From Roridomyces roridus (lineage: Eukaryota > Basidiomycota > Agaricomycetes > Agaricales > Mycenaceae), in NCBI GenBank assembly GCA_029378245.1, contig JARKIF010000004.1:1736001-1800000 (forward strand): a stretch of DNA of 64,000 nucleotides. Direction: 5' to 3'. A program made the translations under genes and the position numbers. Every line of letters starts with the position of its first letter. The first letter of the stretch is position 1. Positions 1-64,000 of the stretch are shown one piece after another. Under the pieces are notes generated by a model that was not told the origin of the DNA, did no database searches, and was given only the letters and a program-made list of their open reading frames with translations.

Positions 1-6
1 TTTTAG

Positions 7-2344
7 ATCAACGTACCTCGCGACAGCGGGACGTGCACAAGGTGAGATAGTTTCACAGAATTTATCGTTACAGAATTGACCGCAAATATCCCAGATGTCC
101 TATGGAGTGCACAATGTCGGGCGAGAGCGACTCCTGGTCCTGCCAGATCTCCCTGCGATTCGATTACAAACAAGACGGCAGCAAATACGCTACACCCGAG
201 ACCCATGCGTTTGGATCGATCCTTACAGATAAAACCGCCGTTGAGCTGTGGCTCCGTCGCGCCCAAGCAGCGATCCTGCATCCTCACATTCAATATCAAA
301 ACTTTTACACCAAGACGGAGGACCAGCTGAAAAACCCACCGGCGGATGACCGACGCCTATCGTTTTCCAAAAACGCGGTTTTGGTGGAGTTGCGGGATTC
401 TACACTCACTGGTGAGGAACATTATACTTCCTGGCCGTTCCCTGCGCTAACGAATCAAGACCTTGGGTTTGTCGACCTCCCCGGACTCATTCAAAACGAC
501 GCCCCAGAAGCAATTAGAGTTGTCCGCGATCTGACCGTTTCGCGCATCACCGCCAGGAAGACACTCATTCTCGTTACGATCCCAATGAGCGGCAAGTTTT
601 TCCGCACTCGTTTTGTCTGTAATTCTGACAAGTGTGTAGATGATTTACAGAACCAGGAAGCCGCTCGGCTTGCCAAGGAGGCTGATCGTGATGGAGTGCG
701 TACTATTGGTACGTGTTCTACAGCCATACCGAGACGCCTTTTTCAGACCCAATGATTAGCTGTGCTCACCAAACCGGATCTATTGGGACCTGGCGCAACA
801 GGATCGCGGCAAACGTGGACGGACGTGTTGGAGGGCCGTCGGTTCGAACTCAAGCACGGATATTATTGTGTTCGTCTTCCAGATGACGCAGAGCGTGCGC
901 AAGCCATCACCAAGTCCGAGTCCGAGCGGCGTGCCACGGAGTATTTTGATTCCACGCAGCCTTGGCGAGATATTGCGGATCGCAGTCGGTTCGGGGTACC
1001 GAACCTTTCGGCGTGCTTGAGCAGGCTGCTCGTCAGTCATATGGAGGACAGGTACAGTTCTCCTTGCGTGAAATTCGACTCCAACTGATTCTTTTGACTA
1101 GCCTTCCTGGACTCCGACGCCAGGTCGCGGGGCTGCTCGAGAAATGCAGCGACGACCTGAATCGGCTTCCGTCACCGCCCGTCAGCGACAGCGAGCCCGC
1201 GGCAGCGGTTCTCCTCATGGTGACGGAATTCTGCAGGGCTTTTCGTGCCGCGGTATTTGGGGACACGGAAGACTACAAGGCTTTTGTTCAGACGAACCGA
1301 CAGCATTATGGCCAATTCCAAGCCGACATCAAGTGCACTGTTCCCGATTTCCGGCCGTTCTCAGGTCATGTCAACTATCGAAATCCGAATCTGGACGTTG
1401 TCGAGACGAGAGATGGTGTCGAGCCGGTCGGCCCGTTGGACTTGGTGGACGTGCGGCAGGTGATTACAGGGTATGTTGGCTTGCTTTTCCTCTTGATAAT
1501 AGTGTTCTCATTATCATACAGTTCCATTACCTGGGAGCTGCCGAGCCATGTCCCATTTGACGCGATGAAGAGCCTCGTTTCGCGGTTTACTGGCCAATGG
1601 AGAAACCCGTCTTTGGCGTGCTTCCAAGCTGTCGTCAAAGGCGCCTCGGATTTTCTGTCGGACACGCTCATGGAGAAATATTTTGCGCAATTTACGCAAC
1701 TGAAAGAGTACATCCGGTGCGTCTTTTACTTGATCTCCCTTTGTTGTTGCTCAATTCGGATATCTAGAGAACTCACATGCGCGGAACTCGAGCGCTGTCG
1801 AGTCGAGGCCCTGAAGACGCTCGAGAAGATGCTGGTCCTCGAGAGGGTACCGCTCTTTACCCAGAACACGGATCATTTGCAGTCGGAGACCCACGCTTGG
1901 CTTGGGCGGTACAACAGTGTCCATTACCATTCAAGGCATTATTTGTCGGGTCGTCCTCGATCCCCTTCCCCCCCTGCCGTGCGCTATATTGAAATCGAGG
2001 GCCAGCCGTTCTCCGAGGAGCTCCACCTCATGGCGAAAACGCGGGCGTATTGGCAAATCGCGTACCAGGTGAATTTATTCTTTCCATGAAGGTTCATCCA
2101 ACTGATATATCTACAGCGTATAATCGACTACGTCCCGCTTCTCATCGAGCACGAATTCAATCAACGCATGGCTGAGCGGCTGCAACCCATGTTGTTTGAG
2201 CAGTTGCTTGGTGGGCCGGATGTGAGCGTCAAGATGCAGGAGCTGATGGCGGAAGATCCTGTGGTGTGTGCGCAGCGGAGGTCGTTGAAGACTCAGATAG
2301 AGAGGTTGTCGGAAATAAAGCAGAAGCTGGACGGGTTGACTTGA
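7..2344 (+). CDS. Dynamin-like GTPase, 3' part (5' end outside window)
   Basis: Large GTPase of the dynamin superfamily, a family that uses GTP to remodel or divide membranes; the exact organelle cannot be told. Exons inferred from splice sites and frame: 7-41, 95-591, 640-708, 760-1051, 1102-1470, 1522-1716, 1768-2068, 2117-2344. The first visible exon gives VPRDSGTCTR joined to CPMECTMS, the stretch that follows the P-loop in fungal dynamin-like proteins; the P-loop itself lies upstream of the window. The G3 motif DLPG (near 468-483) and the G4 motif TKPD (768-779) are intact. The middle and stalk regions follow, and the last exon is a helical GED-like end closing at TGA 2342-2344. The intron 592-639 starts with GC, not GT. 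The gene looks functional as far as it can be read. Confidence 0.9.
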
Positions 2345-2479
2345 GCCGTTGCTTTAGACGTGTCTTGCCGATTCGTGTTTGTATTGCCGCGAATGGAACT
2401 TTGAATTTCTTGGATCTTTAACAGGATTCTGTGAGGATTATATAAGTCTATCGTCTACCTATAACCTATAGCACTATTA

Positions 2480-3445
2480 CAGCGGTTTTCAAAACAGTAT
2501 ATGGGTTTGGAGCTTTGCTCCACATACGTTTCTGCTGACCTTTGTTTGACGGAGAGTCGAGCTTCCGCTCCACTCAACTCCACGACTCAATTCAAGAGCT
2601 GCGCCGTGGCTAGACGGTAGACGGCATAAAGCTGTAAGGCCGGCAAGCGGCATGGCCTGCTACCGCTCAACGCCGACAGGTGGTTACTTACTTACCACCG
2701 AGACAAAACCCAGAATCAACTGCATATTATTATCCACAACTCGATTTCAGTCGTCGCTCGTCCGTGCGCCCCTGCGTGCCGCACTCCCTCGCTCCTCCCC
2801 TCCCCTGCAAGCAAGACTCAAGTCACAAAATGCAAGTTGAAAGCAGAAATAACACTACAACATCATTGATTGCGTCGTCGCTCGTCCGCGCGCCGCACTC
2901 CCTCGCTGCACTGCCCCTTGCAAAAACAGAGCATTCAACAAGTTCATTGGTCTTTACTGTCGAAGACTTGAAGCAGGAGAGACATGGCAAGCTTCTGGTT
3001 GGCAAGAAATCGGGAGGCGGCGGGAGGCGGCGGGATGCAAACACGGAAGGGGTTCCTTGAGGCTTGTGACAGTCCAGGGATTTCCTTCGGCAAAGAACCC
3101 AACATCTGTGCATGACATTTGCACAGATGTTGAAAAATCAATCGGATATGATTGCTCCCGGGAGTTGAGGTCATTCATATTGCGTTGACGGTGCGGCAAT
3201 CATCGGCTTCAACGAGAATTTGGCTGGATCCATCAGTGCTGACGCAAAACCCAACGACAAAAACATGATGGCCCGCAAAAACCAAAAATTAGGGCGCCCT
3301 ATAGAAACCTGTACCTAACGGTATCAGGAATTTCCCTTTCCAGGCAGGCAAGTGGAGTTGAAGCAGACTCACCGGCATACAGAGGTCAACACAAACGAAG
3401 GTGGAGCACTGGATCAAAACCCGTATACTGTTTTGAAAACCGCTG
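2480..3445. mobile_element. TIR element with TA target duplication (Tc1/mariner-like MITE)
   Basis: The two ends are inverted repeats of about 30 bases starting CAGCGGTTTTCAAAACAG, with one mismatch in the first 27 or so, and each end is flanked by TA (2478-2479 and 3446-3447). That is the signature of Tc1/mariner-type insertion. At 966 bp with no transposase frame it is non-autonomous. The interior holds a tandem GGGAGGCGGC run near 3015 and a perfect hairpin at 3100-3132. Confidence 0.75.
3100..3132. repeat. Perfect 13-bp hairpin inside the TIR element
   Basis: CAACATCTGTGCA (3100-3112) and its exact reverse complement (3120-3132) are separated by a 7-base loop. It lies inside the 2480-3445 element and overlaps no coding frame. 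Confidence 0.8.
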
Positions 3446-3639
3446 TATACTTGGGCGGTCCACGACATGAACAAGCGGGAAATCTCGAGAGGGTACGTGT
3501 CATTGATGGCCGCCGTCCCGACCTCTTTTGATCACCAACCACCACGTCAACACGGAGAGCTCAATGAACTGCTGAAGGAGTACACCATCTCGAGGGCTCG
3601 CGCTCGTCGTCATCTGCAACGGTCCCGGCGATTCACAGC

Positions 3640-4236
3640 TTCTCCTCCGGTGGCTCGATCTCTCCATTCTTCCAGTGGCACTTCCGCGTTCCCGAGTCAA
3701 TCTCCGAGTAAACAAATTTATTTGCTGCGCGTATAAAAGACCAGCCTCTGGGCGGCTGACACTCAACACTCTTGCTTCTGACTCCTTCGACCTCAAGGCC
3801 TCACCATTCTCGATTCGTCAGCCGTCTTCCTCAATGGTCTGGGGTACGCGGGTCGTACCTGTGGGGTGGCTGGACGTGGTGCAGTTTATCACTCTGGGAG
3901 AGCTTCCGACAGGTGCATATCTGTGCCGAAGCATTGCACCAACTCCTAGGTGGACTTCACTGCGTTACACCCACAACCCTCAAGCCCACTTCCCAGATCC
4001 GGCGAGCTCGGTGGGGCGAGGGAACAATCTCTCGACGGTACGCACTACTCTCTTCCTCGTTATTCCCTCACTCATGGTTTCCTTCCAGCCCGTGGTAGTC
4101 AGTAGATAGTTTTCCCGGGGGATGGGCTAGCAACCCTTCGCGCTCCCTTGCCGTGGGCCCCGGGCTTGAGACTCGCAAGAGTTGACTAAGCGCACGAAAA
4201 GTCTGCATTCATGTATTCGAGCCTTTCTAATAAAAC
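3640..4236 (+). repeat. Dispersed TATA-box repeat, copy A
   Basis: Member of a family with four further copies in the window. It has a TATAAAAGACCAGCC promoter-like box at about 3732, a short AGCC/GGCT hairpin just after it, a variable body, a block of about 100 bases (4103-4205) conserved between copies, and an AATAAA at about 4229. The conserved block can fold into an outer CCCGGGG/CCCCGGG stem and an ACTC-GCAA-GAGT hairpin. No convincing protein is encoded. It may be a non-coding transcription unit or a solo LTR-like element. Confidence 0.6.
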
Positions 4237-4239
4237 TAT

Positions 4240-5685
4240 TTACTTTTGAAACCGAGAGTATGGTTGTTTGAATAAAAAGTTGTATGCCTGTCGAATCTTG
4301 AAGCAAGCGATATGAGCGTTCTCTATGACACCAATGAGCGGAATGTAGCCCATCGCACGTCGTTGAAGTTCCCCAGCAACCTTGATCCATTCAAAATTTT
4401 ACGCTACTACCTAGTGCGACGAGGCTTTTCCTGCCCAAGAACTTTTCCGATGTGCGGCGAGTCGGTAGACACAACCTGCAACAAGATTTTGCATGATATA
4501 TTGGCCGACATCGAGACTGCTTACGTGCCTACGGCGGCTCATCCGGGTTTCCTTCAGCCGATGCGTAGCCTTTAAATTTCCACATGGGTCTTGATGATAC
4601 TTGGAGTTTTCTCGTCCACCTTGCACAATTCTTGAACGTCTGAAGCAGAGTCTCTACTGAGAGCCTAAAATGCAGGGTTACAAGGCCAGCGCGAGAATCA
4701 TACCGTGTTGTGATTGGACCACAGTGACCACTCGTCGAATGCATTGGATACAACGATGAAACTTTGAACTTGCGAGGCAGAGGCTTGAGCAAGATGAAAT
4801 AGCGGGGAGGGGGACGAGACAAAAGAGACAGCAACCCATCCGAGGCTCAGGTTGCTCCACCAGTCCCCAGCTTATTGAATATCAAACGAGTCCTATAACG
4901 TTTCCAGAAGCAAAGTCAAGAGGGCCAGAATATGTACGTTGTACGTGTCGTGCCGTAGGAGTCGTCGCAGGACTTACATAGCGGCATCTCAAAGGAGGCT
5001 CCAGTTGTGCCCCTGTTCTGAACAATTTCTCGAGAATGTATCAAGATTGTGCCGCCGAGGAAGTAAGAACCAGAAGACGCCGTCGAGAAAGATATTCTTG
5101 ATGAGTTTTAGGGACGTAGTAGCTGCTATTCGATCCAGGAAAGGCAAAGAGAGCCCAGTCGACTAGCAGCAGATGGTGGGCGGAGACAAGGAACAATTTT
5201 TGATGCGCAGAGGTTTCAGATTTGTTTTGATCCAATGATCGGAAACCACTCGTCAGTCAATCACCACCACGCAAATTTGCACCTCTGGAGTCTATCTTGT
5301 GGCAGCATTTATTTTCAAAAGAGTCTCAGAATGCCTTTCCTTCGGGCGAATTCCAAGAATCTCGTCGACTACAAGGTCCTTCGTCGGCCAATCCCAACTG
5401 CCATTGACATTTGGCGCAGGCTCGCAGCTCTGACAGCTGTAAGCTCTTCGCTGGCACTCTTCAATCGACGGACACGATACTACCGGTAGGGTACCTAATC
5501 CTTCACTCTGGTTCCCGCTCGGTGCTTCGCGCATTCTGGGCTTCCGGGCATCTATCTACTACTGGCAGTGATACATATTTGATAGGAGCGATCGCACTGG
5601 TCTCCCGTAATTATATGCTTCAAGCCATATCGATCTTCCGGCGGGACTTGGCCCAAGGCCGGTCTCACTCTTACTCGATCTCTCC
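4240..5685. other. No gene seen
   Basis: Only short overlapping frames without recognisable domains or a believable exon chain occur here. It separates copies A and B of the dispersed repeat. Confidence 0.5.
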
Positions 5686-5689
5686 ATTT

Positions 5690-6412
5690 CACTTCCGCGA
5701 TCCAGGCAGTCCCTGACTCACCTTTTATTTAAAACGTCCGCCACCGAGCGGGGATTCCTCGGGCCTCTTTCCTTCAGACAACTACCATCCGGTATGTCCT
5801 CTTCATGTCCACCGAGCTCGTAATGGTGACCTCGCCTTTGACCAGATCCGGACGACTAGTGGACCATGCTTTTAGACGAGAGAGCTCGACGTCGAGAGCT
5901 TCCTTCAGGGTGCGAATTTCCTTTCCTCACCGTTACCTTCACTCACAATTCTCTATGCAGTTTCAAATCACCGCTTACCACCCTTCCTCATGTCCCACCC
6001 AGCTAGCCATCTCTCCCCTCGCCGTTGATCAGATACTTTTCCCGACAAGCTCTCCATGACATCTTGGTTTTCTCGTGCGGTTTACCCAGAGCGCTACCTT
6101 TGCAGGGATGCCTGCGGGGTCGATCCCCCGCCAGGCTAGACCTCAAGGACGACTGTAGGCAGATGTTGCGGTACTACCAGACGAGAGAGCGGGTGTTCAG
6201 ACTTTGGTTCACGGTGCGAATGTTCTCCCTCTCCGCTCCCTCACTCATGTTTACCCAGTTTCGAATCTTCGCCATGGCCGATGCGACTTGGGTGTAGTCA
6301 GTAGGTAGATTCTCGGGGGGTGGGTTCGCAGCCCATCGCGCCTCCTTGCCGTGGACCCCCGAGCTTGCGACTCCCTCGATGAGAGAGTTTACCAAGAGCG
6401 CGAATAATATGC
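5690..6412 (+). repeat. Dispersed TATA-box repeat, copy B
   Basis: Same family as copy A: TTTATTTAAAA promoter-like stretch near 5722, a two-unit body with GACGAGAGAGCTCGACGTCG and GACGAGAGAGCGGG motifs each followed by GGTGCGAA, and the conserved 3' block at 6293-6405. In this copy the outer stem reads CTCGGGGG/CCCCCGAG, so both sides of the pair changed relative to copies A and D. Confidence 0.55.
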
Positions 6413-6639
6413 TTCCATGTGATTGTTCCTCTTGACCTGTGGCCAGAAACCAATTAAATAGACTTCTACTTCCACCTTCACGCCCACCCGCCCGCCCTTT
6501 AACTTCTCGCGCTCGCAATATCCCAATCGCCCACTCTCATTACAAAGATGCGCAATGCTTCGTCGTCGCCCTACACCTTCGCCTCCAATGCTTCATCCGC
6601 GGAAACTACTTCATGGCGCATCAGAAACCGGCAACCCCC

Positions 6640-7090
6640 TCCAAACCATCGCAGAACGAGAACGAGGATGCCATTGGCAGTGCGAGAGACGAGACCCTCC
6701 TATGGATGCAGGAAAATGCTACTCAAGTTGAACGCCTACTTTCCGCGATCCCAGTAACCGCCATGCCGTTGTCTCCCGTTCGCACTACATACGCAGCGAC
6801 CTCGAAACGGCGGGAGACGCCCATCTTCATCCTCGACTGGGCACGTACTGAAGCATACGTCGGCACCAGCGTCGACATACGTCGTATGTCGTCCTACCTT
6901 AGCTTTCTCACATTCTGTTTTGCTCAACTCAGCACACATATAGTCGCTCATGCACGCGCTAGCCACCAACCCCGTGTTAGGCGAGATTCTCGTAGCCCAA
7001 CACCTCATTGACCGTACGAAGGACGAGACCAGTGGCGACGTGGCGGAGACGATCGTGGGTGCTCTCGTCCTTGATCTATGGAGGTGACAC
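6640..7090 (+). pseudogene. RNase III-like domain relic
   Basis: Two conceptual exons resemble the fungal RNase III-like protein encoded at 19675-20662. The first gives HYIRSDLETAGDAHL, which matches the L-E-x-x-G-D-A-x-L signature of RNase III. The second, after an intron-like stretch ending in CTCAACTCAG near 6931, gives NPVLGEILVAQ and then SGDVAETIVGALV, matching the second signature with its acidic pair. A stop at 6843-6845 interrupts readthrough from the first block, and no start or complete frame joins the parts. The family cuts double-stranded RNA; this copy is probably dead or very incomplete. Confidence 0.45.
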
Positions 7091-7683
7091 GTGCCTTCGA
7101 TCCCCTTGTCTCTGTAGCCGTCACAGGTGTTGAGAGCGCCGGCGTGAAACGCAAGCGCGGCCACTCTGACACCAGCGATCACCCAGCCAAGAAGCCGCGT
7201 ATCCTCCCACCTTCTCTCTTTGCCGCTCAATGTCTGCGGAAACTTGGTCGACCTACGCCTCGAGCCCTGGAAAGGACAAAGTGTTCACAATGCTGTATCC
7301 TACTAAGCCTTTGGCAAGATGTGGGCTATACATTCACTCACCAGCGACGCGTGCCTTTGTGTGGAATGGGCCGCAAGAGACAACTGAGCAGTGGTGCGTA
7401 GCAGTAGCGCTCTCTACCTCTAGGCCTTGTCTAGGCCCGCTGACGAGCGAAGTAATATTTCCTAGAAAATCACGGTAAATCATGGGTGCCACCGTTTTCG
7501 AGCATTTTTCGCATCGCTTCCAGCTGCTTAGAGACGCTGGACACAAAATATGAGGTTAGACGCAAATCGAGTGGGATGATGGTGGCACGAAAGGAGCGAC
7601 AGGCTCACGTGCCCGGCGATATCAATGTCCTCATCCCAGTCGCGTGGTTGAAATAATGGATTGCAAACTAATTCGACGGACTA
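7091..7683. other. No confident gene
   Basis: A basic stretch (KRKRGHSD...KKPR, near 7148-7200) lies in an open frame beginning at 7078, but I recognise no domain and see no exon chain. It may be the decayed tail of the RNase III-like relic. Confidence 0.4.
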
Positions 7684-9131
7684 TCAAGAAAACAGCATAT
7701 TCTTCTGGTCGACACCGGATTTTCCGATAAAGATGTCCATCCCACTGTCCATCGACAGGGTTCTGAACGAGCCAAGAACATCCGGCGGAACTCGAACATG
7801 CACAGTACTAGCGAAGGTTACGCGCATCGAACGCAGCTGTTTGCGACGGGCGAGAGCAGCACGGACGAGTGACCTCCATAGTAGAGGAGGGAATGGATGC
7901 AGCGAATGAAATTTCAGACTGTCGAGATTGGGAAGAAAACTGGATGGGTGTTGAGCTAACGTCTCAAATAGGTCTGTTGCGAATGGAATTTCGAGCCATT
8001 CGAATTCCAGACGCGAGATAGTGGAAACCAAGGGGATAATGTCATTGAAGACACGGAATTCTTTCTCTGAATCCTCGATGACGAGCGTCTGGAGAGGTGG
8101 CGATGAACGTTGCAGGAAGGAGATGATGTCCGCGCTGTTCTGCGTGTTCCATGGCATCGCGAAACCAGGGGCTTCAAGATGGGGGGCCGAGAAAAATCTG
8201 AGGATCGTATGATCCTGGGCAGACATGAGAAGTTCTTTATAGAACCAAATCCGACGCAAAGCTGGGAGACAAAGCTTTTCAGTCGCTTCATGTTGCGCGA
8301 CATTCATCATCTGCACGTCGTTGAGGCACAACCCGGTGAGGTTGGGCGAAGAGGATAGAAGCTGTCGTATCTCCAGGGGAGAGAAAATCGAGCTTCTATG
8401 ACCCAAAACAGTAAACTTGTGAAGGAAAGGAAGCGAATCGGGGGGCGGCGTGTCTCCAAAAAGCTGGTGAAATTCGACATTGACATCTTCATCGTCCGAA
8501 TCATCACTGTCTGCGGGGCACATTGGCTCCGGGCACAATTCGAGGTGCCCCAATTGAGTGGCGTGGGCCCAGAGGACGCTGGCCACACCGGAGTCAATAG
8601 GTCCTATCGTATGCAGATGCAAGAGGTAGGTTCCAGCGCGTTCAAATTCCACCTGCTCAAAAGGTGCTGGAAACCTTCGGAGCGCGGCAGAGTGAAGATG
8701 AGTTTATCCCAAAGGGAGGGTATCGAGACAGCGATGTCGGTCCACGTATTGCAGACCCGCAGAAGTAGCATGGGGATCTGTGCGGGCCCTGGGGAATCGT
8801 AGACGTTGCGAGATTGGATGAAGATTTCGGACGATATCTCGAGTGGAAGTCGTGCGATTGGATCGCGGAGGTAATTGAGCTGGCGCTGAAGAAGGCTTTT
8901 ACTCCGCTCGAGTTTGTTAAGAACCTCTTTTTGCGATTGCCGCTCGATATCTGCGGAAGCTTTGTCGATCTGCGCCTGGAGCGCTTGGACAGACATTGGA
9001 GAGCTATGATGCTCCTTCAGATTCTGCGATGTTGGTTGAGCATGTGTACTTACCGAAGTCGGCCGACGAATGAAGAGGACGTCAGACGATGGTGGTACGG
9101 AGAAAGAAGCACCACCCTCACGTGATTCCAT
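7684..9131 (-). pseudogene. F-box protein with leucine-rich tail, one frameshift
   Basis: Reads on the minus strand from about 9131 to 7684. F-box proteins recruit substrates to SCF ubiquitin ligases. A coiled N-terminus (MSVQALQAQIDKASADIERQ) leads into a typical agaricomycete F-box (DPIARLPLEISSEIF, then VCNTWTDIAVSIPSLWDKL). The tail is LRR-like, with repeated L-x-x-L segments such as LSSSPNLTGLCLNDVQ and the end DQKNMLFS. The F-box part and the tail lie in different frames that overlap at 8604-8652, and no intron of sensible size fits between them. I therefore read a single-base indel near 8650. It could be a recent pseudogene or a sequence error. Confidence 0.7.
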
Positions 9132-9234
9132 GAGAGCTTCCTTTCACGCGTCGACCACTCGGAGTCGAGGCTCGTCGAAAATTCATCACCATTTGCCAAT
9201 GCATTCAGAAAAAAAGATGTATTCGAAAGTACAA

Positions 9235-12200
9235 AGCAGCAATATTTTCGCGCTCTTGGTAAACTCCCTCGATGAGAGTCGCAAGCCCGGGGGTCCACGA
9301 CAAGGAGGCGCGATGGGCTGCGAACCCACCCCCCGAGAAACCACCTACCGACTACGCCCGAAACATCCAGCGAAACTCGGGTATCGGCGGCTGGTTGATG
9401 GGCGGTTGGAAGCTGTAGAGGCAAATGCGAGTAAGGAAACGGAGAGGAAAGGAAAGGTATTCGTCGCACCTTGAAGCACACTGTCGACGTCGAGCTCTCT
9501 CGTCCAAGAAGCACGGTCATCCAGGCACCACCAGTTGTCCTCCGGGGCCCACCCCCCAGCAAAGAGGTACCGCCTGCGAAGCGACTGGCCCAAGACGCAG
9601 CCAGATTCATCGAGAGCTTGTCGGGAAAGCATCTGGTCAAAGGCAAGGTCAGCGATGGCGAGCCGGATTGACATGAGGAACGTACCGTTGGCGATGCGAC
9701 AAGGGGCGTTAATTGCGTCGGCGGCGGTTGAAAGCTGCATGGAGAACTATGAGTAAAAGAACGGAGAGGCAAGACTTTGGCACCTTGAGAAGAAAATTGT
9801 CGAAGCCGAGCTCTCTCGTCCAGCAGCACGGCCACAGGCATCGTCAGTCGTCCTCCGGGGCCCCACCCAGTCAAGAGGTACCGCCTTTCATTGCATGACC
9901 CAGAGAGCCGGATTCATCGAGAGCTTGTCGGGAGTAAGGTATCTGGTCAACGGCGAGGTCAGCGATGGCGGGATGAGTGGGCATGAGAGACAAGACGTAC
10001 CGGATGGTGGTGGTCGGAAGTGAAGAGGCCTGGGGAAGTCAGCCACTCAGAGGTGGCTTTTATATGCGCAGCAAATAATTTTTTTCACATATGGTGACTC
10101 GGGAACGGGCTTACAGAAACTGCCGCACTGCCGCACTGTTGCCGCAGCAGCTACCGCACTGGACCGCGTGGTGCCGCACTGATGTCACACTACCGCAGTG
10201 TCACGCTTTTGGTTGCAGCTGCGGCAGTTTGCATAAAGGTAGTACCAAACTAAAAGTGAGATAAATGGCCAAATGTGTAGCCTGCTATCCGAGGACCCTC
10301 TCTGTGGTGTCCGTTTTTCAAAAGAGTAAGTCTATCGTGAGTTAAATCAATTTTAGTCAACATGTGCACAGCTGGGTACTACGAAACAGGACCTGTTTCA
10401 ATCCACGAAAGTCACCCGATTGAGTTCCAAAGAAGCCAAGAGATGTCTGGTGAGTGACTTTACGTCCGAGACTAGCGCCTGGCACCAGGTTTCCAACTTT
10501 CGACTACAAACTCCGGAGTTGCATTTGGTTCAATTCCGTGGATCAACTCCGAGTCTCCCTTTGCTGCTGGAAGGAGAGATCGTTTTATTCATGATTTCCC
10601 AGCATTGGATGGTAGTGCGACGCAATGAAGGCTCGCTGTTTCTGCTCTCTCCGGACGTTCGTCCCAAAGTCCGATACACCCCTTTGCTCTCTGGTGGCCT
10701 TGCAGCTGTCGACCCACACCATTCTCAGCTTCTTCACGGTACTCAAGGCTCTTACCTTTCCCATGCCACGCTCAGCTACACACTATCTCGGAGTTGAAAT
10801 TTCTGGAGGCAAACGGAACCGTCGCAGAACCCGGGATTGCCGCTTGGCTGCTGCCGCACCATGCGTGTTTGAAGTTGCAGTTGTTGAAAGTAAATGAACA
10901 AATCAATTGATCGTGTACAACAAGGTACAGCGTCTAGGGGATTGGACTCCCAACCCCTCGTATATATACTACATACTCCGTCCTACTCCGGCTGCGCCCG
11001 CAGCGTTCTTACCAAGTCCGCAGTAAGTTACAAAGGATATTACAAAGCCCGCCTTATCCCGACTCAAGTGCGATTGCTCTTCCAACAGCAGTGCTTGAAT
11101 CGACGGCGCAAGTGCCACTGTGAACATGGAATGGAGTGTAACAATCCCCAAAATCCGACACTGGGGATCTGGAATAGGTTGCATTCGACACGCGCTGAGA
11201 TGCGGAGCTAACTTGTTGTGCGGCGTTCGTTTCACCCGACATCTGGCGGGACGCTGGTTGGGTTCGTTCCGTGATATAAATGTTCATTGATTGGCTTTAT
11301 CCATGGCGCCGCGTTTGACTCTCAGAAGACCCTGGAATACTTGACAGACCATCCGAGCATCGCCAATCTGAACTCCGTGAGTAGGTCTTCGTTTGCTTCG
11401 TGCGCGAGTTAAGGCTCTTACCTTGCTCATTCCATGGCGCAATCCGCGCTGCTGTGAACACAGAATTCAGCGGAATAAGCTCGAAAATCGATTGGTGGGT
11501 CTCCTGAGGCCCTAACAGACTCGGAGGCGCTGCCGCGCCGTTGGGACTTGGTTACTTGGAATTGATGTATCTCGGGTTTGAACAATCATATTTCGAAACG
11601 GACACTGGTGGGTTGCATGAGGATAAATGAGCCATCTAAAGGTGTGTTTGCCTCGAAAAAAATAAAATTTGGGAGAGAAGCGGCAGTTTCACAACTGCCG
11701 CTTCCAGTGTCACACTGCCGCAGCGTCACGCCGCTTAGGTACCGCACTGCGGTGCGGCAGTTACCGCTTTGCCGCAGCTTCCAAAAAGTTGCCGCGACTT
11801 TTTCGTTCAGCTGCCGCACTGTAAGTGGTACTTTGCCGCAGCTGACCGCAAGGTACCGCACTGGACCGATTTCAGTATGCAAGTATAGTTGAAAATTTTG
11901 ATGATTTATGTTCGATTTGGAGTTCTGGGACTCCAGATACAATACCTTTATCTTGATAGGTCACTCATGGAGAGGGAAGGCTCCAACTAGGCTATAAATC
12001 AAGTTCAAAATCGGATGAAACAGGCTCAATTACGGATTCTTCGCGACACGAGATACAATGGCTGAACGTACGACAATTCAACATGCTCAGGGAAGTCCTC
12101 GACCACATAAAACACCTTGTTGTGAATTTAGCTACCGCAGCTGCGTGCCGCACCACTACCGCAACTACCGCTGCGGCAGCAGTGCGGTAGTTTCTGTAGG

Positions 12201-12300
12201 CCCCTCGGGAACGCGGGGAATGAAGAGATCGAGACCGGCGCTGGGAGTAGTACCGCCGAAGCTCTAGTGAGTCATGTGTAGTCGTCGCGATGGAGGACGA
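9235..12300 (-). repeat. Dispersed TATA-box repeat, copy C, split by a TIR element
   Basis: Reverse-strand member of the copy A/B/D family. The conserved 3' block is at 9240-9350, the TATATAAAAG-like box at about 10060-10075, and the upstream GACTCGGGAAC motif is cut by the 10107-12203 insertion and resumes at 12204. The body holds a tandem duplication of about 240 bases (9470-9720 and 9720-9990), each unit having GACGAGAGAGCTCG and an intron-like GGTACGT or GGTGCGA. The outer 3' stem here pairs CTCGGGGG with CCCCCGGG through a G.U wobble. Confidence 0.55.
10107..12203. mobile_element. 2.1 kb TIR element with 9-bp target duplication (hAT- or Mutator-like size)
   Basis: The ends are GGGCTTACAGAAACTGCCGC and the reverse complement GGGCCTACAGAAACTACCGC, flanked by the direct repeat CTCGGGAAC (10098-10106 and 12204-12212). 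The related copy D shows GACTCGGGAACGCGGAGAATG uninterrupted, which is the empty site. Clusters of CCGCA/TGCCGC motifs lie at 10110-10215, 11690-11860 and 12130-12190, as subterminal transposase-binding repeats often do. No transposase is visible; a frame at 10420-10797 is of unknown origin. Size and duplication fit hAT or Mutator-like groups, but the superfamily is unproven. Confidence 0.75.
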
Positions 12301-12314
12301 CGAGGAGAGTAAGT

Positions 12315-12862
12315 TTGGCGGTGGCCGACGTGGTGGTGGTTAGCGATCAAGCTTCTGCACGGCTATCAACGACTCTTATGCGCAACCTCCATCCATCCCG
12401 ACTCCCTATCAGCGTTTCGACTCCGGTGCCCGTGTGCAGCGAACTTCCATTGGACGCTTGCTTGAATGTAAGCGCCTCGTCGTCTTTAATACCCTTGTAC
12501 TCACACCCTCACCCAGATATTTGGATTTTGCAGTCCCTTCGATCTTGCTCAGCTCTCTCTGGCTTCCAAGTTTCTACGCGCATTCATTCAAAGAAACAAT
12601 CACCTCTGGAACTTTGCCTTCTTGAATATATGTCGCGGCCAATGTCCGCCCTTGCCTCCGCCACCAAATGTTGAATCGAACGGCAATTATTCTTCAGAGG
12701 CCTACGCGCTGTGGATTTTCGGCGGCGGTCTTTGCACGGTATGCTTCCTACTTCTTACCATCCACATGCATACCTCAACTACGGGATAGTGGTGTTCTGT
12801 TTGGACGGACTCTCAGCCGTGCCATTTTATCTTTCGTTTCCGCGCGTGCTCGGTCAGTTTTC
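12315..12862 (+). pseudogene. F-box gene fragment, copy 1
   Basis: Spliced reading 12315-12467, 12517-12738, 12790-12862 gives an F-box segment: ELPLDACLN, then PFDLAQLSLASKFLRAFI, NHLWNFAFLNICRGQCPPLPPP and ALWIFGGGLCT, then a short cysteine stretch. This is the same F-box architecture as the gene at 16395. The chain fades after 12862, and no complete C-terminal part or convincing start is seen. It was probably once a substrate adaptor for ubiquitin ligation and is now a relic. Confidence 0.5.
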
Positions 12863-12929
12863 ATCATAGAAATCGGCTAAAGTCAAATCTGACCCCAGTC
12901 TAGAGCAAATGCAAGGGTGAACTGCTATT

Positions 12930-13640
12930 CCAGTCAGTCCCGAGCATCCCGTAACCTCCTTATGCATCTCATGCTCTGCAGGGGCAACGCTCTGTGGCAC
13001 GATAAAAAACACCCTTGTATCCGCCGCGCATTCATGCAGAAACACCATCGACTCTGGAATCTGGATGGCAGCGGAGCTCGTTAACAGCAAGATCTTCTGT
13101 CTGCCCCTTCCTCCGATCCATTTCTGGGGGCAGGCAAGAATCACGTCTAGTCAGTGTACATGAAAATATACCACCGAGGCTCTGGGATGGTCTGTTCTCG
13201 GTATCCTTCACATTCTGAATACTGCCACAGATAAAAAGAGAAGCCAGATTGAAGTCCAGACATCGCTCTCTTGTGTTGTCTGACGCCCATGTTGGTCATT
13301 GATCATTCATAGCACATTCACCTCTCAAAGGTACGGTGCATCCGTGTTTCTGCGGAGAAAATTTGCTCACAACTACCTAGCCTCCAAGCGACTCGGACCC
13401 CTTCCAGCAATTTTTCACTCGGCGCCTGAGCAGGTTTCCCAGTCCACGTTGGCCACGTCCAGCACACGGCTCTGTACCTGGTACAGGACCCCGTCAGGGA
13501 TATTCGACAGTGGCTCGGTGCGTTTCTGGCATTCATACACACCATCAGCCCTGAATATACCGATAGTGGCGGACGAATTCTCAGCCTTGTCAATTTCTGT
13601 TTCGTCTCCGCGCACATTCGGTCAGTTCTACGGTGCCGTA
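12930..13640 (+). pseudogene. F-box gene relic, copy 2 (degenerate duplicate)
   Basis: Bases 13000-13070 (RRAFMQKHHRLWNL when translated) and 13500-13626 resemble parts of copy 1; for example GACGAATTCTCAGCC here matches GACGGACTCTCAGCC at 12813. Frames are broken in several places, so I read it as a decayed tandem duplicate. Confidence 0.35.
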
Positions 13641-14440
13641 TTGAACTTGCGGTCAAATTTGAAGCCCAACTTCTCTCGTGCATCTTTCTTTCCATCGGAG
13701 TTTTTCTCACCTCCTCGGCAGCCAAATCTCCACGTCTCGCAGCACAAACGCTACCACGCCGTCGGCGTTGGGCAACGCTGTCCAACTCCATTGTAGTCCG
13801 GTGCTTCAGGATACCGAAAGCGAACGCACTCGGGCGAACGCGGTGAATTAGGCGACTCCGTGACGCGATTCGAGAGGCATGCCTGCTCGAAAACGACCAC
13901 CGACGTGACCAACGCCAGGCGGCTGACAACACAGGATGCCCTGAATCTTTCAGTTCTCCTTCTCACAGATACGTCTTGTCAATTTTCGGAAAACAAAGCA
14001 ACGAAAGCGCACAACAAGAGGTGCCTCGCTCCACTAGTGCTCTTTCGACAAAATACTTATGCCATCCCAGGTCTCGAAGTTCTCGGCGTTCTGGCTAACC
14101 TTTACGTTCAGAGCGGCAGCCAGATGGGGTGGACCAACTTGTGAAATTCTCGGCCTATCCTATCCTCTCCCGGGCTCTTTCAAAACACGAATTGAGATAT
14201 ATGCATGCGCCGACAGTCCACCGGTCTGTTTCTTTTCGATGTCTCATTCCGGTCGCTCATCGATAATAGTATGCGTACAAAAAGCCTGGCCCAGGCTCGA
14301 TAAGAACCTTTTTAAACTTCATCGTTCCAATCCACACGCGCGATATGTCGTGCCTTGAATTTCTCGCGACCGATTGTTATTTTGTACATTTGCTGTACAT
14401 GCTCAAATGAAATAATCCTGTAAAATTTCCATCAAATTCC
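13641..14440. other. No gene seen
   Basis: Overlapping short frames on both strands without domains. Nothing here can be supported as a gene. Confidence 0.4.
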
Positions 14441-14454
14441 ATAGAGCATGTGCT

Positions 14455-14765
14455 GAGTCATTTGATAAGGATGTAGGGCCGACAAGCGGCAAGGCCCGCT
14501 ACCGGGGTTTCTTTGGCTGTTCACTTCCATCCTGGTGGTTCGCATTACAATGTTTGCACACGCGAACGAGGAGGAAAAACCAAGTATGTTACAATGATAG
14601 TAATGAACAAGTGGCGGGGCGTTAGTAAATACGAAAACCCCGTTGAAAGGAGTTAGACGAGGCATTCTGATTCTGACGCATTCAAGCCTCAAGCAGGCAG
14701 CGCTCGTCCGTGCGACGCTTCGGGACGCACTCCCTCGCGCCTCCCATAATTCTCTTCAAAGGAAT
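14455..14765. repeat. Copy of modules found in the 2480-3445 element
   Basis: Two blocks recur from that element: GTAGGGCCGACAAGCGGCAA near 14472 (GTAAGGCCGGCAAGCGGCAT near 2635) and GCTCGTCCGTGCG...GCACTCCCTCGC near 14703-14740 (also 2756-2795 and 2878-2910). I did not find matching terminal repeats here. Confidence 0.4.
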
Positions 14766-14814
14766 TTGAATGCCCAGAGCACTAGCTGAGCTCACGGTAC
14801 TGATGAGTATAGCT

Positions 14815-15230
14815 AAATAGCTGGTGAGCTCTGGACACTGGGGGTCTTCAGTCCCTTAATCAGGTTTTCCGCCTTCATCTCCTCGGCCGCACCGACCGCC
14901 CTCTCCGCAGCCCGCTCCTTCAAGAACTTGGGACAGCTTCCTGTTTGGAGTCGCCGGCACTCTTTGTCTTCGAGTTTGATTCCTGAGAATGGGCATCTCC
15001 GCTTGTTGGAACGAATAAAATAAATGCGGGCAATAGAACTTGATTGCTGGATAGGCTGGAGCTCTACCTTGACGATGACAAAATCCGGGCATGCAGAGTT
15101 GGTCTTCATCTTCATCTTCACATCCAGGAAGTAGAGCTGCGGTCATCGGCGTTCTCAACGAAGAGCGGGGTGACAAAGCGAGAGCGGCGGACAAAAAGGT
15201 TCCAAAACAATCCATTCCCGAGTCCAGCAC
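14815..15230 (-). pseudogene. Unrecognised spliced frame
   Basis: A minus-strand frame reads KTNSACPDFVIVKVELQPIQ, then RRCPFSGIKLEDKECRRLQ and a helical end KFLKERAAERAVGAAEEMKA, closing at about 14813. Possible splice sites lie near 15060, 14997 and 14945. I recognise no family. It could be a small gene or a relic. Confidence 0.25.
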
Positions 15231-15289
15231 AGCAATCAGCGAATATATATATACACTGAGCCAGTATCACGGTAGAGATTGATGGAAAG

Positions 15290-16266
15290 GGTTGGAAAGA
15301 CTGGCAGGAGGTTTTCTGGCCAAAGAATGGGTATGGATGGATGGGGTTCAGCGAACCGAAAGGTTGCAGGCGTCGACACTTACCTGGTCCTCGGAGCTCG
15401 GCAACCTCGCGAAGACCTCGCTGTTAGGTAGTTCTTGCACCGATCTCCCGCGTTCTGTGAGAGGGTCAGCGGTCAGAATATTGTCAAAGCAAATAGCCAT
15501 ACCACAGATCTAAGCCGTGACCGCCCGAGGTCGAGACTCCAACGCAAAGGTTGCCAAGTGAGGGATGGGAGTGCGGACATATTATGTGTGCACTGCAGGC
15601 GTGTTCTCCAATCATTGTGTTAGACAGCCTAGCATGAGAGTCAAGGAGCGACGGAGAACAAAAGATGCAAAACGCACTTGCATTGGCCCTGAGCAATTGT
15701 CTGCCAGGGAGCAGGCCACGGCTCACGGCATAATGATTCTTCGTCGTCTTTAGGTTGGATAGCCCGAGCTGTATGCCGCCGTACTATGTCAGATCTGCCA
15801 TCTCACGCACGCGCCTCAACGATTCCGCTGTCTTGGCCATCCCTCGATAACATGTGCGGCCTCGTCTTGCCCCTTGGACCAGAGTTGCAGCCTGACACGG
15901 CGAGCATGTGCCAGAGAGCTGAAGGATGTCTTCTTTTCAACGTCGGATTCGCAAGAAGGTATCCCAGTTGTTGATGTCAAGTCCACTGGGCGACGAGCGA
16001 GACTCGGAGCGATCGATTGGATTCAAACTGCAAAGCAATACCTAGTTATATGAGGAGACAGAAAGGCCACGGTGGCGGATTGAGGGTTTCCAGCGAAGGC
16101 GCGAAGGGCAAGGTCTAGGTGGAGAGGAAATGACGATGTTGTTTACGCAAACCATTGTTCGTCAGCAGGTCACAAGACATAAGCCGAGCCGTGCCGAGAA
16201 ACCGGCATTCCTGCGGCTCCAGCCAAAATGTGCTTGTGACTAAAGCTGCTGACGAAAAGTGTGATT
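15290..16266. other. No gene seen
   Basis: Short frames only, with no domain or repeat that I can name. Confidence 0.4.
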
Positions 16267-16394
16267 TACCGACTGTGCTGTCAAAAGGTACTCCCTATAA
16301 GAAACCCTTACCTAACGGTAGCGGGAATTACGGTGTTCGCCCCTTTCGTTACCACCAAGTTGCATGGTCGCCCACTCGTCGTTCTCGGGGCGCA

Positions 16395-17194
16395 ATGAAG
16401 CTATCGAGGGCTGTTCCTGACGCTCGCCCTCACTTCCTCCACGACCCGATCACTCCCCTGGTCCTCCTTTACTGCAGCCCACACGACCTCCTCCAGCTTG
16501 GGATTACCTGTACAGATCTTCACGTCCTGCTGGATGAAAACTCCGACGTTTGGAAGGCCGCGTACGCAAATGTGGGTGTCCCCGCCCCGCCGGTCCTAGA
16601 CAAAGATCTAGCGGGCAATTGGTCACATTGGGCCTGGGCGGATTTGCTGTTCGGGGAAAGCTTATGCATCGTGAGTACTTGTCCTTCCAAACGAAAGGCC
16701 CCACGATAACCTGTCTGCACGCAGGTATGCGGACGTCGATGCAGAGGAATCCCGGACTCCATCGCCCTCGCCTTTAGATGTTGCTCCGTGAGTTAATCAG
16801 AGACTGCCCACCTACGACTGTTGAAACCCTGCAAAAGAGACCCTGTCGCCATAAGATTGCCAAGTAGGTTTCGTGCCGCTTTGCACCTGTCGGTTTTCTT
16901 ATTGGCAACGTGTCAAGCGGTTTTGTTACAGACCGTCTGGTCCACTGGACGGTACTCTACGCATCCCGCGATCCGTTTTGTCGTGCAGTACTGGATATCG
17001 CTTCCTGGATCCCCTCTCCCAAAGAGCACACTAGCGGATCGCCGTTTCTGCCTCGCGAGACCGTCCTCGCGTTGACGGCCGAGGTCCGTCGACTTCCACC
17101 AGCAATCTTTGCAAAGGCATGTGTGCCGGTCTTTCACGGAACTACTCGTCGTAATCTCCTTGAAAGCAACATTGCCTTCGCCAGGCAGCAATAA
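16395..17194 (+). CDS. F-box protein (left copy), gene model tentative
   Basis: The first exon (16395-16670) encodes an F-box segment: LLYCSPHDLLQLGITCTDLH, WKAAYANVGVPAPPVL and the tryptophan-rich WSHWAWADLLFGESLCI. After an intron (16671-16724) comes VCGRRCRGIPDSIALAFRCC, a Cys pattern typical of a fungal F-box subfamily. A stop at 16794-16796 ends the simple reading. Alternatively a further intron (about 16788-16869) links to a frame ending at 17194 (VLDIASWIPSPKE...IAFARQQ). The likely role is substrate recruitment to an SCF ubiquitin ligase. The same gene lies at 63073-63872 on the other strand. Confidence 0.5.
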
Positions 17195-18235
17195 TCGTCC
17201 TTACCCGGGTCCGTCATAACGCTATGCCACTGGGTGGTGGTAGAGACTGATGTACACTTGTCCAGAAACATCTCGAGGTCGCAGTCTGGAAGACAACAGT
17301 GTACGACGGGATACGGCCGTCACACGAAATTGTCAATCTGTCGTACCAGTGGTGAATTTTTTCGTGCAACTGATACCGCCGCTGGCTGAAACTGTCTCGT
17401 AGCGCCAGGGCCTTTGCTTCATCAAGGCAGTTGGACTTGACCGCATTATGGTTGGCACCCACGCTACAAAAATTGTTGGCTTGTTTTGTCCGGGATCGAA
17501 CGCCCATCTGCCAAAACAGTGCGTTCGTGCATACTCCCGGCCTCCCTTCATAGTCTAATAGCTGTACAGCCATAGAGTTGGTAGTCGGGGAGGTGAAGCC
17601 GGAATTCTCTGTCTTGGCGACGCACCGGGCATCGTTCGGAGCCGAGGGTGACACTGGTCCACCGCCCTTGACAATACGGTGCAGCCTGTGTTGCCTGAAG
17701 TTGCCGGCCGCAGTATTCATTCAGCACTGTGATGTTGTGTAAGTCGAATATTTCGCAGTTGAGCTGGTATGGTCTTGACCTCTTCGCTAGGCACTGGCAA
17801 CAACCGGTGGAGTGCATGGAATTTTGCACACTTGGGAGAAAGTTCCGCCCTCCCGAGTTGATTGAACATATTCTGCATCGGTCAGGATTTTGTCCATCTA
17901 CTCATTCGTTTCAATCTGACAAGAGTTCAGGCATCCGTCTGCCAGGAGCGGCAACGACCACCACCAAAGTTTCTACATCAACACGGAAAGGTCGGACAGA
18001 AAAACGTAAAGCTTATGGGTGTTCGTATGCAAGTATGTGTCGCACCCTTCCAGTGGGCCAACAACTAACGTCTGTACATCGCTCCAGACGCGGTCGCAAT
18101 GCATCGCACACGAAATCGGTGGACAAAGGGTTTGTTCGGGGAAGGCTCGCCCACCATATTACTGTACAGTATATTCTATAGGCGTATTGTAGACGAATCA
18201 CACAAATTTCTGGAGGAGATTGCAAAGAGAATATA
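17195..18235. other. Open frames on both strands, gene status unresolved
   Basis: A minus-strand frame (17214-17720) and a plus-strand frame (17729-18181) are open, but I recognise no domain in either. Both recur unchanged in length in the right arm because of the duplication. Confidence 0.3.
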
Positions 18236-18675
18236 TCATTCGTGAGCAGATTTTCGCGCGCTTGGTCAACTCTTGCGAGTCTCAAGCCCGGGGCCCACGA
18301 CAAGGAAGCGCGAAGGGGTGCTAGCCCATCCCCCGGGAAACTAACTACCGACTACCAGGGGGTGGCCAGAACTGCCTCTCATCCGGGTGTAGGTGGCACG
18401 ACCGTGGTACAGCAGTGCGTTCCAGCAAGGAGCTGGGGGGTGCATCAGCCCAGATTTTCACCTGGCGGAGCTCTCCTCGTCCAGTAACCACACTGTGTCG
18501 CAAACACCGCACCGGGGTCATCGAGGAAAAGGAAGAAGATGGAGGGTGTTAGCCGCCCGGTGGCTGGTCTTTTATACGTCTGGCAAAATTTTCTTTCGAG
18601 GCTGTGGCTCAGGGCTGTGGCTCGGGTTTGACTCGGGAACGCGGAGAATGGAGAGTGGCGGAGATCGGAGGAATG
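18236..18675 (-). repeat. Dispersed TATA-box repeat, copy D
   Basis: Conserved 3' block at 18240-18355 (reverse strand), short body, TATAAAAGACCAGCC box at about 18560-18578, and the upstream GACTCGGGAACGCGG motif at about 18630-18645. It shows the uninterrupted form of the site that is split in copy C. It is the shortest and cleanest copy. Confidence 0.6.
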
Positions 18676-19670
18676 GAGACTGTTTCCGCATCCACCCGAT
18701 CGACAAAGGTTTTGTTCACAAGGCAGGGCTGCAGGTCGAGTCGACAGAAAGCATGAACCGAGAGAGCTAGCAGGAGCTCGAGGAAGGGTCGGTATCGTCG
18801 AAGAGGGAAGAGGGAAGATTTCTGATTTCGATCAAATTGTCAATCGCGACTTGTCGTTTACTATTACTTTCCTCGACTCTTCAACTGCTCCTCCGCGCAA
18901 ATGGCATCTCAGCAGCCCAGCACATCCAGAGACACCTTCCCATTTACCTTCACAGTTCCATTTAATGCCACTCGCGACGCCACAACTCAGCATCCCCTGG
19001 ACTTTGACTGCCTACCTGCTTTTATGGGCCATTGCTAGCACATGGCAATCCGAGTCTGGGGGTGTGGAGACAGGAAGGGAAGGCCCAAGGTATTGAATTT
19101 GTATAGCAGCCAGAACAATAGATTCCGACGAGGGACTTACTAGTGCAATAATCCATTTCAAGTGACAAGGACACCGAGACAAAGGCTGAGAGGAGGCTCT
19201 GGAGGGGAGATCAATAATCAGTAGATTGTATTCAAGCAAATTCACCATAAGGACAGTAGTAAGTACTCAGGTTCAGGTTGGGACACGGCAAGGCTGGGAA
19301 TTTGAAGTGGTACAGTCTCGAGATTAGAAAGGGAAAGTGCAAGAGTTCAACTTGAATGCCTGGAGTCTGGGGAGAGTCAACAGAAATGGATATTAAGTGG
19401 TACGGAGATGTTCAACTACTTCTGTGTGGTGTGAAGCAAGAGGCGCGCGGCCGCTGTCAGCGGCTGTCAAAAAGAATTCCGTGGCCAGTTGCCGTTCCGC
19501 TGCCCCCGTCGGTGGAGATCGTTAAGAAGCGGGAAACCGGGAGCAAACCGGGAGATATCCGTATTTGTTACTAAGCACAAATGACTAGTCAAAGACGTCA
19601 TCGATCAAAAATTGGACCCCACTTTGGCGGAAAATGGGCCGATAAGACCGAGCTTAACAATAAATTTTTA
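18676..19670. other. No gene seen
   Basis: Short frames only. It may include the promoter and 5' part of the RNase III-like gene, whose start I could not fix. Confidence 0.4.
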
Positions 19671-19674
19671 AGAC

Positions 19675-20662
19675 TCGGAACCCGAACCACCGGCCTCTGA
19701 CGAGCCAGAAACGGCCGAAGCAAGAACCTGCCGTATTGAAGACTTTAGAGCCAGCCGGCGTGTGGCGAAAAAGGTCGCGAGCTGGGTTGCCGAGAACACT
19801 GCTGCAATTACACCATTCCTCCCCTTCAGCCACCTCGGTTTCTTGTTGGCGATGGTGTCGGCATCGCACGTGGTCCGTAGCGGTTTGGAGTACTATGGAG
19901 ACCGCCAGATGTACCCTTTACTGCAACACGCCTTGTTTCAGTTGATTCCCGACAGAATACAACTCCACAGCGTAGGACTTTATCTGCCTGCCCAGTGCGC
20001 ACAATTTCATTCAAATTTTCTAGGTCATTCTCGCCGCGCTTACAACGAATCTCGTGTTTGGAGAGTATACGGCGGCTCTCGGCTACCACGACAGGACGCA
20101 GGGCAAGATTGGAGGGGATATCTTTGAAACCATCATCGGGTCCTTGCTGGAAAACTACCACTACGATGTTGTCGAGAAATGGGTTCTGTCTTCTTTTCGG
20201 CCCCTCATCGCCGTTGCCGTCGCTGAAATGGGCGTCCCCAAGCGCAGTGCGGAATGGGAGACGGAGCCTGCGACACACCCTCACTCGCAGAGTATTCCCT
20301 TCGCAACCTCGGATGTCACTGCAAGCCTTCCTCTTTGCACCGCCGAGAGTCCTCTTCAGGGTAGCCAGCTGACCATCACCACCACGCCCGACGCCCACGA
20401 CGACCTCTGCTTCCTCATGGAGGCAATGATGAAGGCAAACAACTCGCAAACATCTGACCGCGCACTGACACCTTCGGCGTACGTGCCTCATTTTTCGTTC
20501 GACGACTACCATTTCTCATGTCCCGCTGTAGAACGACCAACAGTGTGGCCCGTCCTGTCACTGCCCATTTGTCGTCTCCCGCAGGAAAGGAGAATTTGTC
20601 GTGTTAGCTCAAGGTCGTGTCTTGTTCCGAACGGAGTTCACAGAGAGAAGGAAATATTGTAG
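19675..20662 (+). CDS. RNase III-like domain protein (left copy), 5' end uncertain
   Basis: Two exons, about 19675-19971 and 20024-20662, are joined by a 52-nt GT-AG intron. The spliced reading gives LEYYGDRQMYPLLQHALFQL and then ILAALTTNLVFGEYTAALGY, followed by GGDIFETIIGSLLENYHYDV. These match the two RNase III signatures (L-E-x-x-G-D and D-x-F-E-x-x-x-G), and the acidic residues that bind metal (E and D of the first motif, D and E of the second) are present. RNase III enzymes cleave double-stranded RNA in ribosomal RNA processing or RNA silencing. No dsRNA-binding or helicase domain follows; the tail is low-complexity. An intron acceptor near 19674 suggests an upstream exon that I could not place. 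Confidence 0.6.
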
Positions 20663-21003
20663 AATTACATGTAATAAGTTCAATCGGAATGTAGACTTTT
20701 CACAAGTACCTTAATTTGACGCTTTATGAGATAGAGTCCGAACTGGGGCCCTCGAGCAGCTTCCGGGCTCGTGCAGGGAGCTGTGCGAAATGATAAATCG
20801 ACTGGCCGTGGTTTTCATGGTCAAAATAGACAACTTTTTTGTATCAAGGCTCAGGACCCCGTTGTCGTCGTCCTCAACGTTGACAGACAGCACCTTTGCC
20901 GGCTGTTCTTCTCATCTTCCGACGAGGATCTCGAGTCGATGGTCATGGCCTCGTCGTCGTCGTCTGGCATGAGACCCGAACGCCCCATCTTGAGTTTCAT
21001 TTA

Positions 21004-21554
21004 CAGTAGAGTTGCTGATATGGAATATTGTCCGGAGCGGTCCGAAGGCTATTCCATATGACGGTTATTCCACATGGAATATATGGATTATTTTTGAATT
21101 ATTTAATTTCTATTTTGTAAATTCAAGACTATTCTCAAAATACGGAACATTGTTCAGTCCCGTGGCATTCCAGTGCTGAGACGGACTCAAGCACAGGCCG
21201 CATTTGCAATACAGGCCTACGGTCTTGCCATCAGCAGGATCAGGCCTGATCAGTATGTGATGGGGTCACGGAACTGAGATCAAACAAGCTATCAGCGAGA
21301 GACAATGGGCCGGGATTGCCAATGTTGATTGTTATCAGTGAACAATGCTGGATTTCGACCTCTGGATCACTCAAACACCCTCATTTTGCCATTTTCGGCC
21401 ACCGCGATGTGGAATAATGGGACCGGCAGCCTATTCCATATTCCAGAACACGGTGAGTGGAATATTTGGCTGCTCCCGACCCGGGAGCACCCCAAATCCT
21501 ATTCCATACCACGGATATTCCACATGATAGTATTCCACAAGACCGACTCTACTG
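21004..21554. mobile_element. TA-flanked MITE (pogo/mariner-type ends)
   Basis: Inverted ends CAGTAGAGTTG and CAGTAGAGTCG are flanked by TA (21002-21003 and 21555-21556). The interior is AT-rich with many ATTCCACATG/TGGAAT inverted motifs and no transposase frame. Its right end abuts the point where the ATPase relic stops. Confidence 0.7.
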
Positions 21555-21559
21555 TATAG

Positions 21560-23010
21560 CCAAGACCTGTAGCACACATGAGCAAGGAACAAGCCTTGCT
21601 GCGAAGACGAACCTGCAACGTAACCTCGGTGGGGTCACCAGTGTCATTTTGCTGAATCGTTGCGACATTGCAGAGAGAGGCGACACGAATGGCAGGGATA
21701 GAATCCGGATCTACCACTGCCCCGTTGTCGCCACGTTTATGAATGTCTCCAACAGGCTCGGATGCGTCTGACGCAGTGCGGCTGCTAAGTTTGTATCCTT
21801 TGGCGTCGCCAACGAGCCACATTTTTCGCACGGACATTTTGCCTATTGCAGAAAGTTAGTGGCGGCTAGCAAGAGAGGATCAGGGATATGTACCGAGGGC
21901 CAGGGTACCAGTCTTGTCGGTGCAAATGTCCGTGACTCCACCCAGATTCTCAAGCGCATCGAGCTTGCGGACAACAACATTGCGTTGGGCCATCCGTCGG
22001 GTACTGAGCGACATGGTGGGCGTCAAGATGACTATTAGCGACTCGGGAACGATGCCGACAGCGACAGCGATTGCCTGCCAGAGACAGTCAGATACACGAG
22101 GTGGAAGAAGACCAAGGAACGCACATAAATCATGACCTCCTCCGTGATCTTGAATTTGGCCACCGCAAAGACAACGAGGGCAAGCAGGAAGGCGCAAAGA
22201 ATAGTACATAGGCGAGCTTGGTCAGCTTGCGCTGCAACGGAGTGCCCTTGCGGACACCGCTGTAGACCAAAATCATTTCCTTGATGTGGCTGAAAAAGGA
22301 AAGACCGCTGTTGTCGTCTTTGTTATCGTTCATAGCATCTGCGATACGTCCGATTTGAGATGACATGCCAGTGGCCACGACGATGCCTGATCCGAGTAAC
22401 AAATGTTGAGGCGGTCCCCTAGAGGTAGGTCCGCTTCCTTGAATGTTTCAATGAACTTGACAACTGCATCTGTGTAAGCAAGAATTTGGGACAACGAGCC
22501 AAGTTGCTTATCGGGAATGGATTTATCGGTGAGCAACTGCTCCGAAACTCCGAGGTTGGACACGATGAAAAGACGAGCCTGCAAAGGCGCACTCAGTGAC
22601 ATCAAACGACAACGAAAACGAAAGACGCACGTTCGCGATGACAAGGTCTCCGGCTTTGATTTGGCCGACGTCGCCGGGAATAACTTGATTTGCAGGCACG
22701 ACAGTGAGCTGGCCATCGCGCATGACGATGACGGTTAGCAAAGAGAGCTGGCGGAGGGAGTTCATAGCCTGTCCGCTCGGCCTTGTCTTGGAGGAATCCA
22801 ACTCTAAGAGGACGAATCAGCGACAGTAAAAGTAGAGGGAATTACGCCGGCAATAAAACTCCAGCGCACCCACGAGGACCAACTGTAAGGCTGAAAAGTC
22901 AGTCTTGAAGACGGTGACCTGAGCAGGCACTCGCCCTAGAAGTAGCGAATGCCCTTACCACCGAGAGCGTTTTGAGAGCGTTGTCGCCGTATCGCGTGAG
23001 ATGGTGAAAC
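21560..23010 (-). pseudogene. ENA-type (IID) P-type cation ATPase, decayed and truncated
   Basis: Fungal ENA ATPases export Na+ or K+ across the plasma membrane. Minus-strand exons carry AMNSLRQLS and VIPGDVGQIKAGDL, LPLGDRLNICYS, GIVVATGMSSQIGRIADAM, GTPLQRKLTKLA, VAVGIVPESLIVIL and the phosphorylation site ICTDKTGT (near 21904-21930), then TGDPTEVTLQV. The frame shifts near 22770 and again near 22390. The dephosphorylation motif T-G-E is replaced by LLTDKS (about 22520). The cytoplasmic nucleotide-binding half and the GDGxND hinge are missing, because homology ends at the adjacent MITE. It is a pseudogene. Confidence 0.8.
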
Positions 23011-23348
23011 CTGCATAGTGGTTCATTTGGCCAGGATTTCGTCGGACAGAAGACTATATATCAGACAACGTGTGCGGTCGCTGCTGCAGCCAATCAGGCT
23101 CCTTGAGAGCTAGCTCTACGTGCGGGACGTAGAAGAGCACACCTCTAGTTTGTTCAGATCCGTCCACCAGTCTCTTTAAGGCGTCGACAGGAAGTCTTGA
23201 AGGGCAGTGTGGAATAGTCCTTTGATCGTCCTTGCGAAAAGCCGAAGTTTGGCCGAAGTCACATGTACGCGTGCGGCGTGATTGCGCCACGGCAATTGCC
23301 TCTCTCGACCTCCATCGTGAACTTGCGATCGTCAAGCTCTAGCCTCTC

Positions 23349-23709
23349 ATGACCACCGTATCAGCAACCCAAGCTCAAAACGCGACCTCTCAATTCGCAT
23401 TCAACCTTCTGATGGAGAAAGTTGCCCTGCGTCGGCGCCTGGACGTACCCATTGACCTGTCCGTCGTGGTGGAGAAATTGCAAGGTGGATGGCCAGCAAA
23501 CGCGGAGGCAGACGTTGCTTTGGTCTGGGTTTCCCATGGGCGAGCACTGTTCCAGGGCGCTGTAGTGAAAACATTCAGAGAGCACTATCAAGGTTTCGCG
23601 GCACCGTCCGGGTTCGTGTCAAAGGTGTGTTTGTGCGCTCTTATGCTCAAGCTACGCAATATTCAGCGACTGAGCACTCCCTTACAGTTGACGGTGCATG
23701 CACTAACCT
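23349..23709 (+). pseudogene. 5' part of a host gene split by Gypsy-1
   Basis: Exon 1 (23349-23624) starts MTTVSATQAQNATSQFAF, an intron spans 23625-23687, and exon 2 (LTVHALT) runs to 23709, where the Gypsy-1 LTR begins. The frame continues without a break at 54985 on the far side of the element. I do not recognise the family. In this allele the gene is broken by 31 kb of inserted DNA. Confidence 0.6.
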
Positions 23710-24243
23710 TGTTATGTCCCGTTCCAACGCCAACTCCGGTACCTCAACTCCGGTACTCAACTCCGGTACTCAACTCCGGTCACGTCGGGATGCCTCCCGA
23801 CGTCGAAGCACATCACGCGCTCCTCGGTTCTATCCGGGTACTCGGGTTTTCACGCGATGAAGGTATCTGAGCGTTTCCCCCGGACTTGGTATTCATCAGG
23901 ATATCCACTTGATCATTCCGTGCGGACTTAATCAGCTTATATCCACATAGCCGCATAAGTCCGTTTCTATTATTGGTCTGTGGTAATGACATATATCTCT
24001 ACTTACTCGTATATAAGACTTTCCTTATCTGTATTCAACCTTAGTTGATAATTGACGTTCTTGACTACTCGTCTTGGCTGGTTCCTACTCCTTCCCTTCC
24101 TATCAACATAGCAAGGCGTCTTTGACACCCTACTCCTCTGTGGTGCTCTTAGATCGTTCCTCCGGTCGACTCCTTCCAACTCCGGTCACTACCGGAGTTC
24201 CGGCATCTACTCCGGACTTGTCTTTTGGAATCGGATCGTAACA
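23710..24243 (+). repeat. 5' LTR of Gypsy-1 (534 bp)
   Basis: Begins TGTTATGTCCCG and ends GATCGTAACA. It contains tandem AACTCCGGTACTC units, a TATATAAG box near 24009, and the palindrome CGG-TCACTA-CCG at 24183-24194. From about 24010 to the end it matches the 3' LTR exactly by eye; upstream of that it differs at many sites. Confidence 0.95.
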
Positions 24244-24270
24244 GTATTATCAACTCCGCACGTCTTCGCT

Positions 24271-26587
24271 ATGTCTAACTTACCCCCTAATCAACCCAAC
24301 CAACCTCCCAACACGGATCAACGCATACACATTCAAGACAACCGGCTTTCTGAGGACTCCGCGGCAATTGACAATAGACGTAGACGCCAGTCTACTATAT
24401 TCGCTCAAATTCCGTTGATCGTTCGTCCTTCGATACAAAACCCGGTTCCACCGATCCTACAAACCCCCCCTGCTGCGACGGGTCAGTTCTCGATCCCGCC
24501 GTATGGTCCTTACCGAGATCGGTTCGTTCCGTCTCCCGGTTCAAATTGGGACCCAAACTTACCTCCTTTGCCTAATTCCCCGTCTCGTTCCGCCGGTGGT
24601 TTGGCCCGGAACACTCCGGCTCAAAACCAATCCACTGCACAGCGCTATACCATCCCCATGAATTTCCCGATTTCACCGTCCGTTCCCCGGTTCCAAAACC
24701 GCGAACCGACTTCGGCTTCAATTCGGGAAGTGCGCGCGGAAGAGCATATCGCGGATTTGTCTCGACAATTGGCTGAGTCACGCCTTCACGATGATGAATC
24801 TGACGATGGAATTCCTCTAGTTCTACCACGTCCTAACTTCGAACCTATGGGCACTATTCCGGAGAACTCTCGCTTCGATGACTGGTTTAACAACCGGCGC
24901 AACTATACCACCGACGAACACTATCTTGCTGGGCTTCAACGCTTTGAAGCCTTACACCCTTGGGAGTCCATTCAGGTACTCCGGTCAGACGATGGAATGT
25001 CTAACCGGGAGTATGGACGCCATCCCGCGCAAGTTCGTTTTGGTGCTTATCGCGCCTCCGGCGTAGGAATGCGTCCGGAGCCAGCTCCAGCAGGTACTCA
25101 AGCTCGTCCCGGTGATTCGGATGACGAAACGGATCCGCTCAGCCATAGTTCCTCCGTTCATCAGGGCGGTCCTCCGGGACCACCAGGTGGATATGGAGGA
25201 GGTGGCCCTCCTGGTGGCGGCCCTCCGGGGCCCCCGGAGGTGGATTTCCAGGTGGTGTGCCTCCGGGCCCTCCATATGGCGGTGGTGGTGGAGGTGGCAA
25301 TCCCGGTGGTGGACCCCCTGGAGGATATCCAGGTGGTGGAAACCCCGGTGGAGGAGGGGGCGGAGGCGGGCCTCCTGGGGGATTTCCCGGGGGATTTTTT
25401 CCTCCTGGCGGTCCTCCCCAACCTGCGCCTGGCACTGATCCGTACATGGCTTACATGATGTATGAGACCGCCCAGGCGTTTAGGGACGCTGCTATGCAAT
25501 TCAGAAACCCACCTGCTCAGAGGTCGGGACGGTCAAACCTTCGGAATCCGGACCCATTCGATGGAGAAGATCCTTCAAAGCTGCGTATATTCTACACGCA
25601 GTGTTCTCTTCATTTTGGAGAACAACCACAGGACTTCGTCACGGACTCGAGCAAGATTATCTTCGTGATCTCATACCTCAAAGGTCGCGCGCTCTTGCAC
25701 TTCACTCCGGTGATCAAGTCCCAGACACCTCCGGAATGGGACGACAATTGGGCTGCTTTCTCGCAGGAACTCTTCAACTGCTTCGGTCCGGTCGATCCGG
25801 TCGGGTCGATCCGGTCGGAGACGCCCAGGAAGAGGTCCTCGATCTCCACATGGCCAACAACGAGACCATTATCGACTTCCATCTCAAATTCGACACTCTT
25901 CGGCCTTACCTCCCTTGGTCGGATGAGAACCTCAAGTTCATGTACTATCGTGCGCTGGCTCTTCGTCTTAAAGATGACCTCAAGACTGCGCGCTACCCCG
26001 ACACGTACATTGGACTCCGCACTGAGGCTACTCGATTGGATTTCATCTACTGGAAGTTCGAGAAGGAGAGGCAGAGAGAGCGGGAGAGGAAGAAGCGGAT
26101 GGGCGGTGGTGGAGGTTCTGGCTCCGGTTCCGGTAACGACAATCCGAAATCCGGCAACAACGCCAAGAACACCAACTCCGGTAACTCGTCTGGCAACTCC
26201 GGTTCCGGCAACTCCGGTAACCCCGGTAATACGTCTGGTCAGCAAAACCGCAAGGGAAATCCTAGGAAGGATTCAAAAAATCCCTCCAGTAACAACAACG
26301 CTGCCCAGACCAATCCGGCTCCCAACAAGAATCCGCCCCCGAAGAAGGCCAAGCCCTATGAGAAGAATCTCACCCAGGGTGGTAAGCTGAAGCAGGAGGA
26401 ACGGGATCGCCGCAAGGCGAACAATCTCTGCATGTACTGCGGAGAGGCAGGTCATCAGGTGTCCGATTGTCCCAAGCGGACTACTCCGGTCGCTGGCCGT
26501 GGGTCTCAGACCACTCCGGCCCCTGCTGCTACAACTCCCGCTCCCGCAGCCCCTGCGTCGACAACCCCGGCCGCGCCAAAAAATTAG
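24271..26587 (+). pseudogene. gag: Gag of Gypsy-1, two frameshifts
   Basis: Starts MSNLPPNQPNQPPNTDQRIH. It then has a long Gly/Pro-rich stretch, the capsid-like region (DPFDGEDPSKLRIFYTQCS, later HMANNETIIDFHLKFDTLRP) and a CCHC zinc knuckle CMYCGEAGHQVSDC near 26430-26471. Gag forms the particle that packages the element RNA. The frame breaks twice: in the Gly/Pro repeats near 25230, and near 25800 where GTCGATCCGGTCGG is repeated in tandem (14 bp). The copy could not make full-length Gag. The gag stop at 26585-26587 lies right after the sequence A-AAA-AAT. Confidence 0.85.
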
Positions 26588-26626
26588 GCCGCAGTCCGGA
26601 CGCCTCAATCCCCAGTCCGGACTGCG
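26578..26626 (+). promoter_or_regulatory. Candidate -1 ribosomal frameshift signal, gag/pol of Gypsy-1
   Basis: In the gag frame the bases read A-AAA-AAT (26578-26584) followed at once by TAG. Five bases downstream of the heptamer a perfect 12-bp stem begins: CGCAGTCCGGAC (26590-26601) pairs with GTCCGGACTGCG (26615-26626) over a 13-base loop. The pol frame is exactly -1 to gag. This is the X-XXY-YYZ plus hairpin design of retroelement frameshifting. Confidence 0.8.
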
Positions 26627-26689
26627 TTGACGGCGGGGATCTTCCCGAGGTACGACTCAACGCTTCCTCTCTTTCATCTAATGCCCTTT
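26588..26689 (+). pseudogene. pol: Start of Gypsy-1 pol, cut off by Gypsy-2
   Basis: In the -1 frame relative to gag this reads LGRSPDASIPSPDCVDGG, then DLPEVRLNASSLSSNAL. It is cut by the LTR of Gypsy-2 at 26690 and resumes in frame at 49563 (after the second CCTTT), where the protease region follows. Confidence 0.8.
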
Positions 26690-27211
26690 TGTAATATCCG
26701 TGCCGGAGGGTAAGGACAAAGGGGCCGGAACCTGAGGTCGGAGGTCGGAGGTCGGAGGTCAGAGGTCGGAGGGACGTAGACCGAGGGTGATCCGGATGAG
26801 GTGAACGCTACTCGGAGGGAGAGCGCACCAGCCACTTGACTTCCGAGAGAGGAGTACTCGGAGACTAGATTGGCACAGAGGAATTGCGGAGGCAACACAC
26901 GTTAATTAACTACTGACGTACATCACAATCGTATGTCCTATTTATACTAAGTAAGTATGACACGATCAAATGGAGTCAGAAGCGCGAAAGACAATAAGCT
27001 CTATGTTAAACAATAAGAAAGAAGATGATAAAGATAATCACAATAAGGGAAACGCTCAGAACGACTTCATTGCGTGAAAACCCTATCGGATTGTGCAATA
27101 CGACGAATCGGATGCATCATTGGTCGGAGCGTCCGGAACAGTCGGAGATGTTCCGGACCGGAGGTGGTCGGAGGATGTCGGAAGGACGGGGTTGGTGACA
27201 TGGATATAACA
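26690..27211 (-). repeat. 3' LTR of Gypsy-2 (522 bp)
   Basis: Contains a tandem GGTCGGA run near 26730-26770 and the inverted repeat TCCGGAACA / TGTTCCGGA (27132-27140 and 27149-27157). It lies about 140 bp upstream of the start of the antisense Zn(II)2Cys6 gene, so it may serve as that gene's promoter region. Confidence 0.95.
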
Positions 27212-27350
27212 GTATCCCCCTCTTAGGGTTCCTTGACCCCAAGGAACGAGACACTGTTCATAAATGAGCGTGGGAAACAATTGTTGGAATCATGACGAGA
27301 TGAAACACGTGACTGGTTGGTTGATCAAAATCTCTTTGTCCTCTACCACC

Positions 27351-28934
27351 ATGAGCGCCCCGCCGGACCCCTCAAACAGCAAAGGCAAAGCCAAAGCAAC
27401 GGCCGCGCAGATCGCGCAAGACGAGCTGGACAGCGTCCAGCAAGATCTCAACACGGTGCTCGCCGACGACCCGGAGAACGAGGAGGGGAGTGGAGAAACG
27501 GCGGAGGAGCGCGCAGAGCGTCTCCAAGCGCGCAACGACCTCATCGCTCGCCTCCTTTCTCGCAACGACGAGGTTCAGGCGGAGGTCGACGAGGCGGAGC
27601 GGAAGACGCAGGAGCTGAAGGAGAGGCTGGAGAAGGCGAGGGCGGTGGCAGCGCGTCTGCAGGCGGAAGCGGAGGATCCTGACGCCGAGGTAGACGCCAT
27701 GGAGTATCTCCATGACGTGATGTCTCCTCGGAGGTCGGAGGTCGCAGACCAGACGGCGTCGGAGAGTTCGGAGAAGCCGGAGAGTGACGCGGAGGTCGGA
27801 GGAAAGCGGAAGATGAAGGGGAAACATTCCAGTGCGTCGCAGTGGATTTTTTTTCGTTTGAGTTTTTTATTGATTTCCTTTTCAGAATGCGAGGGATGTG
27901 AGCAGGCCGGGGTCCCCTGTCGTACCCCGAAGAAGGGCCGTGCGTGCGACAACTGTCGCCGCCAGAAGGTCAAGTGCTCGCTGCTGCCGGAGGGTCTCCG
28001 ACCGGTGATCTACCGGCCCGGAGGCGGTCGGAGACCGCCCTCGAAACGGGCCCGCAAGGACGCGGCGATCTTCAAGCCCGAGGACGACGACGACGATGAC
28101 GACGACGACGAGAAGGATTCGGATGAACCGGAGGTCGGAAGTTGGCACGGTCGGACTCGACGCCAGACCAGGGTTGCCGAGGCGTCGAACGCCGAACCAT
28201 CGGTCCAGACTCGGCTGGACCAACTGGAGTCGTTTGGGGCTGCCCTGAGTCAGGGGTACCTCATCATCCAGCCCACCGGGGCCGGACTGATGCTGGATGC
28301 ATGCCGGACGCTGCTCACGCAGCTTGGCTATAGCCCACCGACGGTTCCGAAGAAGGCGACGCCGGAGAAACCGGAGCCCCAGTCGGAGGATGAAGAGGAA
28401 GGGATGGGACCCGTCGGTGAGGACACCGCGATGCCGGACATCGCCCACCTGTCCGAGCAGGACGACAAGACGCCCGAGGAACCGGAGGCCGTGGAGGTAC
28501 CGGAGGATCTGCAAGACGTCGATATGGTGCCGGCGTCGTCTCCGGTGGAGATTGCGGAGGGTCCGGTACCTACGCTCGTGGCGGTGAAGGTGGAGGATGA
28601 GGAAATGAACACGTGGTTCCTGGAGAACGAGGAGCGTAAGCGCAGGGCGAAGGAGGAACGGGAGGAGAGGAAGAGGAAGCTCTTGGCTGAGCAGGCGGAG
28701 AGGGAACGGCAGCGCCAGGAGGAGATCGATAAGGCTGCCGCGGAACTCGCAGCTCTCGACGCGGAGGAGGATGAGTTGGGAGTCGGAGCGTCCGGAGCGA
28801 CGCCGATGGAGGGCGTGAAGACGGAGGAGTCGGAGCCGGTGGTGCCGAGAGCGCCGGTGAAGACAACGACGGAAGTCCAGAAGGACGCGGAGGGGAAGGA
28901 CAAGGAGGTGATCGTCATTGAGGACGACGATTGA
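27351..28934 (+). CDS. Zn(II)2Cys6-cluster protein encoded antisense within Gypsy-2
   Basis: Predicted 509 aa, two exons (27351-27831 and 27886-28934) joined by a 54-nt GT-AG intron. The N-terminal third is a Glu/Lys/Arg-rich coiled coil (about residues 25-115). The second exon opens with C-E-G-C-EQAGVP-C, eight residues, then C-D-N-C-RRQKVK-C, i.e. C-x2-C-x6-C-x8-C-x2-C-x6-C. This matches the Gal4-type binuclear zinc cluster, which in known fungal factors binds CGG triplets. A poly-Asp run and a second charged coiled coil (residues about 400-470) follow. It is transcribed from the LTR side toward the end of pol (convergent, 91 bp apart). The host family is DNA-binding regulators; a role for the element is inference. 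Gypsy-1 has a shorter relative. Confidence 0.75.
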   Translation: MSAPPDPSNSKGKAKATAAQIAQDELDSVQQDLNTVLADDPENEEGSGETAEERAERLQARNDLIARLLSRNDEVQAEVDEAERKTQELKERLEKARAVAARLQAEAEDPDAEVDAMEYLHDVMSPRRSEVADQTASESSEKPESDAEVGGKRKMKGKHSSASQWIFFRLSFLLISFSECEGCEQAGVPCRTPKKGRACDNCRRQKVKCSLLPEGLRPVIYRPGGGRRPPSKRARKDAAIFKPEDDDDDDDDDEKDSDEPEVGSWHGRTRRQTRVAEASNAEPSVQTRLDQLESFGAALSQGYLIIQPTGAGLMLDACRTLLTQLGYSPPTVPKKATPEKPEPQSEDEEEGMGPVGEDTAMPDIAHLSEQDDKTPEEPEAVEVPEDLQDVDMVPASSPVEIAEGPVPTLVAVKVEDEEMNTWFLENEERKRRAKEEREERKRKLLAEQAERERQRQEEIDKAAAELAALDAEEDELGVGASGATPMEGVKTEESEPVVPRAPVKTTTEVQKDAEGKDKEVIVIEDDD

Positions 28935-29024
28935 ATGAGTGTAATGGCCAAGAATGGGCCTGAAAAAATTGTAAATATGTAAATTTTCAAATAAACGTCG
29001 GAAGTCGGAGAAACCCGGAGGGAT

Positions 29025-29704
29025 TTATAGAGCAGCCCACTCAGGTCCCGGTTTGGTCGGATACTGTTGGTGAAACTCCGCGAGGAGCTCCGGAGCGTCC
29101 AGGTCGGAGGCTCCGACCCATTGGTATTGGTCACCGGTATCTTGCCAACCAGTCCATTCGACGTAATAGCGAAGAGGACAGCGCCGGAAGCGTCTGTCGA
29201 TCTTGGAATCGAGAATCGCCGCAAGTTCGTAGTGTTCCTCGCCGTCGATGATCTCGACGGCTCCAGGAGGAATTTCGGTGCGTCCCGGAAAGGGGTTCGG
29301 AAAGTGCGGTTCAAGAGCCGAAATGTGGAAGACGGGGTGAATGCGAGACAAAGCCTTCGGAAGTCGGATGCGGTAGGATCCGCCGGAGAGTTTCTCGAGG
29401 ACCTCGAATGGACCGAAGTGCGTCTCGGAGAACTTCTCGGTGGGACGAGTCGTAGCGATGAATTCGGCGGAGATGAAGGCCTGGCTTCCGACCTCAAGAA
29501 CGGGGTCCGGAAGGCGTTTGCGGTCAGCAATCTCTTTATAACGCTCCGTAGCATATGTGAGTTGCGTACGGAGATATTCGTGCACCGATTCAAGCTTGAA
29601 TGCAAAGTCCTGAGCTTCCGCAGCTCCCGGACCGAGGACGGAGGTGGTCCGGAAGGTGAGTGCCGGATGATAGCCCTTGTTGCCAAAGAACGGTGAGACA
29701 CCGG
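29025..29704 (-). pseudogene. pol: 3' end of Gypsy-2 pol (integrase tail and chromodomain)
   Basis: Reads PFFGNKGYHPALTF, then the integrase C-terminal barrel (SQAFISAEFIATTRPTEKFS, RIHPVFHISALEPHF) and a chromodomain-like end (PLRYYVEWTGWQDTGDQYQW, closing PGPEWAAL). It is separated from the rest of pol at 43730-46965 by the KDZ element. Chromodomains of this class steer integration toward chromatin marks. Confidence 0.85.
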
Positions 29705-29759
29705 CACCCGTAGCTGTACTAGAAAGCATACGCTGCTGGTTGTAGCCAGGATTTCCGAT

Positions 29760-30325
29760 TACTATCTACCTGGACCCAGCCAGGCCGTGGCTAGGTGCTT
29801 GTTCCCTATATTCCACTGCATATTGGCCGTCTCCCGCTGTTTGTGTGTATATTCCTTCTGACTGTCAGTGACTGGGTAACTCTCCCTCGGCAAGCCAATC
29901 AGTTGTACTCAGATCAATGGATTTTCGATAATGATACAGTGATTTGATGTACGTCCGAATATGGTCGACTCAACGCCCAAGTCCCAATATAGTAATTCCG
30001 CGACACCGCTTGCGCATCGCATCGTCGATGATGCGTAGGGCCCCGCAACCGACGCCAAAGAGAGGCGGATCTGCGCGCCTCCCGCCACCGCTTCGCTTTA
30101 ACCGCTGCCGCCTTTGATGGCGCTCCCGCTCTCTCCCGGCTCGCGATGTGCCACAGCCGCACGGCTGCGGGTACGCGGCCCTTGGCACACCTCCTCCCCC
30201 TCCCCCTCATCCTCCTCCAGCTCCAGCAACCCCACCGCGGGCGCGGTGTCCATGGCATGCCCATCAAGGATCTCCTGGTAGACGGTCCCGTCCTGTCACA
30301 CAGCCTCCTTCACCGCAGTTGCCAG
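29760..30325 (-). other. Region downstream of the transposase stop, possible lost tail
   Basis: The transposase frame can be read beyond its TAG (30326-30328) for roughly 80 more codons with one further stop (TGA about 30299). It includes YQEILDGHAMDT and an acidic stretch LLELEEDEGEGEE. This suggests a former longer C-terminus. Otherwise nothing is seen. Confidence 0.4.
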
Positions 30326-33300
30326 CTAGCGACTCCAGCCCGAATGAAACGCTTCCCCGACTCGGTGGTGTATCGCAGCCTGCCGGAGCGCATAGGCTCG
30401 AACGCCACCTGCCAGCTCCTGGGATGCCCCCTCCCTCAGCGCAATCCGATGTTTCCAATGCGCCTGGATGGAGCGCAGCATACGCATCGTGCGGCGCATC
30501 TCCTCGCGCAGTAGCTCCACTTCCTCCATCCATCGGTCCCGCCGTGCCCTCGCCTTTGACCATTCGACGCGCACAGCTGCAGATTCATATCAGTCAGTGC
30601 TTCTCCTTCTCTACAGCCACGTGGAGATTACTCACATTCGTGCAAAGCCTCGTTGTCCTCTCGCTCCGGCGCCCCTCCCGCGGTCCAAATCCAGGAGAGT
30701 CCCTTTTTCGACAGGGCCGATGGCTCGTTACGAGACTTCTTGGTACTTCCGAGACGGCCCAACTTCTTCCGCGATGCAGCATCACTTTCCTCGTCAGCAG
30801 TGACGCTGACATCCTCTGCCCGAAGCTCCTTGAAGTGCGGAGCATGCACCTCGCCCTTCAATGCTATCATCGCCGCCCGAGCCTCGCGATACTTAGTCGA
30901 AACCCGTGCAATCCGATCTCCTACACGCCCGATGAGAGTTGCTGATCGTGTCGACGTCCGTTGCCCCACTGCGTTTGAGTTACGCCACATGATCAAGTAC
31001 CTCTGCGTATGCAGACGGGAGCGGAGGTCGTTTAGGGCATCCACACACTGCCCCTCCCGCAACCGCGCCTCCATCGCTGCCAAACCAGGCCGGCACGCAG
31101 TACGTCGATCTGCTTGGGACAATTCCGACGGCATCCACAACTTGATGTCCTCCGCCTTGGCCGGTGGGACGTCGGGGTCTCGAGCCTGCTCGGCGGCGTG
31201 TCGTAGCGATGCCACACCCGGCATGAAAACGGCTTGGAGGGATTCGAATGCTCAGACCTTCTTGAGGAAGGAGAGACGCAACTCCTGTATCTGGCTTGAT
31301 CTGTCTGCCGATACCAGTGTCTGGCCCTTGAGCTCTGCCTTGATGCGTCGTCTAGCAAATTCTCGTTAGTTATCACGTTATACCATACATCCGAGGAAAC
31401 TCACTGTGCCTCCTCGAGCTGCAGGCCCGCCTTGAGGAAAGCTGGGGCGGTGGAATGTGTTGTACTTGTCGGCGTGCGGCCTTCCGCGGCCTCGGCGGCA
31501 TCCGCCTCTTTCAGCTCCCTGAGGACTGCGGCTTCATTCGTCCCCGCTGCACTTCAATCAGTCCTAAGCTCCCTCATCCATCCAAATTTCACGTACCGTC
31601 TTTCACCGTCGACAGGTAGGGATTAGGCTTCAATTTATCGGCCTGCCAATCCACAATTGCCGCCTTTGCGGGACACGGTCGTGTCGATCTCCCGAAAATT
31701 TTCCACTTGCTTGTTCCGTTCCGCAATGGCAACGATGAGTTTGCGGGAGAGCGTGTCGCCTGAAATCAACGATCAGCCTGGGACAAACAGCACAAGATCG
31801 ATACATACCTTCGCGAATGTTCTTCTCAAAGTTCATGTGGTCGACCTTGTTCTCAATCTGGTCATGCCGCGCACCCTCCCCCATCTCCTTCGTCGCAAAC
31901 CCCACCGGATTCAATATCGCCCATGCTCTCTCAATCCCTTCACCGTCCGTTCTCCCCACCCCACGCACGTAGCTCAGCGAATTGTCCACCTGGCAAGCAA
32001 TCTCGTGCGCCGAGGCGTGCCAGACAGGTAGCGCAAACTGGATCTCAAACTTGTCGAGATCCGTCGTGATGGGCGTCGTTTCCACAATTCGCTTTGCCCG
32101 CGTTGCCAGATTAATCTTCCACTGGCACGCGATGTCGTACGATATCACCAGCAACAGGACGGCGATTCCAGCGAGCGCCGATAGCATAATGTAGTCCATA
32201 TTGGAGTATCTGCTTGGCAATCAATATCTTTCGTGCACATCAGTCGATCTACTCACCGCTCTCCCTTCTGCAGGTCTCCCAGACCCAAAGGACGCACAAC
32301 TCCATGTCGTGCACACACGCAGCCACCCACGCCGGACACCCGTAAGCCCGTCGTCGCTCGTGTGTCCTTCTGCAGCAATGCCGCAAACGCAATACAAGAG
32401 CTGACCTGTGCATTTCATTAAGTACCGAGATTTATGTAGGCATCTTGCACGACTCACGTCTTTTTCCGCCACGTAGTTGCGGATGTGATCTTTGTACGGC
32501 TCCGACTTGACGAAGTACGACTGCCCGGGGCCCAGCGATGGGTCTTGGCGCTCATTCGCTCGGATTCGGTTCTTGAGACGGAAGTTGGCATCCATTGCAA
32601 CCATTAACATATACAAGAACCTGAAACCGGCATCAGAAGCGGGCGTCAAGGGTCCAAAAAGCAAACTCACCGATACTTGGGATCTACGGTCTCCCAGCCG
32701 AGCGGCGTATTCTTACCCGGAATCGGGCACGGCCAACACAAGAGCCCCATCCCTCCGGGGCTGACGACCGACAATCCAGCGTCCATCTGAGCCCACCCAG
32801 TTCTCCGCGCACGCTGGAGGTAGATGTACTGCTGACTGACATAGCCGAATGATTTGTATCGGTCCTGAATGCTGGTCAAATCATGGTCGTATTTCATGAT
32901 AAGAAAGCTTACCGGCACTCCTCCAAGCTGCAAAGGGTCAGTGAGCCGCTCCAGCGTGCCAACGTAATCGTGGACGCTGATATTGCCCACGACATTCAGC
33001 AGCCGAAACTGGTCGAGTGATTCGAACGTGACACAAGTGGCGGGGTCTGTAATCGAGGCAGGGTACCAAGCATTGTCGAGTAGTTGATCCACGTTGCTGG
33101 TGGCCTGCCAAGGACGGCAATTGCAGTAACGAAAACGGATGGTAAAGATGCCGTTACAGTCGATGACGACCATGGTGCGCTGAGGACCGGGATGCGAGCA
33201 GGGGAATCCATGATGGCCTAGCTGGTATACAAGGCCGACGCCACTCGGCTGGGCAGGCGCCTTCTTGGCGGCTTCCGTCGACGCTCTCATGGGGTGCTCC

Positions 33301-33962
33301 TCCGAGCCGCATAACTGCGTGTCGTCCCAATATTCCCCTGTCCACACCTGTATCTGCGTGAAAAAGAGTATTTGAGACAGTGAAATTACCACGTACCCAA
33401 ATACGATGCAGTGGATTCAATTCATGTCCGTCGCGGAGGCACCCTTCACACTGTAGATATTCCCCACACTGTGCACAGCGGAAGAAGCGGACACTGGAAT
33501 CGAAAGGTCGCCCGCATGGACCGCAGGCTGGATTTGACCCTAGCCCATGGTGATGCATCATACGATCGAGAAAGTGTTGGGCGTACGGCCGCCAAACTTG
33601 CATTGGGTTGTCCTGTGGGGAGGTTAGCACGAGAAAGGCAGCCAGAACAAACCACGCACCGAGCTTGCGTAACGCTTGCGCTTGGATTGTTCTTCCTCGT
33701 CGTGTACATCCAGCGAGGACACCGTGTCTGCCAGCGCATCCACCTCGTCCAGCGTCTCGTCGACAGGGACCCAGGTCGCATAGAAGTCGTTCAAATCTCC
33801 AGGTGCAGAGGAACGAGGACGTTTTTGAGGTTGTACGTCGGAAAACTGGGTGTGTGCGCGCCGACCGTCAGAGGATATGTCGATACCAATGTCGGCCCCG
33901 TAGTCGGCAATGTCTGCTTCGAAGTGCACGTCGGCATCGTCAGATTTTCGACGACGTCCCAT
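30326..33962 (-). pseudogene. KDZ transposase with CxC2 cysteine cluster, disrupted
   Basis: Eleven exons: 33962-33660, 33612-33397, 33353-32913, 32864-32671, 32620-32458, 32405-32257, 32209-31809, 31759-31597, 31546-31405, 31351-30636, 30576-30326. The N-terminus has the CxC2 cysteine cluster (CGPCGRPFD, CAQCGEYLQCEGC, NPLHRIW). The catalytic region is typical of KDZ: AMDANFRLKNR, SYDIACQWKINL and GVGRTDGEGIERAWAILNP. The C-terminal helical part (RVEWSKARARRDRWMEEVEL) is also as in the family. KDZ transposases move the element by cut-and-paste. Two lesions are visible: an extra base in an AAA run near 31665-31667, which shifts frame before AAIVDWQADKLKPNPY, and a TGA at 31252-31254 where the family has a sense codon. 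The enzyme is probably inactive. Confidence 0.85.
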
Positions 33963-34138
33963 AAGAACGGATGGTGAGAAGTAGGCCTGGCGCCCATGGC
34001 GCGCCCCGCTTGAGACTTGCTAGCAGATGGATGGTGGTAAGCGAGTAGCCATCAATGGGTTACCCCATTTGGCTCTGGCCAGAGATATGCGTACCGACGA
34101 CTCGAGACATGGACAAGTGAATGAATATATTGAATATA

Positions 34139-34775
34139 TTATACAGGTTCATCGTGCGCGCCAGTTGCCTCGCCCTCCTCGCCCTCCTCCTCCTCGTCGT
34201 CCTCTTCATCCAGCCAGCCCTCGCAACCACAATCCCGAACCCACAAAAGTTGCTCGCCATCGGGCAGACCCAACTTGCGAATGTGAATCAGCGTGCCGGG
34301 GCGGGGACACGAGAAACCCTGGTAGACGTACTCAACGTCACGCAAAGTAGCCGCCGCCCATTCTCCTTGCCGCCAAACCTGCCGCATGGTCAATCACATT
34401 GCAATACGAAGTGGAGGACCTGGAAATGCGTACCTCGAGGCGATGCGTCGGCCTCAGTTCGTGCGCTACCTGGATGCAGAAGCTACACGCCACCAACGCG
34501 CGGTGGCAGCCCTCTTGGCAGCGATACAGCAACATCCCTCCGGCAGGCACAATCCCCGTGCACCACGAGCATTTGGTGGGCGATCCCCCGGCGTCAAGAG
34601 CAGCCTTGTCCGCGAGATGTTCCACGCAGTCGGGGTTCATCTGTACGGCTCGGATCGCACAGCGCGCGTCTTGCAATCGCTCCACAAGATTGCCGTCAGT
34701 GATGACCTCCGCGATGAGGCCGACGAGAGGAGCATTTTCGAGAGCACTCTCGAAAGGGGACTGTTGAGAAGACAT
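34139..34775 (-). CDS. Small CxC-type cysteine-cluster protein (193 aa)
   Basis: Two exons (34775-34434 and 34378-34139), 55-nt intron, start MSSQQSPFES. Residues about 75-115 form a cysteine cluster: CSWCTGIVPAGGMLLYRC, then CHRALVACSFCIQ and RPTHRLEVW. This resembles the CxC domains that accompany KDZ transposases (compare NPLHRIW in the transposase). The end is strongly acidic (EEDDEEEEGEEGE). It lies 177 bp upstream of the transposase start on the same strand. It probably binds metal and perhaps DNA or protein; the function is unknown. Confidence 0.65.
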
Positions 34776-34805
34776 ATTTTGTCGTCCTGGTTTCACCTGG
34801 CTTAT

Positions 34806-35448
34806 CTAACTGAAATCTCCTGCGGGTCCCGGGCCAGCGTGTGATATTGGTGGACGAAGTTCGTGTGGTACATCGACTAAGCTCGCTTGGGTGCAGCTCC
34901 GGCTGCCGGTCCATCTGCTATCGCACCATCTATGGCGTTGCCAACCATCTGATCGCCTGCCAAGCACCCGCTCAATTTTGCCGCCCTTCGACTTTGGTCA
35001 GTGGGATTCTCAAATCTGGCGGATCTCAACTTACGAGTAACATACCGTGTCGTGGGTGACGGTAGTGTACCCCGGCGTGTTAAAGATGTCGCGATTTGGG
35101 GGAGCTGCATGCCCGAACTAGTTAATCTTTGGAACCAGAAGCAATGTGATTGATTCTTACCTTCGCCCGTTAGACTGATCTTGCCAACGACAAATTTCAA
35201 ATGCACTGCGAGTATGATTTGAGTAATAGAAGGAAATAAATAGGTTAGGAGCCAGACTTACCAGTGCTGCGCGAACGCGGCTGTGGTCCACCCAATAATA
35301 CAGGGACGAGGTTGTCAGTATGGATGGCGGTCCCTTTGTCATCTTCCGAGTCGGAATCAATGAGCGCGAGGAGAGCAGGCATCAATTCAGGCGCGGCAGG
35401 CATTTTTCGACCGGTTCCCTGAGGAGGGGACTGCTGTGCGTTGCTCAT
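34806..35448 (-). CDS. Hypothetical protein, four exons (158 aa)
   Basis: Exons 35448-35262, 35205-35161, 35104-35046 and 34991-34806 join with consistent phase and total 477 nt. It starts MSNAQQSPPQGTGRKMPAAP, with ALLALIDSDSEDDKG, then VHLKFVVGKISLTGEAPPNR and a basic end. I recognise no domain. It is divergent from the TET/JBP-like gene, with about 100 bp between the start codons, so the two could share a promoter. The last exon is the least certain. Confidence 0.45.
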
Positions 35449-35552
35449 CAGCAATGAAAGTTGCAGAAGGAAATAGCCGCGGACCTCCTACTGGATTGAG
35501 GTATGGCGAAATGATGCGCAAGCGAGTCCCTGCCTCTTGAGCCCCCACGACT

Positions 35553-36932
35553 ATGGAAGATACTCGTGAGTCTTCTCCCTTTCGCTCTCAGCCCGCAAAA
35601 TACTGACCTCAAATGCATTGGATGTGCTCAGTCCCCAAGAAGTGGCTTCCACCCGTCGGTGCCGCCATCAACCCCAGTTTCACCTACGACATTTTTGAGC
35701 AATTCCTTGCCAGAAGTCGCCAGGCCCGACTCGACCACGATGGGCTTGTCGAGGTGGAAGAAACTCCCGATCCGAACGCGCCGCACCAGCTGGGCCTTGT
35801 CAACAAATGGCGGGACGGCAAGCACGTTCGTGAGCTCGGTGCCGTAGTCCACAATGCGGCCCAGCGGATGCGAGACGTGAGGGTGATGTTTCCACCGGAT
35901 CTTGCCCCGAGACCTGCGTGGACGTTCAGCGAGCTCTGCAAGAAGGATACCTTGCTTCCTGCAGACGAGATTTTCGATCTCTATTGGGCGATTCATTCTG
36001 GCTGCGATCTCGTTCCGTGGGCTGGGGAGTACGTCTGATATCCCGCTTTCTCCGTGCTGCGTTCTGAATTTGAGCAGCGTAGTATTGCCCTTTGCAGACC
36101 GTATGCACTTGGTCATGGCTGTGGGTGCTGGTATCCCCCAGGTTCGCCACCAAGCTCTCTTCATCCAGGAGGCCAACCGAGTTCTCGCCGCGACGGCCTT
36201 CTACGCCCTGCCCCCGGATACAGATGGGCCCATGGAGTCGCTCTCTGTTACGGGCGGAATCGAGTACCTGGATGGTGATTCAGTGAGTCTTGACTGCTCT
36301 ACGTAGTCTCCGTGATGCTCACCTAGCTCAGAGTCCCAGGAATATTGAAACGAAGACGATGCAGGATTTGATGGCGCTCGAGCACGTGAAGAAAGAGAAG
36401 GCCTTTCTTGATCTTTGTCGATTTGCCAGCGGCATGTACCCTCTCATTCCCACCCTCAAGTCCTAACCTCCATTTCCCAGTCGCGTTTGAAGCTTTCAGC
36501 CCCAAGGCGTTCAGCGTAGTGACCGAACTGACCGACCGTCTCTTTGTGGCACATCCTCGCCTCAAGCGTTTCATGCCTGGGCCCTGGACCAATGCGACCT
36601 TCAACCTCGGCACCCAGACGGCCACATGCCCCGACTCTACGGAGGCGTCGGCATGTGGCTGGTGGTGGCAAGCCCTCATTGCGTTGGGAGATTACGACTC
36701 CGAGAAAGGTGGTCATGTCAATTTGTGGGATCTTGCTTCCGTGTTGCAGTGTCCGGCGGGGTCAGTCGTTCTCATCCCACCAATGATGCGCTACTCCATC
36801 GTTACTGTGCAACCGGGGGAGCAGCGCTACTCAATCACACTTTTCACCCCCGCCTCGCCAGATTGGGCCTCGGAGGATTGGCCTGCCGCTACTTACCTCT
36901 TTTCTACTCTCAGCGAGCTGGCGCGTACGTAG
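35553..36932 (+). CDS. TET/JBP-like protein with substituted catalytic residues
   Basis: Exons 35553-35565, 35632-36028, 36078-36282, 36332-36431 and 36481-36932; the intron 36432-36480 begins with GC. TET/JBP enzymes are Fe(II)/2-oxoglutarate dioxygenases that oxidise methylated bases in DNA. The C-terminal half has the fungal TET/JBP fold pattern: FNLGTQTATCPDSTEASACG, ALIALGDYDSEKGGHVNLWD, AGSVVLIPPMMRYSIV and GEQRYSITLF. Compared with what I know of the family, the H-x-D metal motif before the Gly-Trp stretch reads S-x-E here, and the distal His (after IP) reads Tyr. The Arg that contacts 2-oxoglutarate (GEQRYS) is kept. I infer a catalytically dead relative. An AATAAA follows at about 36944. 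Confidence 0.65.
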
Positions 36933-37397
36933 ATTACACCTGAAATAAAACAATTATGTGTTTGTGCTCCATGAATGACACGAGAATGACTCCATATAAT
37001 GTAGAGGAAGGTGTATCTCGCCTGAGGGCGTGTATCACGAACTGACGATGGGTGTATGGCGAACTGATGGTCACCGAATTCGCCGGGATTTCTTTTTTTT
37101 CTGACACACACTCAGCTCTCGAATGCACTTCTTTTGGGACAACTGGGTTTTTGAGGGTCCCCCGCACCTCATTCTTTTTTTTCAGATTTTTTACCATCTG
37201 TGAGTGAGTACAATTGCCTTGCGACGACAAAGGTGGTGAATGTCTCGTATTTATATCACAGACTCTGCTTTCACCAACGAACACCCTCACTCGATCGGCT
37301 TCCACCTCCTCATTTTCCACCAGTTACAGTGCCCCTAGCACCCCCGCTTCGTCTCCAACAATTTCTACGTCCCACTTTGTCCATATACAACGTGCAA

Positions 37398-38050
37398 ATG
37401 TCTTCCAAAGCCCCAACGGAGAGCAAGCGTCCAGCTTCCACCATGGTTGCCAGACGCCTCGCAACTGCTCGGTACCGCGATAAGTACGTCGTGGTGTCAC
37501 TCACTACCTCACATCGCCTCAAATGGGAAGTAGAAATGCGGAGGAGCTGCGGGAGAAGGCCAGGGAGCGCATGCAGCGGTACGGGCATCGGTCTCACACT
37601 TTCTCATACGGCTGATCTTGCCTCCCTCTCAAAAGACACAGAGAGGAGGTCAAGGACGATCCTGAACGTCAGGAAGAGCACCGAGAGCGAGCACGAGAAG
37701 CCAGCCGCAAGTACCGCCAAAAGTACATCACTCATTCCCTCCACTTTGACCAGTCTCGCACACTCACAGTTTTCCAGACATGGAGCGGCGCTCTCGCATC
37801 GCCAGAGGATTCGCCGAATGGAGTGGGTATATCGGTTTATTTCACAAGACTCTACACTAAACTATTCACCAGTGCCTTTGAAAAGAAGCACGGCCACAAG
37901 GCCTGGACCGAGCGTTTTGAGAAACTTGAGCAGCAGCGCCGCGCCGCCGCAGAGGAGGAGGAATGGCGGCTGTATGAGATGGAGCTCAAGCGGAGGGAAC
38001 GCGAGCGTGTGGCGGCTGATTCTCTGCAAGCCCTGGCGTCATCCAAGTGA
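37398..38050 (+). CDS. Basic coiled-coil protein of unknown function
   Basis: About six small exons: 37398-37483, 37531-37578, 37636-37722, about 37770-37830, and a last exon from about 37870 to 38050. The spliced reading includes RLATARYRDK, NAEELREKARERMQR, HREEVKDDPERQEEHRERAR and EASRKYRQK, then AFEKKHGHKAWTERFEKLEQ and a Glu/Arg-rich helical end finishing LQALASSK. Acceptors of the middle exons are ambiguous. It looks like a helical nucleic-acid-binding or scaffold protein, but I know no function. It lies between the TET/JBP-like and viroplasmin-like genes of the KDZ element. Confidence 0.5.
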
Positions 38051-38126
38051 TTCTGTCGTCGCACCAAGCAAGCAGCATACAAATGATTTTTTTCTTCTAC
38101 GCGCGCATGAAAGAAGCTACGAAAAG

Positions 38127-39152
38127 CTACAAGTAGGTCACCTCCCCGCGGAGCTGCGCACCAGCGAACCTTGCCTGCGCCTCTGGAAAAGTCTCGTATT
38201 TCTCGTGCAACGCGCCGTCGATGCCCAGCGTGTTGAGCGCGCTCTCGAGGCTGGGAATTGTTGAGCTCGATCCCCATGCTGAGTACGGGACACTTACTAG
38301 GTGGGAAAGATGCCTGGATGAATCCCGGCATGAACGACATACCACGATTCCCCGGTATCCCGAGGAGGCAGAGCTGCGGGCAGCGGGGAAGTGGCATCGG
38401 CGATCGGGTGTGGGACGGCAGCACGAGCGATGGGAATAGCGGTCCATGTGGTGGTCGTGGAGGTCCATCCTCTGTTCTGTGCATACTGGAAGGCGGCGAC
38501 GGCGGCGGGACGGGAACAGTAACCCTGATGCAGAGCGAATCGGAATCCATCCGTGGCTTGGCGCACTTCAGACCTGTCAGGATAGATATGAGCCGGTCAA
38601 GCGCGTACAGCGACCATCGCTCACCAGGTATTCATGACCCCTGTGGTGCGCCCTCGGAACACCACGTACACGTTGACCTTGCCCTTGGATTTCTTGGACG
38701 AGTGGAGTGCGCGAACAAAGCCACCATGGCCCGTCTGGACCGCATGCCCAGCCTGCGACCTGGAAAATCCATGTGATGCTGATTGATGAGAAGATCGAAG
38801 GGGTAAAACCTACCAATCGGGTGTTATGCGAGGAGGATCGTGACGACTGGGAGAATATTGATACAAGGTGGGAACGATGTAGGCGGGTGGCGGGGGCGTT
38901 TGGCGGCGCGGGGACGCAGGGAGAGCACCAAGACTGGAGTAGGCCGGGGGAGAGTTTGCCGAGCTACGAGGTGGAGACGCAGTCGAGGCCAAAACGGGCG
39001 CTGGGATCGGCAGAGATAAGCCCGCGGATGCAAATCGATAAAGCCTTACTCGGTCTAGCGGGGCTGCTGTCTTCGAGAGACAACAGTGCCAATAGCGCGT
39101 CCATGTCGTCCACGGATGTGGCTGAACGTTGGACGGGGCGGTCTTGAACCAT
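38127..39152 (-). CDS. Viroplasmin-like (RNase H1 N-terminal) domain protein (274 aa)
   Basis: Exons 39152-39050, 39000-38814, 38759-38625, 38573-38298 and 38250-38127 sum to 825 nt, an exact 275 codons. It starts MVQDRPVQRSATSVDDMDAL. A Pro/Ser-rich linker leads to KGKVNVYVVFRGRTTGVMNT joined to WSEVRQATDGFRFALHQGYC and AFQYAQNRGWT. This is the caulimovirus-viroplasmin/RNase H1 N-terminal fold, which binds RNA-DNA hybrids or dsRNA in known proteins. A second partial unit ends the protein (LHEKYETFPEAQARFAGAQ). No RNase H catalytic domain follows. Such proteins are common companions of mushroom mobile elements. Confidence 0.7.
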
Positions 39153-39355
39153 CGAGAGAAAGGAATTGTTAGTGGGAGAAGTGTAGGCGGAGAGCAAGAC
39201 CTACCGATGGAAGGAGATGGATCATATGTAGCAAACGATAAGCGCACTCTATAAGAATCATATGTGAATTTCTGATTTTCGGCAGAAGATTTAGGCACAG
39301 AACCCATGACCGAGGAGCGTGTGCACGGAAAAAACAGTCAGAAATGAGATAAAAA

Positions 39356-39983
39356 TTATTGGGTAGTAGACAACGACAAGTGAGACAACGAATGTAGTTC
39401 AACAGCCCAACTTGGAAGAAGTGTTAGATGAGAGCTGGAACAAGGAGGATGCAGGACTTACCGCCGGACAAGCTCGTCGAGATGGGGGATGTCCGACTCG
39501 ACAATATCCAAGAGCGGCAAGTCTCGGTTGCTGATACGAGCGTCGGGCGAGTGCGCGTGCTTGACGACCAGGACTGATCCGTGGCAGGTTTTGTGCTTGT
39601 CAGCGGGGCGGAGCATCGCAGCAACGGCCTTGTTGGCATCGGGGCGGAGCGTGTCGGCGTGTGTGCACCCTGTGATGACAGTGAAGGCAATATCCAGCCC
39701 TAGGGCTTCGTGGCGGAGAAGTGGCTTCAGGCAGTGCTTGCAGTTCGTGGGGTCCGGATCGAAGAGGCCTTGAAGAATATGGGGGTTGTTGGCGAATGTG
39801 GGGGGAAGGCCGTTGCGGATGTCGAGGCAAACGAGACCCTTGTTGGCGATGTAGGACGGGTAGATCAAACCCATACGCTCGCCGACTCCTTGGTTCACCT
39901 GTGAAAAAAATGAATCACTTCACAAGATGCTCGCTGCTGAAAGATACACATACCGGAGGCTCAGGCTGGTGGTTTGTGCTCAT
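39356..39983 (-). CDS. Hypothetical protein, three exons (173 aa)
   Basis: Exons 39983-39954, 39898-39462 and 39410-39356 total 522 nt in consistent phase, start MSTNHQPEPPVNQGVGERMG. It contains LIYPSYIANKGLVCLDIRNG, a CKHC pair (NCKHCLKPLLRHEALG), and GCTHADTLRPDANKAVAAML. I recognise no family. The gene lies 204 bp upstream of the viroplasmin-like gene on the same strand and belongs to the KDZ cargo. Confidence 0.5.
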
Positions 39984-40241
39984 AGTGGGGGACGAAAGGA
40001 AGACTGGCGATCTAGTTTCGGGTAAATCACAGTAGACGGGCGCCGGGTCTGTATAGGCCTGTATCCAAAGCTTTGGCTCGTATCGCTTGGAGGGTATCAC
40101 AAGTTTCGCGTTTGTTTACCTTGATTCAACAACTCTTGGTCCTGTCCAACACCTACGACGCACTTTCAGCAGCACCCAGACCCCAATAAAAATCAACGTA
40201 CGTTCGCTGTTCAAGTGTGCATTATATGGGAGACTCATTGC

Positions 40242-42837
40242 ATGCCGAGTAGAACAATGCCCGTAAAACCTCGCGTCTGGCAAAGGAAGGCGAAAGAGGA
40301 GCGCCGCAACTTGAAGATGTGGGCAGACGGTGCACGGGAGGACGTCTTGAAGCCTCACGTCGCGCCGTATGCTGACGCCCTCGCGAGGGACGCACGTTCG
40401 GAGCGCGACTACTACTTGAGAGTGTGCGCCGAGTACCACGCAAAGATCAGTTGGCGCCTGCAAGACCACGAGGAGCCGGAGACGCCTCTTCCTGAGTACG
40501 ATCCCAGTCAGCCCGCAGCCGCAGAGGAGGGTCTCAGCACGGAGGAGCAGCAAAAGCGGCACGAACGCGTCGAGGAGATCAATGAGGTCTGTGTTTACGT
40601 ACTCGCATCATTGCCATTTTTGGCTGACCCACCTCACAGCGCATTCACCGTTGGCTCAAATACCGTGCTCGCAAGCTCAACCAGTCTTTTATCTCGAAGG
40701 CCAACAATGCCACCAGTCCGATCGGCGTCCTTGTGGCAAAACTAGCCGGACACAAAGCGCCGCCTAAGGCACGCCAAGCCTACCAGCAGTATCAACGCGA
40801 GAACGCCGTCGAGCAGCGTAAAGCTGTTGAAGAGGCGTGGAAGGCGGAGTTTGGTGTTCCCGCAGATGGGGAAGCCCAAGAGAAAGGGCCTGACGCCGCA
40901 TTCCGCGCGAAAGTGGCGCGCACCTGTTTTGCCAAGCTTCCCGAGGGCGTGCGGAAGGAATACGGGGACCGAGCGAAGAAGGAGGCGGCGATGAAGAGGG
41001 AGGAGTATCTCAAGGCACTCAAGGAAGGTCCCTCCAAGAGTCCGGCGGCTCGGCAGAGGTAAGAGCTTTGGCGCTGGATTGCAGACTTTTTACTCACTCA
41101 ATGTGATCCAGCTGCATCGACAATCTCGCCCCGTTCCTGACCGCTATCCTCAAGGGAGTGGAGGAGTATACCGGGCTTCAGGGCGTCGTCATCGTTGGGG
41201 GTCCTATTCCAAAGTGGGGTGGTGATATACACACGATCCAGTACGTACGCTGTCGGGTGTTCTTGGGAACATCTACTCACACACCATGTTCAGTCTCAGC
41301 GTTGGTCGGAACCTCGCGACGGTTCCCATGACCTTCCCCGGTTGGCAAAAGGACAAGTTCCAGGCCGGCGTCGTCGGCTTCATGAAGGATTACTTGGCAA
41401 CGGCGTACAGTGAGTGTCTCTGATTGCAATGTTATTCGGCGTCTGCTAATGTATCTCCTAGCTCGTGAGCAATGCGCAGAGGCTGCTCTGCCCGGCACGA
41501 CGGGAGTCCCCAACGCCCCGTACACAATGCCCAACGAGGAAGAGGAAGAAGACGGCTCAGACGACGAGTCGGATTCTGATTCTGACTCCGACTCCGACTC
41601 CGACGTCCCCTCTCCTGCCCAGAAGAGGAAGCGGGCACCGACCAAGAAGACAGGCAGAGCGACCGCTAACAAGAAGGCCAAGACGTCTACTCCCCAGGTG
41701 GTCTCGCAGCCCGCCATCACGCCGACGTCCTCCGGAGATACCCACACGGCGACTGTGGCAGCTACGTCTCCCTCACCTCCAGCACCTCCTTCGTCAACCC
41801 CGCCCGCACCTGCAGAGCCCGAAATCCCGGCCCACGTGAGGTTTCTGCTGATGAAACAAAAAAACCAGGAGAGGATGGCGCAGCTGGGCTTGGGAAAGGC
41901 GACCTCTGACCTTTTCCAAGACGTCAGCAACCACCCTGCCAAAGCCGCTGCAAAATCCAAGCCCAAGCCCTCGCGCTCCACTGTTCCCGCTGCTCCTCGC
42001 AGATCCACCCGCACGCCTGGACTTGCCCAAATGCTTGCCGCCGACAATCTCTCGGCGCCGGTGGCCATGACGACCACTGCCTCCTCGCCGCCAAGTCCCC
42101 AGGACGACGTAGAGATGCAGACGTCGGACCCAACGGCCAACAAAGACGCCAGCGCACCCGTCCCCGCCGTCCCCGCCGTCCCCGCCGTCCCTGTGGTTCC
42201 CGTCCCTGTTGACAACACGCAGGAGGGTGAAATCATGGATCTCGATGACACCACTGGCATGCAAACGCCTTGGACCCCAGTCCCCGGCGTGAATCCACCT
42301 CCGTGGGCTGAAACGTCGGATTCAGCGGTTGCTGTCAGCCCGGACGAGGCACCCACTTGGTTTACGCACGTTTTTGGACGAGTCTCGGGGGTGGATTTGG
42401 GTGAGCAGTACGAGACTATGCTGCAGGCGTGGGTGAAACTTGAAGCCGAGTACGACTTCGGGCAGGACGGCGGTCAAGCATTGGCAGACACCCGGCGTCC
42501 CTCGCAGGTGGGCGAGTGGATCAAGAACGCTCGGCGTCGCACGCCTTACATTGCGAATGTAGATGTCTTCGAGCGGCAGTGGACAACCTGGTGGAGCGCG
42601 ATGCAGCCAGAGTGGCGGAAGAAGGGGGAAACCGCCATGGGGAAGACGACGGACGACTGGGGGTGCGTGGCTACTACCGGGCAGAATGGCATCGTCAGCG
42701 TCGTTGCCACTCTGTACTGGTGGGGCTGTGTCCAGCGCTCGCAGTCACCGGCTCCGTCGGCGGCCTGGGTTGCAGCGGTAGCCGACGTTGAGCGCGCCTT
42801 GACAGAGATCCATGCTGCATCACTGCTGGAATACTAG
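40242..42837 (+). CDS. Large hypothetical protein of the KDZ cargo (794 aa)
   Basis: Exons 40242-40586, 40640-41058, 41112-41240, 41294-41409 and 41462-42837 sum to 2385 nt. The N-terminal half is helical and basic (KEERRNLKMWADGAREDVLK, RIHRWLKYRARKLNQ, AYQQYQRENAVEQRKAVEEA), somewhat like HMG-box sequences. A compact part follows (LQGVVIVGGPIPKWGGDIHT, LSVGRNLATVPMTFPGWQKD). The second half is low-complexity with a (DSDS)n acidic run, AQKRKRAPTKKTGRA as a likely nuclear signal, and a conserved-looking end (WIKNARRRTPYIANVDVFER, TTWWSAMQPEWR). I know no function. It is the longest intact frame of the KDZ element. Confidence 0.6.
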
Positions 42838-43729
42838 CCGTCACACCTCCCCGTCCTACTTACTTTGATTCTTGGCTCGCGACTTGTTTCCTTCTGTCTG
42901 TAGTACGTATCTACTTTGCTTAGTGCGTATCTACTTAGATTTGTGTCAATGAATGGACTTGGCTGCCGTGTCTCTGCTTTGTGATGGCTGACTTTGGGCT
43001 GACTTGTGAGCTTCTCGCGATACGGATGAAAGACAAAAACGGCATCAAAGGTGGATTTTCTCGTACTACGGTGGAAAGACATCTCGCAGTATGGTAGAAG
43101 ACACATCGTCGTAAGATGGATACAGCAATGCCCAAGAAATGGGTGGTGAAGATGGATGTATGGCGCGGGAATGCAAAAATTAAGGAGGCAGGCGGAGCCG
43201 TGATGGGACGGTAATGCAAACACAAGCAGAGCGGTCAACAGAGAAGTGGTCGGTGAGCGAGGAGGAGGGGGGGTGGGGCGGGAATGCAAAAAAAAAAAAA
43301 AAGAGGCAGGTGGAACCGTGATGGGACGTACTGGAAAGGCAGGCAGAGGAGGAAGCGGTCAGGGCGGGGAACAGGCTGGGCGGGGAGCAGGCGGGGCGCG
43401 GCGGGAGGCGGGGAGCAGGAGGCGGGTGCAGAGGAAGCGGGTGCAGTGGAAGGGAGCATCATCTGCGCTGCTGATTGGAACAACGAAAAGGGCCTGATTG
43501 GCGGCAATGGATTAATATACCAATTGGGATGATTAAAAACAACCCAAAAGGGGCATTGCAGTGGCCTGGACCCGGTCCATCAGCCATCCAGAAAGGGTCC
43601 ACGTGATAGAAGACGGATAAAAGACATGCGCATGGCTGTAGCCACGCCGGTGGCTAGGTTCATGTAGAATGTAAACCTGTCCAGTGGCTACATCCAGGGT
43701 ACATTGTCTTTATATTACAGCTACGGCTC
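42838..43729. repeat. Right end of the KDZ element with imperfect tandem repeats
   Basis: No gene. An imperfect tandem repeat (GCGGGAATGCAAAAA ... GAGGCAGG ... CCGTGATGGGACG) occurs twice at about 43160-43215 and 43278-43330, followed by a purine-rich GGGGCGGGAACAGG stretch. Subterminal TGGCTAC/GTAGCCA motifs lie near the terminus. Confidence 0.5.
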
Positions 43730-46700
43730 ACACCGGTGGAGGCGTTCGGAGCGTTGTTGAGTGCGAATTCGGCCAAGGGCAGAAGATCAGCCCAGTCGTC
43801 CTGGTGGTACGCACAGTACATCCGGATGTATTGCTCGAGGGTTTGGTTCATGCGCTCGGTTTGACCGTCGGCCTCCGGATGGTGTCCGGAGGTGAAGTGC
43901 ATCGTCATGTTGAGGATTTCACCCAAGGCTCTGAAGAAAGCAGAAACGAATTCAGTGCCGCGATCGGAAGTGACATACGAAGGGACACCGTGTTTCGAGA
44001 AGACGTGGAAGAGGAAAATCCGAGCGAGTTGAGCGGAGGTGATGTGTCGGTCGCAAGGTGCGAGGATGACCTGTTTGGAGGATCGATCCACGATCACACA
44101 AATCGCGTCGTATTCGCCGGAGTATGGCAGGAACTCGATAAAGTCGATAGAGATCGAATGCCATGGTCGGAGGGCGACCGGAAGTGGTCGGAGTAGGCCG
44201 TAAGGCTTATGCCGAGGGGATTTGTTGCGTTTGCAGTGTGTGCAGGAATTGCAGTAGTCGCGGACGAATGTACGCATCTCCGGCCATGAGTACTCATGTC
44301 GGACGAGCGCTAGGGTTCGATTCTGTCCAAAGTGACCAGCGAGAATGTGATCATGTTTATTCTGCAACACACGTACTCGGAGTAAATCAGGCTTGTCGCC
44401 CGAAATCTTCGGGACAAAGATCCGCTTGTTGAGAAGCAGAAGTCCGGTGGGATCTAAAGTCCAACGCGAAGTGCCGGAGGTGTCGGAGGTCGCGGCTTGA
44501 AGGCCGGACACCGCGGCGGGATCGTCAGGATAGTGAGCCCGAATATCGCTATGCAGCGAGTCGGTATCCATGACGGAGGATGCTCGGAGGCAGATCTCCT
44601 CGAGTAGCGTGGCGTTGAGTGATGCCGTGAGCTGATCCGAGGAAAAAATGGGACGGAAGTTCTGAGGATTAATCGAACTGAAGGCCGTATCCCCCTCTTT
44701 CGGATAGACGTCCCAACGACGGGTGAGAGCGTCCGGTTTGCCTCCGAGTTTTCCGGGTCGAAACCGGATAACCATATTGAAATGGTTGAGGAATTTGGAC
44801 CAGCGTATTTGTCGACGAGTAAGGGTTTTAGTCGTAGCGAAGTATTCCAGATTCTTGTGGTCCGTGACGACGTCGACAGGATGGGTAGCGCCCTCTAGGT
44901 ATTGACGCCATTTGGTGAAGCAGTCGAATATAGCCATGAGTTCCTTGTCGTGCGTGTCGTAGTTGAGCTCCGGAGGAGTGAAAGTGCGACTCCGGAACGC
45001 GACGGGGTGGAACTCCCCGTCGTCTCCGAGGATGGAGAGAATGCCCGCAAGAGTGTAGTCGGAGGCGTCGGTTTCGACCATAATTTGTCGGCCCGGAACC
45101 CAGTGATGGAGTACCGGAGAGGTTGTAAACGCCTTTTTGAGGGTGTCGAAAGCGGATTGGCAGGCAGTAGTCCAGTCCCAGCGCTGACCGGAACGTGTCA
45201 GGCGGGTAAGAGGGACGGTGATGCCGGAATAGCCGTAGATAAAACGCCGATAAAAGTTACAGAACCCAAGGAACGACTGAACGTCCTTGACCTTCCGGGG
45301 AGTAGGCCAGTCGGTGATCGCGGAGATCTTCTCCGGAGACATGCGGAAACCGTCCGGCGAAAGAATGTAGCCGAGGTACTCGCAAGTGGTGACGGAGAAC
45401 TCGCACTTCGGAAGCTTGCAGTATAAGCCAGCTTTCCGGAGGCGTCGGAGGACTTCTCGGACGTGGGCGGTGTGGTTTTTCGGATCGTCAGAATAGATGA
45501 GAATATCATCCAAGTAGACGACAACGTACACGTCGAGAAGGTCCGCAAATAGCGTATTGAGGAACCGCTGGAAGGCAGCCGGGGCGTTGGAAAGGCCCTC
45601 CGGCATAACCCGGAAGTTGAAGGAACCATAGCGAGAACGCCAGGCGGTTTTGTACTCGTCTCCGGCAGCGATTCGGAGAAGATGATAAGCATGCCGGAGG
45701 TCCAGTTTGGTGTAGATCCGAGCTCGACCGGGAGCATCGAGAAGGTCGGCGATGAGGGGAAGAGGGTAGCGATCCTTCTTGGTGATGCGGTTTAAACCCC
45801 GGTAATCGACGCAAAGTCGGAGACTCCCATCCTTCTTCTTAACGAAGAGGATAGGGGCGCCGTGAGAGGAATCTGAAGGATAGATGCGATCAACCTTCAG
45901 ATTAAAGTCAATATACTCTCTTAGCGCTTTTAATTCCGTCTCCGAGAGCGAGTAGATGGGTCCGACCGGAGGTTCCGCCCCGTCGATCGTCTCGATTTTG
46001 AGGTCGAATTCGGGACGATGAGGGGGCATGGTGTAGGACTCCGATTCGGAGAACACGTCGGCGAAGTCGTGGTACTCCGCAGGGATACCGGAAAGGTCCG
46101 GAGCTGCGGAGGAGCTGAAGCCGCGGGTCTCCGTAGTCGGATTGGCCTGAGCTTGGATCGAAAACTGGATGTTGGATTTATCGCGTAGCAAGACGCTGAA
46201 TGCTGCAGCGCCGACAAGTGACACGAGCGGGACGGTAGTGAACGGTCGAGGTGTAGATACCTCCGGGAGATCCTGAGCCGGAGCCGTCGGAGACGGAGCC
46301 GGAGTCGGAGAAGGGGCCTTCATAGAAGAAGCAGGTCCAGGCGAAGACGTCGGCGGTGTTGCCGGGACAGGAGTCGGGGTTGCCGAGCTGTCCGACAGAT
46401 CCGTAGTCGGAATGACCGCAACAGGAGCCGGAATAGTATCCGGAGGTGTCGACACACAAGATTCGCTGTAAACAGGGCTGAACTGTAGGGAGACCGAGCG
46501 CCAGTCAATCGACGGATTGTAGCGGCGTAGCCAGTTTAGTCCGAGCACCATGTCGCAAGCGGAATCCAGACGGGTGACGTAGTATTCCATGAAATGGACA
46601 TCGCCGGAGGGGAATCGAGGAAGCAAGGTGATTTGCTGATCGATGATGGATGAGGAGCCGTCGAGATACCGGAGGCGAGCTGGATCAACCGCATACGGAG

Positions 46701-46965
46701 AGAACCCTTCGGATTCGTAAAGTCTAGTCGAAAGGAAGCTATGAGAAGATCCCGAGTCGATAAGAGCACGTAAGCGGGAGTTGAATCCCGCGGCTACTCG
46801 TTGTACAAAATCCGGAAGCAGGGTTACGCCCGCTTCGGGATCGGGGAAACCAGAAAGTACACCAGAACTAGATATAAAGTCCGTAGAAACAAGAGAGAGG
46901 TCAATATCGATATAGAATGCATTAGGAGAAAGAGTGGACGCATTGAGAGTAATCTCCGGTAACAC
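43730..46965 (-). pseudogene. pol: Gypsy-2 pol, protease to integrase core (5' part)
   Basis: The aspartic protease motif DSGSSHSF lies near 46740-46765. RT follows (YTKLDLRHAYHLL near 45700, catalytic YLDDILIYS near 45505), then RNase H (ETDASDYTLAGIL near 45070) and integrase with its HHCC finger (HDHILAGHFGQNR, then CTHCKRN) and DDE residues (SIDFIEFLP, TSDRGTEF, HPEADGQTE). Reverse transcription and integration of the element depend on it. The frame is intact until the KDZ element interrupts it at NNAPNASTGV; the rest is at 29025-29704. The frame opens upstream in the -1 frame of gag. Confidence 0.9.
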
Positions 46966-46977
46966 CCGGGAGTCAAC

Positions 46978-47024
46978 GCAGCTCGGAATGGGTGACGGAG
47001 TGTCCGAGCCGCTGACTATTTTTT
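46978..47024 (-). promoter_or_regulatory. Candidate -1 frameshift signal, gag/pol of Gypsy-2
   Basis: On the minus strand six A (47024-47019) precede the gag stop TAG (47018-47016). A stem then forms between GCGGCTCGGA (47012-47003) and TCCGAGCTGC (46987-46978), ten pairs with one G.U. The pol frame is -1 to gag, as in Gypsy-1. The slip site reads G-AAA-AAA, less ideal than in Gypsy-1. Confidence 0.6.
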
Positions 47025-49007
47025 CGGATCAGCGGTTCTGGCGGGAACGGAGGCAGCTGGAGCGGCCGGAGCAGCCGGAGCCACCGGAACTGGCTCGGTA
47101 GTGCCAGCACGTCCTTGAACGCCACCCGGACGCTTCCGGCAATCGGAAGCCTTGTGACCTGCGCCACCGCAGAACATGCACAGGTTGTTCTTGATGCGGC
47201 GCTCGCGCTCCTCCGGCTTGAGCTTGCCGGAGGCGTCGAGCTTGTTGGCATAGGGTTTGTCGGAGGCGGAGCCGGAAGCTTGACCCGCATTACCGGTTGT
47301 GGGGGGAGCCGGAGGAGTCATCTTGTTCGGAGGGCTGGGATTACCCTGCCGATTCTTCCCTTTGCCGCCCTTCTTCCCTTTCCCGCCGCCAGATGGTTCG
47401 GAGGAACCGGACCTGGGCGAATCGTTCGTCGGAGCCCTCGGAGTCGTGCTCTTGACCTTCGCGGCGGCAGCGGCGGCGGCCAAACGCTCAGCCTCCTTCT
47501 CCGCCTGACGACGGTGAAAGCGCTGATCGAGCTGGGCAGCGAGAGACTTGAGTCCGGCAAGAGTGGTCGGCCGGACAGTCTGAGCGATGGAGTCCTTGAT
47601 GCGGGAAGGGAGACCACGGTAGAACGCGTGGATGAGGGCCGCCTCGTTGAAGCCGGTCATGACCGAAAGGTTGTCGAATTCGAGCTGGTAAACAGCGAGT
47701 CGATCATTCGGCCGCATCGACAAACTCTCCAGTCCGATCCGAGCGTCTCCGAAAGGATCGTGCGGACCGAAGTTGTTGGCCAGCTCCTGGACAAAAAGGT
47801 CCCAGTCTCCGTCCCAAGCGGGGATCGGAGTTCCGGCGGTAGCGTAGATGTTCGGAGAGAACCATTGCTGAGCCGTACCGCGCAAGTAGGACCGGACATA
47901 GAAGATCTTCTCGTCGGAAGACGGGAAGTCCTGTGGACGTTCAGCGATGTGCAAATAAATCTGCGACATGAACGTAGCAAATTTCGAGGGATCGGAGCTG
48001 TCGAAAGTGTCCGGAGCCTTGGAAGCAGTGCGAGTAGACCGAGGAGGAGCCGCTGAATTCTGGGCCAGGAGAGTCATCGCCTGAGCAACTTGCTGCATGG
48101 CGACGTCGAGTTGGGGGTTGACCGGAGGGATGTATGCAACACCCGGAGGTCCCAGAGGACCTTGTGCACCTTGGGGACCCTGAGGACCGCGAGGTCCAAG
48201 CGGAGGGACCGGAGGATTCCAGCCCCCACCGCCTCCTCCACCACCTCCACCACCGCCACCACCGCCACCTCCGCCACCTCCGCCTCCGCCTCCGGGTCCC
48301 GGAGTTCCCGGAGGGGGTGGAGTATTCCCGTGATGGGAACCGGACGGAGCTGGAGAATTACTGTGGTTGCTGGGGTTGCCCGGTGGACCAAAGAGACCAG
48401 GGGAACCAGCAGACGGAGGACGATTTGTCGGAGGACGAGTAGGAGGACGGGTTGTAGGAGGACGCGTAGTCGGAGGACAAGTGGCCATGGCATGAGACCT
48501 GACCGAGACCGGTGAACGAACCGGAACCGGTGGCTCGTTAGCGTACTCCAATTCATTGACCGCAGACTCAGCTACTTCCGCGATGGGAGTGACGTTTCCC
48601 AAAGGTTGGCGGTATTCTCCGTGAGCCCGGAAGGGAGTCGGAGAGTAGATTTCGTGAGTCGAGCGCTGGTCGTAGTCGGTCATGCCCGGAACCGGAGGAA
48701 AATTCGGGTCGGGGTAATTTGAGGACGCATGGGATTGTCCCGAATGGCGACGAAGAGCAGCACCCTGTTGGTTCGGAGGGAGCGAAGGCCGAGTCCAAGG
48801 CATCGGATTGTTGGGCCGAGGACGGAAAACATCCTCCTCGAAGTGAGGTTGAGACCGAGTGGGAATGTCGTGAGGAGAGATAATCCCCGAAGCGTTTTCC
48901 AAAGTGACGGATTGACCGGGTGCCTGGAGAGGAACCATCGTGGACCATAAGCGAGATCGTCGACGGTCCTGCACCTGAGGCGTGGTTATGAGATTGTGAT
49001 ACGACAT
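47016..49007 (-). CDS. gag: Gag of Gypsy-2 (intact)
   Basis: 663 codons on the minus strand, start MSYHNLITTPQVQDRRRSRL. It has a Pro-rich N-terminal third with a long Gly run, then the capsid-like region (DTFDSSDPSKFATFMSQIYL, FVQELANNFGPHDPFGDARI, HAFYRGLPSRIKDSIAQTVR) and a CCHC knuckle CMFCGGAGHKASDC near the end. Gag builds the particle and binds element RNA. It ends DPKK at a run of six A before TAG, the presumed frameshift point into pol. Confidence 0.9.
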   Translation of the reverse strand: MSYHNLITTPQVQDRRRSRLWSTMVPLQAPGQSVTLENASGIISPHDIPTRSQPHFEEDVFRPRPNNPMPWTRPSLPPNQQGAALRRHSGQSHASSNYPDPNFPPVPGMTDYDQRSTHEIYSPTPFRAHGEYRQPLGNVTPIAEVAESAVNELEYANEPPVPVRSPVSVRSHAMATCPPTTRPPTTRPPTRPPTNRPPSAGSPGLFGPPGNPSNHSNSPAPSGSHHGNTPPPPGTPGPGGGGGGGGGGGGGGGGGGGGGGGGWNPPVPPLGPRGPQGPQGAQGPLGPPGVAYIPPVNPQLDVAMQQVAQAMTLLAQNSAAPPRSTRTASKAPDTFDSSDPSKFATFMSQIYLHIAERPQDFPSSDEKIFYVRSYLRGTAQQWFSPNIYATAGTPIPAWDGDWDLFVQELANNFGPHDPFGDARIGLESLSMRPNDRLAVYQLEFDNLSVMTGFNEAALIHAFYRGLPSRIKDSIAQTVRPTTLAGLKSLAAQLDQRFHRRQAEKEAERLAAAAAAAKVKSTTPRAPTNDSPRSGSSEPSGGGKGKKGGKGKNRQGNPSPPNKMTPPAPPTTGNAGQASGSASDKPYANKLDASGKLKPEERERRIKNNLCMFCGGAGHKASDCRKRPGGVQGRAGTTEPVPVAPAAPAAPAASVPARTADPKK

Positions 49008-49035
49008 GAAGTCAAGCGGGATGAGTAGTTAATAC

Positions 49036-49557
49036 TGTAATATCCGTGCCGGAGGGTAAGGACAAAGGGGCCGGAACCTGAGGTCGGAGGTCGGAGGTCG
49101 GAGGTCGGAGGTCGGAGGGACGTAGACCGAGGGTGATCCGGATGAGGTGAACGCTACTCGGAGGGAGAGCGCACCAGCCACTTGACTTCCGAGAGAGGAG
49201 TACTCGGAGACTAGATTGGCACAGAGGAATTGCGGAGGCAACACACGTTAATTAACTACTGACGTACATCACAATCGTATGTCCTATTTATACTAAGTAA
49301 GTATGACACGATCAAATGGAGTCAGAAGCGCGAAAGACAATAAGCTCTATGTTAAACAATAAGAAAGAAGATGATAAAGATAATCACAATAAGGGAAACG
49401 CTCAGAACGACTTCATTGCGTGAAAACCCTATCGGATTGTGCAATACGACGAATCGGATGCATCATTGGTCGGAGCATCCGGAACAGTCGGAGATGTTCC
49501 GGACCGGAGGTGGTCGGAGGATGTCGGAAGGACGGGGTTGGTGACATGGATATAACA
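49036..49557 (-). repeat. 5' LTR of Gypsy-2 (522 bp)
   Basis: Same length and nearly the same sequence as 26690-27211, including the GGTCGGA tandem run and the TCCGGAACA/TGTTCCGGA inverted repeat (49478-49486 and 49495-49503). The start codon of gag is 29 bp away. Confidence 0.95.
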
Positions 49558-49562
49558 CCTTT

Positions 49563-52500
49563 ACATTTTACTTTTTCTATCTCTACTGCGCGCGGACTAT
49601 GTATCTCTGGACGAGCGTGAACTAGGCGTAACCCTAGGCTCGTCCGATGTATCGAGGCAACTTGCCGAGGGATTCAACTCCCATATTAATGCGCTCATGG
49701 ACTCCGGTTCATCGCATTGTTTCGTCTCAGACAGGTTCTGTGACAAAAAGGGTTATCTCCCTTATTCTGTACCTCCGGTCAAGGTGCGGTATTTGGATGG
49801 CTCGTCCTCGATCATTAACCGTCAGATCCGGCTGCTCATCCGGTTTCCTTCCGGCGACGTCCATTTAATGGAATTCTATGTCACCCGTCTTGATCCTCCC
49901 TGCGACATGGTCCTCGGATACAACTGGCTTCACCGCTACAATCTGTTGATTGACTGGAAGAATGCTAGTATCGCTTTCCGGACCACATCCAATGGGAATC
50001 TTGTGTCGACACCAACTCCGGTCGAGTCTCTCTCCTCCGGTTCTGGGACCCCAACTCCGGTCCCGACTCCGACATCGTCGCCATCGACCACAGCTCCTTC
50101 AGAGCAACATTCCGAGGCCACCGAGCCTCGTCCATTCATTACTCCACCAAAAATCTCTCTGGTCTCTGCTGCAGCTTACCGTTCTATCCTCAAGGACAAG
50201 GACGTCCAGCAGTTTACGATGCAGGCCCAACCAAAGGAAGAAGTTACTGCCAAGTCCGGTTCCCTAGAGGATCCGGACCTGTCTAAAATTCCTTCGGAGT
50301 ACCATGACTTCGCTGACGTATTTTCAGAGCAGGAAGCGTACAACCTTCCTCCTCACCGCGAGAACGATCTCAAGATCGAAACCATCGACGGCGAAGTCCC
50401 TCCGGTCGGGCACGTCTACTCCCTTTCGCAATCCGAGCTCGCTGCACTCCGCGAGTTCATCGACAAGAATATTCGCTCCGGATTTATTTACCCGTCCCGG
50501 TCGAATCATGGAGCTCCTATCCTTTTCGCCAAGAAGAAGGATGGTTCGCTCCGACTCTGTGTCGATTACAGAGGTCTCAACCGCATCACGAAGAAGGATC
50601 GTTATCCTCTTCCATTGATTGCTGACCTCTTGGATGCTCCGGGAAAGGCGCGTAGCTATACCAAACTTGATCTTCGGCACGCTTACCATCTTCTCCGAGT
50701 TGCTGAGGACGATGAGTCCAAAACTGCATTTCGGACTCGCTACGGCTCTTTCAACTTCAGAGTCGTACCGGAGGGTTTATCTAACGCTCCGGCGGCTTTT
50801 CAGCGCTTCCTGAATAGCCTGTTCGCGGACTTGCTTGACGTTTACGTCGTTGTCTATTTGGATGACATTCTGGTTTACTCCGGAGACGAAACTCAGCACA
50901 CAGCGCACGTACGGGAAGTACTCCGGCGCCTCCGGGCCTCCGGTTTGTACTGCAAACTCCCCAAATGCGAGTTCGGTGTAACAACGTGCGAGTACCTCGG
51001 CTATATTCTCTCTCCGGATGGATTCCGGATGGCCGAGGAGAAGATTGCGGCGATAATGGAATGGCCGGTCCCACGCAAAGTCAAGGACGTTCAGTCTTTT
51101 CTTGGCTTTTGCAACTTCTACCGTAGATTCATCTGGAATTACTCCGGTATCACGGTCGCCCTGACACGCCTCACGCGTAAGGGCTTGAAGTGGGACTGGA
51201 CCTCCACCTGCCAAGACGCGTTTGAGACGCTCAAGAGGGCTTTCACCGAAGCTCCGGTTCTCCATCACTGGGTTCCCGGCCGTCAACTTACGGTCGAAAC
51301 GGACGCTTCAGACTACGCTATCGCCTCCATCCTATCAATTCAAGGAGACGACGGCGACATCCATCCCCTCGCATTCCGGAGCCGGACTCTGCAGAACGCG
51401 GAGCTCAACTACGACACCCACGACAAGGAACTCCTCGCCATCTTCGACGCTTTCGAGCATTGGCGCCAATACCTTGAAGGAGCTCCTCTTACAGTGGATG
51501 TTGTCACCGACCACAAGAACCTGGAGTATTTTGCTACCACAAAGACGCTTACCCGTCGACAGGTTCGCTGGTCAGAGAAACTCTCCGCGTTTAATATGCT
51601 CATCCGGTTCCGTCCTGGACGGCTTGGGGGAAAACCTGACGCGTTAACTAGACGATGGGACATCTATGCTAAAGAGGGGGATAGGGATTATGTTCAGGCC
51701 AATCCGCAAAATTTTCGGCCAATTTTCACCTCCGAACACCTCTCCGCGTCACTCCGGGCGACATTTCTTGAAGAAATCGTACTCCGGTCATCGGTCGTTT
51801 TGGACGTCGAAAAGCTCTACTCTGACATCCGGACTCATCTCTCCGAGGATCCTCACGCCCTTGCGGGTCTGGAACTCGCTAAAACCGGCACCAACCCTCG
51901 CTGGACGACAGACGAGGCTGGCTTACTCCGCTTAGACGGACGAATCTATGTTCCCTCATGCTCCGGTTCTTCACCGGAGCTCCGTGTACGTGTTTGCCAG
52001 TTTAAGCATGATCATATTCTTGCTGGTCACTTCGGACAGAACAGGATGCTGGCTCTGATCCGGAAGGAATTCACTTGGCCAAATTGTCGCGACTTCGTCA
52101 AAGACTATGTCAAGTCCTGCGTCACGTGTGCAAGGAACAAGAAGCCCAGGCACCGTCCTTACGGTCTCCTGAAACCCCTCCCAGTGCCTCTTCGTCCTTG
52201 GCATTCGATATCCATGGACTTCATCGAGCAACTTCCGGCCTCCGGCGAGTACGATTGTATTCTTGTGATCGTTGATCGTGCTTCGAAGCAGGTTATCCTC
52301 ATTCCCTGCGACGTTCACATCGACTCTCCGAAACTCGCCCGGATGTTCCTCATTCACGTTTTCTCCAAACACGGAGTTCCGGCACACGTCACTTGTGACC
52401 GGGGTTCCGAATTCATATCTTCCTTCTTTCGTTCTTTGGGCGAACTCCTCGACATGAAGATCCATTATACTTCGGGTTACCATCCGGAAGCTGATGGTCA

Positions 52501-53287
52501 AACGGAACGGATGAACCAGACGGTCGAGCAGTACATCCGCATTTACTGCTCTTACCAACAGGATGATTGGGATACACTCCTTCCTCTTGCTGAATTCTCG
52601 TTGAACAACGCTCCTAACGCCTCCACAGGCATTACCCCGTTCTTCGCGAATAAAGGCTACGATCCCCTCCTGTCCGTCCATCCAGAACTCAACGTCGCCA
52701 ACACATACGCTCGCGACTTCGTGGTCAATCTCAACGAACTCCACGAGTTCCTCCGGGACCAAATCCGGTCTGCACAAAGTACTTACAAGGAAACGGCGGA
52801 CCGGAAACGCATTCAACATCCGGACATCAAAGTCGGCGATGAGGTGTTCATTTCCACCAAGTACATCAAGACCAAGCGTCCAACTCCGAAGTTCTCGGAG
52901 ACGCACATCAGTCCGTACAAGGTTATTGGAAAACCTAGCGCTGCCTCGTTCCAGGTGCGACTTCCAAAAAATCTGTCCCAAGTTCACCCAGTTTTCCATG
53001 TTTCTCAACTCGAACCCCACTTCCGGAATCCCTTCCCCGGTCGAGAAATCCCTCCACCACCTCCGGTAGAGGTCGACGGCGAAGAGCATTTCGAGGTCAA
53101 ACAAATCGTTGACTCCAAGCTCGACCGGAGGTACCGGATTAAACTCCGGTACTTGGTCGAATGGATGGGCTACGAGAACACGGATGAACAATTCACATGG
53201 GTTGGAGCAGACGACATACAGGCAGGTGAGGCGTTGGAAGACTTCCATCGTCGATATCCCGACAAGCCTGGCCCATTACAAACCTAA
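49563..53287 (+). CDS. pol: Gypsy-1 pol: protease, RT, RNase H, integrase, chromodomain
   Basis: The frame is open from the Gypsy-2 junction to the TAA at 53287. Order: aspartic protease (MDSGSSHCF at 49697), RT (YTKLDLRHAYHLL near 50660, YLDDILVYS near 50855), RNase H (ETDASDYAIASIL near 51297, DHKNLEYF), integrase finger (HDHILAGHFGQNR, CVTCARNKKP), integrase DDE (SMDFIEQLP near 52213, TCDRGSEF near 52393, HPEADGQTE near 52480), and a chromodomain (LRYLVEWMGYENTDEQFTWV near 53140). I see no stop or frameshift in it, but its first codons are cut off by Gypsy-2 and its partner gag is broken, so the copy cannot act alone. Confidence 0.9.
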
Positions 53288-53429
53288 TTGTCAAACCCCG
53301 GCCGAGCCTTTCCAACTTCAGGTTCAATACCTCGGCCGGGTAAACGTTCGTTCATCAAAATCTATTTACATTTTGCTTCTACTTATACAAACGTTCGTTT
53401 TTTCACGAATCCGGCGACTATCTACAATG

Positions 53430-54428
53430 TCAATCCTCCGCCAATTCGTCGTCACCGTTCTTCGCCGTATCCGGACTCGACGCGATCTCGGGCTCGGTCT
53501 CCACCGGTGGAATCATTTCCTCCTCCGACTTCTCGTCGTCATCCCCCGGCAAGAACAAGGGCTCCTTAGCCCCCTCCGGTCCCTTCACCTCATACTCCTC
53601 CGGATCGACGTTCATGTCGACCATACCCTCAACATCCCCATCCTCCAACTCCATTCCGGACCCCTCAGGCTCCTCCGCCTCGGCGTCCATCTGGATCCCA
53701 GTCCACTCCTCTTCGTCTTCATCTCCAACCGACTCCTCTCCTCCCTGCCTCGCCTTCCACGCCTCCAGCTCTTCCTCAAAGACGTGTTGGCGTCGATCCT
53801 GCTCCGCCTGCCTCCGAGCCTCTCTGGCATCCGCATCCTCGGCCTCCTCGTACATCGAATTCCCATGGTCGTTGTCCCAATCGTCTGAGACACGATCCGG
53901 AGTTACGGGGCGAGGGTCGACGGGAGGCGCGGGAACGACGTCCTTCGGCTCATCGCTGAAATCCATCAAGTCGTTGTCATCCTCAACGACTCGACGAGCA
54001 AGGCGAGGCCTCTTGACAGGCACGGGGGGAGGCGAGACCGAGATGGAAGACGATTGAGCACGCCCACGTTTGGGCGTGACGGAGACAAGAGTGGAGGGGA
54101 CGAAGGGAGAGGTGCGGGGTTTTCGGATGGTGACGTTTTGCTTTTTCCCACGCTTGGGAGGTGGTGGTGGTGGTCCATCCGTCCTTCTGCACGCGATCCG
54201 CTTCTGCCGGCACAAATCGCAGGCGCGAGCCTTGACTCCGCCGGAGTTGACGCAGGTCGCTCCGAGACGCCGACAGTTGTCACAAGCTGAAAAGAGAAGA
54301 TGAGTAAAATTAAAAACGAAGGAAAATCACTCACCTTCGTTTTCCTCGTCGTCTCCAGCGACGGAATCCACTACCTCCGGCGTCTTCGCGCGAGCCTTCC
54401 CCTTATCCTTCCTCGGCTTCTTCCTCCG
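53430..54428 (-). CDS. Zn(II)2Cys6-type protein encoded antisense within Gypsy-1 (N-terminus missing or in LTR)
   Basis: Two exons on the minus strand: an upstream part ending at 54335 (KKPRKDKGKARAKTPEVV, then acidic DDEENE) and 54286-53430, joined by a 48-nt GT-AG intron. Exon 2 starts C-D-N-C-RRLGAT-C, ten residues, then C-D-L-C-RQKRIA-C, the Gal4-type zinc-cluster spacing. A basic segment, then an acidic tail (DDNDLMDFSDEPKD, EELEAWKARQGGEE) follows. The intron sits at the same place relative to the cluster as in the Gypsy-2 gene. No ATG lies between the LTR and the first exon; the frame runs into the LTR, so either the start is in the LTR or the N-terminus was deleted. Confidence 0.65.
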
Positions 54429-54979
54429 TGTTATATCCCGTTCCAACACCAACTCCGGTATTCGACTCCGGTACTCAACTCCGGTACTCAACTCCGGTAC
54501 TCAACTCCGGTCAGACGTCGGGATGCCTCCCGACGTCGTAGCGCATCACGCGCTCCTCGGTTATAACCGGGTATTCGGGTTTTCACGTGATGAAGGTATC
54601 TGAGCGTTTCCCAACCGGAGTTGGTATTCATCAGGAACATCCACTTGATCTTCCCGTGCGGACTTAATCAGCTTATATCCACTTTGCCGTACAAGTCCGT
54701 TTCCACTACTGATCTTGGTAATGACATACATCTCTACTTACTTAGTATATAAGACTTTCCTTATCTGTATTCAACCTTAGTTGATAATTGACGTTCTTGA
54801 CTACTCGTCTTGGCTGGTTCCTACTCCTTCCCTTCCTATCAACATAGCAAGGCGTCTTTGACACCCTACTCCTCTGTGGTGCTCTTAGATCGTTCCTCCG
54901 GTCGACTCCTTCCAACTCCGGTCACTACCGGAGTTCCGGCATCTACTCCGGACTTGTCTTTTGGAATCGGATCGTAACA
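54429..54979 (+). repeat. 3' LTR of Gypsy-1 (551 bp)
   Basis: Mate of 23710-24243, with one more AACTCCGGTACTC unit. The part after the TATATAAG box (near 54745) is identical by eye to the 5' LTR; the part before it differs at roughly two dozen sites. The CGG-N6-CCG palindrome is at 54919-54930. Confidence 0.95.
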
Positions 54980-54984
54980 AACCT

Positions 54985-55448
54985 ACGGCGCATGCCCTGC
55001 GCTCTTTATGCGTCTGTTCGGACGTATGGAGGCTCAGCCGCCTTTCAACCTCAACGAAACGTTCTTTCTCCATCTCTTCCATTTGTACGCGACAAAATCC
55101 GCTTCGGGGGTGCATCTATGGGTCACGGAAAATCTCTCTGATATTATCAACGCGACCTTTGCTCACGCCAGCGACAATATAAGAGAGTATGTGTAACTCA
55201 AGTGTAGCTTCTCCTGGATACATCTTGCTGACTGTTCGTGTAGTTGGAACCCCGCAGTGGGACTCCCAGGTGCGCTTGAATTCCCCGCACGGTATCGCAT
55301 CATCTCAAGCGCGATGGTGGTTTTTCAGACGAGTTTGGCCAGATGTCGAGTCTGTGGGCTGCACTCATGGACGAAGGAAACGGAAATGACGTCGTTGAGA
55401 GGAAGGGTAAAGACGGACAGTTGGTACCTGTCGATAAACAACGGGTAA
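54985..55448 (+). pseudogene. 3' part of the host gene split by Gypsy-1
   Basis: Continuation of the gene that starts at 23349. Codons across the duplication AACCT give ALTYGACPALFMRLFGRM in frame. The exon runs to 55186, an intron spans 55187-55243, and the last exon (WNPAVGLPGALEFPARYRII ... CRVCGLHSW) closes at the TAA ending 55448. Function unknown; a CxxC pair is present near the end. Confidence 0.6.
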
Positions 55449-55944
55449 GTGGCTTGCAATGCTGGAGTGTGTTATGGCAGCTGGTCCAGTGAATTTATCG
55501 CGTTAAATAGGGAAATTCCGCCCATGCCTATCGCGTTAAACTCAGGGATATTGCAGGGATGCCCAAATGGGACGCCGATCACTCGACTTTCGGCACAAAA
55601 AGAAATGTTTTAAACAATAATTACTACAATATTAAATAAAAATGATGAATATAAATCTACCCGAGCGTTTAACGCGTTAAACCAAGCGTTCAACGCGTTA
55701 AATGCTCGTTTTTGGTTGCCCATGGCTTAACGCGATAAACCTTGGCCCAAATCACGCCGCCGCTGTACGTCCGGCCCGTCCCACCGCCGTTCACCCGCCT
55801 GGTCCTGCCACGCCACCCGCCCCTCCCGCCTTGCCCCGACCCGCCGGCCGCGGCCGTACCCAGCCCTTTCCCAGACTTGCTGCGTGTCGCATTCCGGTAC
55901 ATCCTTCCCACTGGGTACACGGCATCAAATGCCTGCATCACACG

Positions 55945-55985
55945 CCCCCGCCCCGCCCCGCCCCGCCCCGCCCCGGCCCCAGCGC
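55945..55985. repeat. (CCCGC)n simple repeat
   Basis: Tandem CCCGC/CCCCG units in a GC-rich stretch within the foldback-like element. Confidence 0.8.
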
Positions 55986-56969
55986 CTGCGCAGCCGAATA
56001 TTGAGCCAGAATATGGTGGTGACCATCATGACGCCGTCCAATTGTTGTAGAAACTGGAGGTGGTGCCGCAGGCACGCTTTAGCATTGCACGCTACAGCAA
56101 ATGGGGTAGTCGGGAAATGTCGGGAGCAGATTTGGGTTGCGCTTGGCCCGGGAACGCGGAATAGCGGGCGGGGGAGAGGGTACCGTGAGTGAGAAATCGT
56201 TTTGTCCCAGAATCTAAGCATAGTGGCCCGGGAATTGAGCAATTTTGCCACGGCGGAGGTACGCACCAAAAAGAAATTCCTCCTTTGCCCATCCTCCCTT
56301 CCAGCCAATACCTGGGGTACGTACTTCGTGTCATCTTGGATGGCGATGAGATTTTGTTTTGGACCAGCTTGAGGGGCAGGCGGAGGGAGACCATGGAGGG
56401 AGACCATGAGGAGACCATGACGCGGCCGGTCATGTGACTGCCAGCACATCACCTTCCCCGACTCGTTGTCGGCCCTCTGGGACCCGTTCTTTGACTCCTG
56501 CACTCCTCGGCACACTGGCCTCGTTGCTTTCCTTGCTGGTTCATCTCCTCTCGCTGCTCGTTCTCGGTCTCTGGGGTTTCAAATCGCATCCGCAAGCTAG
56601 CGGTGGCAGCTGGGTCTCTGCGGCTGCGTGTGTTGGCGTGTGGGCTCGATCTGGGGGAATTGGTGCTATCTGGGAGGAATTGGTGTTGGACTCCGATTCA
56701 CGAGTGCGCACGGGTGCGTTGAGCTCGTCTTTCATACTAGGAATATAGCTGACGATCATGGAAGCTAGCAGCTATTCATCGTCCGCCAATTCGACTGCCT
56801 TGCTCCGGCTCCTGTCCCACCCCATCCTCCTCCACACCGTTGTCCTGCCGGCCTACGGATTCTGCTCCCATGCTGCGCTCCCTGCGTATTGTGTTTCAGG
56901 ACACATTGCGATGAGGATTGGGTGTTAGCCTTGGCCACCACCGGGGCAGCATTCAGTGGTTGAGCTCGG

Positions 56970-57055
56970 AGACGTCGAACACGGGGATCTCGAACGCGGG
57001 GATCTCGAATGCGGGCACGTCGAATGCGGGCACACACGTCGAACACGGAGACGAG
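56970..57055. repeat. Short minisatellite with GTCGAACACGGGGATCTC-like units
   Basis: Four to five imperfect units of about 18-20 bases (GTCGAACACGG, CTCGAACGCGG, CTCGAATGCGG, GTCGAATGCGG, GTCGAACACGG). Non-coding as far as I can see. Confidence 0.7.
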
Positions 57056-59604
57056 CGTGGTCACGTCAAGCGCCGGCCCTTTGAGCGCGCGGTGGCTAGT
57101 GATTGCCGTTGGCTGTCGCATCTTGCATGCAAAGACGGCGGGTGCCGCGATGTTGCGCATGGGCACGCCGGGCATGCACCGTCTCAATTTTGCGAGTACG
57201 TTGAGCATGCGGGTGTTGGGCCTGTGAACCTCGACCGTCGTGGTGTCGAGGATGCAGACATCGAGCACCCTCGAGTCCTTGGATGCCGAGCTCGCTGGGA
57301 GATGAAGAGCACGGTGAGGTGGTGCTCAGGGGTGTCAAGCCGACGTCGAGAACGTGGTCGAGCACCCCGTGCCTTCCCACTTGTCGTTCTGTATACTTAT
57401 ACGACTCGTTTTGTACTACTCATACTTCTCAATTGATGTCCTTTCCCTCTTCACCTCTGTTTCGCGCGAGTACAGCCAATGCCTGCATCCCGAATCGGAA
57501 ATGCAGATCATTTAATTCGGGAACATTCGTGCGTTCCACGACTTTGACTCGCTCAATGTTCCTCAAACCTGGGGAGGTTGAATACGAGGGTATTCGGCGT
57601 CGTTTGAGAGATTCTCGAGCTAACTTGTTTTTATAGGACAATTCATTTTTTCAGAAATTTACTGGGCAAACTCGTGAGCTGGGATTTTTTTTCTGGGCAG
57701 CTGTGGTACCCATACATCCGCCAAATTAAATCTGGGATGAACGAGCAAGTGTGGAGCCCGGTAGGATTTAAATCAGCATTTAATTTCTGTCGGGAACTGA
57801 CATTGGGAGCCAGATTCGTATTGGTATTTGCACTTGATCACCGCTCTCTCTCTTCCACCTCCATCTCTCAACTTCGTGCCATTCTGCGGGCAACCAATCT
57901 GGTGCTTCCCAACCGTCTCTCTCAATCTACAAAACTCGTTTTCTGAGAAATGGTCTGGAGCCGTGGTATTCATGAAATCTTTTGTGCACCAATTCACTCA
58001 GGAGTGTCACTCTCGCATTACTTTCCGACTTATTTTGCAATATCTCGAATCGGGTGAGGACGATGGCTTAATTTATGTCGAGGCAAGCTTCATTTCTCCT
58101 GTTTTCAAGTACACTCGCTGCGTTCGAGACGCCGAGACGAGCAAGGCTTTCTCGAAAACGGCCAGTTGATCAGGTTTCTCAAGGATTCAGTTTGAGCTCG
58201 GAGCTTCAATTGTATCTCCATACATTACAGGCGAGGGCTAGCTATCTGAATTGATACTTGAAAAGCTCAAGTCAGCAATGGTCTCAGAGTACAAGGTTGT
58301 ATTCACAGAGAACTTGACAGTTCCGGACTCAAACGCGTCTGTGGCTTCTCTCGGGGCCCTATTTCCAGCGGCCAAGTGCTCAGAATATCAGACAATGGTC
58401 CTTAAATACATTCAGGGAGGCAAGAGACTCATAGAAAATGAGACTGTTGCTCAAAACGCGTGCGACTCGCAACAGATTGAGGTGTTGATGGGTCATGTGA
58501 CGGCGTGCTCTCTCTTCTGCCCCGCGACATCGCTCTCACTCTGCCCGCACTCTCGCGCTCCAGGACTGCCACCACCCTCGCACGGCCTCGTTTACCTCTG
58601 GGACTCAAGTTATGGACCGTCTGGATACGCTGTCGGGTGGAGAGGGAGCTCGGTGACGTGGCACACACCGGTGCGTTGCTGGCATCTAGATTCTTGTTTT
58701 CTGACTCACAGCAGCTAGAAATACGGTCGCTCTATCTCGGTGTCAGTGTCCCTTGCGCTCTGGACGTAAACTGTGCAGTTTCTGCCGTCGGAGGATACCC
58801 CTAGTGAGTCCAGCCTTGACTACATCTCCCTTCCACCAAATCCTCCCATCCACGGCCCGACTCCCACCACAGAGCAGGGCCCCAATCCTCCACACTCTCT
58901 CCTCCCCTCATTTGTCGTTCCTGGCCATTTTCTGACACATTACAGGTGCCGCTTCACTAGCCAATGCCGCACTACTCATCGCATCGAGTTGCCGCCGCTT
59001 GCAAAGTAGATTCATGGTGTGTACCCATCTCCTTCCTTCCTTCCCTCCTCCCTCCCTTTCTCCCCGTGCTCTGTATAAATCGAATGATCACGTTTTTCCT
59101 CTGTTTTTCCGCGCTTTTTTTCCCCCCTTCTTTCGTTTTTGATCTCCGCAAGCTGTGTAATTATCGCGTTGAATGAAGGGATACGAAGGGGAATTTTCGC
59201 GTTAAAGGAAGGGGTGTTTAACGCGTTAAGCCGAAGGGAGGTTATTTGAGCTAAATAAGTGGTTAACCTGGCGTGCACAGCATTGCCGTGAGTGCCGAAT
59301 CATAGCAGGAAAGCCGACGGAGCCGTGGCCCAACCGGTTTTACCCGTAGGCTCCCGGAAATTGGCTTTTTCAATATCCCTGGGCTCAACGCGATAGGCAT
59401 AGGCATACAAATCCCTATATAACGCGATAAGTTAGGTGGAAAAGGTGGTTATGGGTACTCATCTTACTGGGTGTTAGTTTGCACAGCTCCCTGCACGAGC
59501 CCGGAAGCTGCTCGAGGGCCCCAGTTCGGACTCTATCTCATAAAGCGTCAAATTAAGGTACTTGTGAAAAGTCTACATTCCGATTGAACTTATTACATGT
59601 AATT

Positions 59605-60592
59605 CTACAATATTTCCTTCTCCCTGTGAGCTCCGTTCGGAACAAGACACGACCTTGAGCTAACACGACAAATTCTCCTTTCCTGCGGGAGACGACGAAT
59701 GGGCAGTGACAGGACGGGCCACACTGTTGGTCGTTCTACAGCGGGACATGAGAAATGGTAGTCGTCGAACGAAAAATGAGGCACGTACGCCGAAGGTGTC
59801 AGTGCGCGGTCAGATGTTTGCGAGTTGTTTGCCTTCATCATTGCCTCCATGAGGAAGCAGAGGTCGTCGTGGGCGTCGGGCGTGGTGGTGATGGTCAGCT
59901 GGCTACCCTGAAGAGGACTCTCGGCGGTGCAAAGAGGAAGGCTTGCAGTGACATCCGAGGTTGCGAAGGGAATACTCTGCGAGTGAGGGTGTGTCGCAGG
60001 CTCCGTCTCCCATTCCGCACTGCGCTTGGGGACGCCCATTTCAGCGACGGCAACGGCGATGAGGGGCCGAAAAGAAGACAGAACCCATTTCTCGACAACA
60101 TCGTAGTGGTAGTTTTCCAGCAAGGACCCGATGATGGTTTCAAAGATATCCCCTCCAATCTTGCCCTGCGTCCTGTCGTGGTAGCCGAGAGCCGCCGTAT
60201 ACTCTCCAAACACGAGATTCGTTGTAAGCGCGGCGAGAATGACCTAGAAAATTTGAATGAAATTGTGCGCACTGGGCAGGCAGATAAAGTCCTACGCTGT
60301 GGAGTTGTATTCTGTCGGGAATCAACTGAAACAAGGCGTGTTGCAGTAAAGGGTACATCTGGCGGTCTCCATAGTACTCCAAACCGCTACGGACCACGTG
60401 CGATGCCGACACCATCGCCAACAAGAAACCGAGGTGGCTGAAGGGGAGGAATGGTGTAATTGCAGCAGTGTTCTCGGCAACCCAGCTCGCGACCTTTTTC
60501 GCCACACGCCGGCTGGCTCTAAAGTCTTCAATACGGCGGGTTCTTGCTTCGGCCGTTTCTGGCTCGTCAGAGGCCGGTGGTTCGGGTTCCGA
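59605..60592 (-). CDS. RNase III-like domain protein (right copy)
   Basis: Same gene as 19675-20662 on the opposite strand: exons about 60592-60296 and 60243-59605. Both RNase III signatures (LEYYGD and GGDIFETIIGSL) are unchanged. Two amino-acid differences from the left copy lie in the C-terminal tail (Arg for Cys in PICRLPQ/PIRRLPQ, Ala for Val in PNGVHRE/PNGAHRE). The acidic metal ligands are kept, so double-stranded RNA cleavage is possible; the 5' end is again not resolved. Confidence 0.6.
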
Positions 60593-61591
60593 GTCTTAAA
60601 AATTTATTGTTAAGCTCGGTCTTATCGGCCCATTTTCCGCCAAAGTGGGGTCCAATTTTTGATCGATGACGTCTTTGACTAGTCATTTGTGCTTAGTAAC
60701 AAATACGGATATCTCCCGGTTTGCTCCCGGTTTCCCGCTTCTTAACGATCTCCACCGACGGGGGCAGCGGAACGGCAACTGGCCACGGAATTCTTTTTGA
60801 CAGCCGCTGACAGCGGCCGCGCGCCTCTTGCTTCACACCACACAGAAGTAGTTGAACATCTCCGTACCACTTAATATCCATTTCTGTTGACTCTCCCCAG
60901 ACTCCAGGCATTCAAGTTGAACTCTTGCACTTTCCCTTTCTAATCTCGAGACTGTACCACTTCAAATTCCCAGCCTTGCCGTGTCCCAACCTGAACCTGA
61001 GTACTTACTACTGTCCTTATGGTGAATTTGCTTGAATACAATCTACTGATTATTGATCTCCCCTCCAGAGCCTCCTCTCAGCCTTTGTCTCGGTGTCCTT
61101 GTCACTTGAAATGGATTATTGCACTAGTAAGTCCCTCGTCGGAATCTATTGTTCTGGCTGCTATACAAATTCAATACCTTGGGCCTTCCCTTCCTGTCTC
61201 CACACCCCCAGACTCGGATTGCCATGTGCTAGCAATGGCCCATAAAAGCAGGTAGGCAGTCAAAGTCCAGGGGATGCTGAGTTGTGGCGTCGCGAGTGGC
61301 ATTAAATGGAACTGTGAAGGTAAATGGGAAGGTGTCTCTGGATGTGCTGGGCTGCTGAGATGCCATTTGCGCGGAGGAGCAGTTGAAGAGTCGAGGAAAG
61401 TAATAGTAAACGACAAGTCGCGATTGACAATTTGATCGAAATCAGAAATCTTCCCTCTTCCCTCTTCGACGATACCGACCCTTCCTCGAGCTCCTGCTAG
61501 CTCTCTCGGTTCATGCTTTCTGTCGACTCGACCTGCAGCCCTGCCTTGTGAACAAAACCTTTGTCGATCGGGTGGATGCGGAAACAGTCTC

Positions 61592-62031
61592 CATTCCTCC
61601 GATCTCCGCCACTCTCCATTCTCCGCGTTCCCGAGTCAAACCCGAGCCACAGCCCTGAGCCACAGCCTCGAAAGAAAATTTTGCCAGACGTATAAAAGAC
61701 CAGCCACCGGGCGGCTAACACCCTCCATCTTCTTCCTTTTCCTCGATGACCCCGGTGCGGTGTTTGCGACACAGTGTGGTTACTGGACGAGGAGAGCTCC
61801 GCCAGGTGAAAATCTGGGCTGATGCACCCCCCAGCTCCTTGCTGGAACGCACTGCTGTACCACGGTCGTGCCACCTACACCCGGATGAGAGGCAGTTCTG
61901 GCCACCCCCTGGTAGTCGGTAGTTAGTTTCCCGGGGGATGGGCTAGCACCCCTTCGCGCTCCCTTGTCGTGGGCCCCGGGCTTGAGACTCGCAAGAGTTG
62001 ACCAAGCGCGCGAAAATCTGCTCACGAATGA
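61592..62031 (+). repeat. Dispersed TATA-box repeat, copy D' (duplicate of D)
   Basis: Mirror of 18236-18675 through the inverted duplication: TATAAAAGACCAGCC at about 61692, conserved 3' block at 61912-62027. One substitution (GAC/GGG context near 61961) distinguishes it from D. Confidence 0.6.
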
Positions 62032-63072
62032 TATATTCTCTTTGCAATCTCCTCCAGAAATTTGTGTGATTCGTCTACAATACGCCTATAGAATATACTG
62101 TACAGTAATATGGTGGGCGAGCCTTCCCCGAACAAACCCTTTGTCCACCGATTTCGCGTGCGATGCATTGCGACCGCGTCTGGAGCGATGTACAGACGTT
62201 AGTTGTTGGCCCACTGGAAGGGTGCGACACATACTTGCATACGAACACCCATAAGCTTTACGTTTTTCTGTCCGACCTTTCCGTGTTGATGTAGAAACTT
62301 TGGTGGTGGTCGTTGCCGCTCCTGGCAGACGGATGCCTGAACTCTTGTCAGATTGAAACGAATGAGTAGATGGACAAAATCCTGACCGATGCAGAATATG
62401 TTCAATCAACTCGGGAGGGCGGAACTTTCTCCCAAGTGTGCAAAATTCCATGCACTCCACCGGTTGTTGCCAGTGCCTAGCGAAGAGGTCAAGACCATAC
62501 CAGCTCAACTGCGAAATATTCGACTTACACAACATCACAGTGCTGAATGAATACTGCGGCCGGCAACTTCAGGCAACACAGGCTGCACCGTATTGTCAAG
62601 GGCGGTGGACCAGTGTCACCCTCGGCTCCGAACGATGCCCGGTGCGTCGCCAAGACAGAGAATTCCGGCTTCACCTCCCCGACTACCAACTCTATGGCTG
62701 TACAGCTATTAGACTATGAAGGGAGGCCGGGAGTATGCACGAACGCACTGTTTTGGCAGATGGGCGTTCGATCCCGGACAAAACAAGCCAACAATTTTTG
62801 TAGCGTGGGTGCCAACCATAATGCGGTCAAGTCCAACTGCCTTGATGAAGCAAAGGCCCTGGCGCTACGAGACAGTTTCAGCCAGCGGCGGTATCAGTTG
62901 CACGAAAAAATTCACCACTGGTACGACAGATTGACAATTTCGTGTGACGGCCGTATCCCGTCGTACACTGTTGTCTTCCAGACTGCGACCTCGAGATGTT
63001 TCTGGACAAGTGTACATCAGTCTCTACCACCACCCAGTGGCATAGCGTTATGACGGACCCGGGTAAGGACGA

Positions 63073-63872
63073 TTATTGCTGCCTGGCGAAGGCAATGTTG
63101 CTTTCAAGGAGATTACGACGAGTAGTTCCGTGAAAGACCGGCACACATGCCTTTGCAAAGATTGCTGGTGGAAGTCGACGGACCTCGGCCGTCAACGCGA
63201 GGACGGTCTCGCGAGGCAGAAACGGCGATCCGCTAGTGTGCTCTTTGGGAGAGGGGATCCAGGAAGCGATATCCAGTACTGCACGACAAAACGGATCGCG
63301 GGATGCGTAGAGTACCGTCCAGTGGACCAGACGGTCTGTAACAAAACCGCTTGACACGTTGCCAATAAGAAAACCGACAGGTGCAAAGCGGCACGAAACC
63401 TACTTGGCAATCTTATGGCGACAGGGTCTCTTTTGCAGGGTTTCAACAGTCGTAGGTGGGCAGTCTCTGATTAACTCACGGAGCAACATCTAAAGGCGAG
63501 GGCGATGGAGTCCGGGATTCCTCTGCATCGACGTCCGCATACCTGCGTGCAGACAGGTTATCGTGGGGCCTTTCGTTTGGAAGGACAAGTACTCACGATG
63601 CATAAGCTTTCCCCGAACAGCAAATCCGCCCAGGCCCAATGTGACCAATTGCCCGCTAGATCTTTGTCTAGGACCGGCGGGGCGGGGACACCCACATTTG
63701 CGTACGCGGCCTTCCAAACGTCGGAGTTTTCATCCAGCAGGACGTGAAGATCTGTACAGGTAATCCCAAGCTGGAGGAGGTCGTGTGGGCTGCAGTAAAG
63801 GAGGACCAGGGGAGTGATCGGGTCGTGGAGGAAGTGAGGGCGAGCGTCAGGAACAGCCCTCGATAGCTTCAT
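63073..63872 (-). CDS. F-box protein (right copy), gene model tentative
   Basis: Mirror of 16395-17194: exon 1 from 63872 to 63597 (F-box with WSHWAWADLLFGESLCI), intron 63596-63543, then VCGRRCRGIPDSIALAFRCC. I see no difference in protein sequence from the left copy in the F-box exon. The extension past the stop at 63473-63471, toward 63073, has the same uncertainty as in the left copy. Confidence 0.5.
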
Positions 63873-64000
63873 TGCGCCCCGAGAACGACGAGTGGGCGAC
63901 CATGCAACTTGGTGGTAACGAAAGGGGCGAACACCGTAATTCCCGCTACCGTTAGGTAAGGGTTTCTTATAGGGAGTACCTTTTGACAGCACAGTCGGTA

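What the first reader, a model, noticed from the sequence alone, without database searches (positions are those of the whole stretch)
27351..28934. A Gal4-type zinc-cluster gene carried antisense inside Gypsy-2
Seen: a two-exon frame antisense to the retrotransposon, between pol and the 3' LTR, with C-x2-C-x6-C-x8-C-x2-C-x6-C. Known: this spacing defines fungal Zn(II)2Cys6 DNA-binding clusters. LTR retrotransposons normally encode only gag and pol. Inference: the element carries its own transcriptional regulator or silencer, driven from an LTR-side antisense promoter. The Gypsy-1 counterpart (53430-54428) keeps the cluster and the intron position, so the gene looks selected rather than a chance capture.
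Basis: partly seen in the sequence, partly recalled or inferred. Interest (0 to 1): 0.85.

Follow-up and report, generated by a model that had tools for sequence, protein, structure and literature searches.

The report
Antisense zinc-cluster gene in fungal retrotransposons
Two related fungal jumping genes each carry, on the opposite strand to their usual genes, a spliced extra gene for a probable DNA-binding protein; natural selection has kept it intact in the family with enough differences between copies to tell, which suggests that the element carries its own regulator.

Summary
Confirmed and extended. Window 27351-28934 (+) is a two-exon gene antisense to Gypsy-2 (G2), between pol and the 3' LTR. 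Gypsy-1 (G1) has a counterpart; the window's G1 copy has lost about 800 bp of its 5' part, other G1 copies have not. Across 18 G1 copies the frame is under purifying selection (dN/dS 0.29), splice sites hold, and all six cysteines are kept (17 of 17 copies spanning them). G2 copies are too similar to test. The protein has a Cys6 motif of canonical spacing whose halves look swapped relative to GAL4-type clusters; the intron splits the codon before the first cysteine in both families. Antisense genes at this position are known in plant LTR elements and in Botrytis Boty; my searches found none with a zinc cluster. New: CTCCGG/CTCCGAC-type words, holding the CGG core classic for zinc clusters (recalled), are enriched along both elements with family-specific flanks and form arrays in their LTRs, but a relative without the gene is enriched too. 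Most likely the protein binds and regulates its own element; whether as activator, anti-silencer or repressor is open. No transcript was seen.

The parts
27351..27831 (+). G2 antisense gene, exon 1 (coiled-coil-like N-terminus, basic stretch before the intron)
   Evidence: weak coiled-coil Pfam hits below cut-off
27832..27885 (+). G2 intron (predicted), 54 nt, phase 1, GTGCGT...CAG
   Evidence: GT kept in 10 of 10 and CAG in 10 of 10 copies spanning it, with 1-3 nt length changes
27886..28934 (+). G2 antisense gene, exon 2: Cys6 cluster, basic tail, acidic C-terminus; stop at 28934
27888..27977 (+). Zinc-cluster-like motif CEGCEQAGVPC-RTPKKGRA-CDNCRRQKVKC
27212..27350 (+). 5' leader of the antisense gene, between 3' LTR/PPT and ATG (ACCACCATG context in G2 and in G1 copy L030)
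   Evidence: sequence
26690..27211 (-). G2 3' LTR (TGTTATATCC...GGATATTACA), with CTCCGAC repeats
49036..49557 (-). G2 5' LTR
47016..49007 (-). G2 gag (Ty3_capsid, Retrotrans_gag)
43660..46965 (-). G2 pol, 5' part (PR, RT, RNase H, IN), broken by an insert
29025..29729 (-). G2 pol, 3' part (SH3_Tf2-1, chromodomain); 90 bp lie between its stop and the antisense stop
53430..54286 (-). G1 antisense gene, exon 2 (Cys6 motif from 54284 downwards)
54287..54334 (-). G1 intron (predicted) GTGAGT...CAG, phase 1, same codon position as in G2
54335..54428 (-). Remnant of G1 exon 1; the rest (about 800 bp with the leader) is missing in this copy
54429..54979 (+). G1 3' LTR with tandem CAACTCCGGTACT units
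23710..24243 (+). G1 5' LTR
24271..26587 (+). G1 gag region (zinc knuckle), in more than one frame
49697..53287 (+). G1 pol with chromodomain

Best explanation
An accessory antisense gene of a clade of fungal chromodomain Ty3/Gypsy elements. Shown: the gene exists between pol and the 3' LTR in two families, has a predicted intron at the same codon and phase, and in G1 is kept by purifying selection, most strongly over the stretch with the Cys6 motif. Modelled: a helix of about 80 residues (G1 exon 1), dimerising by inference. Inferred: the mRNA starts near or in the 3' LTR and is spliced; the protein enters the nucleus (basic tracts beside the cluster) and binds CCG/CGG-core words, which are enriched along both elements and form arrays in their LTRs; bound there, it sets the element's own transcription or chromatin state. 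I favour an element-serving role (activation or anti-silencing) over pure self-repression, because a gene that only represses its carrier would be hard to keep; repression for copy-number control or latency is not excluded.
For: Selection: G1 NG86 dN/dS 0.29 (bootstrap 0.23-0.35), variable columns by codon position 119/113/216, 0 of 18 copies with an in-frame stop when laid on the reference; composition-matched permutation omega 0.51, 0 of 1000 as low, and 0.25 over the 61 codons with cluster and basic tail; shared changes omega 0.41, private 0.67; five pairs between exon-1 alleles 0.29-0.33 at dS 0.58-0.63, their exon 2 0.09-0.26 at dS 0.11-0.26. Cysteines kept in 17 of 17 G1 and 10 of 10 G2 copies spanning them. 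Coding indels of copies without frame breaks are multiples of three, intron indels mostly one or two bases. DNA-binding lead: the second half matches Zn_clus positions 1-14 at 26.6 bits; basic PxKRxxK tail in all 9 rows aligned; helix 37-117, pLDDT 94-98 over residues 41-110. Target lead: TCCG/CGGA ranks first of 136 tetramers in G2 gag, G2 pol and the G2 antisense CDS and second in G1 pol and the G1 antisense CDS under synonymous-codon shuffling; G1 prefers ACTCCGG, G2 CTCCGAC.
Confidence: 0.55

Rival explanations
1. Same gene, opposite sign: the protein represses or tempers its own element (copy-number control or latency), as HBZ is held to temper HTLV-1 sense transcription (recalled).
For: Same gene place and orientation as antisense retroviral genes; papers compare plant antisense ORFs with HBZ (PMC11963269 passages; PMC7264820). 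LTR arrays of the words could be repressor sites.
Against: No repression data; a pure self-repressor must bring another benefit to be kept by selection. Nothing here separates sign.
Confidence: 0.2
2. The protein acts in the replication cycle rather than in transcription: nuclear import of the pre-integration complex, cDNA or RNA binding, or target choice.
For: Plant antisense ORF proteins are discussed in this sense (PMC7264820). The CTCCG words lean to the sense strand in G1 and G2 (for example TCCG 60, CGGA 33 in G1 pol; 44 and 6 in the G2 antisense region), as an RNA-borne signal would.
Against: The words are nearly strand-balanced in family A pol (67 and 59). Coiled coil plus Cys6 cluster is the build of fungal DNA-binding factors (recalled).
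Confidence: 0.15
3. The antisense RNA, not the protein, is the product: dsRNA or interference with sense RNA.
For: The antisense gene lies between pol and the 3' LTR, so a full-length sense RNA would be complementary to its mRNA (sequence); antisense RNAs limit Ty1 (PMC7175516 passages).
Against: dN/dS near 0.3 and frame-specific constraint, conserved splice sites, indels in threes.
Confidence: 0.05
4. A captured host gene carried along without use, or a chance open frame.
For: G2 copies alone cannot exclude neutrality.
Against: Present in two families whose pol C-termini are about 60% identical; searches of the own genome with both proteins list no row that looks like a host gene, though flanks were not read for every row; G1 selection.
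Confidence: 0.03

Closest known systems
Antisense additional ORFs between pol and 3' LTR (aORF-3R) of plant Ty3/Gypsy elements: Grande gene23, RIRE2, Retand (TRP28 domain)
   Same: Position, orientation, presence in many copies of a family, suspected nuclear or DNA-binding role (PMC7264820 parts 1-2 of 3 read; PMC11963269 passages)
   Different: No zinc cluster mentioned in what I read; TRP28 is described as apparently confined to flowering plants; host kingdom differs
brtn of Boty in Botrytis cinerea
   Same: Antisense gene in a fungal chromodomain Gypsy element (PMC7264820; PMC8365987 and PMC4227169 passages)
   Different: Ascomycete host; the brtn protein was not compared (original paper not read); no zinc cluster mentioned in the passages read
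HTLV-1 HBZ
   Same: Antisense gene at the 3' end of a retroelement, nuclear protein (PMC11963269 passage); action on transcription recalled
   Different: bZIP (recalled), unrelated protein; works-like only
VANC anti-silencing proteins of Arabidopsis VANDAL elements
   Same: Element-encoded protein whose short, same-direction target motif is dense in its own family and forms tandem arrays (PMC5735166 passages)
   Different: DNA transposon (recalled), unrelated protein; motif lies mainly in non-coding DNA there, in coding DNA too here; binding untested here
Fungal Zn(II)2Cys6 (GAL4-type) transcription factors, PF00172
   Same: Cys spacing, one basic CxxCRRxKxKC half, helix and acidic regions
   Different: Order of halves swapped; cluster lies mid-protein with the long helix before it; retrotransposon-borne

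Membership tests
aORF-3R (antisense extra ORF between pol and 3' LTR) | ORF antisense to gag-pol, between pol stop and 3' LTR | tested here: met
aORF-3R (antisense extra ORF between pol and 3' LTR) | Present in many copies of the family and conserved like a coding gene | tested here: met
   G1; for G2 presence in copies met, selection inconclusive
aORF-3R (antisense extra ORF between pol and 3' LTR) | Antisense transcript from its own promoter | not testable with these tools
   no RNA data
Zn(II)2Cys6 cluster (PF00172) | C-x2-C-x6-C-x5..12-C-x2-C-x6..9-C | tested here: met
Zn(II)2Cys6 cluster (PF00172) | Profile match over the whole domain in order, above the cut-off | tested here: not met
   Swapped half matches; full G2 exon 2 below the 21-bit cut-off (17.8 and 20.5 bits), short G1 and G2 pieces 15-28 bits; host control L004 matches 1-35 in order at 41.6 bits
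Zn(II)2Cys6 cluster (PF00172) | Two-zinc fold | tested here: inconclusive
VANC-like self-recognition | Family-specific motif dense in the own element and rare elsewhere | tested here: inconclusive
   met for G1/G2 against one pol each of families B, C, D and the rest of the window, but family A without the gene is enriched too
VANC-like self-recognition | Protein binds the motif; silencing is lifted | not testable with these tools
   needs EMSA or ChIP and methylation data
HBZ-like | bZIP domain | tested here: not met
   no bZIP profile among the Pfam hits; works-like comparison only
Boty brtn | Sequence relationship to brtn | not tested
   brtn sequence not on hand

The most novel reading that the evidence does not exclude
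A self-recognition system in a fungal LTR retrotransposon: an antisense gene encodes a long-helix protein with a half-swapped zinc cluster whose family-specific CCG-core target word (ACTCCGG in G1, CTCCGAC in G2) has been accumulated through LTR, gag, pol and the gene itself beyond what protein and codon usage explain, so that the protein marks its own element's DNA, while its N-terminal module exists as two co-circulating alleles 21-23% apart in elements that mostly differ by 1-3% elsewhere, as if tracking a host partner. Family A would be a cheater or orphan target using the word in trans.
Probability: 0.18. Interest if true: 0.88.

Novelty: new variant of a known kind. Interest (0 to 1): 0.62.

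Why it matters
Antisense extra genes of LTR retrotransposons are described in plants and in one fungal element with no function shown in the review I read (PMC7264820). Here is a case in a fungus with a recognisable DNA-binding motif, measurable protein-level selection, and a candidate target word with family-specific flanks that can be tested by one gel shift. If the protein acts on its own element, fungi would offer an easily handled system for retrotransposon-encoded self-regulation, and the half-swapped cluster would widen what counts as a Zn2Cys6 factor.

Tried and rejected
Protein collection: G2 exon 2 (7993 candidates scored, none at E 0.001) and its first 80 residues (2967 candidates, none at E 10); the full spliced protein and G1 were not searched (3 of 3 searches used, one on pol). 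Viral contigs with pol and with a pol alignment: no relative. Phage records: no match. Metagenome contigs were capped at 0 and not tried, so the gene in other species is untested. A degenerate group (L025-L028; 53-54% identity over 64-68 residues) carries what looks like a G2-like cluster remnant in broken frames and is not used as evidence. Sibling C312 (pol 77%) has only a short antisense frame after pol and no cluster pattern and is not counted. Exon-1 model against PDB: nothing useful. Coiled-coil Pfam and NCBIfam names (Spc29, TonB, Rad50) are taken as compositional. The reverse frame that shares third positions also looks constrained (omega 0.58), as expected from codon geometry; the other four wrong G1 frames give 1.32-1.65.

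Rows dropped: 18 of 20 G1 loci and 13 of the 16 loci L009-L024 entered the selection counts; L046, L047, L019, L020 and L023 were left out as further pieces. The pattern check finds the cluster in 30 of 36 loci L009-L024 and L029-L048 and in 0 of 12 other Gypsy loci. L010 and L011 score alike and may be haplotypes of one insertion; without gaps they differ at 107 of 4044 places.

Full report
OBSERVATION. The gene is there as described. On the + strand ATG 27351 opens a frame to the stop at 28934; a predicted 54-nt intron at 27832-27885 splits it into 481 and 1049 nt, giving 509 aa. It lies antisense to G2, between the pol stop (29025, - strand) and the 3' LTR (26690-27211). The polypurine tract borders the LTR, and the leader and ATG follow it. 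G2 (TSD AAAGG) is inserted in G1 (TSD AACCT), whose own antisense gene lies between pol (stop 53287) and its 3' LTR. The zinc-cluster pattern occurs twice in six frames of 64 kb, only in these genes, and never in 40 shuffles.

The window's G1 copy is truncated: its LTR joins the gene directly, whereas other G1 copies such as L030 have about 800 bp more, holding most of exon 1. The full G1 protein (copy L030) is 534 aa. G1 and G2 share the plan: an intron of phase 1 in the codon just before the first cysteine, Cys6 motif, basic tail, acidic C-terminus; a long N-terminal helix is modelled for G1 and only hinted at for G2. Outside the cluster the two sequences barely align (the one clear local match is 32% over 59 aa, E 1e-5).

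SELECTION. In the own genome, 20 matches were listed for each protein. Laid on a reference, 18 G1 copies (several partial) show no in-frame stop; 5 carry frame-breaking indels (L032, L038, L039, L041, L043), the other coding indels are multiples of three, and intron indels are 1-2 nt. Splice GT and AG are kept in 17 of 17 G1 copies spanning them (one has GTGATT, the rest GTGAGT) and in 10 of 10 G2 copies; 13 G2 copies gave one with an in-frame stop and four with frame breaks or a large deletion. G1 dN/dS is 0.29 (0.23-0.35). Matching each change to sites of the same base and CpG state gives omega 0.51 (0 of 1000 permutations as low), 0.25 over the 61 codons with cluster and basic tail, 0.53 for exon 1, 0.57 for the C-terminus; changes to a stop codon are 3 against 13.9 expected, and at least one of the 3 is a change between terminators. 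Changes shared by copies, which have more likely passed through replication, are more constrained (0.41) than private ones (0.67); G1 pol shows the same contrast (0.13, 0.53). G2 copies differ too little: NG86 0.62 (0.41-0.96), permutation omega 0.88, not significant, while G2 pol gives 0.43 (32 of 1000 permutations as low).

TWO ALLELES OF THE N-TERMINUS. G1 copies mostly differ by 0-3% in the LTR and 1-2.5% in the 3' part of pol, but exon 1 comes in two forms 21-23% apart (3 of 11 copies aligned carry the second; a protein search finds 5 copies of it at 97-100%), and exon 2 differs by up to 10%. L036 has a foreign stretch at its far pol end, and L041 an LTR about 5% from the others. Between the forms dN/dS in exon 1 is 0.29-0.33 at dS 0.58-0.63 in the five pairs computed, so both are constrained proteins. 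No donor family appears in the genome search; recombination with a relative not found here, or diversifying pressure, are both open.

A CANDIDATE TARGET WORD. TCCG/CGGA is roughly 2.5-6 times denser in the parts of both elements (23-48 per kb) than in two other stretches of the window (8-9 per kb). Keeping protein and codon usage fixed, it is the most enriched of 136 tetramers in G2 gag (61 against 35.5), G2 pol (102 against 61.3) and the G2 antisense CDS (47 against 32.1), second in G1 pol (93 against 58.3) and the G1 antisense CDS of L030 (34 against 22.0), and weak in one G1 gag frame (26 against 20.4, rank 9). One pol each of families B, C and D, without the gene, shows none (z -0.5, 1.0, 1.1); family A, also without it, shows it strongly (126 against 81.0). 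The window's truncated G1 antisense region is not above dinucleotide expectation (26 against 21.3 +- 4.2). Flanks differ by family: ACTCCGG at 2.5-3.5 per kb in G1 gag and pol (1.1 in the L030 antisense region) against 0-0.75 in G2; CTCCGAC at 2.5-5.0 per kb in G2 gag, pol and antisense region, and 2.6 in family A pol, against 0-0.6 in G1; the same words form arrays in the respective LTRs. That CGG is the usual half-site of Zn2Cys6 proteins is recalled knowledge. The word leans to the sense strand in G1 and G2, which leaves an RNA role open. Family A, whose LTR follows pol directly, is the main evidence against tying the word to this gene.

DISTRIBUTION. Of other Gypsy groups (letters A-D are mine) I read the 3' region of 3 copies of A and 1 each of B, C and D: no zinc-cluster pattern; most listed copies were not read. 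Named pol relatives elsewhere include Mycena venus and Lentinula edodes, so the host is probably an agaricomycete; it is unnamed here.

KNOWN AND NEW. Antisense ORFs between pol and the 3' LTR are an established class in plants, with a fungal case in Boty (PMC7264820, parts 1-2 of 3 read; PMC11963269, PMC8365987 and PMC4227169 passages). A survey of fungal LTR elements had no occurrence of 'antisense' or 'zinc finger' in its text (PMC3248453, term search). Nine searches of the open library bearing on the question (subscription papers mostly missing; a tenth was on VANC) gave no report of a zinc-cluster antisense gene in an LTR element, judged from the listings and the few papers opened. VANC proteins offer the closest logic: a short own-family motif, dense, same direction, in tandem arrays (PMC5735166 passages).

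VERDICT. A real, selected antisense accessory gene with a predicted intron, most likely a DNA-binding regulator of its own element; the sign and mechanism are unproven.

Noticed in passing
window 16267-20789 and 59478-64000: Two 4.5-kb arms, 100% complementary, facing each other around the nested elements and running to the window's end: a recent inverted duplication or an assembly artefact.
   Followed up: no
window about 29730-43650: Insert of about 14 kb in G2 pol with a KDZ transposase domain (31633-32220, -, E 1.5e-34): a third level of nesting. Its ends were not resolved.
   Followed up: partly
L034, L035, L041 against L030, L031, L033, L036-L040 (exon 1): Two exon-1 alleles 21-23% apart in G1 elements that mostly differ by 1-3% elsewhere.
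   Followed up: partly
G1, G2, L055, L065, L066: CTCCGG/CTCCGA words enriched along three related Gypsy families, one of them (A) without the antisense gene; A has 73-bp LTR repeats with the same words.
   Followed up: partly
L025-L028; L053 678-1143: Degenerate elements with a G2-like LTR (87-94% over the long matches) and what looks like a G2-like cluster remnant in broken frames; a G2-like LTR also lies behind a family C pol.
   Followed up: partly
window 21883-22209: Fragment of an E1-E2 ATPase gene beside G1 (below the Pfam cut-off).
   Followed up: no
C125 and C458 copies (L010, L011): Copies with equal scores on two contigs, possibly two haplotypes of one insertion.
   Followed up: no
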